Source: Apostichopus japonicus (Eukaryota; Echinodermata; Holothuroidea; Aspidochirotida; Stichopodidae). Taken from it: a stretch of DNA of 64,000 nucleotides. Shown here piece after piece: positions 1 to 64,000 of the stretch. The notes under the pieces are model-generated. The model did not search any database. It saw nothing but the letters and a program-made list of their open reading frames with translations, and had not been told where the DNA came from. The stretch is taken from the NCBI RefSeq assembly GCF_037975245.1, contig NC_092567.1, positions 663,501 to 727,500 of the forward strand. The letters run 5' to 3'. How positions within the stretch are numbered: the first letter of the stretch is position 1; each line of letters starts with the position of its first letter. A program made the position numbers and the translations under genes.

Positions 1-1275
1 CGTTTGTGCATAGGCTAGCCTAATTTCTTAAATCTTGCTTAGGCTTACAAGTTACAGTTACAGAGACTTAGTGTAACCTTGCGACAGTGAAGTACCTATG
101 TTTAATTGATCATACTGTACGAGTATATAAGACCCTATCGTTGGTTAGGTCTAAGGCTAGGCTAGTTGGTTTCAGAAAGAATATGTTGGACGTATTTCTT
201 CATTATATAATGTTGCATCACATAGGGAGTACAGTAGCCTACACACATAAAAAACAATTGTTGAGCTGTGATAATCTTAGCCTGGCCTAGCGTAACTAAA
301 CCATTTATGACTATGATTAAACATGACAAAAGTTGGGCCTAGGCTAGGCCTATTTCGTACTGGATAGTGATGATTTGGACTTAGTTTAAAAGTTCAATTA
401 AGGTAGATCGTCTTTCATCAAGTTTGTGAAAATTGCATTTAGAGATTGTTAGTAAACTTCAATTGGGGCGTAGGCTACAGCCTATTCTAAGCCTAGGCCT
501 ACTGTATGTTGCTGTTACTTGTACTGACCAGTATGAAATTCCCAAGATGGCATTGTTGTTCCTACTGTTCCTCATTAGACATAGGCCCAAACCAACATCC
601 TACTGTGGAAATAATTTAGTGTTCAAATTTTTGTGTTTGTACAGTACTTTGAAGGATATGAGGTTTGTGTTATCATGGTTTCTGTGCAAACAACTGCTAT
701 ATCATTACACTTGCACAGGAATTTGACCATTTTAAATAGCATTTGCAATGCTATCGTGGACAAATGATTCCATGCCTATGCTTAGGCCCTAAGCATTTAT
801 GTTGCAGATGCATTTTACTATGTGTTACCAGATAAGTTATGCTCCTAGTACGGTATGTGCATAATGCAAGTTGTTCATATATGTGTAAAGTGCTGTCATT
901 TTAACATATTGTTATCCAATTATGCCTATTGGTTGTACTACATCTGTGATGCCAATAAATTTGGTTCCCTTCTATGGTGAAACCATAAGTAGAGGTTCTT
1001 CCCATACCTTTGTGATAGATTATCGATGTTCATGTGTGGGCATCTGCCTGTTGCAGAGGTAGCCTAAGACTATGTCATTTCATGAATGTTATTTTGTTAT
1101 CGGTACGGTTGTATAAAGATCCATTTTCCATCAATAGTGTGGATGCCACCCACATCTATATTCAGTAAACCAACTCTATGACCTCTCTTTTCTATTTACT
1201 TTAGCTTTGGTTTGAGTCAGATTTTACAGACGTCGTCAAATGGTTTAGCCATCATTCACCATCGCAGGGAACAAA
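1..1275 (+). promoter_or_regulatory. Upstream region and probable 5' UTR of RIC8
   Basis: No coding sequence is visible. The first 600 bases are rich in the words TAGGCC, GGCCTA and CCTAGGC, which recur around 56,940-57,620. A pyrimidine-rich stretch ending in AG at 1,229 could be the acceptor of a 5' UTR exon carrying the start codon at 1,276. No convincing TATA box or transcription start can be assigned. Confidence 0.4.
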
Positions 1276-4200
1276 ATGGATGCCCAAGTGACTGCCATGT
1301 TACCAGTCCTTGGTGGTGGAAATACCACAGAAATTTGTAACAAATTGCAAGAATTTAACAAAGAGGTACAATGCCTTATAACTTGTGCAGTAATCAGTTA
1401 AATTGTTAGTTTCTCAAATCCAGATTTAAATGTGCAAGAAATCTGACCATAAATACAGTGTTGACAATAGTGAGAAAAAATATTGATTGCATTTGCATCC
1501 ATGGGCAACAGCTTCGAATGCAAATAGGGTAGAAAACTGAACCAGTTTTTTGGGGTTATATGTAAATCAATCTATCGTCAGCTTCTGTTGTGTGGGCAAA
1601 TACACTTTGAACAAGAATGTTATTTAAACATGATGGTCACTGCAGGGAAACAAAAATGAACTGTTAATTTGGCTGGTGATTTGAAGCCCTGAAGACAGAT
1701 TTCAAAGTCAGTCTTGCAGTATAAGGATACTTCTTTATGCAAAAACTGGCAAGTCAAGCTGCGTTTTGAATTTTGTAATTATCAAATGCTAGCAAAGTGC
1801 TGATAAAGGAATAGCTATGGTTACTTTTGTGTGTGTGTGAATCACCTAGATGTCATGGGAGTGCAAACCAAAAAAACTACATATATAATGAAGAAATCAT
1901 ACAATATTAATCCAGGGGCTTTTACTATTCCAAAGCTTCAAGCTATATTGTCACACTGTTTAGTTACGATTTCCAAAGCATTATCACACTGTTTAGTATA
2001 TCTGTGTGTTTGGTGGAAGCATCCATTCACTACATATTTCCTATTTATTACTGTAATTATTAATGCACTTAAGAGAGTGTTGTGGGAGTCAGAAACAGGA
2101 ATTACACCAGCCTTCTGTGCCATCTTGATGTTTTCTTTAATATTCCTGCTTAGCATTCATTTGGCTGACTGTACACCTATACGATGGATTCAGTATCAAA
2201 ACAAAAGTCTGTCTGTTAGATGTTACAAGTGTAAGGACAAACATTTGAAGTTAAGCTTTAGCAGCAAACTGATTTGTAAAACACTTTTCCTTTTTCATGT
2301 ATAATATAATAATCAATATTTTGAATTGTTTAATCTTCTCAGCATGCACAAACGTTCGCCTTTGGACCCTTGCAGACTAAGACAAAAGAAGTAAGTATCA
2401 GTTGGTTTTGACTCGTTAATCATGATCGAGATATTTAATTGTGATGTAGTTAGAAAGACTAACGATTTAATCCTAACAGGATCTAACAATGTAAGAAAGT
2501 TACCGACAGATGAACGACCACTCTGCTCTGAGTCTAATTCATCGCAGGTGTTGCTCATGCCTGGGTTTTAAAACACAGACTTATGGCACAAGAACTTTCT
2601 CATATAGGCTCCTTACCTGTAATTGTAAAACTCACTTCAAGAACATGTTAAAAATGGTTTCAAATCGGTTCTTCTTTTTACTAATAGGTATATGTTGTAA
2701 CAATTGTTAAGTGCCACAAAAATGATTTCATAGTTTGTTTGGCGCTATATAAAAATTATGTATATTATTATTATTATTATGATTAATATGATTATAGATA
2801 AAGTTCACATTCTGAGGAAAGTTCACATAATGAGGAAAGTTCAAAGTAGACTGCTGAATGGCAAGTAGCTAACTTGACTTCACTGACTTCTTGAGGCCAC
2901 TTGAGTTTTATACTTGTGGTATACCTGTGTTATACTATTGTTATACTTGTGGTATACCTGTGTTATACTAGTTTTATACTTGTGGTATACCTGTGTTATA
3001 CTAGTGTTATACTTGTGGTATACCTGTGTTATACTAGTGTTATACTTGTGGTATATATACCTGTGTTATACTATTGTTATACTTGTGGTATACCTGTGTT
3101 ATACTATTGTTATACTTGTGGTATACCTGTGTTATACTAGTGTTATACTTGTGGTATATATACCTGTGTTATACTATTGTTATACTTGTGGTATACCTGT
3201 GTTATACTATTGTTATACTTGTGGTATACCTGTGTTATACTATTGTTATACTTGTGGTATACCTGTGTTTTACTAGTGTTGCTTGTGGTATACCTGTGTT
3301 ATACTAGTGTTGCTTGTGGTATACCTGTGTTATACTAGTGTTGCTTGTGGTATACCTGTGTTATACTAGTGTTGCTTGTGGTATACTCATCTTATACTTG
3401 TGTTATGTATGTAGTTGTGTTATTTGTGTTATACTCATGTTATACTTGTGTTATGTATACTTGTGTTATATTTGTGTTGCTTGTGTTATGTGTCCTCTTG
3501 TAACTTGTGTTATGCATACTCGTGTTACTTGTGTTATAATCCAGATCTCTTCAATGCTTAAGCTTTGTTTCCTCATTCAAGTTTCCTAGACATATTTCAC
3601 TCTGTGTAGTGTTTGCATGTTTGGCTGTGTGTGATAGATCGTTATACTTCAAATTATGAATTCTCTTATTTTGATCTGATTAATATCATTTATCATCGTT
3701 CTCCTCGTAGGAGTTTGTATCGAGCCTGTTGAAGGTTCTGGGCTCTCAGTCGAATCCAGAATGTGTCCATCTCAGCTTAGAGGCAGTCCGCATCCTCAGC
3801 AGGGAGAAGACGAGGATGTTTCAATTAGAACAGCCGACAGGAGTAAACACCCTACTCAGATTGGCTGGTCTTTCTAATAACGGTTATGAAATTAAGCCTG
3901 AAAGTAAGACATTTCTCCATATTTTTGTTATTTGCCCATTTGTTGATCATTTAGGTATGTTCTTGCAAACCATTTCGGCAAAATATTGATATATATATGT
4001 TTTAAAATGCAAGATCTAATAACTGTTAATTATGCACAAAACAACTTTAATGTTTCAATTAGTTATTCTTTTTTTGAAACTGTAATGTTGCACTTAGTTA
4101 TTCTTGTTTTGAAATATTATATTTCAAAGTAATGCTGACAACAAATATTCCATCTGTTTGCAAATTAAAGATGTGTTTAGAAGATCATTTGTAGATCTAA

Positions 4201-7200
4201 ACATATTTGTTTAAGAAAGATATAATCATACCCTGTAGGAAGGAGCACTACTGGTATAGTTTCATGAACACTTTTAAACTTCTATTTCTCCATCTATTAA
4301 GCTTTATACTCATCAGACTTCCTGCAGTTAGCTTCCTGCCCTAGAGCTTGCTGCTGTGATTGCCAAAAACTGTTGTTTTTGAAAAGACAATGCTCAGCAT
4401 ACTGTTAAAGCTCTTGGAATACAGACAGCCCTTGAGCAAAAACAAATTGTTTCCTAATTATGTTTGTAACTCTTCTGTTTATGATTTCCTAATTATGTTG
4501 TCCTTTTCTTCTTGTTTCTATTAAAATGAAATTAATCAAATTTGGCAAGTTCTTGAAACCAATGCTTGTACTTCATCACCCTCTTTACTCTGGAAGAAAT
4601 CCTTCCCCTGTAATGTCATGTCTCAGTTTATTGTTAGGTTGACATTTATTGACATTTGTTGTTTTTTCATGTTTTATTCACAGTTATTACAGAAGCTCAG
4701 AAGTGTTTGTGCAATCTAATTTATTTAAGTACCAAGGTTCAGAGAATTTGTGGGTAAGTAGAAAACTGGGAGAACTTATAAAAAGATGTTTTACTACTTG
4801 CCAGCTTCATATGAAAATAATACCTACATCCCTCATTTTAACCTTTCAGCGCTAAAATTCAAACACTTGTGTTCATGGTTGAGTTTAAAATTGTTGCTTG
4901 TTTATTATTTCAACAACTTTGAAGTAAACTCATTAATTCATTTCATTCTATGTTGAGATGATATCCTTGTATTGTTTATTTCACAATCAATTCTTTTTCT
5001 CCAACAGGGAGAGTAATGAGTGCACAGCCAACCTGCTTGCCAGGGTTAAGCAGTATCACAATGCTGCCATCACTGAGGATATGAAGGTACAATAGCAACT
5101 GAACCAGTTATCATTTAATCTTTTCTGTTAGTGGAAACTATTCTACAGTTGCAGAAATGGTGTAACACTTGATTGTCTGGAAGTGAAGCGGCCATGGCAT
5201 TCTTTGTACGTGTGTCCTTTGTATGTGTGTCCTTTGTATGTGTGTCCTGTGTATGTGTGTCCTGTGTATGTGTGTCCTGTGTATGTGTGTCCTGTGTATG
5301 TGTGTGCTGTGTATGTGTGTCATTTGTATGTGTGTCCTGTGTAGGTGTCCTGTGTATATGTGTCCTGTGTATATGTGTCCTGTGTATGTGTGTCCTTTGT
5401 ATGTGTGTCCTTTGTATGTGTGTCCTGTGTAGTGTGTGCTATGTATGTGTGTGTCCTGTGTAAGTGTGTGCTGTGTATGTGTGTGCTATGTATGTGTGTC
5501 CTGTGTATGCGTGTCCTGTGTATGTGTGTCCTGTGTATGTGTGTCCTGTGTATGTGTGTCCTGTGTATGTGTGTCCTGTGTATGTGTGTCCTTTGTATGT
5601 GTGTCCTGTGTAGTGTGTGCTATGTATGTGTGTCCTGTGTAAGTGTGTGCTGTGTATGTGTGTGCTATGTATGTGTGTCCTGTGTATGCGTGTCCTGTGT
5701 ATGTGTGTCCTGTGTATGTGTGTCCTGTGTATGTGTGTCCTGTGTAAGTGTGTCCTGTGTATGTGTGTGCTGTGTATGTGTGTCCTGTGTATGTGTGTGC
5801 TGTGTATGTGTGTCATTTGTATGTGTGTCCTGTGTAGGTGTCCTGTGTATATGTGTCCTGTGTATATGTGTCCTGTGTATGTGTGTCCTTTGTATGTGTG
5901 TCCTTTGTATGTGTGTCCTGTGTAGTGTGTGCTGTGTATGTGTGTCCTGTGTAAGTGTGTGCTGTGTATGTGTGTGCTGTGTAAGTGTGTCCTATGTATA
6001 TGTGTGCTGTGTATGTGTGTGCTATGTATGTGTGTCCTTTGTATGTGTGTGCTGTGTGTGTGTTTGTGTGTCCTTTGTATGTGTCCTGTTTATGTGTGCC
6101 CTGTGTATGTGTTTCCTGTGTTTGTGTATGTGTGTGCTGTGTATGTGTATGTGTGCCCTTTCTATGGGCTGTTGAAAGCCCTCTTGCAAAGTACATTGAG
6201 CAATCAATTGATCTATTTGATGATCATCTTTTCTTGTTTGTCCATGTTGTCTTCACAACTGTAGGCCTACTTGTCTCTATGTGTGCTTACTAACAGATCA
6301 ATATTGAATAACTAACATCCAGTTTCACAGATCTCTCATCCCATGTAGTGTAGTTCATGGCTTCCACAATAACTTGATGATTAGTCATTGTTATAGAACA
6401 AAGGCTTACAGTACAGTAACTTAATATCATTTCTGGTGCTTTTGTTACCAATCTGGTTAGTGAACTCATAACTCCATATATATGCTTTCGTCCTACATGG
6501 ATATATATATCTATACTACAAAGGAGTAAAATTTATTAATGTGTTTCTCAGTGTCCATTGTGTTGTTTAATCTGTGTATATGTTCTAAGTTATGTTATAT
6601 GTTTATCATGGAATGCAGGCTTCTTAGAAGATATTCACATGAATTGGCAAATGTATCTCTAGTTATGCATCTTATGTAATGCCATGGTTTGCTCAATATA
6701 TGTTTACTCTTAGTAGGACCGGTGTATGTAGGAGGTGAGGGGGGGTGTGGGTGTGGTATAGGAGGAGAGGGGCAGGGGGGCCCTGTAGTGTAAGAGAGGC
6801 GCGTGTAGGATGGGGATGCCATGTTGGAGTTTGGCAGATATCTAAGGTTGTTTCATGTTTCAGAAATCTACATTTCTTCTTCTCTTGAGTGTATTCGACA
6901 TTCTTATAATTCTGTCATTTCTTTTATTATTTCTTCATTTCAGTTTTTTGATATGAGATTCCTGTTCCTTCTCACTGCACTTTGCCCAAACTTGAGGTAA
7001 GTCCTTTGTCTTTCAAGCTCTGTTGTTATCGAATCCATATTTCTGTAATCACAAATCAATGTGGTTTTAACCCTATTCCCCCCCCCCCCTCCCCAATTTT
7101 GTAGGAAGCAAGCAAGTTGTTGCTCCCATCCAAGTTTAGTTTAGTTTAGTAGAAAAAAAGGACCAGGAGGGACACTCAAGTCCCCATCAAGGACCCTATA

Positions 7201-10200
7201 GGAGAGAAGAAAAACTGAAGACACAAACACTCAGACCCGATAACAATGCTTAAAGTGCTTGTCCAAAGCATTCTTAAACCCATTCACACTACTTGCAAGT
7301 AAGACTTTCTCATATTAGTGTCGAATGTCCAATCTAAATGCTGATAACACACACACTTATGGATTGTTAGTGTGTATTAGCATTGAATGTCCACTCAAAA
7401 TTCATCTTTAAAACTAGTTTCTAATGTGTGTTGTGCAGGATTAACATGTTGAAAAAATATCAATTCTCTCAACTTGTAATAATCCTACCAACCTAACAGG
7501 ACTGGCTTGTAAAAGTGCTATTCACTGTAAGAAAATGATAAGTGGATAAATTGAAGAGCTGTCTTCATCATTGCAAGGACAGTACTGACCTTCTTACTTT
7601 GTTTTCTTCTCATCAGAAATAGGGTTCGTTCAGAGTACAATGGGGTGGCCATCCTCACAGATCTGTTAGAGTCCAGTTGCTTCGGGTTACGGGAGGCAGC
7701 GGCCGGCGGTTCCACGACGTTGTCCGAACCGGATCAACTCAACGAGAAGCAGACGGACATGGCCTGTGAAATACTGAAGGCTGTTTTCAATACAATTATT
7801 CATGCGACTGTCGGACAAATTGTAGGAGTAAGTCCTAATTAGATTGCACTAATTAGAATGTATTGAATATACATGCAAGGAATTTCTAACTATTTTGTAT
7901 GTTTTTGGTTATTTGCAATTCTTGCATACTTGTATACTTGCATTCTTGCATACTTGCAATGTCCAGAATAGTACTTCTGGACATAGTACTTCTGAAATAG
8001 TACATTTGGAATAGTACTTGCAATGTCCAGAATAGTACTTCTTCAAACACAAACAGAAGCTGTGTTTGTATTTGATATTGATCCATATGATTAACTACTG
8101 ATATTACATCAGGCAAGTGTATGAGGGACAAGATAAAGGCAGTTCTCATCTTTCCGAATCAGTTTAGAATGACAATTGTCAGTGTGATGAATTGGAGACA
8201 GTGAAGAGTTGACCAGATTCATTAGAATAATACAAATCTTACAATATTATCATGTTGTTGGAAGAAGCAGAATTGAGTATTAAGAACTAATACATCTATG
8301 CTATTTTCATGTGGATCCTTCATTTCGTTCAACTATATAGTTTAAGGGCATGCTTCTTGTTTGTATTGTAGGAGAGCGATGATGTCATGAGAAAGCAAGG
8401 TCAGTTGCTGAGAAGGTTACTGATGGCAGAGTCAATATCAGATGACAAGACAGATGAATTGTCCAGGTAAGTGACATTACATCGCTAATAGGGGATGACA
8501 AGACAAATGCTGTGTCCTGGCAAGTTAGAGCATATATTAAAGACTAGATGACAGTGATAGCATATTGCTAACAGATGCCAGGACAGATGAACTGTCCACG
8601 TAAGTGACAGCACATTGCTGTATCAGGTAGCAGGACAGATGAACAGTCTTGGGTAAGTGACAGCACATTATTAGGTATCAGATGATAGATTAAGTGTTCA
8701 GATACATCACAACTTCTTTCTAAACAAAGACAGTGATAGACTTATTAATCAGATTGTCTTAGCATCTCAGACCAACAATGAATTTTCTATTGAAGTGCCA
8801 TTATGAACTAGGCTGTATTTGGGAGCTGGTTTTAAGTTAGAGTCAAGTTAATACTATGCTACTGTTTGTGCTGTATGTTTTACAGTCAGACGATCAACGT
8901 TCTCACCTGTCATCTCCCAAGTCAATGTATCGGCGAACTCATTCCAGAAACGCTAGAGGGCGCTGCAGGGGGCAGAGCTATGTACGATGGACATAATATG
9001 GATGCAATTGTAAGGATCTTGAACTTTGTGGAAAATAGAATAGACAGAGTAAGTATATATTGCAAATCAGGAACATAAATAGTTGTAGTCTTTGTGTATA
9101 TTATTGATATAAACCTCATATTCCTTGAACAATGTTTGTAGTGGATAGATCTTTTTTGTAATTTAATGAGATCAAGTGACTGAATAGAGGTTCAAGCCAT
9201 GATGGGATTATTGACATGTTATTTATAGCTCTTGTTGCTAACCGTGGTGTGCAATAAGTAATCATTTACAGGGGGAATGGTACATCAAAACAATCGCAAC
9301 TCTTTGCAACTAAACAAATGTTTTCTTTTCTTTGTCCCGGTAGACTAACAGGAATTCTGGCAAAGGAGTTGTAGAATTGCTCAGCCCCAGTTTTAGTGCA
9401 CTCAGCATCCTATCAAAATCCAACCGACACATCCGCAAGTTCCTCCGAGAAATGGTAAAACTTTTTATCTTTATTTGAATATCACTTTTTCTTTGGTAGC
9501 ATCATAATATTATGCTGTCTGCAGTGTAGAATTGCACTTGGTTAATGATTGAAACAGTTTTAGTATGCAAAATGTTTTTTTTTTTGTGGTGTGAAGTGCT
9601 GTGTATAAACAACAGAGACATGAATTTAGTAAACTGCTTGATGACTTTTAGCCATGATGTGGACTGATCTTATGAGTCAGTTGTGTGTTTTTGGTCATGA
9701 CTTGCGATCTGACGGTGAACTAAACTTGAAACTTAACTATGGGGAATTTGATTTCAATAATTTCTGTTGTTGACCGGAAAATTGAGTTAGGTTGCTTGTG
9801 GAGTCTAGTGAGATAGAAGTTACCTTACTCCTTTTTTGCCAAACCTTATCTGAACTACTTCAATCAATGACTTGGAAATAATGACAATTTGATCAGGTGA
9901 GGTAATGATTCTGTGAGTCACTTGTCTAGTTAGACTTCAGCAGGTGACTTGAAAATTACTTCCATCAGGTGACTTGAAATTATGGCATATCATCACTAGG
10001 ATGTGAATTACTTGTGACTTGTATTACAAAGTGACTCACTGTTTAACTTGAAACAGCAATTTATCAGGTGAACTTGGCATTCAGTTGATAAGAGGAACAT
10101 GGTTTGAAAATATCAGCTCATTGCTTGGATGTGTCTGATTGGCAACGTCTGGTTTACTGGATTGAAACTGACCTTTAACCTCAGTTTTGAATCTCCAAAC

Positions 10201-13200
10201 AGTACTCATTCATTACAATATACAGATGTTCCATATTTCCATGTGCACATGTATCTCAAATTACATATTCATACTCTATATTGTCATATTAGATACATAT
10301 TTTATTCAGATGTTCCATATTTCCATGTGCACATATCATCTCAAATTACATATACTCATACTCTTTATTGTCATATTAGACACATGTTTTATTCAGGTGT
10401 CCCATATTTCCATGTGCACATGTATCTTGAATTACTAGATTCATACTCTATATTGTCATATAGGATACATATTTTGTACCCTAATATTACATCTCCAGTC
10501 GTATTTATTTACAAGGTTACTGCAGCTTTTCATTTGTTGTATTACCTCTCTATCTTGCTAGGTTTTACCACCTCTAAAAGAAGCCAGTAAACTACCAGAA
10601 GAAGGTGGAGACCTCAGAAATAAGTAAGTGTTAGCCATAGTTGTGATTCCTGTAGTTGCAATTATTTGACCTCAGAAATAAGTAAGTGTCAGCCGTAGTT
10701 GTGATTCCTGTAGATTTCATTATGTGTCCTCAGAAATAACTTAGGGTCAGCCGTAGTCTTGATTCCTGAAGATGCCATTATGTGACCTCAATAAGTGTAT
10801 TTTATATGTGTATTTTCTTCCCTTCTCAGTTAAACTCCTGTACTGTACCCTATTACTGTACTATATCACTGTACCCTATTACTGTACCCTGTACCCTATT
10901 ACTGTACCCTATTACTGTACCCTGTACCATATTACTGCACCCTGTACCCTATAACTGTACCCTGTACACTATTCCTGTACCCTATTACTGTACCCTGTAC
11001 CCTATTACTGTACACTATTCCTGTACCCTGTACCCTATTACTGTACCCTGTACCATATTACTGTACCCTGTATCCTATTCCTATACCCTATTACTGTACC
11101 CTGTACCCTATCACTGTACACTATTCCTGTACCCTGTACCCTATTACTGTACCCTGTACCATATTACTGTACCCTGTACCGTAGTACTGTACCCTATTAC
11201 TGTACCCGATTACTTTACCCTATTACTGTACCCTGTACCCTATTACTGTACCCTGTTACTGTACCCTGTACCCTATTACTGTACCCTGTACCCTATTACT
11301 GTACCCTGTACCCTATTACTGTACCCTGTACCCTATTACTGTACCCTAATACAGTACCCTGTACCATATTACTGTACCCTGTACCCTATTACTGTACCCT
11401 GTTACTGTACCCTATTACTCTACCCTATTTCTGTACCCTGTACCCTATTCCTGTACCCTATTACTGTACCCTGTACCCTATTACTGTACCCTATTACTGT
11501 ACCCTGTACCATATTACTGTACCCTATACCCTATTACTGTACCCTGTACCCTATTACTGTACCCTGTACCATATTACTGTACCATGTGCCCTATTACTGT
11601 ACCCTGTACCCTATTACTGTACCCTATTACTGTACCCTATTAATGTACCCTATTACTGTACACTATTACTGTACCCTGTACCATATTACTGTACCCTGTA
11701 CCGTAGTACTGTACCCTATTACTGTACCCGATTACTTTACCCTATTACTGTACCCTGTACCCTATTACTGTACCCTGTTACTGTACCCTGTACCCTATTA
11801 CTGTACCCTGTACCCTATTACTGTACCCTGTACCATATTACTGTACCCTAATACAGTACCCTGTACCCTATTACTGTACCCTGTACCATATTACTGTACC
11901 ATGTGCCCTATTACTGTACCCTGTACCCTATTACTGTACCCTATTACTGTACCCTATTAATGTACCCTATTACTGTACCCTGTACCCTATTAATGTACCC
12001 TTCTCTTGGTCCCACACACTTCTATTCACTCTATGGAGGTCTCCTCTCTTTCTCTAGCTCTCAGTTCTTGATTTGTCTCTTCTTTTCACAATCTATTCTC
12101 TGTGGTTTTTGTGCACAAAGTAGTTGACATTGCTTCTAGGATGCCATTCAGAGAACATGCTTATATTTTTTATCTTCTTGTTTAGACTTGTTCGATTGAT
12201 GACCAGTACCTCCACTGATGTCAAAGAGTCAGTCGCAGACTTCCTCTTCATACTCTGCAAAGAAAGTGGTAAGTAAACAATCTTCTAAAGATGGTAGTTG
12301 GCCTCTACCCTCCACAAAATCCTGACACATCCTTACATGGCAATCAAGCAAGGCTGAAATTGAGGAACCTTTCGAACACGCAAAAACTGGCCTTCCACTC
12401 TCCTGAGTAGTATTAATATTTGTTTAGCAGTTTTGACTTTTAATGGCACTGAATTTGAGCTCATAAAATACTATAGTTCCATCTAGGAAAAGTGCGATAC
12501 ATCTTTGCAGTTGTATAGCAATTTAAGTATTTTGCATAGCATTTTGCTAAGAATATGTTCATAGCCTATGCTATGCATATTGGATGTTTGACATTGACAG
12601 TCTCATAACTAAGTGCTTTGAACCATAGATGAAAGTTGAGGAAATTCCAGGTTGTAGTTACGATACCAGGATTCATGTTGCAACACTACCGGTTGTGTGA
12701 AATTTGCACTACCGCACAACGCTACAGTATAGATAACACGCATTCGGGACGGATATAATAGCGCCCTCTGTAGACAGTGCCCTCTGTAGACAGCGCCCTC
12801 TGTAGAAACCTTGAAGATCCTCCATTGGAGTACTTGGTAGTCTGCAGATAAGAATTCTAATCTGAATATTAATTTTGTTTTCACCAGTTGAGAGACTCAT
12901 CAAGTACACTGGATACGGTAATGCTGCTGGGATGCTGGCCAGAAGAGGTCTCCTGCTCGGAGGAAGAGGCAGTGAGGACTACAGCAGTGATGAAGATAGT
13001 GATACTGAGGAATATCAACAAATCAGAGATCAGTAAGTTATAAATATTACTTACAAGTTTCTTTAAGGCCCTGTGTCGAAAAAAAAACAGCTGCAACTGC
13101 TGCAAACTCCCCTGTAGCTAACCTGAATCAATATCCAATAATAGGGATTACCTCGGGTCCTCCTAGGCAGATCAGCAGTGCCTATGATATCAGGCTCCAC

Positions 13201-15302
13201 AACACCAAGGTTGTGTCCTACATAGCCCCCCCCCCCCCTCCAGCCTCCTACTTTTGATACGGTGCCTAACTTGAACTACGTAATAAGGTCTGCTTATATG
13301 CAAGATTCCTTACTTGCAGTAGAAGTTTCGCCCCATAGTAGTCTTTAAGCTGGAAGATATATTTCAGACTGCTAGAGATAAGGCCGTATGATAACAGCTA
13401 TCTAAATATACTCCAGCAACAATGAAATGATGATCTAACTCGTCAATCATTCAGAAGTCTGCAGCTAGATGAGTTTGACAGGTCGGAGCTGTTAACTAAT
13501 GTCATTCCTACCCTTCATAATTCACAGCACTGGCTTCCTGTTGAATCATGCATCAATTTCAAACTTCTTCTCCTCCAAACTTTCAAATGCAACCCCCCCC
13601 CCAGGACCCCCTTTGCCCCCAGGACCTGCTTACAGAGTCTTGTCCACAAGTACACCCCAACTGCGCTCTAGCACTATAGTTTTTGCTTGTTTCGCCTACT
13701 GTAGTCACTTAGTTAATTGTCATGGTGCTACTGGGTCATCTTATGCCTTTTTGTGGAGTATTCTTCCTTCACAAGTTAAATTTGCTGAAGCTCTGTCTAA
13801 TTTCAAAGCTCTAGTTAAGATTCCTCTTGTCTCAATGCTATCGTTTTCTTCTCAGATACAGTGTCCTCATTTCTCAGCATAAGGAGGCTTAAAGTTTGTG
13901 TTGCACTTAATGTTTAATAATGTTGTATTAATGTTATTCCTTTTCAGATATTGAAGGAGCTGTTAATGTCACACTGCATTTGTTATGGTGCATAGCAACT
14001 ATTTTCTAGACAAGTGGTTTGCTCTATTTGTGACAATTTAGTTATCTGCATTATCTGGTAAACTTTGTGGAAAGGGTATTTTAATTCAGCAACTGAAATT
14101 TGACACTTAAAAAAAAAATATTGAGCGTAATGCCTTTCAGAGTCACCATAAAAGAATCCAATCCAATCAAATCAATTGCATATCTTTAGTTTGTGATTCT
14201 ATATCGAATCTTCTAATCTTCTGTGTTAATCTTCTGTTTTAAGGATAAATCCAGTAACTGGTCGAGTAGAACCAGAGAGGCCAGATCCAATGGCAGGAAT
14301 GAGTGAAGAACAGAAAGAAATCCAAGCACACGAACTGGCAAGCATGATCACTAGAATGTCAAGGTACATTCACTCTTTGATTAACCTCCTCTATTACCAT
14401 GGAGTACCTGTCCTAATCCTGCCCCTGCCCCCACTCCTCGTTTGTAATGCCACGAGAGTTTTGACACTTGGCAGCAACCCATTGATCTTCTCCCCCTCAT
14501 CCTGCCCCCTCCCCCACTCCTCGGTTGTACTTGTAATGCCACTAGAGTTTTGACACTTGGCCGCAACCCATTGATCATCTCCCCCTAATCCTGACCCCCA
14601 CCCCTCATTTGTCATTTAATTAACACTAGTTTTGACATTTGGCGGCAACCCATTGGTCATCTCTACCTAACCCTCCCCCCTAACCCTCCCCCTATCCCTC
14701 ATTTGTCATTATAATGCCACTAGGCAACCCATTGATCATCTCCCACTAACCCTTCCCCCTAACCCTTCCCCACCCCTCGTTTGTCATTATAATGCCAATA
14801 GAATTATGTTGCTTGACTCTGCTTACTTTCCACAAGTTCATCCATCTTGGAGTTGAAGAGGCTCAAATGCAATCCTAAGATCAGCTCAGGGGGCTCCCCG
14901 ACACATCCAAAACCTATTGCTACCCAAAACCTTAACTGATAAGCATTGTGTATTGGCTTTCCTATAGAGAGAGTTCTTTATATGGTATTTGTGCTGTGAG
15001 ATATCTACACCCATCTTCATTGAACTAACACATGTCATGCCTGATTCAATTACTATGTATGGACAATGTAAAGGTAATTGTTTACCAGTGTGTTAATGAT
15101 ATTCAATATCCAATGTTACATATTCAAGGCATACCTACACTGTACAGTTATTTTGAATATCTCATTTTTCTGTTCATTTATCAGAGAGGGAGTCATCCAG
15201 CCCATGGCGGTCGGGGAGGATGGGAATCTCATTCCTCTCGAAGAGAGGTTGGCTGCGGCAGTCTTGGAGGAAACACCACCATCCTCAGATCCCGAAAACT
15301 GA
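1276..15302 (+). CDS. RIC8: RIC8 (synembryn), G-alpha chaperone and guanine nucleotide exchange factor, 15 coding exons
   Basis: Exons, all with GT-AG borders and matching phases: 1276-1365, 2343-2390, 3711-3903, 4684-4753, 5008-5086, 6944-6996, 7617-7827, 8372-8466, 8886-9048, 9344-9454, 10562-10623, 12186-12268, 12888-13032, 14244-14363, 15185-15302. They join to 546 codons plus TGA, close to the usual Ric-8 length. Family marks seen: HAQTFAF near residue 31, AVRILSREK in exon 3, KCLCNL in exon 4, [13 protein letters not shown] in exon 6, EILKAVFN in exon 7, KLVRLMT around 392, [10 protein letters not shown] at 425-434, an acidic stretch with [10 protein letters not shown] at 453-462, and INPVTGRVE in exon 14. 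In mammalian Ric-8A the matching acidic stretch is phosphorylated by CK2; here that is inference. Ric-8 proteins are cytosolic armadillo/HEAT-like proteins that fold nascent G-alpha subunits and promote GDP release. The ATG is the first in frame and starts MDAQVTAML. Introns carry minisatellites and LINE pieces. Confidence 0.95.
2905..3545. repeat. 33-bp minisatellite in RIC8 intron 2
   Basis: The unit is about 33 bases, containing TTGTGGTATACCTG and TGTTATACTA, with variants that add TATA or replace TATAC by GC. It degenerates after 3,380. Because 33 is divisible by three, long open frames (VVYLCYT-type) appear on the plus strand. They are an effect of the repeat and not genes. Confidence 0.9.
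5205..6165. repeat. 15-bp minisatellite with higher-order structure in RIC8 intron 5
   Basis: Tandem units of TGTGTCCTGTGTATG and close variants fill nearly 1 kb. A variant block starting near 5,303 (CATTTG, GTAGGTGTCC and two GTATATG units) is repeated about 495 bases downstream near 5,798. Another variant block near 5,430 recurs near 5,610. Open frames on both strands (CVCV or THIH repeats) are products of the 15-base period. Confidence 0.92.
6720..6800 (+). other. G-rich run with quadruplex potential in RIC8 intron 5
   Basis: The plus strand has several close runs of three to seven Gs separated by short spacers, ending in GGGGGGCCC. This fits the general pattern for a G-quadruplex on the transcribed RNA. 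No function can be assigned. Confidence 0.45.
7134..7299 (-). mobile_element. 5'-truncated LINE 3' end in RIC8 intron 6
   Basis: The minus strand closely matches the plus-strand segment 54,355-54,520. It reads from GTGTGAATGGGTTTAAGAAT through TCCTTGATGGGGACTTGA to a tail of CTAAA units. In the other copy the preceding sequence encodes a reverse transcriptase C-terminus, so this is a short truncated insertion of the same LINE family, antisense to RIC8. Confidence 0.75.
8438..8695 (+). repeat. Tandem duplication of the RIC8 exon 8 end and its splice donor
   Basis: The exon end GACAAGACAGATGAATTGTCC with donor GTAAGTGAC (GT at 8,467) reappears in the intron as diverged copies. Two of these keep an apparent donor, at 8,600 and 8,653; copies near 8,495 and 8,548 have lost it. 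The reading frame meets TAA right after the true donor, so use of a downstream copy would truncate the protein. Confidence 0.8.
10600..10800 (+). repeat. Tandem duplication of the RIC8 exon 11 end and its splice donor
   Basis: The sequence GACCTCAGAAATAAGTAAGTG spanning the exon 11 donor (GT at 10,624) is followed by units of about 58 bases. The second keeps GTAAGTG at 10,682. The third has CAGAAATAACTTAGG, so its donor is lost, and the fourth retains GACCTCAATAAGTG. Spacers share GCCGTAGTTGTGATTCCTG. Use of the second donor would introduce TAA at once. Confidence 0.82.
10846..12001. repeat. Minisatellite of 7- and 13-bp modules in RIC8 intron 11
   Basis: The array alternates CTGTACC and CTATTACTGTACC modules. 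A rare block with CCGTAGTACTG, CCCGATTAC and TTTACCC occurs at 11,181 and again at 11,703, so part of the array was duplicated as a unit of about 522 bases. A 392-codon open frame across it is made only of repeated [10 protein letters not shown]-like words and is not a gene. Confidence 0.93.
12761..12807. repeat. Three short units with core GCCCTCTGTAGA
   Basis: Three units of about 17 bases (GCGCCCTCTGTAGACAG-like) lie 80 bases before RIC8 exon 13. The core resembles part of the CTCF recognition sequence, but the match is incomplete, so a regulatory role is only a guess. Confidence 0.5.
13480..13885 (+). mobile_element. Degraded LINE reverse transcriptase C-terminus in RIC8 intron 13
   Basis: With frame changes the plus strand reads a typical C-terminal region of CR1/L2/Rex-type LINEs: [20 protein letters not shown] near 13,510, then LVHKYTPT near 13,640, and [20 protein letters not shown] near 13,760-13,820. 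Stops and poly-C slippage break it, so it is a fossil. Confidence 0.7.
14395..14800. repeat. About four imperfect units of roughly 105-115 bp in RIC8 intron 14
   Basis: Each unit contains GTAATGCCAC, TTTTGACACTTGGC and GCAACCCATTGATC followed by C-rich sequence with CCCC-TAA-CCC blocks. The copies differ by small indels. It begins about 30 bases after the exon 14 donor. Confidence 0.8.
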
Positions 15303-15769
15303 GTTTCATCATCCATAGCTAAGTCGATGAATGGTGGGAGAACTCTTTTAAGCTGCATGTCACGGGAGATTTTAGTCATTGCAGATATTTTAATGTTCTT
15401 TCCGGGGGGTTTGTTTTGCTACAGTTCATCTTTAGTGGCATAGCTAGCCCTTATCAACAGTTACATTGCTGCTAGCTAAACTCACTATAATATTAGCTGG
15501 CCAGGAGTGTGTGGTGGCATGGTACCCTTTTGGCACCAGCACAGGAAACCATCAAGGTTTATAGTTGATGTTTCCATCCTGCTCAGAATGCCAGTTGGAT
15601 CCTGCTGGTATTGTGACTGGTTCCATACTGGTATGTTTGGTGGTACAAGCTATGGGGGGGGGTGGGGTACATTCAGTCACCATTTCTGGCCCGTTGAGGT
15701 TCCTGTACTTGGGTCCACCACTAGTGCAATATTAGCTGTTTTCCTCAATGCAGTACTGTCAGTTCCATG

Positions 15770-17490
15770 AAAGTGGCATTGCCACTTCCATTGTTGGCAG
15801 GTTCTGTTACTGGTGTCATTGCTGGTTACATCAGCTCTACCAATTGAAGTTACATCCTGGTTACTGTTACCGGTTACAACCTGGTGGTAACATGATTGGT
15901 TCCATTGTTGAGATTGTTGGCAGGTTATGTTACTGGTATCATTGCTGGTTACATCAGCTCTACCAACTGAAGTAACATCCTGGTATTGTTACTGGTTACA
16001 ACCTGGTGGTAACATGATTGGTTACATTGTTGAGATTGTTGGCAGATTATGTTACTGGTGTCATTGCTGGTTACATCAGCTCGACATACTGAAGTTACAT
16101 CCTGGTTACTGTAACCAGTTACATCCTGGTGGTAGCATAATTGGTTCCATTGTTAAGATTGTTGGCAGGTCCTGTTACTGGTGTCATTGCTGGTTACATC
16201 AGCTCTACCAACTGAAGTAACATCCTGGTTACTGTTACCGGTTACATCCTGGTGGTATCATGATTGGTTCAATTAATTAGATTGTTGGCAGATTCTGTTA
16301 CTGGTGTCATTGCTGGTTACATCAGCTCTACAAACTGAAGTTACATCCTGGTTACTGTTACCAGTTACATCCTGGTGGTAACATAATTGGTTCCATTGTT
16401 AAGATTGTTGGCAGGTCCTGTTACTGGTGTCATTGCTGGTTACATCAGCTCTACCAACTGAAGTTACATCCTGGTTACTGTTACCGGTTACAACCTGGTG
16501 GTAACATGATTGGTTCCATTGTTGAGATTGTTGGCAGGTTATGTTACTGGTATCATTGCTGGTTACATCAGCTCTACCAACTGAAGTTACATCCTGGTTA
16601 CTGTTACCAGTTACAACCTGGTGGTAACATGATTGGTTCCATTGTTGAGATTGTTGGCAGGTTCTGTTACTGGTATCATTGCTGGTTACATCAGCTCTAC
16701 CAACTGAAGTAACATCCTGGTATTGTTACCGGTTACAACCTGGTGGTAACATGATTGGTTACATTGTTGAGATTGTTGGCAGATTATGTTACTGGTATCA
16801 TTGCTGGTTACATCAGCTCTACCAACTGAAGTTACATCCTGGTTACTGTTACCAGTTACAACCTGGTGGTAACATGGTTGGTTCCATTGTTGAGATTGTT
16901 GGCAGGTTATGTTACTGGTATCATTGCTGGTTACATCAGCTCTACCAACTGAGGTTACATCCTGGTATTGTTACCGGTTACAACCTGGTCGTAACATGAT
17001 TGGTTACATTGTTAAGATTGTTGGCAGGTTATGTTACTGGTGTCATTGCTGGTTATATCAGCTCTACCAACTGAAGTAACATCCTGGTTACTGTTACCGG
17101 TTACATCCTGGTGGTAACATGATTGGATTCATTGTTGAAATTGTTGGCAAGTTATGTTACTGGTATCATTGCTGGTTACATCAGCTCTACCAACTGAGGT
17201 TACATCCTGGTATTGTTACCGGTTACAACCTGGTCGTAACATGATTGGTTACATTGTTAAGATTGTTGGCAGGTTATGTTACTGGTGTCATTGCTGGTTA
17301 TATCAGCTCTACCAACTGAAGTAACATCCTGGTACTGTTACCGATTACAACCTGGTGGTAACATGATTGGTTCCATTGTTAAGATTGTTGGACGGTTCTG
17401 TTACTGGTGTCATTGCTGGTTACATCAGCTCTACGTTACTTCCCTGTACTGTTACCGGTTTCACCCTGGTGGTAACATGATTGGGTACAC
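15770..17490. repeat. 123-bp satellite, about 14 copies, behind the RIC8 stop codon
   Basis: The words GCTGGTTACATCAGCTCTAC recur at 15,821, 15,944, 16,066, 16,189 and 16,312, giving a 123-base period to about 17,490. Each unit has GGTTAC/GTAACC words that can pair with each other. 123 is 41 codons, so open frames run through several units. With a poly-A signal at 17,950 it may lie in the RIC8 3' UTR. Confidence 0.92.
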
Positions 17491-17949
17491 TTGAAGTAGT
17501 TACTCCTTACAACTGTATATATCATTCCCTACTATGTCACTGGGACCAATTTATCATCACTTACATCAATATGGACTCAACACTGCTTTTCTCACTGGTA
17601 ATAGATTTTCATCTCAGCTCATATGCTGGCAACTCAAATGCAATGCCTTTATTCATTGGTGGAGATCATCTATTAATAACAACAACTGATTTGGCAGATT
17701 ACTGTGCCTGTGAGAAAAAACTGTCACAGAGACAAAAAGATAATGTGCTTAAAGAAACTGTTAATATGTGAAGTCAGGGAAAGGCAGATTTCTTTCTGAG
17801 CCATCCAAAGATTGATTGAATATTTCTTTGTGAGCCATCCAACGATAGATTGAATATGTCATTCCACTGGAACAAGTGTGAGGTTTGAGATTTCATGCCA
17901 GTTCATGTACTTCATCATCACCAGTGTCAGGACAATTGATTTATTGGGC

Positions 17950-17955
17950 AATAAA
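17950..17955 (+). terminator. AATAAA, possible RIC8 polyadenylation signal
   Basis: The hexamer lies 2.65 kb after the RIC8 stop and beyond the 123-bp array. It is the clearest candidate I noticed on the plus strand there. An earlier variant signal could be used instead. Confidence 0.35.
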
Positions 17956-20900
17956 TGAACAAACCTTGCTTGAAAACAATTGTGTTAATATTAATATATG
18001 ATTTGTTGGTAGGATATTGTGCTCCTACTGTGACCTATTCAGTCTTAGAATGTTAAGATAGGTCGTTAAAGGCACTTACATTAGGTAGATGTTCTAAATA
18101 GCATTTACTAACTCTGAAATATTTGTTGAAACATTATAAGGTATAGTTTTGACATTCTGCATCATATGATTCCAGACATATCAATTGGTTTACCTGTTAA
18201 TATCTGAATGTCCTATATGTCTGATACCACACATTTATTCCTATTTCTTCGAAGGGATGAATGTTTGTGTATTTTACTCCATGAATTTGAACAGATTATA
18301 GCTTAAAACTTGGCTGAAAGTGTAAAATATTGTAATAGTTTCAGATTTGAACTTGTAAAAGCAGTAAGCATAGCTGGCTTTTCTTTGCGTTTTATGAATG
18401 CCAACAGTTAAGGTTATTGCACAGTTAGCTGACGTAATACTGTTCTTGGGTACATTATTTTAAATGTACGCTGTAATGGATTGTGAACATAGGACTGGTT
18501 ACATATTCTCTAATTGGAATAGTTCAACAATTTAGCATTTTGGAACTGTTAAATTCAACTGACTGTGTTCTTGTGTGCATTATTTCACATATAAGCTGTA
18601 TGGATTGGGAAAAGTTGGGACTGGTTGCATAACCCCTCATTGGAAAAGTTCACCAGTTGTTGAAATATTAACTTGGTTGACTATGGTTTTGTATAGATTA
18701 TTTCACATGTTAACTGGGGGGGGGGGGGGATCGTCTGGGAGTGTGCTTTGAAGCCAATCTAGGGGTATAACATTGAGTCATATGATTTTATACAGTGAGT
18801 CAGGAAGAATTGGAACACTCCTTTGGGCCCAGGATGCCCTCCATAAAAATGTTTATGTCCCCACCAAATCATTGAGGGGGAATTTTAAATTTGTTTGACT
18901 CCAAAAGTAAAGTGTGGATGTACTTGTTGTGTAGGACCTGATCTGTGCAAGAACCTTGTTGGATACTTTGAAGTCAGTAATGGTCCAAACCTTGATTTCC
19001 AGATATCGTGTCTTCACGATAACTCGCAAGTAAACATGTATGAACCTTCTCTGCAGGTAAAATGTAACCAAACTGTGTGGATGTCAAAGTCATTTGAGTT
19101 AAACAAGATGTCTCCCAAAGTTAAAGGATTGGTTCAGGTGTTTGACATGTCTATTTTGTATGAAAGAGCACAAAAAGACAAAAAGAACAGTGAAGAAACT
19201 ACCATGATAGCATGCTCTGTTAAGGAGATATGACTCTTTGAAGATATCAAAATTTCTTTGAAAACGACTGGTGTAGAAAGACTTACTGTGAGGGTGTGAC
19301 GTCACATCCTCACTTCCTTAACATTTGTGAATATATTTCTTTAAAAATTATTTACATTTTTTAACACATTTGAAAATAATATAATCAAAAATTCTTCAGA
19401 TGTTTAATCTCAAATACTTCCTTTGACAAATATGAGATCTCCTGACATATCTTTTGGTTGAAAGTCATGAAATCTCACAAAATGTTGAGAGAAAAAAACA
19501 AAGACTTTTCAGGAATGTGAGGATGTGACATCACAGCTAGTCAGATTTTAGCAGTTTCTACACAATCTGATAAAAGTTTACACTTGAATATCTCTTTAAC
19601 CGAAAACGATATTTGAACATTTTTTTCACCATTGTGTTTCTTTTATTGTCCTCTTTCATATAACATAAACATGTATGACAACTGAACCGATCCTTGGATC
19701 CGATCCTTGAACCGATCCTGTATGGACAAGCTTACTATTTAGGATCACACGAGTGTAAGAACATTGTCGATCACTTCAAGTCTACAATGGACAAAAGTCT
19801 GTCCGCAGTGATACATTCCATATACTCATGTAAAGTATAACAATGAATCTGGTTGTCTTTGCAGTTAGTGACATTTAATTAGTTTGCCTATGAAATCCAG
19901 CATATAAATTGGATGTTAAATGTGCTTGACAAAATGATCATAAAAACAAGCTGTTTTTGTGTGTAAATCTAGCTATTTTAGGCCTTGAATAATGTTTATG
20001 TGTATATCAGGAAAGTTGAATAAATAAATGGTTATTGGCGGTCAGACGTAACTTCTGTTTGACAGCAGCACGTAATGATGTGCAATTTTTGAAATTGTGA
20101 CTAAATCTGTTTCCATCGAAAGTAAATATTAGTTGTTGCAGTAGAAATTTAATGAAACAAAAAAATTCATGTGGTTGAGTTAAGATAAAAGGGACGTTTA
20201 TCGGAATCATCTCTTCAGCGCGAAAAGGTTATCGGGGGAAAATAATATTCAGACAATTAATTTAGCTGAATTTTGAAATATTAGATGATTGGCACAGTAT
20301 CTATTTGTAATATGTCTCATTACGCAATAACTCATTAATACCTCACTGAAAAATGAGACAAAGTGATTAAAAAGTTGGCTTTTGAAGAAAAAAAAGTCCT
20401 TGAGTTAGGTGTAAAAGTCTGACTTTTCTTCCATATGAGTGGCGTATTGTTTACCAATAGACAATCTCTTCAAAGAGGAGTTTAAGGTTTTCGACTACAA
20501 GTTTTACATTAGATTGCCTTTTTGTGTTTTTATTTTGTACGTTGTTTCAATAATCCACGAATAAAGCCCATCGAAACCTTTTTCTAAATGCACATAAGTT
20601 ACAAAATGAGAATCAGTAAACATTTGTCACTTTGCATTGGCATTCTGACATGAAACATACAGGAATCGGATCATTCCACAAATTTTTAATAAAAAGTAGG
20701 CTAAAGACCTAGATGTGATGTGCTTAAAAGTGACTCGAGCTAAGTTTAAGCCTTGCCAAATTATTGATTTTACATTTTGCATATATAACCATTGTTAATT
20801 ATTCTGTAAATATGGTAAATAAGTGGGCATGATTTTTTTTCATAACACCCCCTCCTTACCCTCCTTGCTTTTATATTTCATATATTTCATGCGTGCTGGT

Positions 20901-22350
20901 AGATCTTGTTCTTATAAGATATTTTATTTCTGCCTCCTAAAGAGGTTGCTTCAATATAATATGTTGGTGCACATACCAAGTGTTACAAGCATTTCCCTTC
21001 CTGGTCATTTGAAGTTATCGCTTCCAAATGTGGCTCAAGGATATTAACATATCTTATTGAAGCAGGCATGAGCTTTTTCCGCGAATTCGTGGAATATGCG
21101 TGATTTCTTTTCTACCTATTATCCTTACACACTGTAGCATACGCAAACTGGAGCCTATACCGCAATTTTTGCAAAGTTCGTGTTTTTTTTTTATTACCCC
21201 AGGCTCATCCCTGTTGAAGCCTATTGAGGACAATATCCGGCGTTTTCTCCTTCATTAGGAAACTGCTGCTACTATATCCCGATAGTCCAGAGGAATGTTG
21301 TAACACTTTGTATGTTGAAAGAGGAACACATTGATAAGTATCTTGGTGAAATTTGGATTCGAGATCACAACAATTGATGTTGACTCGTTATGTACTCAAA
21401 CAGTGCGATTTTGTTGCCAGTGTGCGACTGTCTATACCTGCTTGGGCACAATCTGTGATAATTTCAATTCTCAATATCTCGTTAACGGCTATGTAGAATT
21501 GCCTGCAAATTTCAATTAGGATACTTAGCAGGGGCTTCTCTTTCATTAGTTAAAAGATAATTTTCGTCTGGATTATTTTTTGTTGTTGAACACCACAATA
21601 TGCATGAGAAAGTTCTCGGTTAATAATGACTGCAATGAGTGCCGCCTGTGTTGCATGGTTTTTTTCACCACAGAGGTTAAAAATTGAGGATTTTGTTCTT
21701 GTTTTTAAAAGTTATCAAAAAGCTTAGATGATCTCCTGACATGCCAAAGATACCAAACACCTCTGATAAGTGAAGGGGAAACTGTAATATATGGTCCGTG
21801 AAACGATTTGGCTCATAAGGCGTTTCATGCCGGGAATTGTTTACGAAAAACCGGCTTTCTTTTCTAAAGAGACTGAGTTTCAATTCATTTTGAGTACTTC
21901 GAAAAGTTTGAAGTTCCTCTGAGAACAGTCCTTCTGACCCATTGACATCTTGTCCTACATTTTGTCCTACGTGAAATGTCCTATGTGACATCTTTGTCCT
22001 ACATTGTTAATTTCGTGAAGCCGTTTTTTTTTATATATTTTTTTTTATCTTTTCGTATATTTTGGAGTACCTCAACTGTCAACCAGGTTATGGATTATGT
22101 ATCTTTCCAACTAACTTAATTTCAGCTCCATATCTCTGTCATCCGAATATATTACACTTTGTGTTACAAACATTTCCTTGAATTCCTTTGTGAAATTCCG
22201 GCAAAATAACGTATGGTATTTTTATTTTTGGATCAAGAATTTGAAACCCTATAGAGTATTTCCTATATTTTTTGGGGGACAAAAAAAAGTTATGCCCTTA
22301 GAAGTCTGGAGAGGTTTCAGATGTGACGTCATTTTGTACGCGATTTTTTG
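17956..22350. other. Intergenic region, no supported gene
   Basis: I see no exon series. Segments at 18,930-19,020 and 19,745-19,800 share diverged words (TGCAAGAAC / TGTAAGAAC, then ACTT-AAGTC), so they are copies of a dispersed repeat. A run of 13 Gs lies at 18,716-18,729. The open frames at 18,895-19,233 (plus, 112 codons) and 21,677-21,991 (minus, 104 codons) match no family I recognise and show no splice context. Confidence 0.6.
19289..19312. other. Near-perfect palindrome centred on a CRE-like TGACGTCA
   Basis: Twenty-four bases around TGTGACGTCACA read almost the same on both strands, with one mismatched pair. Related words occur at about 19,520 (GATGTGACATCAC) and 22,320 (GATGTGACGTCA), which suggests part of a dispersed repeat and not a lone regulatory site. 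Confidence 0.5.
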
Positions 22351-22356
22351 ACTACA

Positions 22357-22468
22357 ATAAAGTAAACTATAAGATATGTCATCATGCTTTGTAAAGTTTG
22401 TTATATATAGTAATAAAGTAAACTATAAGATATGTCATCATGCTTTGTAAAGTTTGTTATATATAGTA
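22357..22468. repeat. Two identical 56-bp direct repeats
   Basis: The segment beginning AATAAAGTAAACTATAAGAT and ending TTATATATAGT occurs twice head to tail with no difference that I can see. This marks a recent duplication. Confidence 0.85.
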
Positions 22469-22749
22469 ATAAACGTAATAAATGGCAGAAAATAAATTTC
22501 GCATCTCTGCTTTCATCTGAATCGACGTATTAGCTAGTCATCAGGGTTATTACATTTAGTAGTAGCTGTGTTAACTGTGTATACGTACAATCTGTTGCAC
22601 AATCATTATATATCCATCCGTCCATCCATGTGGGGAATGTTCAATGAACGGACGAAACCGCAGAGGGTCGCAATAGTCCACGATGTCCATGATGATGCTT
22701 AGTGTTTCAGCAGGTATATATATGTAAACAAAACCCGGGCAACGTCACC

Positions 22750-23665
22750 CCTCCCCCCCCCCCGCCAAAATAGAAATATCATGATTGTAAATTTCTGTAA
22801 TTTTTGGTTTTGATGATAATCGTAACCTATGCATTCGTGCAGGCGGGAGTGTTCTGTGTGTATGTGTGTGTGTGTGTGTATGAGTACCACATTGAGTAGA
22901 AGAACCATATTGTTTTGTGGAGCGGTCAGAAAACGTTGTAAACACGATATCTCAAGGAGGTAAGCTCTCCCACCGACCAATATTTGATGTATTAATGTTT
23001 GGTGTATATGGTGTACCACATTGAGTAGAAGAACCCAATTGTTTTGTGGGGAGGTCAGAAAATGTAAACACGATACCTCGAGGAGGTATGTATGTGGAGT
23101 ATGTAGTTGGTACACGTTCAGTGCAAGATTTTGGAGGAGGCTAATGGCAATTAGAAATGAGCTTATGGGCATCCGTAGAATCAGCACATTTAGGAGCGAA
23201 AGCCTATAGTTTATTGTGGAGGTCCAAGTCCACTTGGGGTCACTAGAGGTCAAACTGTGAAAACTTTGTAAACACGATAACTCAAGAAGGGAAGGTTGGA
23301 TTAATATCATTTAGTATGTAGTTGGTACAGGTTCAGTGCAAGATTTTATTGGGGTGAAAGGTCAGAGGCAAATTGTGGAAACTTTCTTTTATAAGTTACC
23401 GTATCTCCCACCGACCAGCCTATCAGATAACATGTGCGTTACGCCTCATACGAATAGGAGGCTATTGTCAATTAAAAAAAATGAGCTTATGGGCATCCGT
23501 AGATCCAGTAGCAACCTGGGAGGGTGTCTTTGAGGGATGTGGATTCATCGCCAGTAAGCTTGGACTAATAATATTTGGTGTATACAGTGTACCACATTTA
23601 GGAGCAAAAGCCAATAGTTTTTTGTGGAGGTCCAAGTCCACTTGGGGTCACTAGAGGTCACTTTA
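22750..23665. repeat. Degenerate dispersed repeat cluster with a TG microsatellite
   Basis: A (TG)n run lies at about 22,855-22,880. After it, blocks recur in shuffled order: GTACCACATTGAGTAGAAGAAC (22,884 and 23,014), GTAAACACGATA-CTC (22,940, 23,065, 23,270), GAGCTTATGGGCATCCGTAGA (23,158 and 23,484) and GGTCCAAGTCCACTTGGGGT (23,220 and 23,629). No coding content is evident. Confidence 0.7.
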
Positions 23666-24351
23666 AGAATAAAGTATTAAAGAGAAAGAACTGGAAGGAA
23701 ATATAAATATTTTAAAGGGGAAAACTTTAGACAGAAAGAAAGGAGACAAAGTGAGAGAGGTTTTCTAATGTTAAAACGTTACACAATTATTATTAAATAT
23801 CCATGTGTCCATAAACATACGGAACTGACTGTATACCGAGTAAAACAAATCTTAGGATGCCGAGTACGAAAATAACTTTAGATATGAATCCGTAGGTAAG
23901 TTCTATTACATTTGTTTTCCGGTCAATACATTATGTACATGGTTGCATTTTATAAACATCAATTTGCTCCAGATTCCCACCCTTTGTAATGTTCGTGGAC
24001 AACAATGAAGTTCTTATTCCTGTGAAATTGATGAAATACAGTTAAAGTTATTATTTTTAAAAGGTAATGATGATAAGAAACGATTCTTATAAGTGGAGGG
24101 GTGTACCCCTTCCCATTAAGATTTTTTTGAAGTAAAGGAATGCCTAGATGCAAAATGGTGCTATATTTTTCAATTTTGTAGGTTAAAATAAGCCTTTAAA
24201 AAAGTTACAACAATAATTTCCAGAAGCAACACTTGAATAAACTAAGGAAAGTGAAAAAAGTAAACAAAAATAGGCAAAAATATTTTTAGACTTGGATTTT
24301 AGTTAGTTTTCAAACATTTTGTGACTTCATGCTTGAAAAAATTGAAAACAC

Positions 24352-24726
24352 CTAAATAAAATCCACTAAAACATAGATGTTTACGAACAAGTCATGTCTA
24401 CGAGAGTAGGAGCCTACGTAGTTCGCTGCTTCTGGCAGCCACACCATCAATGGTATTTTTAGTTTCAAGTTTGGCCAAATCCTCTTTTCCACAGTCATCA
24501 ACAAGAACGCCTTAAGATGTTCTTGTGTCATTGTACTTCTCAAACGGTTTTTGATTCTCTTCAAGGCAGAGAAAGAACGTTCACATGCCACTTGTGACAC
24601 AGGTAGCGTTACCAGCAGCTTGTAGGCAAGCCCAATGATTTTGTAAGCATCGGTGAAAAGGTTCAACTTGAGGAGCACCTTGTTACAGCAGAGATCGAGG
24701 ACAGTCTTTACATGACTGATTCCCAC
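24352..24726 (-). pseudogene. hAT transposase C-terminal fragment
   Basis: The 124-codon open frame contains the hAT dimerisation signature: LLVTLPVSQVACERSFSALK followed by RIKNRLRSTMTQEHLKAFLL. In this family the domain closes the transposase (ZMYM1/DUF4371-type proteins). Nothing of the catalytic core is visible upstream; the flank at 24,780-24,860 is GC-rich with repeated GCCCACCGG. It is therefore a truncated remnant. Confidence 0.85.
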
Positions 24727-24958
24727 AGTAAGAAATATATTTCTACACAGCCCGTCTGTATTCTATTAACTCCTTTGAAAATGGGTTGTAAATTTTACCA
24801 GGTTCCCCAGCCCACCGGCCCATCGGGCCACCAGCCCACCGGGCATTGCCCAAATGCCCGTGTGGCCAGTCCGCTACTGCTTTCCACAGTATTCACCATA
24901 GTACCTGCCAGAACGTCGACTCGTCCGTATCATAGCATCTGTCATAGCCTACCTTCAA

Positions 24959-24964
24959 TTTATT
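24959..24964 (-). terminator. AATAAA polyadenylation signal of the LRR receptor gene
   Basis: On the minus strand AATAAA lies 113 bases after the TGA of the 19-exon gene, a normal distance for a short 3' UTR. Confidence 0.6.
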
Positions 24965-25076
24965 GAATATCCGTACGAACAAATATGTACAACGTTTCTG
25001 AAATGCCTTGAGTTTGACGATGTTACAAACACGGAGGAAAGAAATCAAATGGACAAGCTACATAACGATATTGCTA

Positions 25077-25207
25077 TCAAGTGATGAGAGGTCGGATCTC
25101 CTCCTGAGTAAGTTCTTCTTCTCGTGAGATGTTCCTGAACGCGTTTCTTCCTCTTTTCAAACAGTCTTTACAGCACAAAAATCTACCCAACTTTATAAAG
25201 GTCGCAA
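25077..25207 (-). CDS. LRR receptor exon 19: cytoplasmic tail and stop
   Basis: The exon joins in phase to give VATFIKLGRFLCCKDCLKRG, then basic and acidic sequence ending EEELTQEEIRPLIT and TGA. A CCxxC group close to the membrane could be palmitoylated, and the EEEL-type acidic cluster could be a sorting signal; both are inference. Confidence 0.8.
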
Positions 25208-28200
25208 CTATAAGAAATAGAAATATTCTATATTACTGGTTTGTCTAGGTTGTAATAACAGAAAATATAGCAGTATCATTGAAGTAATTTTGTTACAAGT
25301 CATTCAGGGACAACATAATAATACGAACTATTCAAGAGAGACATACATCCTCGCTAATCCATGGAAGAATGTCCATCGCTGCTAGTCTATGGAAGAATGT
25401 CCACTCTTTGAATAGGGAGAAGCTGTTTATTCTTGGATTTTACTGTTCAACTTTCCAAAAGTACCATTTCAAACAACTATGGTATCTTGGTAAAATAAAT
25501 ATGGCTCTATATTCACATGCTTTGACTTACCTAGTGCAATGAAAATGACACTAGTGTTTAGAATCACCAGAAATGTGACAAGAATATCAGCTTGGATGTC
25601 TCCACTGAAAGATTCAGGAGCCGGAACTGCTGCTACAAGCATATTGAAGAAGATAGTCCAAAGAGCCGCCAACTGCAAAGTGGCATGAAAATAATACGTT
25701 TGTGGTGTGACAATGAGGTAATAAATTCTTCAATGCACATTAATCGAGCAAAGTCAAATATTTATGGCTTGGGTAAACTCGCGAAATGTTTTGGCAGACA
25801 ATGATTCAGCATAAAATATGCGCCAACGTTTAAAGACTATTTTAACTCCCTTATCTCCGCCTAGCAAGACAAAACCATGCTCTGACTGGACGGAAGAACA
25901 ACATTAATAATAAATAGTTGCATATGCATTCAAATATGATAAAATAGAATTAATCTCGTGTAATCAGTCCAATTCAAAAGTAAAGAACAAACTAAAAAAG
26001 TCCCTTCTCTACTCCAAAAGTTGTAAAAAGGCGTATTTGACTCTGCAATACCTTTTCTAAACTAGAGCGAACTCACCTGCAAGTAATACTCCATCCTATC
26101 TTTCATGGGCTTGAAGGAAATATGTAAACTCAAGAAGACGACGGCCAATGTCAACGTAATTGTGATAGAAAAATAACTATTCCATCCAAACAAAACGATT
26201 ACGAAGGTCTGTGAAACTTTACGAATAAGTTCAATGATTTCCCAGTACCAAAACTTAGGATGGTAATTTTCATTCAGAAACCTCAAGCACTTTGGCGAGT
26301 TGTCTTCGACAGATTCTTCAAGCTCTCTGACATCTTGTCGGGAATATTTCCACAGAAGAAAACATAACACTGCTGGAAGTGCAACGACATAAACAGATGA
26401 GCAGTAGGAGGCGATTTGGAAACGATGATGTATGGTAGTGTTACAGCTTATAGAGTAGTCAGATCGTAGGAGACTAATCTCGTGAACATCAAACTCATCA
26501 AGAGAATAGGTGTCGCAAGTAGGGCCGTACAATGCAAAGGTAACGTTGCATGTAGAAGTGTAAGTGACAAATAGTATCAGTACTAGCAAGGTGAGAATAT
26601 TACTTTGGTACCGTTGTAAACGTGAATTAATATCATCAACGTTTGCAGGTTTTCTCTTTTCTGACACTCTTGCATGAAGGTTAACCGCAGCAATAAGGAG
26701 AATGGCACAAAGCATTACAAAGTACGGGAACACGCTGCCGAGAGTAAACGCCGTGTACGGTGTTAATTCAAACGTAGGCCAGAAACATTTAGGCTTAATA
26801 ATTATACTTGAAATGTTAAACTGTAACAAATCAAGCCACGCAGTAATGTTTCTGAATATCTGAGGCCAAAATATTACGTCAATAGTTTCCCAAAACTCTC
26901 CCATAACTTGATAAAATCCGAGAACTATTTTTCCTAAGGCCAACATACTGTCAAACACTGATCGTGCCTGCTCGCTTTGTTCTCGATAATATTTAAATAG
27001 GAAGAAAAGGAAAAGTACCAAAGCAATAGTAATGATAGAAAGTTCCAACATGAATGATCTTAACTTCGGACAATGACGACAATATCCAAATATAGGAAAG
27101 AAGTTTTTATCACAAGTTGTGCACATCCAACCAGTGTAACCTTGAGCACAATTTCCCGCAATTTGGTCTACGTCATTATCGCATCTACCAGTCTTCAAAC
27201 ATTTGTGAGCTTTCGGAAGAGATCCATTAACTCTGGTTGCTGTCTCTTCGTAAGACTCATTAAATGTCAGTAAGTTTTCGACAAATCGTTTGTATCCTTC
27301 AATATCTGCGTAACTCCAGTTCCAGTAGTAGTCTTTTCTTATAGTCATGTAATCATCCTTGCACTGTACACCTTCTTGTGAACAAAACTCACATTTATCA
27401 AACCGATCACGTCTGAAATAGTTTTCTAGACAAAAACAAGCTCGAAATCCTGCCGACGCATCTTTGTTTGTTCCAGTGGGACAAACAAGGCAGCTCAACG
27501 GGCTTTGCCCTGCACCTTCCTTTACAAATGTGCCGGGATTGCAGATTTTGCATTTTATGGATGTACTGTTTGGTGAGAACTGGCCTACTTGATCTTGGTA
27601 GAAGCCACCTGATGAAAGAAATGCCAATAAAATGTTGACATGATATTTGCAGGTCCTAGAATTTAACATGTGTCAATTGTTTTAAAATACTATTTTTTGT
27701 TTTGTTATAATTAAATTTGATATTTTGAATCCAACTGTCTCATCACTTCCCAATCATTTGATAGGACTGTCATACTATCTCAGAATCAAAGTTAAATTTA
27801 CGGATACCAAAGTACTTGAATAAATCTAAACGTCGCTACCTTTTGGACAGGCATGACAACGGCTTTCCCATCCTAGAAGTTTTCCGTACGTCCCAGTTGG
27901 ACAGGATGTGCAAGTTAGGAATCTCTCAATCTGGGTGTCAGAACATTCGAAGCCTCGGTTCGCGAACCATAAGGAAGCCTCAGAGCGTACATTCAATACC
28001 ATTGGAGTCGACGGTGGCTGACAAGTTCTATAATAACATTAAAAAAACAGGTTAATTCATGTATGTATGTTGTGATATAACTACAGGCAGGCAATGGTAC
28101 TGTCTTGGTTGACGTGATATTCCAACAAGGTATAACAATACTCACATGTCTTTATTTCTGTTTTTTTATTTTAATACGTATCATTTATTTCAATATCGTT

Positions 28201-31200
28201 TCTTTTGGCTGGTCTACCTATAGGTCTCAATAACATCGGCTGCGACTTGGTGTACCTACATATAACACATGTTATAGTCATGATCGGATGGTTGTTAACA
28301 GTAAGCAATATATCATAGAAAAACAAGTATCTTATCTATAAGTTACATCCATCTTTGCTACACAATAGGTAAACGCGTTGGCAAAACACGCAACGTTATA
28401 GATTATCTGTATTATTAAAGTCAGACGTCCTTGGATATTTTTTGTCGTGATGTGAGTCGATTTATGACCAACTAGTTGTAATACATATGCAACAATTGAC
28501 AAGAGGAGTGAAGCCCCGCATCACTTCCTTGTAAGAGTTCAACGTTTAGGTGCAAACAAGGTTATCCTCCACGACCAAATGCTAATATACTTCAACCATA
28601 GTTGGTGTATACCTGTGTATGGGACGCTGTGTCTCGTTGAGAAATGCTACCCTGTGATCGACGATGAAAGGGTCAAACAACAACATTTTAAAAGTAGGTT
28701 ACTGTAACTATGTCTTGAATAACCAACTGTATACAGACGATATTGCAGGACCCTGCTGTGCCAAATTTTAGAAATGTTTTGCCCTCCTGTCCTCAATATA
28801 TTTTTAAGCTACACACTATGAAATTGACAACGTTGGCTGATGGAAGACTTTGAAAGGATAGAGAAAATGTCCATAGCCATTAATCCATTAAGCCATAGAA
28901 TGAATCAGAAAGTGGCTTAAAAACTGTATGGTATATTCAATGTTTTTCAATTAAGCATTTCAAGAAGATTGTGAAATACTTTGTCTTATTTGGCGCAGGC
29001 AAATCAGTACACATTCAGTACATTTCAGTGTATTATGTGAATCGAAATAAAAGACTTACGCTTTCAGATTCTTCTTGATTGTTGGTAATGTAAGTGTTTC
29101 ACAAGATAGACTTCTACAGTTTATGAAAGAAGTTGTGGAAAGGATTATTCGATTATCGCAATTATCTTTTGAATCATATGAAACTCATTAAGTAGTATAT
29201 CGTATGAAACAGTATACCATATGTTGCGTTAAATATGTATAAACGAAATAGCTGTTACCAATTCATTTAGCTCTAATGAGTATTTTGGCACGCTAGTGGG
29301 GTAATTTCCATTATAGCTTTATGCAAAATAATAATAACGAAGATTTAAAACTTCTATGTCGTTTGCTACCTTAATAAAAAATTATCTATAAAAATCACAA
29401 TTTTCTCACATTTGTTTATGTTCGATTAGTTAAATATCGATGTAAAACCTGTTTGGACTACTCAATATGTCTCTTACTAATTAAAACAGGTTACATATTA
29501 CACATCAAAATGTAATTCAAATCTACTCATTGTATAATATCATAGAAATTGAAAAGAAAACATAAGCAAAATCCAAATTTCATGTATTTCATAGGCTTGA
29601 TTGAAGGAAATTCATAATTTCATAGAAACTATACTTACATGACACCTTCATCAACGATTTCATCAAGAACTGCTGAAGATAATTGACGTATTGGATTATC
29701 TTGCAAAAGTCTGGAAAGAAAATCAGATGCTGCTATAATTTTACAACAAAATATGGAGTTTGGGTTCATACTTAGCGTTTGTGTGAGTTATTGTTCCATA
29801 AAGATGGTGCTGACAATTAACTTTATCAGTCTAACTTAACGCACCTTCATTAATACCTTTGTTGTTTGTATACAGCTTTATCTGACCAAGGGCATGAGGG
29901 AGAGGCGTTTCTAGGATGTGATTATACTAGCCAATTATTTCATATATTGTTTGTAATGACCAAAGTAAACATCTAACTCTACCTAATATCTTGCATCAAT
30001 TTTTAGCCAGTACATACTAAAGATGATTGCAGTCTACATTATTGATTCACAAGTCGCAAGTGACAGTGTACGACGCGTACTAGAAGTTGTTAATATTGAA
30101 TATGAGCACATAATCATTTTTGGGTGTAAGAACATACAAGTAATAACGATTGATAAAGTATCAGATATAGGCTGCAGAAAGTCTCTTCTCTGAGTGAAAT
30201 AGTTATCAGCATGCGCCAGAATTGCGACTTATCATATTACATAATTTAATTTTAAGGAAAAATACATCGACGAGTACATGCAGAGGTGTGATAATAAGTT
30301 AAATCTTGAACTGCACTTTTCTTTTGAAAAAGTAACGATTTTCTGAAATCATGAAATAAAATATGCTGTATTAATAATGCAACAATATGCCTTTAATCAT
30401 ACTTGGTGACAAGAAAAGTCCTTATACTTACACTTCTTTTAATGTTAAGTTTTCTTGAGTATTACCAAACAATGGTTCAGTCAGTCTTTCTACTTTGTTC
30501 TGAAATAGATATCTGAAAATGTGGACATGTCAGTGCATCAAATACGGTACGTTTATGTATCAATGTTATCGAATCAAAATGGACAAGTTAGAATAACCAT
30601 AACATCACAACAACAAAATTTACTGTTTACAATTAGCTTACTTCAAACATTACTTTGCTAATATCAGCTGGATTATTCTCAGTTTGTGTGTTGGTTTCTT
30701 TGTGTCCTTGATGGTTCGTTTTTGTCTGTTGTTATATGTTTAAGAAATTATTGGTAACCAACCCTAGATTCATAACGTGATTGGGAGTGCTACAGAAGCC
30801 AAAACACATTAATTAAAGTCTGGATCAAAGCAAAAACATACATATACTAAACAAATTTGGCAAAATTTGCATTCAATTTGCATTCAATTTGCAAAAAAAG
30901 GTGTGATGCCATAGTGGCAACCTTTCCAATTTATGGGAAATTAAGTGCAAACAAAGTATTTGTTTGTCAGTATACTTCAAGTTCACTTTTGGGACAATCT
31001 TTGAAAATTCAATTACCAAAACCTCGCAATAGCCATGAAGGAATTGCAAGCAAATGTCATCAGGATGCTTAGAAAGAATTCTTCTCTCAGCAGTCACAAA
31101 TAAATGTTCCTCTGTATTATCCTGTTAAATACCAATTAATCATTCTGTATATTTGTGTATTATTAAGTTAAATATTTTGTAAATATGTTGCATCTTTGTT

Positions 31201-34200
31201 GATATGACTTTTATTTGCTTTATTTCATTAATAAACATCTATAGGAACAAGCTATGGAACACTTCGTCACTGATTCGTTAAGTTACCTTCAGTCTTCTGC
31301 TACAGTTACATGATGTTATTAGGGTTATTGATACTTTTACACTTTTGTATAGAGCATAACAGTTACTTACAGACGTATCAATGTTGTGCCTGCAAGTAGA
31401 GATCCTGGCAGCGTTTTCAAGTTATTACCATTGAGATATCTGTTCAATTATTGTGTTCAGGAAAAATATATTATACAGGTTATATGAAAAAGACCTGAGC
31501 TTAAGCAAAGCTTGATTCACTTTAAGCTACTTGTCGATTTGAAGCGTAAGCTTTTCGTCCACCATCTACTTGAGGACATACAATACACAATCAGTTCAAT
31601 TCAACTCACCGGAGTATACACCACACATACTAAGCTCACCGGCATTTTTTTTAACGAATTTATACAAACCAATAAACTGCCTATAGTACTCCGCCCATCG
31701 TTTCTCACGTAATTGTTCTTTCATGTTTAGTTCGGATGATAAAACTATTTCATATCGCCCAAAATAGAGCTATCAGCTGGTTATCAGAATAAAGCATGTT
31801 TGTGCTGTGATTAATATTGTCATGAGCATGCATACTGTGTGTGACCTTCCTCATTATGAATTCTAATGTACCAAGTTATAGTTATTCTTCTTTTATTCTC
31901 ACCGAATATTAAAGACTCACTTTCTCGTGGCACATGTACGACAGATACATGTTCCGTCCAAGAGGTATTCTTTTCGACTGGGACTTTCATTTCAACAAAA
32001 ACAAGCACCCATTAATTCCATATTAAATTTCATATAAGAATAACGAGAAACGAATCATCGTTGTTAATATTTGAAAGGTATCATATTATCACATTCACAT
32101 GATATTCATAAGTCTTCAAAATGTGATGTCTGCAATTTAGTTTGCTACAACGAAGATTTTACCCATACACAGTGTCCACATTTTACCACTTAAAGTGAAA
32201 ATTGAGCTCTTAACTATGTACATATACAATCTTTAGACTCACAGATTTTGAAGATAGTGAAGATTGTCGAACAGGCCCTTCGGTAAAGTGTTTAGTTTAT
32301 TTCCGCATAAAAGCAGTGACGTCATTAAATGACCATTGGGATTTGTTGAGAAAAGTCCTTTAGGAATTTCTTCCAAATCGTTGTTGCCAAGGTCTCTGAA
32401 ATTACAAAGATGTAATTTTGCTTTCATATGAGAGTTACCATGTCCATTGTTGTTGTAGACATTTGGTACAAGCTTCCATCGCATCACGAATACTTCATTA
32501 ATGATAACATGATTCAGAAATAACCGTACAACACTCAAACGTCATCGTGTGTGGCTGTTATATGTTTAATTGTGTAGCGACCTCTATTTTATGAGTTGTA
32601 TGTAAATTAGTTATCCAGCTTACACTGGCTTAAACTGGTTCTAACTGGCTCTTGTCTACTGTACTAGCTATAGTAATCGTGTGTGGCATTTACCTATTTT
32701 GGGTTTTGGGTACGGATCGCGTACTGGTCTAAACTGGACGTCTGGCCGTAACTGTGGCATTAACCTATTTGCGAAAGGAATATATTTACGCCTTCAGGAG
32801 TAAGAACTAAGTATACGTCGTTTTGTAACTGTTAGGTATGTTCCTCGTTGGCCAAATACATATATGTGTTTGGTGTCTTAAATAAGCCGGGATATTATGA
32901 ATTTTACTTTGATTCTTGGACCATGTTCGACCAGTTCCCGCTATCGTACTTTGGTTAAAGTGTATTTTCCATTGTATTATTTTGTCTATTTGTGGTGCAG
33001 ATTCATTGAACTACTGAGCACTAAACATGCATTAATGGAATCAACTTTACAAGAGACGAAATTTTGGTCTGCATTATAAGGAAGGTACATCTTAATTTGC
33101 AAATATATTAGGATGTTGAAAATAAGTTTCTCTGTCATTTTGCCTACATCCCTGTATTTGTTAGTCACACTGGTTTCCTAGCATTAACTTCAGTTTGGAA
33201 TCAATGTTGTGACGTATTTGTAGCCTACTACGAAAACCACAAAATAGTACATAATATAAGGAAGAAATATAAAATGGTCTTCCAAGTTAATATACTTATA
33301 AAACTTACAAAAAAGAATTGATGCTAGTGTTTTCAAATAATCCTTCAGGTATCGTCTTCATCTTGATGAACGACATAAATCTATAAAGTAGATTAGACGA
33401 CAGATATATGACTTTTCTGAAATGAAGAACTTATTGATGATAATAAGAAACGTCGGAGGTCTCAATAAGACTCAGATTATATTTAATTAATGGATGATCG
33501 TGATTATAACCAACCTTTTATTTTTGTCGATAGTGCTGTGGAAGTAGTTTGAGTGACTGGTGATGACTATTTCAGCTGGTGTGATATTGCTAGATAGCAA
33601 AATATTTATCGTCTAAAAACAGCAGACTAACTGATAACAAATTATATGGAAATTATAGAAAAACTTTTAATTATGGAATTGACCATTCATTTCTTAATGA
33701 TGAAACGAAACACAAAGACATAACTTACAACATACGAAACATACGTTGATTGCCGAAAAACATTTCCGGAATTTCAGTAAGACCATTCCAGGATATGTCC
33801 CTGTTGATTATTAAATAAACAAAGTGCATCTTAGACAGTCCTAAGTGTAAATATTCAGAAAGGTTCTGCAATCGAAGTTACTTAGATGTGAAAACTTCCA
33901 AACTTTCAAGCAAACTTGTGCAATATGTACTTTTTTGTGTCTTATTTATTGGTTTCCTTAGTATTTACCACTGAAAGTGCCATTTTTCGTCTATAGGGCC
34001 CCATTGGTAATGGCCGACGTTCTGTCAACCTAATGGGTTTAGCTCCTGTTACTCTTTTTGTTCTTTTCATTTCCGTCCTATTTGTCTATTATGTCTTTGT
34101 AATATTTTTGTATTTTGAACAATATGAGTGCGAATAATACAAACAAACAAACAAAAGCAGAACTGTACATTGGCGTATGCGTACAAAGATCGTCGTGTTA

Positions 34201-37200
34201 CTTAATTTAGGCTAGGCCTATTATGACCGGAAACGACCTACAACACTGCAAATGTGAGGTTATTATGGTCTCTTGATGAAATATGAGTGCGAATAATACA
34301 AACAAACAAACAAAAGCAGAACTGTACATTGGCGTATGCGTACAAAGATCGTCGTGTTATTTCATTTAGGCTAGGCCTATTATGACCGCAAACGATCTAC
34401 AATACTGCAAATGTGAGGTTATTATGGTCTCTTGATGAAATATGAGTGCGAATAATACAAACAAACAAACAAAAGCAGAACTGTACATTGGCGTATGCGT
34501 ACAAAGATCGTCGTGTTATTTCATTTAGGCTAGGCCTATTATGACCGGAAACGATCTACAATACTGCAAATGTGAGGTTATTATGGTCTCTTGATGAAAT
34601 ATGAGTGCGAATAATACAAACAAACAAACAAAAGCAGAACTGTACATTGGCGTATGCGTACAAAGATCGTCGTGTTATTTCATTTAGGCTAGGCCTATTA
34701 TGACCGCAAACGATCTACAATACTGCAAATGTGAGGTTATTATGGTCTCTTGATGAAATATGAGTGCGAATAATACAAACAAACAAACAAAAGCAAACCT
34801 GTACATTGGCGTATGCGTACAAAGATCGTCGTGTTATTTCATTTAGGCTAGGCCTATTATGACCGCAAACGATCTACAATACTGCAAATGTGAGGTTATT
34901 ATGGTCTCTTGATGAAATATGAGTGCGAATAATACAAACAAACAAACAAAAGCAGAACTGTACATTGGCGTATGCGTACAAAGATCGTCGTGTTATTTCA
35001 TTTAGGCTAGGCCTATTATGACCGCAAACGATCTACAATACTGCAAATGTGAGGTTATTATGGTCTCTTGATGAAATATGAGTGCGAATAATACAAACAA
35101 ACAAAAGCAGAACTGTACATTGGCGTATGCGTACAAAGATCGTCGTGTTACTTAATTTAGGCTAGGCCTATTATGACCGGAAACGATCTACAATACTGCA
35201 AATGTGAGGTTATGATGGTCTCTTGATGAAATATGAGTGCGAATAATACAAACAAACAAACAAAAGCAGAACTGTACATTGGCGTATGCGTACAAAGATC
35301 GTCGTGTTATTTCATTTAGGCTAGGCCTATTATGACCGGAAACGACCTACAATACTGCAAATGTGAGGTTATTATGGTCTCTTGATGAAATATGAGTGCG
35401 AATAATACAAACAAACAAACAAAAGCAGAACTGTACATTGGCGTATGCGTACAAAGATCGTCGTGTTATTTCATTTAGGCTAGGCCTATTATGACCGGAA
35501 ACGATCTACAATACTGCAAATGTGAGGTTATTATGGTCTCTTGATGAAATATGAGTGCGAATAATACAAACAAACAAACAAAAGCAGAACTGTACATTGG
35601 CGTATGCGTACAAAGATCGTCGTGTTATTTCATTCAGGCTAGGCCTATTATGACCGGAAACGATCTACAGTACTGCAAATGTGAGGTTATTGTGGTCTCT
35701 TGATGAAATATGTTGTAAATATTATATATATATTTCAACATTGTGGTAAACCAAATATTCATAACTGAATAAATGAAGTGGAATTACCTACAACATCTCA
35801 TACAAGAGGCGTACCGTAAATCGGAGTAGTTTCTGAAGTTACTAACATATACGCAGTACCATATTAAGGACAGAGAGATATAGATATTGATATATAAAGT
35901 CAGATATTTAATAGAGCCGAAAACATGAATTAGACGTTTATAGATGCAAACATGCTCATCCTCGCAACATAGGAAGTAGACTATAAATGCTAACTCTTGT
36001 GTATAAGTAAATTTACAATCGGTTCTGTGGTAGCCCGTGAAAGTAGTAACTTAAGGCGATACACCGTTGTATTTAATCAGTGAATGTTTCCCTAAATATA
36101 ACAATAAATGAATAATATATCAAATCAGGGTCATTCAGTTTAATAATTGACGTAGGTAACAAAATCAGCATTATTTTTACAAGAAATTTTAAATATCGCA
36201 ATGCATTTTGGCAAGTGGTTTGTGAGTCATAATGCAAAGGATATGTATTGCCGTGTTTACTTACAACCTTTCAAGTTTCGTGCAATTCCGTAGAAGAGTT
36301 GGAGGTAAAGCCAGTATGTTGTTCGACCCCAATTTCCTAAATGAGAAAATATATATAATATGGCCTGTTTTAATCTTTTGAGAGTTGATTTGCGTTGTGT
36401 TTTCACAGATAATACCCGTGATGTTTCTCAACTAATTTCTACAAACTGTTGTCTTCCAATTAAATATGAGTAAAGTACATATAATTTATAGTTACTTAAT
36501 AGGGTTAGAGAAGGGGAGAAGGTCGATACATGATATACACAGTAGAAAGTATATTAGAAAATGACAGCATGGTTAATTAGTTTACCATTCGCAAGGTCCA
36601 GAATCTCGAGAAACCTGATATAGACCGGTCGGATATTTGATATTTAATTGGATGACTGTCACAACGTTTTCTATGTACGATGAGGCTTCCTACTTTAAAA
36701 TAATGACATGCCTTGGTATTTACGTAACTTAAATCGTAGGACTCTGTTAATTAAGTAAGGGTGATTGTTGTTATTTGTTTAAATGTGAAATCACCTCATT
36801 CTGCTTGCCCAGGTCCGCCACTTCTTATACATTTACTCATACCCTCTATAGGCCAAGAAGAGTGATTAACGTTAATTAAACGAACATTTCAACATAACAA
36901 AGATAACCCGAAGATTGTGTCAGTCAATTTTGTGGTTGTTAACTTATTCCATGATTTTGCTTTATTCTTATAGGCTATACTTACAAATTTCGAAGGTTGT
37001 TACACGCTCCTGATAGTGAGTCTTCAGACAAATACATCAAGTAGTTGTTTTGTAATCTCCTAAGAATAATAAAGAAAACAAAACTGGTAGTTGAAGTTAC
37101 TTTAGCATTCACGAAAAGTCCAACTTTTTGTTTTCTATTTCTTAATATTATTATTTTTTCTTCAAAAATATGTAGCATTCTTTGTATAGTTAGAACTATA

Positions 37201-37560
37201 TAATGACTTCAGAATAGTAATCACAAATGTATACGTACAATTCTCGCAGGGAACTTAGCCCGGCAAAGCTGTGCTTCCAGATTCTGTGCACGTTATTCGT
37301 AGCTAAACCACTATGAAAAGAGAAACATGAGAGCACTGTGTGTATTGTTAGATTGTCAGAATAGCATTAACACTCATACCACGCGCGTATTACGCCCTCA
37401 TTGACAATTATAGAAAGTCTATGATACGCCCTCTATTTGGGTCTGTGACCCGAAGGTCAGGATACCTGCGCTTGATGATTCCCCAAATGACGAAATCGGT
37501 CTTAAAGTTTTCTGGTGTGTTGATCTTTAATAAAAGTTTGATATATATATTATATATATG

Positions 37561-37606
<46 letters not shown>

Positions 37607-40600
37607 CATGCGACACATATAATTTTAAAAACACGGCTTGGTTTAGCGGGCCTAGATAAGTGGTAATTCTGTTGCAACACGTGCGTAATACACTCTCATT
37701 GATAGTAATAGAAAGGATATATACGAATCTACTTCAGTGTAATCATTGTGATTGAGTGGTATATGGACGTAGGTTTTTGACACAAAGGTCCGGGATTCGA
37801 TTCATAACTTCGCCTGTTCATGTTGCATTGCAAGGACTCGCAGAAGCAAAAAATTATCTCACTTTGTTCCGATTTCTTAATTGTTCAATTTACTCATCCA
37901 ATTTTACTTTCAAGTTTAACTTTATATCGCAGAAGAAACTACGCACGGAGCTGGAAGTTGAATCATTTTGCTTCGTTCAGTTTTTACAGATAAAATTTTA
38001 CTGTACATTACGATCTGGTTTATGCTAACAAGTAAAAGTCATGGAAAGAAAACTCACAGTTTTTCAAGTCTAGAACATATCTGGAAGATATATTCTGGTA
38101 TGTCAAATATTTCATTGATGCTCAAGCTCCTAAGGAGACAAGAAGATGTAAGGTAGACGGGAATAGATTACATAAATACATAAATCTTACATAAGTCTTA
38201 CATAAATAATATATGACAAGTCATTTAGCCTCTGAAGAAGATCCTGCTAGGATCGAAACGTCAGGCCAACTGACTTTTACTATAGTGGGGACGCGTGTCT
38301 GTTCTCTGATACTATCTAAGCGGAGCGCGACCATGGGTTCGCGCGTAGCGCACAATAATTGTTTTTGGCAAATATACCTCCCAGATCGCCGGAAATAACA
38401 CTTCCCAGACCCAATGATGCTCCCAAACCTCCTTAAATTTTAGATCTCATGGCTTAGAAATTTGGTTCGGGGAAGTACATGGGCGTCTGCAGAAAAAAAT
38501 CAGGGAACAAATAATCCAAGTAGACTTTTGTATACGATGGGTCTGGGGTCCTCTCCCAGAAAACAATTATAGACTGCCGCATTTCATTTGCAAAATGCTT
38601 AATCCAACTGCGCCAAAGTGAAATACAGGGGAATTTGAAATGCAGCCTTTCGTCAAAACACGGTAAATCATGTCCCCACCACTGAAAAGGTTGATGGGGA
38701 CGCGTCCCGTTGTCCCCACCAGGATCTGCGCTCATGCACAGGGTCTTAAGTGGATAAGCAAATTGCTTTATTTTGATAAATAATATATATCAACAAACAA
38801 GGGTTTAAATCCATTGAATATCACCAAGTATTACACGTGTTATGTGCATTATGATTGATAAAATGGACTTACGCGACTTGGAGATTGTCGCAGTGGATGA
38901 AAAAATTGTCTAGATCTTCGAGTTGATTGTTCTTAACATCCCTGCAATGAAAAAAAAATCATGAATGTTATCACATATACGCTTAGCGAAAGGTGTATAA
39001 CATGTGATATCACCATGATTGCTTATGTTGTCATATTGACACATTAAGTTCATCGTTTACACAAGTGCAGATCCAATCATCCAACTTATATCAAATATTT
39101 TAAATTAAGTCGACATAAAATACGTGACAGACATTTAGGTTGTTTTATCTAAAGAAGACTACGATAAAGTAATGATGAACTGATATTTTTATATAAAATA
39201 AGATGCAGCCTATCCATTCGTTCCCTGCAAATTAACACTATAAGCAACAGCTGGGAAGTTTGATATGCTTCTTACAACTTCTCCAAACTCGGCGGAAGAA
39301 GGAATGACTTTTGTAAGTTGTTAGCACCGAAAACCCTGTAAGGAAAGTGAAAAAAAAAACAGTTGCCATTATCTTTTAGTCTTGCGTGAAGGGCGCTTGT
39401 GTTGTGTGTGTGTGAAACCATGTCAACTTAAATTCATGGACTGGTATAGGTATATAGATCTACTCAAAGCCGAAGCCATGTTGGAGCACGGCGGAGTCGT
39501 CACCTTCCGTTGTACATACCACTGTGCCCACTTATAACACCAAAATGTATACAAACAATCTCAAACTTGTTAAATCCCCTTTTAAGGCAGTTGATATGCC
39601 CTTCTCTAAACTGATAGTCCCCAAAATCTCAGAATTCCTGAAAAGGTGGCTACCTCATTCAAACTTAGAAAGAGCTATCTTTATACTATTCGTATTTCCA
39701 CTCTTCAAAAATAAATAAATGTAGTATTACAAAATCTTGATCTTTCTAGTAAATGCAATTGTAGTATATAGTATATTATATATGGACTTATACAACCTCG
39801 CATTCGCAAGATAATGCATTCATTACTTACAAGAATTTCAGCTTCGTAAACTGTTCGAAATATTTCGTTGGGACGCAATTAATTTTATTGTCAGAAAGGA
39901 CCCTGTTGAAAAAAAAAAAATTGTATAAACTTATTAGTAAATTGTGTATTCCAACATGAGGGAATTCGACAAATGAAAAAAATACGGGTCACTTGATTGA
40001 TAAGCAAAGATTTATGTGGCCTTATATTTTTCTGGTGGTGTGGCTATATATACTAACACAAATGAATAACATGCATATATTGCTCAACCTACGTTTACCA
40101 ATACATGCAATCATCGATTGGAAGAGATTTATATAATTTAAATCATAGTGATTTAGAAAATCCAGAATAATGGAAGTGCCCAATGTAAAACAGAGCATTA
40201 AATATCATTAGAATAGAATGAAAGTAACGACTCATTGCTTGAAAGGGACATGAAAAACTTGTTTCATGATTTCTCACTCGTCAGGTATGCGACCATGTTA
40301 AAGTATGTCATTTGAATTTTGTGTTTCTGAGTTTGGTATGTAGCAATTTTTATTTTGAATGCCTGCAATTCAACATCAACTCAGAGAGTTGGTTAAGCGT
40401 TGATTCAAAGGGTGTCTATAGATAAGAAAATATTATTTCCTGTAGGCATAGCTTGCAACGTGTTGTGGTGTTGCTGTATGGCTTGGAGTGTTTGAATATA
40501 TTCCCATTAATACCCAAACTTGATTTGTCTATCCTTGAGTGACCAGACAAGTTTGCTTAGTTCAGTTTCGTTCCTATTGTGCTGGTGTGTGAATTAGCTT

Positions 40601-43600
40601 TTACTCTACAATTGCATTGTTTGGTTGGTGGTCTGTTATGGTTGTTGATAATAGATTTGTTGTGAGCATCGATTCTGTTTTTCATGTTTGGCATGCAGCT
40701 GTAACTAAGTATCACTGTGTTCTAATCTATGACAACTAGGAAAAATATTTTCACACGTATATGGAATTATGTACAAATTGATTTTGTAGCTATCGAACTC
40801 TTAAGACCGGATCAAGTCCATTAAGGTTTAGTTGACTAACTGCATAGCCACGTACGGCTAGAGACGTTTACGTCGTGTTATCTATAGAAACAATTTGCAA
40901 TTCCTTGGAGAGTGCCAACAATGTACATTCTTACCCAGCGTTCAAATCATTTGCTCATATCGAGTCAAATGCACTCCAAAAAACGCAACTACTCAAACAA
41001 GACCGCATACCTCCGTATTCCAAATCAACTATCGGTGAAGACATTTGCATGATACTGAATAGTTTGTTTGTTTCCGTATACCTCCGTATAACAAATCAAC
41101 TATCCGGTGAAGACATTTGCCTGGCATTGAATAGTGGTTTTGTTTCCGCATACCTCCGTATAACAAATCAACTATCGGTGAAGACATTTGCATGATACTG
41201 AATAGTTGGGTTTGTTTCCGTATACCTCCGTATAACAAATCAACTACCCGGGGAAGACATTTGCCAGGCATTGAATAGTGGTTTTGTTTCCGCATACCTC
41301 CGTATAACAAGTCAACTATCGGTGAAGACATTTGCATGATACTGAATAGTTGGGTTTGTTTCCGTATACCTCCGTATAACAAATCAACTATCCGGTGAAC
41401 ACATTTGCCTGGCATTGAATAGTGGTTTTGATTCCGCATACCTCCGTATAACAAGTCAACTATCGGTGAAGACATTTGCATGATACTGAATAGTTGGGTT
41501 TGTTTCCGTATACCTCCGTATAACAAATCAACTATCCGGTGAACACATTTGCCTGGCATTGAATAGTGGTTTTGATTCCGCATACCTCCGTATAACAAAT
41601 CAACTATCGGTGAAGACATTTTTTTAGTATAGTTTTTGGTTTTTCTATTTGTTTTCTTTCTTTGGTTGGACTCTCTTAAAGGAATCTTGCTTGCGTAGTT
41701 GAAACATTTAATGTGCAATCCATAAGATTGCTACATAATATATATCTTGCCCCCGTCTATGACAGTATTCACAAACACTTACATGGCCGTCACGTTTGAT
41801 GGCATATTTCGTGGCAAGGCGAGCAAATTTTGATTCTCACAATCAACCTTTGCTCCTCCATATGAACAAGTGCAGATTCCTGTTGGTCCACACACCGGAA
41901 CGTCTGTCGGAATATCAATGTACAAAACGTTTAAATTATAAATGACAGTAAATCGCTTTCTAATTCTGGTTAATCAAGGAGTAGGTGTTTCTCTTTGTTT
42001 TCATCTGACGAACTTATTGCCTTCAATATTCTCTGATTCCATCACCTACCCATTTTTTTCTGCATTATACTTCAGGGAAGTCTTTTCTGCAGCTGGAAGA
42101 CTCGGTTTAGTGTAATGCAATTCGTGCTTGTTGTTCTATGATGCGGCTGATACAAATATACCCTTTATAATTCGTAATGGTCCTTTGGTAAAAGTAACGG
42201 TATTAAATAAGACTAATGCCTTGATAGACTAAACTCAGAAAAGAAAACTTAAATAGCAGTAACGTTCTTTTTTGTTGCTATTTCTCATGTTAGTGCTATT
42301 ATAATGCACTTCAAACAGTTCGTATTCAGTTTTGACATGTACAGAAGTATTACGACAAGGGTTTCTATTAAACCATTCCGCCGTTCAATGACATGAGTGC
42401 CGCATAATTGGGAAGAAAAAAAAGTCTAATGGAAATTGACTTTGTAATTTGCGATGCATTGTCGTGTCACGGATGTCTTATTTTTGTATTCCAATGAACA
42501 ATAAAAATCGGCCACCACTTCAGTAATCCACCAATTTAAAAACAACAATCAGATATATAGCATATGATTACACTCTAAGAACTACTTCTTCGCGGTAAAC
42601 GCTGAGAATTTTACCAAAATTTGTTAAATTATGTTATGAATGTGTAGAAGTGATGACCATTTGTGATCTGAAATGCCGAATGTATTTTGTTCTGTTACTT
42701 GTAAGTACATCCTATACACTACTTGTTCATGTCTATGGTACATAAATCATATGTTTAGCACTGATTCCAATTTACCTAATGAGCAGTTTGAAATAAGGCC
42801 TACGTTTTCCATATGGCCTGGGCCTATTACCAGCTCTTCATGGCCCTGTGTATCTACCTCTTAAACTATCCCTCCAAATATATCAAAAGGGCTTATTCCA
42901 TGCATGGCTGGTAGCCACACTGGCAACTCTCTTGCAATTACAAAACCAAATGTATAGCCTACTGTTTCATATACAGGATTTTGTATGGGAATGACCCAAC
43001 TGTTTCTTCGCAAAACATCATGATGATCATACTAAAACAAAACAAAAAATATACCAAACAAGGGTTGGTTGCTGGTTTAGATGCAAGACAAAAGAGCTTA
43101 ATCAATATCTTAAGTAAAAATTGTTACAGGGATTAGTTTAGTTGGAAATAGTGGCTTCTGTGAAACATTATGACTGTTTTACATCAGTGTCCGCTCTCTA
43201 TTAAGAACTGAATATCTTTCTTAACCCTCGTAGCAGAATTTCTCTGAACATATGGATTTTTCAAACAATAAACTTAAAGTAAGAGGCATTTCTTCTAACT
43301 TTCAAGCGATATTTTGAGTTGCATTTGCTAAATGTTGAATACTGTTTTATTCTAAACTCTCATACCAATATCATTCATTAAATTGGCTAGGTAATTCTCA
43401 TTTATAAGGCGTATTAATTTCTAAATTTGTTTGAGATTTCAATATAGTTGTTGACTGACTTTACTATGCTATTATGAAAGGTGTCTGGGCTACGAAAGTG
43501 TTTGTATTTTTCCCCCTGAAAGTTGAATCATACATACCTGGAACGCTTAATTTATTTTTAACCAGAGTAGACTGAAGTGACTAAGTTGCTTTATTGAACA

Positions 43601-44637
43601 TTGTCTATATTTCTCACCATTGAGCTTACCATACTGGAAGAAATTGACGAGGGATGTATTTAGAAGATTTAACTGCCGAGACAAATTGCAACCAGGCTCT
43701 CTCAGTTACCATTACTGTTTCTTGTCACAAAAACACATGAATTAGCAGTTAGAAAAACTGTAAAAAGTGATAGACAGGACTTGAAATGGGACTTGAATTA
43801 ATTAAAAAGGGTCAAGGCAGCAAGGTATCTCAGCTTTTTAAGTTACAACAGTCGAGTTTTACGGTGTACAACTTTTCTTTTCCTGTGTTTCCCTGACACA
43901 AATTTTCACCTGCCCTTAATTCCGTTCTAAAAATCTCCATTCCCATCATATTAATTAGTCACTTTAAATTTAAAAAAAAAAACATTTTGAGAGAAAAGGC
44001 GGAGCGGCGAATAACCCTATCCTTTGCATAGTAGCTAGTAACGCAGTTCGCGTTTATAACTAATTCTTGTCTCCAATGCCATGCAATTTTATAATAACAC
44101 TATCCTTTGCATAGTAGCTAGTAACGCAGTTTACCATGCAATTTTATAATAACGCTATCCTTTGCATAGTAGCTAGTAACGCAGTTCACGTGTATAACTA
44201 ATTCTTGTCTCCAATGTCATGCAATTTTATATTGATACGAACCCTTACCGTTGTTATCAGGTCGTACCTGAAAATGTACGGTCAGACTGACTTTTGCCGT
44301 AGAAATCAACTTTGAGAATCTTCGAGAAAAAGGAAAGCGACGAGTAACACTCACCTTTGCATAGTAGTAATAAGTTCAGTTTAAGTGTACTACTATTCCT
44401 TTTTTTTTTCTATTGAGGCCTATTCCTGACAAACATTTCCAGTTGTCTTTAATTCCATTCTCCCAATGTCTTTCCCCCTTCCTTTTGATTAGTCCCTGTT
44501 GCACATAAAAGGAACCATATCCTTTATAAATAGGTCTTACCTGACAATGGACAGTCATCTTGAGTAGCGATAACTTGAGTCATTCGCTGCAGGCAGCCAA
44601 ACATGAGGAAGAAATACAGATACAGCATCATGTACAT
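25077..44637 (-). CDS. LRR / cysteine-rich / multi-pass membrane receptor-like protein, 19 exons
   Basis: Exons in transcription order (high to low): 44637-44541, 41903-41783, 39902-39831, 39335-39276, 38941-38873, 38129-38058, 37310-37239, 37059-36985, 36336-36265, 33800-33729, 33380-33309, 32395-32243, 31439-31371, 30512-30432, 29710-29639, 28027-27840, 27608-26077, 25672-25531, 25207-25077. All borders are GT-AG, all phases agree, and the product is 1,073 residues. Order: signal peptide (1-30), LRR N-terminal cap (about 33-73), 14 LRRs (73-410), GCC2/GCC3-like cysteine-rich region (411-655), about eight membrane segments (655-1030), cytoplasmic tail. The membrane part lacks the E/DRY and NPxxY marks of rhodopsin-like LGRs. 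It resembles uncharacterised GCC2/GCC3 membrane proteins of marine invertebrates and protists with a WWE..RK motif. A role as a surface pattern or ligand receptor is inference. No symbol is warranted. Confidence 0.88.
25531..25672 (-). CDS. LRR receptor exon 18: last two membrane segments
   Basis: It encodes LAALWTIFFNMLVAAVPAP, then ADILVTFLVILNTSVIFIAL, two hydrophobic helices separated by a short polar loop (ESFSGDIQ). The acceptor CAG at 25,673 joins in phase 0 to YYLQ of exon 17, and the donor is CTAG/GTAAGTC. Confidence 0.85.
26077..27608 (-). CDS. LRR receptor exon 17: cysteine-rich ectodomain and most membrane segments
   Basis: The 1,532-base exon encodes further GCC2/GCC3 modules (CKICNPGTF, CLVCPTGTNKD, CEFCSQEGVQC), then DYYWNWSY and C-rich GNCAQGYTGWMCTTCDKNFF. 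Membrane segments follow: LELSIITIALVLFLFFLF, FPYFVMLCAILLIAAVNL, ILTLLVLILFVTYTSTC, YVVALPAVLCFLL, and SITITLTLAVVFLSLHISF. Between the last two lies FWYWEIIELIRKVSQ, a motif kept in protist and invertebrate GCC2/GCC3 membrane proteins. The open frame extends 61 bases into the upstream intron, so the ATG at 27,669 is not a real start. Confidence 0.92.
27840..28027 (-). CDS. LRR receptor exon 16: linker into the cysteine-rich region
   Basis: The exon follows the last repeat and encodes TCQPPSTPMVLNVRSEA, then CTSCPTGTYGKLLGWES and CHACPKG. The C-x2-C-x-x-GTY-x(n)-C-x2-C pattern is that of GCC2/GCC3 (ephrin-receptor-like) modules. Phase 1 at its end joins exactly to GGFYQ in exon 17. Confidence 0.85.
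29639..39902 (-). CDS. LRR receptor exons 3-15: leucine-rich repeats, mostly one per exon
   Basis: Thirteen exons encode 14 repeats. Nearly all are 69-81 bases, and phase 2 is kept across the joins. Examples: VLSDNKINCVPTKYFEQF (exon 3), SLSINEIFDIPEYIFQIC (exon 6), LATNNVHRIWKHSFAGL (exon 7), KLGSNNILALPPTLLRNC (exon 9), DISWNGLTEIPEMFFGN (exon 10). Exon 4 is only 60 bases and gives a shortened repeat. Exon 12 (153 bases) holds two repeats, DLGNNDLEEIPKGLF and LLLCGNKLNTLPKGLF. Single-LRR exons of this size are also typical of LGR and related receptors. Confidence 0.87.
34124..35710. repeat. 159-bp satellite, ten near-identical copies, in LRR receptor intron 9
   Basis: ATGAGTGCGAATAATAC recurs at 34,124, 34,283, 34,442, 34,601, 34,760, 34,919, 35,078, 35,233, 35,392 and 35,551. 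The period is 159, except one unit of 155 that lacks one AAAC. Copies differ at only a few sites (GACCGG/GACCGC, CGACC/CGATC). Each unit contains AACAAACAAACAAA and TTTAGGCTAGGCCTATTATG. Confidence 0.96.
37537..37605. repeat. AT dinucleotide microsatellite
   Basis: An interrupted (AT)n run lies in intron 6 of the LRR receptor gene; the central uninterrupted part is about 40 bases. Confidence 0.9.
37742..37806 (+). mobile_element. tRNA-derived SINE head (degenerate)
   Basis: The stretch has a tRNA-like internal promoter: TTGAGTGGTATATGGACGT in the position of an A box, and GGTCCGGGATTCGATTCA as a B box (GGTTCGANNC type), 30 bases apart. Acceptor-stem pairing is poor, so it reads as a SINE head and not a functional tRNA. 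Confidence 0.5.
38222..38270 (+). other. Retroelement-type motif with hammerhead-like core
   Basis: CTGAAGA at 38,232-38,238 matches the hammerhead CUGANGA box. An extra A follows, then the helix GATCC-TGCTA-GGATC (38,240-38,254), GAAA (38,255-38,258) and CGTC. GCCT (38,228-38,231) can pair with AGGC (38,263-38,266). Penelope-like retroelements are known to carry hammerhead motifs. The strand with the cleavage site was not found, so activity is doubtful. Confidence 0.35.
38280..38745. mobile_element. GC-rich dispersed element remnant
   Basis: GGGGACGCGTG near 38,288 and GGGGACGCGTCCCG near 38,697 border a GC-richer block with TCCCCACCACTGAAAAGG, which contrasts with the AT-rich intron. It looks like a non-autonomous DNA element, but clean terminal repeats could not be defined. 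Confidence 0.3.
41030..41620. repeat. 144-bp satellite made of two related half-units, in LRR receptor intron 2
   Basis: GCATGATACTGAATAG recurs at 41,047, 41,190, 41,334 and 41,478. Each 144-base unit has two diverged halves of about 72 bases, both with CATACCTCCGTATAACAA / GTATACCTCCGTATAACA-type cores and GTGAAGACATTTGC. 144 is 48 codons, which explains a 229-codon minus-strand open frame of repeated IVDLLYGG words. I do not regard it as a gene. Confidence 0.92.
41783..41903 (-). CDS. LRR receptor exon 2: LRR N-terminal cysteine cap
   Basis: The exon encodes VPVCGPTGICTCSYGGAKVD, then CENQNLLALPRNMPSNVT. The C-x6-C-x-C-x8-C spacing (the last step being TCSYGGAKVDC) and the following L-x-x-L-P are the LRRNT pattern that caps extracellular LRR solenoids. 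The DDC from exon 1 lies directly before it. Confidence 0.85.
44011..44240. repeat. Three tandem copies of about 50-85 bp in LRR receptor intron 1
   Basis: CTATCCTTTGCATAGTAGCT-type blocks with GTAACGCAGTT occur at about 44,029, 44,100 and 44,155, each followed by CATGCAATTTTATA. The middle copy is shorter, having lost the TAACTAATTCTTGTCTCC part. A fainter copy (CCTTTGCATAGTAG) lies at 44,352. Confidence 0.85.
44541..44637 (-). CDS. LRR receptor exon 1: signal peptide
   Basis: Starting at the ATG at 44,637 the exon reads MYMMLYLYFFLMFGCLQ, a hydrophobic signal core, then a short polar stretch to DDCPLS. Two further ATGs at 44,631 and 44,628 would give nearly the same signal, so the exact start is uncertain. 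The exon ends CAG/GTAAGA at 44,541 in phase 1. Confidence 0.8.
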
Positions 44638-45329
44638 CACATAAACGCTTTTAAAAGTACTCAGATGGGAGCCTTTTTCAAAATATCATTCCACGGGTTG
44701 CAATCGCCTTTGGTAATGATCATGGGTTTCGTTTTACTCCGTGTACTTGGGAAGTATAGAACGGAACAGAGCATGTGAAAACACAAGGGGAACACGTTAC
44801 TTCACCAACGATGAGTAAACTTTGAAAACAATACGAAAAAGGAAAAAAAAAAGAAATTTGTAGCGGTGTCAGAATGATACATCGCAAAAACAGCAGTTAC
44901 AATATTACTACAAACTCATTTGCCTGTTTAAACAACACAACAGGTATTTATCAGAGCCTTTGTCAACCGAAAGTCAAAACTTACAATACAATAACGACCC
45001 CCTAAACAACAGAACAAGAAAAGGAAGTTAAAATCGAGTGCGACACGACACCGCCACGCATGATAGCTTCATGTGCACTTATCTTGCAAACTGTAACAAT
45101 CCCAGCCAACAGACGGTAGATCATGGTCTGTCCTATACAGACATATTCCCTATGAACGCGGTAAAGTATGCATGGGTTTGCTTAAAAGACAAGTTATACA
45201 GTGGTTCGGGTCTAATTAACGTATACGAGTATCATTATAATATAAATTTCCCTTGATTTATAGTACAGTTTTCTTTTGATTATAAACAATCTTGAAATGG
45301 AAGCCACCCGACGTGGAAGGTGTAATCCA

Positions 45330-45578
45330 TTAGCACTTGCGGGTTTCTCCCACATTTTTGGTCGCGTAAGCGTCGTAAATATAACTGCTGGTTATATGAT
45401 TATCATATAAGTTATAACGTATTTGGATGATTTCACCTTGTTTCGTTATCCTCTTCATTGGACGACCTAAGTTGCATCTGATTTGATAGTGTCCTCGCGA
45501 ATAGGGGTTATCTACACGAATGATGAAACTACACAGGAGAAGGAAGGCGAAAATATATTCAACGTTAAGCGAGATCAA
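45330..45578 (-). CDS. Possible small secreted protein (82 codons), unrecognised
   Basis: The open frame begins MISLNVEYIFAFLLLCSFII, a convincing signal-peptide shape, followed by a polar, basic mature part of about 60 residues with two cysteines (CNLGRP and the final C) and a RITKQGEI segment. It could also be the first exon of a longer gene. I see no homology and no clear promoter. It lies between the LRR receptor start and the 51-bp array, on the same strand as the receptor. Confidence 0.3.
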   Translation of the reverse strand: MISLNVEYIFAFLLLCSFIIRVDNPYSRGHYQIRCNLGRPMKRITKQGEIIQIRYNLYDNHITSSYIYDAYATKNVGETRKC

Positions 45579-45703
45579 AGCTGAAGTTTAGAAGGTCATG
45601 ATATCAGCTGGTTATGACGTCATTTGATGATACGAGTTGTGTTGTAAGCAGTATTTTTCATTGAAATCCGGTTGATAATGAAGCATGCTCACACTAGACA
45701 AGG

Positions 45704-46735
45704 ACAGCATAGATCAGTGGTAGGCTCTACATATTGCCATTTAATTCGTATTTATCAGCATAGATCAGTGGAAGGCTCTACGTATTGCCATTGAACTCGT
45801 ATTTATCAGCATAGATCAGTGGTAGGCTCTACGTATTGCCATTGAATTCGTATTTATCAGCATAGATCAGTGGTAGGCTCTACGTATTGCCATTGAACTC
45901 GTATTTATCAGCATAGATCAGTGGTAGGCTCTACGTATTGCCTTTGAATTCGTATTTATCAGCATAGATCAGTGGTAGGCTCTACGTATTGCCATTGAAT
46001 TCGTATCTATCAGCATATATCAGTGGTAGGCTCTATACGTATTACCACTGAATCCGTATTTATCAGCAGAGATCAGTGGTAGGCTCTACTTATTGCCATT
46101 GAATTCGTATCTATCAGCATAGATCAGTGGTAGGCTCTACGTATTGCCATTGAATTCGTATTTATCAGCATAGATCAGTGGTAGGCTCTATACGTATTGC
46201 CATCGAATTCGTATTTATCAGCATAGACCAGTGTTAGGCTCTACGTATTGCCATTGAATTCGTATTTATCAGCATGGATCAGTGGTAGGCTCTACGTATT
46301 GCCATTGAATTCGTATCTATCAGCATATATCAGTGGTAGGCTCTATACGTATTACCACTGAATCCGTATTTATCAGCAGAGATCAGTGGTAGGCTCTACT
46401 TATTGCCATTGAATTCGTATTTATCAGCATAGATCAGTGGTAGGCTCTACGTATTGCCATTGAATTCGTATTTATCAGCATAGATCAGTGGTAGGCTCTA
46501 CGTATTGCCATTGAATTCGTATCTATCAGCATAGATCAGTGGTAGGCTCTACGTATTGCCATTGAATTCGTATTTATCAGCATAGATCAGTGTTAGGCCC
46601 TACGTATTGCCATTGAATTTGAATCTATCAGCATAGATCAGTGGTAGGCTCTACGTATTGCCATTGAATTCGTATTTATCAGCATAGATCAGTGGTAGGC
46701 TCTACGTATTGCCATTGAATTTGTATGTAAATCTG
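45704..46735. repeat. 51-bp satellite, about 20 copies
   Basis: The unit runs from AGCATAGATCAGTGGTAGGC through TCTACGTATTGCCATTGAAT to TCGTATTTATC, with a 51-base step (45,706, 45,757 and so on). A variant pair with TCTATACGTATTACCACTGA next to AGCAGAGATC occurs near 46,030 and again near 46,330, about 300 bases apart, so a block of about six units was duplicated. Confidence 0.95.
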
Positions 46736-46739
46736 GAGA

Positions 46740-47335
46740 AGGTTAGTAGTTTGGATTTTTATATTCTGTTTACATTTTTTCTTAATACATCCTATATTTT
46801 ATTTAACTTTGGTGGTGAAATTTATAAAAAGAGACTATGATTTCAAAAACTAATTTCCAATTGAATCAATCAATTAGCCTAGTTACGCATAGGGATAAGT
46901 ATTGTAACAAATAATATTGTCACAAAACACCATATTTCGTAACGACCCAGTTTTTTTATACAAAATTCAACCTTTTTGTAAACTGGCCGATTACAAGTTT
47001 TGTACCACGAAAGGGCGTTACTAAAGGATGGTCTCCAGTGTCATAATAAGAAGAGAAAAGTTATTCTGTATGAAATATATAATGGACCAGTTTTGTGTAT
47101 TGTTATATATATACTTTATTACCACACGTCAACATCTTACATAGTTAGCTGCTCTATCATTCGAGTTTATGACTTCCACGTGACCATTACATTAAATGAC
47201 ACCAGCTCAGGTATAGCAGAGATTCCCTAGCGCCTCATTCTCATATGTCAATCAATGTACTGCAAAATGAGACATAGGCTTATTAACCATTTTAATGGGA
47301 ATATACAATATTTGATGTTGGTGACATTTATTCTC
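46740..47335. other. No supported gene
   Basis: AT-rich single-copy-looking sequence lies between the 51-bp array and the inverted arm. The 76-codon open frame at 47,000 has no recognisable features. Confidence 0.5.
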
Positions 47336-47930
47336 CTAACAGGAAACATCCGGTAGAAGGTCAAAGGTCATATTCATATCAAGATGGTATGATAGTTGGT
47401 GGAAGATAACAATTACAGTAACGTTAAACGAGTCAGGTGATCCTTCACAGCCAAGTATCTTCTAGACGTATTGTCATAATATACAAAGAAATAATATTAC
47501 ATACTTCTCTCTTCGTGTATAGCAAGAATAGCGACCTCGTCTTGAACATTTCGACTTTATCTTCTCTTCCGTTTAGAGTTTCAGTTATAAGCAGATGTTT
47601 ATCTTCGTAATATATTATGGCACTAAGATAAAACAATTCATAAAGAAACTCATAAACTCATAGTCAAATCTATAAGTTCAATGCACAGCAAATATTCTGT
47701 TGATGGGTAACAAAATATTGTATTTATTCTTCAATTACTCTCTTTGGATTTAATCATGATAATGTTCTTTGCAATATACAGTCTAGTACGAATTGATTGT
47801 TTATATATATTTATCTTTTAAATAAATAATGAAACATTGCATAGTACAATTATCATCCATTGTCTTATCAGATGTTTAGAATACGTGATAGATGTTATTT
47901 GAAACTATAACAAATGATCTGAGTTATAAA
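47336..47930 (-). repeat. Left arm of a diverged inverted duplication
   Basis: The reverse complement matches 61,440-61,770 and 63,720-64,000 in order, at roughly three quarters identity by eye. Shared words: AGGAAACATCCGGTAGAAGG, ATTGTTATCTTCCACCAA, TCAAGACGAGGT, CTATACACGAAG, CTATAAGTTCAATGCACAG. It contains one copy of the sequence that forms the satellite in the right arm. The minus frame at 47,445-47,636 (with EMFKTRSLFLLYTKR) is partly kept in the other arm, but with a stop. Confidence 0.8.
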
Positions 47931-48121
47931 AAAAGAAAATGTTCGAGCATGATTAAAGTGTACATTTTTCAGACAGTGTGTCTTTCGTGTGTGGGTTCTC
48001 TAGCTGCTTACTTAAAGAAACCCATGACGGAATGGAAGTCCCCGGAGAGTAAGTCAAATAAAAGAGGACTAAGGAGAACCGCCACCACACCCATTATACC
48101 ATATACTCACACCCTGTTACG

Positions 48122-48190
48122 AACCAGGCTACAGTGAACTACAGTGAACTACAGAGAGTGAACTACAGTGAACTACAGTGAACTATAGAA
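48122..48190. repeat. 10-bp GTGAACTACA microrepeat
   Basis: Six to seven units of GTGAACTACA occur with one AGA interruption. Confidence 0.85.
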
Positions 48191-48199
48191 ACAAAGTAA

Positions 48200-49502
48200 A
48201 CTATACAGAAACGTTTTACCGGCTATTGCAGTTGCAGAGATACACACTTCACATAGTAATAGAGAGAAGTACATCTCAACTGGTCTCATTCATGTTTCTA
48301 CTGTTTCACAGTTTCCTGCAAAGAGGAAGAGAAAGGAATTATCTTTTGATGTGTCATCTGTAGTCTCACCAACAGAATTGTAAAAACAAATTCAAATTGT
48401 TAAGCGTTACTGAGAATGAGCTCATTATGTTTCTCTTGAACTCAGATCCTGAACACAAACTTAATAAACATAGGATGGGGACTTGTTGTAATAATATTGG
48501 TGCATTATGCATATATCAGAGCGTGTCAGGGTTTTTATATCCGGAGTCGGAAAATATAGGGAGATCCCTCAAATGTATGGATGTTATACTCTCATTGTTA
48601 TGATTCCAAATATTAGAAAAGAGAAGGCCACCCGGTGACTGCCATTACTGGTCCACGAAGCCTCTATGTGATATGAGGAGGGGAGGGGATGGGAGTTGGC
48701 GGGATCCTGATCTGTTTTCAGGGGTTTAGGAAGCTTCCAAAAAGTGGGAGGGGGGCACAACATCAGAGGGACACTTTCTCATTCCACAACCACCACTCGT
48801 TATGCTATAAACCGCCATATGACTTAAATATATATGATGTGTTAGTTTGCTAATAATACCATTTATTGAGATTGTTTTTTGTTAACCATGTTACAAAAAG
48901 ATTTTTAAAATAGCATGTACAGACTAAAAATAAATAATTAACATTTTAATTTAACAAACGCTTAAGATATCCAAAACACAGTTCTTCATCAAAGGGCACA
49001 TTTTATTTGCCAGTACGTATAGTGTACAATTGGTAATTTTTTTTTTTTAAAAGGGGTCACGTGCCCCCGGTCCCCCCCCGGCTCCTACCCCCTTGTCTGT
49101 TTTGTAAGAAAGCTTCATCCATACATGAAATTATGTTGTCTGTAGTATAAGGAGAGATATGCCCGATTCGTATCTGGCTGTCGCTGTACAATTATTTTCA
49201 AATTAACACAATATAAACGGAACTTCCTTGTAAATGTCAAAGACGAAATATTTGAATCAATGAGACACACAGACTCACTCACAAACGTAAATAAATAACT
49301 ACATATTGAATAGGATTGCTATTTATTTTTGAAATGACTCACCTATTTGTAATTTCAATGTTATCATGGTAATAATCTATTAATATATAGTACGACACCA
49401 ACGAAGGAAGTGACGTTTAAGTTTGGTTCGCCCAAGCATGCAAAGAGTTTAGACAGCCTGTGTGCAAACTGTGACGCACGAATCCAAATTTGGGTTCGCT
49501 AA
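48200..49502. other. No supported gene; fragment of a C-rich MITE near 49,040-49,096
   Basis: The word GGCTCCTACCCCCTTG at 49,080 closely matches the reverse complement of the left end of the MITE at 52,581 (CAAGGGCGTAGGAACC), so a related element end may lie here. The rest shows no exon or domain. Confidence 0.4.
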
Positions 49503-49791
49503 AGTAAGTAAGTAAGTCAGAAAGTAAAAATTTATTTGCTCCATAAAAGGAAATTACGATATTCGCACATATCAAAAGTACAAAAATATATAAACATTTA
49601 TTCACATTTTCACTTAAGAGTTGAAAAAGTAAGAACAGATTAAATGGATAAGAACAATAAGCATACCCATTCAAAAAGCCAAACAATTAACGACTAGAGT
49701 TATTATTGTTAAGCATTATTGCACGGGAGATGAAGGAATTACGGTGCCGATTAGTCTTAGTTGTGGGAGTCTCAGTTTGCCAATACCTCTC

Positions 49792-50144
49792 TTAAAGGGT
49801 GTGAAGACTCGCGAAAAAGAAACGTCTCATGCCGGTAATCTGACCTAGTTTCAGAAGTATTAGACACCACCATCGATCCCAGAAAATACACACACAGCTT
49901 GCTACCGTCGGTAATTAGACACTAGTGTACAGTCAGTACATACAGCTGCGGTCAATACCCACAGCACGGTGTAGAAACGATACAGCGATGGACATCTCAA
50001 GTCCAGCTAAAGATAACAAGGTATCACGTTTCATTACTGTCTGCATTTTGTAGCGACACGAACAAAACGTCACTTGCAAGCAACAGAAAGTTACCTTTTC
50101 CAGATGGCTGCACGCGGGTTGGGGCGAGTCTTCAATGCCTTTAA
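49792..50144. mobile_element. TTAA-flanked MITE, copy 1 (inside the CR1 LINE)
   Basis: The element starts TTAAAGGGTGTGAAGACTCG and ends CGAGTCTTCAATGCCTTTAA, inverted ends of about 20 bases flanked by TTAA. Internal words (CATGCCGGTAATCTGACCTA, ACACCACCATCGATCCCAGA, CATTTTGTAGCGACAC) are shared with 56,004-56,366. TTAA target sites are typical of piggyBac-type elements, although the end bases do not match the classic CCC. It splits the LINE coding region between LQDSLI and RYWQTETPTT. Confidence 0.85.
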
Positions 50145-50269
50145 TTAAGCTGTCTTGAAGGTGATGATGGAAAGGGTGGCTACAGTCACTTCACACTGTA
50201 TCAAGCTTGGATTGTAGAAGACACTGGTACATAGTGTCAACAGCAGACTGAGAAGCCCCAACTATGATT

Positions 50270-51405
50270 TCAGCTTTCTTAATTAATAATATTATCAATA
50301 CGGTCCCTTTCTGATTTACTGACATTACCACCCCAGAAATTTAGACAATATCTCCAGACTCCACATGTAGTAGAATTATAAAACAGCAATAACAATTCTG
50401 ACCGCAAATTGAATAATAACATTTTCCGAAGACAATATATAGCAAAGAATGCAACTTTTTTGACTAGTACATCAATATGATCCCCCAAGACAATTGATCA
50501 CTCAGCACCACTCCTAAATATTTGTATGATGAAACACGTTCTTCTTCATTACCTTTAATAATAACGGGCGGTGGTAAAATATCATTAACGTCTAAAAGCA
50601 ATAATCATTTATTTTTTGTCTTAGAGACTTTTAATTGCAGAATTTTAGAGTAACAGTAATCTACGAATGACTGCAGCTGGCGCAGGTATGCCCTGTCATT
50701 ATTACCATGGATGAGACCAGTCATGGCGGTATCATCGGCAAACTGGAGGACAGGTAATCCCTCCTCCAGGGATCTGTAATCAGATGTATATAATGTAAAG
50801 AGAAATAGGACAAGGACAGTCCCTTGCGGGGCCCCTGTATTGGATATAATATGATCTGAAGGAAAGTTTAACATACTGTGTTCTCTTAGTGAGATACTGC
50901 ATGATCCAATTAATTAAACCACCTGGAATGTCCATTTTAAGAGGCTTAGTGACTAAATTGTGCGGTTGTATAGTAATAAAGGCAGAGGAGAAATCGAGAG
51001 ATATGACACGCGCAGAAGAAGTGTTAGACTTAGAGTGTTCTAAGGAAGAGTATAACTTGTCGAGAATGAAAAGGATGGCATCTTCACAGCTACGACTAGA
51101 TTGATATACAAACTGTATTAGGTCTTTAGAAAGGGAGCTTACAAATGAATGAAAATGCTTTAAAAATAAACGTTCACATACTTTCATTGGAACAGCTTTA
51201 AGTGCTACCTTGCGCAAGTCATTCATGTATGGTATTTCTGCTGATTTCTTCGGAATAGGTATAATACAGGATTGCTTCCATACTGAAGGAATGTAACCAA
51301 TTTTAAAAGATCGATTATAAATGAGAGTAAATATATTGGCCAGTTCTAGTGCACAATGTTTTAATACCTTTGATGATAAATGGTCTGGACCGGCAGCTTT
51401 TGATT
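50270..51405 (-). pseudogene. CR1-type reverse transcriptase domain
   Basis: In order: AAGPDHLSSKVLKHCALELA and IPSVWKQSCIIPIPKK (finger region), KAVPMKVCERLF, ARVISLDFSSAF (catalytic block A), GAPQGTVLVLFLFTLY (block B), LQFADDTAM (catalytic FADD box), SYKYLGVVLSDQLSW and LLLFYNSTTCGVWRYC (thumb). The catalytic aspartates are present, but at least one frameshift near 50,480, another near 50,800 and stop codons break the frame. Confidence 0.9.
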
Positions 51406-51522
51406 GAATCGAATCGAATCGATGAGAATCGAATCGATGAGAATCGAATTGATGAGAATCGAATTGATGAGAATCGAATTGATGAGAATTGATGAGAATG
51501 GATGAGAATTGATGAGAATTGA
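51406..51522. repeat. GAATCGATGA tandem repeat inside the LINE reading frame
   Basis: Units of 10 and 15 bases (GAATCGATGA, GAATTGATGA) sit exactly between the LINE segments DDVRRKFSRL and AAGPDHLSS, where related elements have only a few residues. It is a local slippage expansion after insertion. Confidence 0.85.
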
Positions 51523-52580
51523 TGAGTGTAACCTAGAAAATTTACGACGTACGTCATCCTCCGTTACCACTAAATCGCAATCAGAATCGGCATGCAATAA
51601 ACTTAAAATTATCAAGATCTGTTGAAAAGTCATTATTGTCAAAACGGTGTTATAAAAATAATAATTCAATTTGCATAATCAACGGTAGTGGCAGGTACTT
51701 GGCAAGAGTTATATTTATGAGTGTACCCACTCATCAAACGCATACCCTCCCAAACACGCTTCATATTATTGTCTGCAAAATGTCCTATGTTTTCCTGATA
51801 TTTAACATTAAAGGGTATACTCGGTTAGCGTAAAGCTTATCTCCCCGAGGCCCTGAAATAAAATAACTGATAGTGAAATGAACAAATATAATCATATAAG
51901 ATAATAATAATCATATAAAAAAAAATAAGACAATGAAAATAAAAATAATGATAATGATGAGCGGCCTTCTCTTCCTTGATCACCCCGTTGAAGTTCAAAC
52001 TGCCCTTTTTTTTAGTCCCTCCCGATCTCCTTCCCAAAACAGTTCCCTTTTTCTTGTTGATACTATTTTTGACCCTTTTTGAGATCCAGGGTTAATTGTA
52101 TATTTTAATCTGCTTGTGGGGATGGTTGACTCGACACAAAAGTTGATATAATGGCTTTCAGATTCTCTTAGTTCATCCAGAGGTCACTGCAAGCTTCAGC
52201 AAACATTTCTCAATCCGTACAATCGAGTTCCGCTCGTAGATGGTCTAATGAATTAGCATTCCATCGCTGATCTGTAATAATAGAGGGCTTTTGTCTTTGT
52301 ACAATAGGTCTATACTTTGGCACCAGGTTAACAAAGTATATGATCGGCTTTTCCAAATTTGGGTAGCTGAATAGAGAGGTATGCGTCCTTTAACATTGGA
52401 GTAAAGTAAGTCAAGGGTTGCACACTCTGTTTATAGCTCCATGGTAATACACACTGCTCTTCTTAAGGCTACAATAATTAAACCTCCATTGATCATTGTA
52501 AGAGCATCCGGGCAGAGGCCTCAAGTTCATGAATAACATCAGAAAGTTCCAATGCAGCCGGTTTTGATTCGTTGCGATTG

Positions 52581-52973
52581 GGCACATACAAGGGCGTAGG
52601 AACCGGGGGGGGGGGCTGGGGGGGGGGGGCGCCAGCCCCCCCAGTGAAAAATATGGAGGGGCGGAAGTATCATTCCGCCCCCCCCCCCGCTTCGCAAGTC
52701 AGAAAACCCCTTTTCATTTCCAAATGAGAAAAAAAATCTCATTTGGAGCACCAAATTGCATCTAAGGCCAGGTGAAAATGCAAAATTATATACAAAATGG
52801 AGTGGGTGGGTTGAAGTGTGCTATATTGCACCAAATTGCATCTGAGGCCACCTGGAAATGCAAAAAATTCCAAAGGGGAGGGGGACACCCCTCCCCTTAG
52901 ACCCCTCCCCCAGGCCGGCCTTCAGTCTTCAGCCCCCCACTCAAAAGTACCTTCCTACGCCACTGGACACATA
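52581..52973. mobile_element. hAT-type MITE inside the LINE
   Basis: Ends CAAGGGCGTAGGAA and TTCCTACGCCACTG are inverted copies. They are flanked by an 8-base target duplication with one mismatch (GGCACATA at 52,581 and GACACATA at 52,966), which fits hAT transposition. The interior has long G and C runs and a duplicated ACCAAATTGCATCT block (about 52,749 and 52,830). No transposase is present. Confidence 0.8.
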
Positions 52974-53333
52974 TATGGTGTGAACAATAACATGTGAAAA
53001 CTCCCGTGGCAGATAATAGGGTCGTACACTGAGAGATCAAATTTCAATGTTTGTCGAACATAAAGAGTGGCGTTTGAAGGTCGCGTTATTAGGGTGGCGC
53101 CATTTTTCATTTACATAGATACAAACACCACCCCTTTGCCTTTTCCAGAATCAACAGTACAATCCCTTCGTAAGCAATCTGAAACCATCAATAGACAAAT
53201 GGGCATCACTGTGGTGTTCTGTGAACCAGGTTTCAGTAAAGGACAGTATGCTAGCGTTACGATATTCTTGTAAATACGTCACATTAGCACAGATTTCATC
53301 AATGTTATTGCTCAATGATTGTACATTACCCAT
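52974..53333 (-). pseudogene. CR1-type AP endonuclease domain, interrupted
   Basis: The minus strand encodes NVQSLSNNIDEICANVTY, SILSFTETWFTEHHSDAHL and DGFRLLTKGL. After a stop it continues RGGVCIYVNEKW and SVRPYYLPREFSHVIVHTIY, all standard endonuclease blocks of CR1 elements (the ETWF box carries the catalytic Glu). The domain is cut at 52,973 by the MITE, then resumes with VPNRNESKPAA. Confidence 0.85.
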
Positions 53334-53697
53334 AATAAATTATGGCAGATATGGTTTGAATTTGTGTCTGCGCATCCTTCTTCTCACCCTTTCTGGTTTA
53401 CCGAATTTCCTACTACGAATTTCCTTGGAATGTCAGTATAGTTAAATTGGCACACGTCATTGTGTATAGGCTGGCTATACGTAGAGCATGTAGTTCATCC
53501 GACTAATATGAAGTCCTACCGGACGGTAGTAAAACGCTGGATTCTCCGAAACATAGACATACTGTTACAAACAGAATAAATAGTCCAAACGACCAAACCT
53601 TTAAACCATATTGGTAAATACAATATACAGAAGAAGTCCGTAAAGAACTTCAAAAAGACATAAACAAATCAAGAGAGTAATTGCGAGTCGTGTCGCC

Positions 53698-53760
53698 CAG
53701 AGCCGTATATAGAGAGAGTTTGGCCAACTGGCGATTTGTGACGTCACACGCAAACCATGG
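53698..53760 (+). promoter_or_regulatory. Promoter-like segment: 31-bp shared element plus CRE
   Basis: The 31-base element at 53,698-53,728 (CAGAGCCGTA ... TTGGCCAAC) contains TATATAGAGAGAG, a TATA-like word. It is followed at 53,739-53,746 by a perfect CRE, TGACGTCA. An identical 31-base element lies inverted at 57,905-57,935. An ATG with a good donor follows 140 bases later. Confidence 0.4.
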
Positions 53761-54201
53761 GCATCAAAATAGGTCCAGTTGTCGTTACCAGTTGCGCGAA
53801 ACACGAAAAACACCACACACAATATATAGCAGCTTTGCACACTGTGCTCGTTGCGAACAAACGAAGCGACTCAGAATGTCTGATTTTGACAGGCATACGA
53901 GGAACAAATGGATATCAGGTAATGAATTAGAGTATGCGTTAGTTAATGACATTTACGTTTATCTTCACACCTGAAATGCATAGAAAACTAGCTGAAAACC
54001 TGTCATTACACTTGTTTTATTTTACGCCTCATACTACTAGTCCTACTTTAGTCATACAAACGAAAAGCACACATCACAGTCCTGGCTAGGCTAGATTACA
54101 GACGCACAACTATAGCATCAGGCCTACATTAATAGATCCATCAATTAAATAAAGTAGGCCTACACATAAAATGACAATTTATGCTTCACTGATCTTTTCA
54201 G

Positions 54202-54520
54202 GTTTGCCAAAAAGTAGTTGTACCAGAGGTCATTGTATTAAACTCCAGAAGTTACATAGTAGGATTAATATTCGGCATAACTTTTTCTCTAAAGTCTAAT
54301 ACAACTTATACAAGGGTTGTGAATGGATGGAATGGTTTGCCTGAGAAGGTTGAATTGCAAGTAGTGTGAATGGGTTTAAGAATACTTTGGATGAGTACAT
54401 TAAGCATTGTAATTGGGTATGACATTTTATGTCCTTGGTTTTATTCCTCTCATAGAGCCTTAGGGTCCTTAATGGGGACTTGAATGTCTCTCCTGGTCTT
54501 TTTTTCTACTAAACTAAACT
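54202..54520 (+). mobile_element. 5'-truncated LINE: reverse transcriptase C-terminus and 3' tail
   Basis: The plus strand encodes LPKSSCTRGHCIKLQKLHSR, then NIRHNFFSKV, TRVVNGWNGLPEKV and SVNGFKNTLDEYIKH, the usual end of CR1/L2-group reverse transcriptase proteins. It is followed by an untranslated stretch ending in ACTAAACTAAACT. The last 165 bases match the element at 7,134-7,299. One stop and a frameshift are present. Confidence 0.8.
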
Positions 54521-55867
54521 ATATACTTGAGTGTAGGAGTTAGCAATAGATGGGAGTCTGTGGGCAAACCTAAGACTGATATTGTGGTGTTAATTTCTCA
54601 GGAATGTAGTACTAGGCTATAGTAGGTGCAACAGATTGAATGGGTCTGTCGAGAAAAAAAAAAACCTGCAACAACTGAATACTGGTGTATGTTGTAGCTT
54701 GTGTATTTTCCATTAACATATATACTATACGGTCATGTCCTTAATAAGGTTTCATGGATCACACTGACATAGTGTGCCTACTTGTCAGTGTTGTCAACTG
54801 AGCACAGGGCTGATGACATCATTCAGTTTGTTATTATGCAGACAGCAAATGGCCATAATGATAATTATTAATTGTTACTTATTCTTCATACTGCCCTTAC
54901 TGGCCTTACCTGAACAGTGATGTATAAAAATGCAAGAAGTCTTTAAGCTTTTCATTTAAGAATCGTTTCAGCCTGTCCTATTTCAAACATATGATTGGCA
55001 GGTTTCCACGTTACATAGCTTATCAAAATGGAGCTGTTCTGTAAGGCAAGAAAATCACACATATGCATGCATACAAACACACTCATATATAACAATTTCT
55101 GAATATCTTTTCAGCTGCCCAAAGGTACTGGAATGCAAGCTCTGTTGGGTGAATTAAAAAACCCTCATTGTACTCTTTTATCATGGTCGGCTTAGCTGGA
55201 ACCAGCAATGATGGTGATGTGGATTTGACAGTACCTAGACAAGAGCTCTGCTTTGTGTTGAAGTGGGTTCAACTTGCTCAAGGCCATGACAGGATGACGA
55301 CTAGACATTAGGATGAATTATCTGTTGCAGAGCTCTATAAACCAGGCAGTTGTTAAAACATCCATTGATTGGGTGACCCTCACAGTCTACCAGGCACTGC
55401 ATTGCAGAAGCAAAATGAAGTGTGTGTGATACCTTCATCTTATGAGAGTGGAATGGTATCAGTGTGGCCTCTGTCAATTTGGCTTCAAGTCTTTGTTTTC
55501 TTGAAAGCTGAGAAGATCTTTCAGTGGTTTCACACTGACCTCTGTACTTGACAATTCATGTGTATTTGCCAGCTCAGGAGGAAGCCAGATTTTAATTACA
55601 TTAACCAATGCTGACTTTTTTTTTGGACAGGAGGTACATCTGCAAGGAGGTGAAGGAAGCAGTTGGAGTTACATGGATGTGGAATCTTGTTGATAGTCTG
55701 GCAGTCTTATCCACAGATTATCCCAAAGCTTCTCCACATTGCCACATTCAGAACTTATTACATTGATAAACTTGAAAATTGCAGGAATCTAACGAAGCAC
55801 CCATCAAGGGAATTTGTTTGTATAATTATTGAAAGCTGTGACCTTCTGATGTGACAGACTAATGTGA

Positions 55868-55873
55868 AATAAA
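55868..55873 (+). terminator. AATAAA, possible end of the 53,876-55,890 unit
   Basis: The hexamer follows the putative last exon by about 230 bases. Confidence 0.25.
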
Positions 55874-56003
55874 GGGCAGTAGATTACCTTGTAAATGAAC
55901 CTTGTTATTGTTTGATTGTATCTAATGTTTGCAAAATTTTAAGTTGCATGCTACCAATTGAAACATAATTCTTTCTCTATTAATGGGATATAAATACTTC
56001 TCC

Positions 56004-56366
56004 TTAAAGGGTGTGGAGACTCCCGCACAAAGAAACATCTCATGCCGGTTATCTGACCTAGTTTCGAATGCGGTGTAACAGAAGTGTTAGACACCACCAT
56101 TGATCCCAGAAAATACACATACAGCTTGCTACCATCTGTAAATAGACATTAGTGTACAGTCAATACAAACATCACAGTCAATACCCACAACACAGTGCAC
56201 ATAGCAGCGTGGACATCTCAGGTCTAGATAAAAGATAACAAGGTATCAGGTTTCATTACTGTCTGCATTTTGTAGCGACACAAAAAAAACTTCACTTGCA
56301 AGCAACGGAAAGTAAACTTTTTCAGAGCGCGGCATGCGGTTTAGGGCAAGTCTTCAATACCTTTAA
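56004..56366. mobile_element. TTAA-flanked MITE, copy 2
   Basis: It begins TTAAAGGGTGTGGAGACTCC and ends AAGTCTTCAATACCTTTAA. It is collinear with the copy at 49,792-50,144 but carries a small insertion (GAATGCGGTGTAACA) and several substitutions. The ends and TTAA flanks are kept. Confidence 0.85.
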
Positions 56367-57900
56367 ATATACTGCATCGGTTGTTGTCACTTGATCATTT
56401 GCTTGTGTGTGAGCTAAACAGCTTAAATAATATGTAAAAAAATAATGCAAACTTTCAAATTGCCAGATATTTACTTGCTCAAAATCATTATCCAATCATG
56501 ATTTGTTGCTATCCTTGAGTCCATTATTCAGATGATGAGGCAGATTCCCTTCATCTCTCCATGATGAAGGTAAAACCTTATATCTTAACCAACTGCCATT
56601 GAGTGTCCATTTGAAAGTTTCAAACACACAAGTGCATTGATTAAAACAAAGACTTTATTGCTGTGGTTGCAGGAACTGGATTTCAGTCTAGTAGTCACTC
56701 ACCAGGTTTGTCATTATCACAGTCTGCTAACTGGCTTTTTATGTTAGGAGTTTTTCTTCAGAGCACATGTCACCTTTGATTTGTAAAAAAAAGTCCTGAA
56801 ATTCAGGGAGTTAAAATTTACTGTCTAAATATAATTTAAAAAGATTTTTTTTAACTTCAATTGTCAATGTGGGTGTCAATTAAGGGAATAAGGAGGTACT
56901 GATGCAACTTTGATAAATGATAGTTGACTGCATCCAAATTAAACCAAGGCCTAGGCTATACTTTTGAAGAAGAAAAACTTAGGCTGAATTCATGTTAGCC
57001 TAAAAAGCCTAGGCCAATGCTGACAATTAACACAAACCAAGATCATTTAACCATTTGGGCACTTGTTTATGGCATACTAAAAGGGTCTATATAATTAGGC
57101 CTGTATGTGTACACAACCCACAAGTTACCAATGAGTATAGACCTAGCCTAACTAGTTTAGGCCTAGGCTACTTTGTTTTCCTTAGACCTAGTTTAATTGG
57201 GCCTTATACTGTGCCATATTATGTAATGTGCTATAACAGTTGTAGTAATAGCAAGAATGGTCCAGGTCTAACTAAGCCCAGGCTTAACTTATGCTTCGGG
57301 CTTAACTAAGGATTAGGGCTTTACGTGATGCCTAGAGGCTAGCCCACCCTTTTACATTAAACTAAAAGTGATACTTTTTTAGGCTAGGCATAGCCTAGGC
57401 ATACAATAACTAGGAATTAGGATAACTATATGTGCGACTGAAACTGCCATGCCTATGATTAGGAGAGCTGGCATAATGAAATCGAATTTGTGGATCGTAA
57501 AACGAGAGAGAATAGCCATGCATGTAATTACAGAAACCAGTCTGAACGTAAAATTCTCGCATTACTTGTACATTACTCGTATTACACTAGGGCCTATGGC
57601 TAGTAATATGGGCCTAGGCTACACAGACTTTTTTTCATTAGATCTCCATCTTGTTCTTTCTACTTCCAAAAAATTCCTCTTCTTTTATGGTCAGTCGGAT
57701 AATCAAACAACAATATCCATGTTCTGACCGATTGCAGCATCCCCAGCACAATTTCTTTCATAATTTCGTACTTTTTTCGTGTACACAAACGATAGTCTAT
57801 ACACTGTGAGTATGCGTGTCGCCTGCTATAAAGTTTTCAAGTGGACCTATTTTACCACCCTGTGTGGGCGTTTTCCCTCTCGACCAATCCAAATCGGTTA
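56367..57900. other. No supported gene; cluster of TAGGCC words
   Basis: From 56,940 to 57,620 the words TAGGCC, GGCCTA and AGGCTA occur many times, as they do in the first 600 bases of the window. No exon is supported. Confidence 0.45.
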
Positions 57901-57904
57901 CATG

Positions 57905-57935
57905 GTTGGCCAAACTCTCTCTATATACGGCTCTG
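57905..57935 (-). promoter_or_regulatory. Second copy of the 31-bp promoter-like element
   Basis: On the minus strand this is identical to 53,698-53,728 across the 31 bases, with a partly shared GTCGCC/GCGACACC flank. No downstream gene on the minus strand could be confirmed; a 33-codon open frame starting near 57,760 lacks support. Confidence 0.35.
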
Positions 57936-58103
57936 GTGTCGCCACTAGGGTAGCGCCACCTATCGCTGCATACGACATTTAATGGATTTATTTAGGTCAT
58001 GACCAAGTCTCAGAGCAATTGGCGAGGGTTCACCCCACCAATTCTTTACTACCCCATCAGCAGCGACTGTTCTTTAAGGTTGTAATGGTTTATTCATACT
58101 TTC

Positions 58104-58758
58104 CTAACTATTCCTTAATATATTGTCTACATTCATGACTAAACGAGCCGATTTTCTCATCTTTTGACAATTTAAAAATTGGATAAAACGAAAGACTCGC
58201 GTGGTCTGGAAACGGGTATTTTCCACCATCTTTGTCACAGAGTTCATTTTAATCTTAACAAGATCTGCTTTTGATAATGAGGGGTACGTAACATCAAACA
58301 TCTTGTAGAGGAAGAACTGGGAATAAAGAAGGTTTAGCTGTGGAACTTCCAGAGGAGTCCTCGGAACTCAGGAATTCGCGAAGAAGCCATCATTGGCTTA
58401 TCAAAGCCGCAAGCTGACTGAAGTCAGTCTCTTAGATTCATATATAACGTCATGACTATATATGAATTGTCAACAACTCTGTAACTGGACGACATACATT
58501 AATCTGGGAGTGACTCGAATCGGGGACTTATGTTTGAAGGGCACCGGCGTTAACCACTGAGCTAACACTCCTACATATGTGACATCATTATGAATGAATG
58601 AACACATTATTTGTGACATCATTATGAATGAATAGAGTGTCCCTCATTCTTTGAGAATCAACGCCGACTTACCAATGACATTATTTAAACAGTGAGATTG
58701 TACAAAAAATAAGTAATTAAAATGTCTTACCTCCAACTGATGGTTCGTTAGTCTCCAT
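58104..58758 (-). CDS. Tentative two-exon gene, about 96 residues, unrecognised
   Basis: Exon 1 (58,758-58,731) starts in a strong context, ACCACCATGG, and reads METNEPSVG to a donor GAG/GTAAGAC. A frame-compatible exon 2 (58,366-58,104) gives VPRTPLEVPQLNLLYSQFF, then FDVTYPSLSKADLVKIK and RVFRFIQFLNCQKMRKSARL, ending with TAG. The TGA just before the chosen acceptor (CCTGAG) supports the exon edge, but the acceptor's pyrimidine tract is weak. No domain is recognised. A tRNA-like SINE piece lies in the intron. Confidence 0.35.
58506..58571 (-). mobile_element. tRNA-like sequence (SINE head or tRNA pseudogene)
   Basis: The minus strand has an A box TTAGCTCAGTGGTTAACGCC and a B box CCCGATTCGAGTC. 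The ends GGAGTG and CACTCC can form an acceptor stem. At 66 nucleotides, and without a proper anticodon stem, it is more likely a SINE head than a working tRNA. Confidence 0.6.
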
Positions 58759-58759
58759 G

Positions 58760-59459
58760 GTGGTAGTTAAGTAGCAAGTGCCCGCATTTCATAAGGAGGA
58801 TCCGATTAAAAATGTAAAATTAATGGTTTCATCCTGCTTCTTTTTCAAGTTCGAAATCCTTCAGACGTTTGACGAAATAAAATAGCCCGATAAGAAATCT
58901 ATGCACACTCCTTGCCGTGCGTACACAAACATATTAAGGAATGGTATATCTTGGCGTATATGTAATAAAGGTGATGTGATTGTAAACTGTGTCGCACTAA
59001 CGACAGGGTTGACCACATTTATAATAAACCTTATGTAAAAAAAAGTCACGCACATAACATGTGGTTACTGTGGTAGGAGGTCCCCCCACAAATAATTCGC
59101 ATGACGTAAAAGTTAAGGTTACAATAATGTCCCACCTACACAAAATATCGATGAAATAAATCGCTCTAGGCTCTCTTTGATACGTAAAAAGAAACATCTT
59201 GCACGGATGCAATGGATTTACTGTAAGATTACTAAGGATTTACATACGATTGTTCCTCTTCTTTTTGCGTCGAACTGTCAACCTCTTTTTTCTATAGTAG
59301 TGCAAGAAAGTGATGGCGCACTTTAACAACTATAATAAGATTGCGCTCGACAAGATCTATGTGAGACATTTGTCATATTTGTTTAAAGTCTTCTGACTAT
59401 CAATTTGGCAATTTCCTTTACATTGTCCCCGTATATTAACAACATTAGTAGTAATGTTG
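58760..59459. other. No supported gene
   Basis: I see no exon with splice context. The short minus-strand open frames at 58,861-59,212 show no domain. Confidence 0.45.
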
Positions 59460-59715
59460 GTATACGTATTGTTATACGTAACATGGTATACGTATTGCAA
59501 TTGTTTTACGTAACATGATATACGTATTGTTATACGTAACATGGTACACGTATTGTTATACGTAACATGGTATACGTATTGTTATACGTAACATGGTATA
59601 CGTATTGTTATACTTAACATGGTATACGTGTTGTTATACGTAACATGGTATACGTATTGTTATGCGTAACATGGTATACGTATTGTTATACTGTAAGTAA
59701 CATGGTATACGTATT
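59460..59715. repeat. 26-bp minisatellite with internal symmetry
   Basis: The unit is TATACGTATTGTTATACGTA plus ACATGG. About ten copies occur with single-base changes (GTAC for GTAT, ACTT for ACGT) and one CTGTAAGT insertion. TATACGTA-type words make each unit partly palindromic. Confidence 0.92.
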
Positions 59716-59889
59716 TCTATATGCCAATGACACCAAACGTGTGTCTTGTTGATGAACTAGCCCAATGCCTAAAAAATGTTGCTGAGAGACTTCGAGCTGC
59801 GAATGATTAGTCGTTATTCTTTATGCTATATTCAATTTCATAATTAGATAAACTAATGTAATAAAGTTATGTGTAGAATTGTTTGTTTT

Positions 59890-59985
59890 TTACTTAAAGG
59901 ACGCCACCAACAGAATCTCATAGTGTCATTCATGTCTTTTATTGAAGTAAACTGTGAGATTAGTTGGTGGCGTCCTTTTGGGTAA
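59890..59985. mobile_element. Short foldback element (hairpin), about 96 bp
   Basis: The left arm AAAGGACGCCACCAAC plus GAATCTCA pairs with the right arm TGAGATT plus GTTGGTGGCGTCCTTT, with a loop of about 30 bases. Outer TTAC and GTAA extend the arms past a two-base mismatch. It looks like a very small MITE; RNA from it would form a long hairpin. Confidence 0.75.
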
Positions 59986-59989
59986 GAAA

Positions 59990-61439
59990 CGTCACATTAT
60001 AACTTAGGACTTAGATCACAGGACCTCATAGCGAGCATGTCAATTGGGGTGATGGCGTAAAAGTGGAATCTTAGATCACTAAACTTGTGTGCAAGTCCAC
60101 ATTTATAATGAGATTTTACTGAAAGGTTTCATCAATGGTCTGATATAATCTCTGAACTCCAATTCATAGGCACATTTCTTGAGCCACTGCTCAACATTCA
60201 TTTGAAATAACAATTTTTCTAGCTCACAAAAATTGCCCGTGTCTTGCAAAGTACTTTCAGTTATGATCCGATGAACTCACAGATAACTCGGAGATAAATA
60301 AAATAAAATATCCGTCAGGAAAGTATATCATTTACATCAAAAGCTATTTATGACACCTGCTCACAAAGTGTATTAGACGTTGTACAATTTCCTACAAAAT
60401 CTGCTTGTTCTTTTTGGCCGATATTTGCTGCAAAAAATGTTTGAAAGCAAAGGAGTGGAGAGGAGAGTGTGGGCATGTAGCGGATGGTTTGACCCCCTAG
60501 AGCACCGAGGCTGGTTAGAAACCAAGGCAACCGGTGGTGCACACTTGAAAGTGAACAGGCCAATAAAATCTATGTGATTTCACTATAGTGTTCAGCCAGG
60601 TTAAGAAGTTAAGTACTGGTCGTACACGATAACTCTGACAATTCATGATAGTCAAATAGAATGCTATTTCAGATTGGTGATCACATGACAAAAAGTGAGG
60701 GCGCTATTTCACGTGCAATTTTTTGTTTTCATTCTGTATGCATTCGTTGATGGGTTTAAACCATGCAGTGTTCTAATCTTGTGAATTAAGATGTACCCCC
60801 ACTCAAGATTTGGTGATCGGTTAAATATTGACGACGCAATGACTGATTATTATGAATAGTTATAGGACGGTCATTTGGAAAATTGTTTTATATATTAAGT
60901 TTTAAACCCTTGTTAATGGATACAGAGGTGTTAATCCAGTACCCATGCATCTTGGTGTTCCCAATATTTTACTTTCATGATTTTGGTGTGGGTGTACGGA
61001 CAAATAACTAATGTTATGCACGTGACCAACTCTTCTGACTGTGTGGCATCAATATGTATCTGTGCTCAGATATTTATTACAATCACTAATATCATGTTAT
61101 ATTGTTGTCCATGTTTCTAATCCTGTTCTCAAGTCATGTACATTTTATTTCACATATTTCAGAGGCTGTTTTTCGTTGGTTATTAAATCGACAGTAAGCT
61201 CTAATCTCTGATGTCGCCCTTATTGCTGTAACCAATTCTAATCGTCGGTTTTAGCCATCTTGGCCTCTTCATTCCTTGGTGAACAGCCCTTCATTATGAG
61301 AAGTACTATTTTCTCTGTTATATGCATAAACTGGAAGTTAAAACATGGTGATGGAGTAATGAAACTGTTTATCTATCATTAGAAATGTTTGTTTGGTTTT
61401 GCGCACATTTATTGCCTATTAGCTCGTATGACCAATTCG
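59990..61439. other. No supported gene
   Basis: AT-rich sequence without a recognisable exon, RNA gene or repeat array. Confidence 0.45.
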
Positions 61440-64000
61440 TCCTGTTTAATATCGCTCACATCATTTGTAATTGTTACAACAAAAAACATTGAAACACGTT
61501 TGCAATTCAAATGATAAGGACAATGGATTATAATTGGACCATGCGATGCTTCATGATTTCGTAATATTTATTTCAAAGATAAATATTTTTTAACAATCTA
61601 TTCATATTAAACTGTATTTTACAAGAAAATCATAATGATCAAATACAAAGAAAAATAATTAATAAATAAATACGATATTTTGTAACCCACCAACAATTTT
61701 ACTGTGCATTGAACTTATAGATTTTAACTATGAATGTATAATATTCTTTATGTATTGTGTGATCTTTATATAGTGACATCATATATTATATGGTATAAGG
61801 TTACCATCTGTGTGTTAAACCATCTGTGTAAGATATAGTATGTGGTATATATTACGTGGTATATATTGTATGGTATAATATCCACCAATATATGATATAA
61901 GATACCATCTGTGTGTTCAACCATATGTGTAAGATCACCATATGTGTTTTAATATTATCATTAGTGACATCCTATATTATATGGTATAAGGTTACCATCT
62001 GTGTGTTAAACCATCTGTGTAAGATATAGTATGTGGTATATATTACGTGGTATATATTGTATGGTATAATATCCACCATTATATGGTATAAGATTACCAT
62101 CTGTGTGTTCAACCATATGTGTAAGATCACCATATGTGTTTTAATATTATCATTAGTGACATCATATATCATGTGGTATAAGGTTACCATCTGTGTGTTA
62201 AACCATCTGTGTAAGATATAGTATGTGGTTTATATTATGTGGTATATATTGTATGGTATAATATCCACCATTATATGGTATAAGATTACCATCTGTGTGT
62301 TCAATCATATGTGTAAGATCACCATATGTGTTTTAATATTATCATTAGTGACATCATATATTATGTGGTATAAGGTTATCATCTGTGTGTTTACCATCTG
62401 TGTAAGATATATTATGTGGTATATATTACGTGGTATATATTATATGGTATAATATCCACCATTATATGGTATAAGATTACCATCTGTGTGTTCAACCATA
62501 TGTGTAAGATCACCATATGTGTTTTAATATTATCATTAGTCACATCATATATCATGTGGTATAGGGTTACCATTTGTGTGTTAAACCATCTGTGTAAGAT
62601 ATAGTATGTGGTATATATTACGTGGTATATATTATATGGTATAATATCCACCATTATATGGTATAAGATACCATCTGTGTGTTCAACCATATGTGTAAGA
62701 TCACCATATGTGTTTTAATATTATCATTAGTGACATCATATATTATGTGGTATAAGGTTACCATCTGTGTGTTAAACCATCTGTGTAAGATATAGTATGT
62801 GGTATATATTACGTGGTATACATTGTATGGTATAATATCCGCCATTATATGGTATAAGATACCATCTGTGTGTTCAACCATATGTGTAAGATCACCATAT
62901 GTGTTTTATGTTACCATAAGTGACATCATATATTATGTGGTATAAGATTACCATCTGTGTGTTTACCATCTGTATAAGATATATTATGTGGTATATATTA
63001 CGTGGTATATATTATATGGTATAATATCCACCATTATATGGTATAAGATACCATCTGTGTGTTCAACCATATGTGTAAGATCACCATATGTGTTTTAATA
63101 TTATCATTAGTGACATCATATATCATGTGGTATAAGATTACCATCTGTGTGTTTACCATCTGTATAAGATATATTATGTGGTATATATTACGTGGTATAT
63201 ATTATATGGTATAAGACCCACCATTATATGGTATAAGATACCATCTGTGTGTTTAACCATCTGTGTAAGATCACCATATGTGTTTTAATATTATCATTAG
63301 TGACATCATATATCATGTGGTATAAGATTACCATCTGTGTGTTTACCATCTGTATAAGATATAGTATGTGGTATATATTACGTGGTATATATTATATGGT
63401 ATAATATCCACCATTATATGGTATAAGATACCATCTGTGTGTTCAACCATCTCTGTAAGATCACTGTATGTGTTTTATGTTACCATTAGTGACATCATAT
63501 ATTATGTGGTATAAGATTACCATCTGTGTGTTTACCATCTGTATAAGATTTATTATTTGGTATATATTACGTGGTATATATTATATGGTATAAGAACCAC
63601 CATTATATGGTATAAGATACCATCTGTGTGTTTAACCATCTGTGTAAGATCACCATATGTGTTTAATATTACCATTAGTGACACCATATATTATGTGCTA
63701 TAAGATTACCATCTGTTTATAAATGAAACTATGAAAGAAGAAAAGAAGAGAATAAAATCCGAAATATTCAAGACGAGGTAGCTTCCTTACTATACACGAA
63801 GAAGGAATGGCAAGGTGAGCTCACCATGCATGTAATATTTTTGTTTTCTTTTGTGTATCATGACAATACGTTTTGAAGATAATGGCTGTGAAGGCTCACC
63901 GTACACGTTAAACGTTACTATAATTGTTATCTTCCACCAAATATGAAATTAATTTGATATGAATATGGCCTTTGACCTTCTACCGGATGTTTCCTTTTAG
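61440..64000 (+). repeat. Right arm of the inverted duplication, expanded by a satellite
   Basis: The segments 61,440-61,770 and 63,720-64,000 match the left arm (47,336-47,930) in reverse complement. The last base of the window is still within the match, so the duplication probably continues beyond it. The region between the two segments is the satellite listed separately. Confidence 0.8.
61773..63720. repeat. About 190-bp AT-rich satellite, ten copies
   Basis: GTGACATC marks unit starts at 61,773, 61,964, 62,156, 62,349, 62,539 (GTCAC variant), 62,730, 62,920, 63,110, 63,300, 63,489 and 63,679, a step of 189-193 bases. Each unit repeats the words CCATCTGTGTGTT, GTGGTATATATTACGTGG and CCACCATTATATGGTATAAG. 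Short open frames (WYKITICVFN-type words) are repeat effects. Confidence 0.95.

What the first reader, a model, noticed from the sequence alone, without database searches (positions are those of the whole stretch)
25077..44637. Undescribed receptor layout: LRRNT + 14 LRRs + GCC2/GCC3 cysteine region + about 8 membrane helices
Seen: a 19-exon minus-strand gene joins in phase from signal peptide to TGA (1,073 codons). It combines an LGR-like LRR ectodomain and exon pattern with a GCC2/GCC3 cysteine-rich stalk and a multi-pass membrane region that has no rhodopsin-family E/DRY or NPxxY marks. Known: LGRs pair single-LRR exons with a rhodopsin-type 7TM. Inference: this is a separate class of LRR surface receptor, perhaps lineage-expanded and immune- or ligand-sensing, built from an old GCC2/GCC3 membrane protein.
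Basis: partly seen in the sequence, partly recalled or inferred. Interest (0 to 1): 0.78.

Follow-up and report, generated by a model that had tools for sequence, protein, structure and literature searches.

The report
Expanded echinoderm LRR multi-pass receptor family
The window holds one gene for a probable cell-surface protein with a leucine-rich-repeat head, a cysteine-rich neck and a multi-pass membrane part that faintly resembles fungal TRP-like channels, and this probable echinoderm genome carries about 100 copies of that membrane module.

Summary
It encodes a signal peptide, an LRRNT-like cap, 14 LRRs, a GCC2/GCC3-like and DUF7630-like cysteine region, 8-10 hydrophobic helices and a short tail. 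Nearly every exon has a collinear relative in paralogous loci, and the parts tested are under purifying selection (dN/dS about 0.16-0.27). The genome is most likely an echinoderm's (mitochondrial code 9). It holds about 100 loci with the same membrane exon, mostly in clusters. LRR exons lie upstream, in sense, in 13 of 13 closest copies and 10 of 10 distant representatives, though three of those rest on a single exon. The membrane part is not a rhodopsin GPCR or polycystin by Pfam; its only sequence lead is a sub-threshold match to the fungal TRP/Flc family (PF06011), seen in 4 of 22 members. My best guess is an LRR receptor that signals through a TRP/Flc-like, possibly Ca2+-permeable, membrane domain. 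Ligand, expression, channel activity and occurrence in other species were not tested. None of my searches of the paper library turned up this architecture.

The parts
44541..44637 (-). exon 1: start (M1 at 44637; the start of the C2 relative aligns with M4, 44628) and signal peptide
   Evidence: relative in L052 (C2) 52% over 29 aa
41783..41903 (-). exon 2: LRRNT-like cysteine cap
   Evidence: C5 and C2 relatives 49% and 54%; Pfam LRRNT below cut-off
39831..39902 (-). exon 3: LRR 1
39276..39335 (-). exon 4: LRR 2 (short, degenerate, 60 nt)
38873..38941 (-). exon 5: LRR 3
38058..38129 (-). exon 6: LRR 4
37239..37310 (-). exon 7: LRR 5
36985..37059 (-). exon 8: LRR 6 (phase and LRR profile support; no paralogue match of its own)
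36265..36336 (-). exon 9: LRR 7
   Evidence: weak paralogue matches
33729..33800 (-). exon 10: LRR 8
   Evidence: C5 copy 53% over 15 aa
33309..33380 (-). exon 11: LRR 9
32243..32395 (-). exon 12: double exon, LRR 10 + LRR 11; family hallmark
   Evidence: 13 of 13 C5 and C2:3.6 Mb copies; several distant copies
31371..31439 (-). 13th exon (label 14): LRR 12
30432..30512 (-). 14th exon (label 15): LRR 13
29639..29710 (-). 15th exon (label 16): LRR 14
29060..29113 (-).
27840..28027 (-). 17th exon (label 18): first GCC2/GCC3-like unit
   Evidence: matches at E<=1 in 6 of 10 distant loci, two of them at 0.007
26077..27608 (-). 18th exon (label 19): second GCC2/GCC3-like unit, DUF7630-like cysteine stretch and most membrane helices
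25531..25672 (-). 19th exon (label 20): further membrane helices
   Evidence: 79-81% in 8 of 8 C5 copies given
25077..25207 (-). 20th exon (label 21): end of last helix, short tail ending E-I-R-P-L-I-T-stop

Best explanation
It is one member of a large family, in this probable echinoderm, of LRR surface receptors. A 14-repeat LRR solenoid, capped by an LRRNT-like exon, sits outside the cell on a cysteine-rich GCC2/GCC3 + DUF7630-like stalk. The stalk enters a membrane domain of about nine helices, perhaps distantly related to the fungal TRP/Flc (Pkd2) type, with a tail of about 35 residues in which no signalling domain was found. Proposed working: a ligand binds the LRRs, the stalk transmits the change, and the membrane domain itself passes the signal, most likely as a Ca2+-permeable channel or channel-like gate. 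The C-terminal [DE]xxxLI motif may serve endocytic sorting. Shown: gene structure, family, conservation. Inferred: topology and surface location. Guess: ligand sensing (about 0.75) and channel mechanism (about 0.45).
For: Gene structure and collinear conservation of nearly every exon. LRR exons upstream of the membrane exon in sense only: 49 hits of 5 bits or more in ten distant loci, 0 antisense, 0-3 per run in 20 simulated sets. Double-LRR exon upstream of 13 of 13 closest copies. About 100 loci. Purifying selection on the LRR exons tested, Cys and membrane parts. Highly conserved membrane motifs across divergent members. Loops 1-2 and 4-5 are basic (3.0 and 2.3 K/R per 10 residues) against 0.9 in the loops taken as outer. 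PF06011 matches the joined protein over profile 150-405 of 426 at E 3e-4; best member 2.6e-6. In a scan of the whole genome with PF06011 the 12 best rows (E<0.03) are C5 and C2 copies of this family, and 14 of all 15 rows at E<=10 lie in family loci, one of them (C2:18.73 Mb) assigned through DUF7630 only. S. pombe Pkd2 and Trp1322, of the fungal TRP-like group, are described as Ca2+-permeable (PMC8618638, passages).
Against: PF06011 is below its curated cut-off in every row of the genome scan and for the window protein, and 18 of 22 members do not match it even at E<=1; the matching rows are mostly close relatives and so not independent, and one search scored only 17 first-look candidates. 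No solved structure matches the membrane part by sequence. Both AlphaFold models, made without an alignment, are poor (mean pLDDT 40 and 48), and the fold search gave nothing below E 2.6. No pore motif was shown. Loop 6-7 gives no clear charge signal and holds 1.6 Cys on average. Three of the ten distant representatives show only one LRR exon. No expression data.
Confidence: 0.5

Rival explanations
1. A G-protein-coupled or other non-channel seven/nine-helix receptor: LRR ligand binding changes a helical bundle that couples to G proteins, as in LGRs, but with an unrelated helix bundle.
For: LRR ectodomain with single-LRR phase-2 exons as in LGRs (LGR exon pattern recalled). Multi-pass membrane part with a short tail. 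Weak match of the membrane-exon ORF to Serpentine_r_xa, a nematode serpentine receptor family, 0.0051, below cut-off. GCC2_GCC3 is listed among N-terminal domains of Glutamate-family GPCRs (PMC3251606, passage).
Against: No 7tm family at E<=0.1 on the full protein, Serpentine_r_xa included; no E/DRY or NPxxY in the membrane part; more than seven hydrophobic stretches if the last two exons are counted (and by eye).
Confidence: 0.2
2. A scavenging or adhesion surface protein or transporter-like molecule without a signalling role of its own: LRRs bind a ligand or matrix, the membrane part is anchor or carrier, and the dileucine-type C-terminus recycles it.
For: Conserved [DE]xxxLI near the very C-terminus of the window protein and 8 of 8 C5 copies looked at, in an otherwise diverged tail (motif recalled). 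Flc proteins were proposed to transport FAD (PMC8618638, passages).
Against: Strong conservation within the membrane core suggests more than an anchor. No transporter family over its cut-off was seen; one of 22 members has a weak EmrE match, 0.0035.
Confidence: 0.2
3. An artefact of joining two neighbouring genes, an LRR protein and a separate GCC2/GCC3 membrane protein, with the family size inflated by haplotigs or pseudogenes.
For: No transcript evidence. Some C5 and C2 copies are near identical, in line with a ~124-kb segmental duplication or uncollapsed haplotypes (coordinates and scores). 10 of the 81 main rows carry stops in the matched stretch.
Against: Phases continue across the joint. 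The order LRR exons - GCC exon - membrane exon recurs in copies on other chromosomes. In the joined model the membrane half has no start or signal peptide of its own and the LRR half no stop. 71 of 81 rows have no stop.
Confidence: 0.05

Closest known systems
Leucine-rich-repeat GPCRs (LGR/RXFP/GRL101 type)
   Same: LRR ectodomain, single-LRR phase-2 exons (recalled for LGRs), multi-pass membrane part; one starfish LGR (GRL101) is differentially expressed in olfactory organs (PMC6267866, passages)
   Different: membrane part is not rhodopsin-type; GCC2/GCC3 + DUF7630-like stalk
Aplysia ApLRRTK (PMC4200351, passages)
   Same: signal peptide, eight or nine LRRs, then a GCC2_GCC3 region before the membrane
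   Different: one membrane helix and a tyrosine kinase; here many helices and no kinase
Fungal TRP-like / flavin carrier / Pkd2 family (PF06011)
   Same: weak match over about 60% of the profile
   Different: below cut-off; most fungal TrpR homologues carry a TRP_N/ML domain (PMC8618638, passages), not LRRs
Polycystin-1/2 (PKD_channel PF08016)
   Same: polycystin-1 also joins LRRs to a TRP-superfamily membrane part (recalled)
   Different: the PF08016 scan of this genome rings at 12 rows on C3, C6, C19 and C22, none a locus of this family; no PKD, REJ or PLAT domain matched
Toll-like receptors
   Same: LRR surface receptors, large family in echinoderms (recalled)
   Different: no TIR domain found, many helices

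Membership tests
LGR / rhodopsin-type LRR GPCR | LRR ectodomain | tested here: met
   LRR_8 4.8e-28, 14 LRRs
LGR / rhodopsin-type LRR GPCR | 7tm_1 membrane domain with E/DRY and NPxxY | tested here: not met
   no 7tm family at E<=0.1; motifs absent from membrane part
Fungal-type TRP/Flc (PF06011) | match over the Pfam gathering score | tested here: not met
   20.2-21.6 bits for the window protein; best genome locus 28.3 against cut-off 28.5
Fungal-type TRP/Flc (PF06011) | same membrane fold | tested here: inconclusive
   models too poor, fold search uninformative
Fungal-type TRP/Flc (PF06011) | Ca2+-permeable channel activity | not testable with these tools
   needs expression and recording
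Polycystin | PKD_channel domain PF08016 | tested here: not met
LRR + GCC2_GCC3 receptor kinase (ApLRRTK type) | single helix and tyrosine kinase | tested here: not met
   no kinase family in the full protein at E<=0.1; several hydrophobic stretches
GCC2/GCC3 (Ephrin_rec_like, PF07699) proteins | PF07699 match over cut-off | tested here: inconclusive
   window 16.3 bits, below 23.1; equivalent exons of paralogues at C2:3570155 and C2:3628993 over it
DUF7630 proteins | PF24633 match over cut-off | tested here: inconclusive
   window 16.8 bits, below 27; 21 of 22 members match at E<=1, best 2.6e-9; 34 of 85 genome rows over cut-off, while 2 of 14 control genomes ring below cut-off
Toll-like receptor | TIR domain | tested here: not met

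The most novel reading that the evidence does not exclude
A class of animal receptor-channels: LRR heads gating a TRP/Flc-like pore, expanded to about 100 genes in an echinoderm and serving as a Toll-sized chemosensory or immune receptor repertoire whose signal is an ion current.
Probability: 0.3. Interest if true: 0.85.

Novelty: new variant of a known kind. Interest (0 to 1): 0.64.

Why it matters
Echinoderms are known for large LRR repertoires (Toll-like receptors, NLRs; recalled). A further family of about 100 LRR genes whose membrane part is neither TIR-linked nor rhodopsin-type would add an unstudied surface-receptor system. If the TRP/Flc link is right, it would be an animal case of an LRR ectodomain placed directly on a channel-type membrane domain outside the polycystins. 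It also gives a membrane domain with many invariant residues, ready for structure prediction with a deep alignment.

Tried and rejected
Two-gene artefact: rejected on phase and on collinear paralogues. Rhodopsin GPCR, polycystin, Toll receptor and receptor kinase: not met by Pfam. Relatives in viral and prokaryote contigs: 34 and 93 pattern matches, none confirmed by tblastn; these collections are of viral and of bacterial and archaeal contigs, so this says nothing about other animals. Solved-structure search by sequence: nothing below E 0.1; the rows were Notch, Eph, TNFR and other cysteine-module proteins and chance-level ones. AlphaFold on the membrane exon alone: pLDDT 40 and 48; the Foldseek result is treated as no evidence. 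NCBIfam, membrane-exon ORF only: nothing. Rfam on the window at gathering scores: nothing. Bacterial promoter scan: not applicable to an animal gene.

Positive selection on the LRRs: not shown. Among four C5 copies the LRR dN/dS is 0.18-1.15 against 0.05-0.42 in the membrane part, on 1-12 changes of either kind per pair and region; C5 against C2 pairs give 0.40-0.72 (LRR) and 0.28-0.36 (membrane); one C2 pair gives 1.69 for LRR on 7 changes. This hints at looser constraint on the head, no more.

Papers: PMC13228809 (passages): the terms leucine, LRR and ephrin do not occur. PMC6993872, PMC3251606, PMC4224354, PMC6267866 and PMC6150509: passages only, none of which describes this layout. Other papers named in listings were not opened, PMC8618638 (passages) and PMC4200351 (passages) apart.

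Limits of counts: the locus union was copied by hand from the 81 main rows and all 77 rows, but only 6 rows and 5 that looked new; rows within 2.5 kb were merged and clusters are runs with gaps under 200 kb. One search was compared with it by eye only. Searches scored only the best first-look candidates, so counts are lower bounds. In one search the LRR set is exons 11, 12, 15 and 16 (122 codons); C2 copy L048 was dropped and one C2 copy (L050) had no membrane exon in hand. In one search the simulated sets held fewer candidate exons (132-183) than the real ones (290 sense, 211 antisense). COX1 was compared under codes 5 and 9 only.
Full report
What is there. On the minus strand, 44637 to 25077, twenty exons join in phase into 1,091 codons plus stop (its labels run 1-12 and 14-21 and are used below). 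Exons 3 to 17 all enter and leave in phase 2; exons 3-11 and 14-16 hold one LRR each (60-81 nt) and exon 12 (153 nt) holds two, 14 in all. The product has a signal peptide, an LRRNT-like cap, the LRRs, two GCC2/GCC3-like units, a DUF7630-like cysteine stretch, a multi-pass membrane region and a short tail. Pfam on the joined product gives LRR_8 4.8e-28; LRRNT, Ephrin_rec_like and fungal-type TRP (PF06011, 3e-4) are below their cut-offs.

It is one real gene. In paralogous clusters on contigs C5 and C2 the same exons recur in the same order. Exon 1 is found in L052 (52% over 29 residues). Exons 2-7 are found in both L051 and L052, exon 9 weakly; exon 10 in L044; exons 11, 12 and 14-18 in L044 and L049. 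Exon 18 is found in 7 of 8 C5 copies given and in both C2 copies, exons 20 and 21 in 8 of 8 C5 copies given. Exon 8 had no match of its own. The stop codon follows the conserved PLI plus one residue in 8 of 8 of these C5 copies. dN/dS of the window gene against the copies is 0.20-0.27 for the LRR exons tested, 0.17-0.24 for the cysteine part and 0.16-0.19 for the membrane part.

The organism. COX1 of contig C35 was read under codes 5 and 9; code 9 (AAA=N, ATA=I, with AGA=S and TGA=W in both) gives the residues expected at conserved places (expectation recalled). Code 9 is that of echinoderms and flatworms; from the protein I take the genome as an echinoderm's. The class is not established.

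The family. The membrane exon has 81 main rows. A distant member as query and one row bring the union to 100 loci; three DUF7630-only loci make 103, in 26 groups on 12 contigs, 10 of the groups being single loci, and 52 of the loci on C16 (copied by hand, partial). Two fragments on C16 near 16.85 Mb may be one gene, so I say about 100. 71 of the 81 rows have no stop. Copies at C5 16.458, 16.504 and 16.544 Mb recur about 124 kb further on, a recent segmental duplication or uncollapsed haplotypes. In a tree of 29 membrane exons the window gene groups with the six C5 and two C2:3.6 Mb copies included, at 100/100.

The LRR ectodomain belongs to the family. The double-LRR exon lies 4.4-7.1 kb upstream of the membrane exon in 13 of 13 C5 and C2:3.6 Mb copies. 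For ten distant representatives I scanned 8.5 kb upstream with an LRR profile built from the window exons, demanding AG/GT and phase 2. This gave 49 hits of 5 bits or more in sense, 0 in antisense and 0-3 per run in 20 Markov simulations. All ten have at least one hit, but L016, L017 and L018 have only one each, so for those three the LRR head is weakly shown. A relative of the first GCC exon was found in 6 of the 10.

The membrane part. Among 22 members down to 32% identity to the window protein many columns are invariant or nearly so, in stretches such as KIxLGFYQ, FLxENYxxxFWxWEixELxRKVxQT and PMK. Hydropathy gives seven peaks in the main exon; the next two exons add about two more (read by eye). 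Loops 1-2 and 4-5 are basic; loop 6-7 is unclear, so 8 to 10 helices remain possible. PF06011 is the membrane family with the most extended match. In a whole-genome PF06011 scan the 12 best rows are C5 and C2 copies and 14 of 15 rows at E<=10 lie in family loci, but none passes the cut-off and 18 of 22 members show no match at E<=1. I therefore call it TRP/Flc-like as a lead, not a membership. The PF08016 (polycystin channel) rows of this genome lie elsewhere. Structure prediction without an alignment failed.

How it may work. With no kinase, TIR or long tail found, the signal must pass through the membrane bundle itself or through partners. I favour ligand binding by the LRRs, transmission by the cysteine-rich stalk, and gating of a TRP/Flc-like bundle (0.45), over G-protein coupling (0.2) or a scavenger/carrier role (0.2). 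The C-terminal [DE]xxxLI, conserved in a diverged tail, suggests endocytic sorting (motif recalled).

What is known. The paper searches turned up no description of LRR + GCC2/GCC3 + multi-pass proteins in the listings and passages seen. DUF7630 is in no paper held, and PF06011 together with leucine-rich repeat in none. The nearest is the Aplysia receptor kinase ApLRRTK with LRRs and GCC2_GCC3 (PMC4200351, passages); GCC2_GCC3 is also listed among N-terminal domains of Glutamate-family GPCRs (PMC3251606, passage). Eukaryote protein databases could not be searched, so the family may well be present, unnamed, in other echinoderm annotations.

Noticed in passing
window 24352-24759 (-): hAT transposase C-terminal dimerisation domain (PF05699, 9.8e-9) just beyond the 3' end of the receptor gene.
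   Followed up: no
window 50608-51532 (-): Two reverse-transcriptase pieces (RVT_1; the second below its cut-off) in overlapping ORFs of different frames, a broken retroelement upstream of the gene.
   Followed up: no
window 34121-35712 and 41003-41621: Satellite-like tandem arrays inside introns of the gene: 159 bp x 10 and 72/144-bp units.
   Followed up: no
window 45705-46726: 51-bp unit x 20 tandem array about 1 kb upstream of exon 1.
   Followed up: no
window 31910-32000 (-): Stretch between the double-LRR exon and the next LRR exon that reads SKRIPLGRNMYLSYM without good splice borders; may be a decayed LRR exon (by eye).
   Followed up: no
G000 C5 16.40-16.70 Mb: Nine same-strand copies with a repeat offset of about 124 kb over three copies: segmental duplication or uncollapsed haplotypes.
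   Followed up: partly
G000 C29: Five pieces of COX1 on a second contig, in line with a nuclear mitochondrial insert or a second mitochondrial contig.
   Followed up: no
window 25077-25207 and C5 copies: C-terminal [DE]xxxLI one residue before the stop, conserved in a diverged tail; looks like an acidic dileucine sorting motif (motif recalled).
   Followed up: partly
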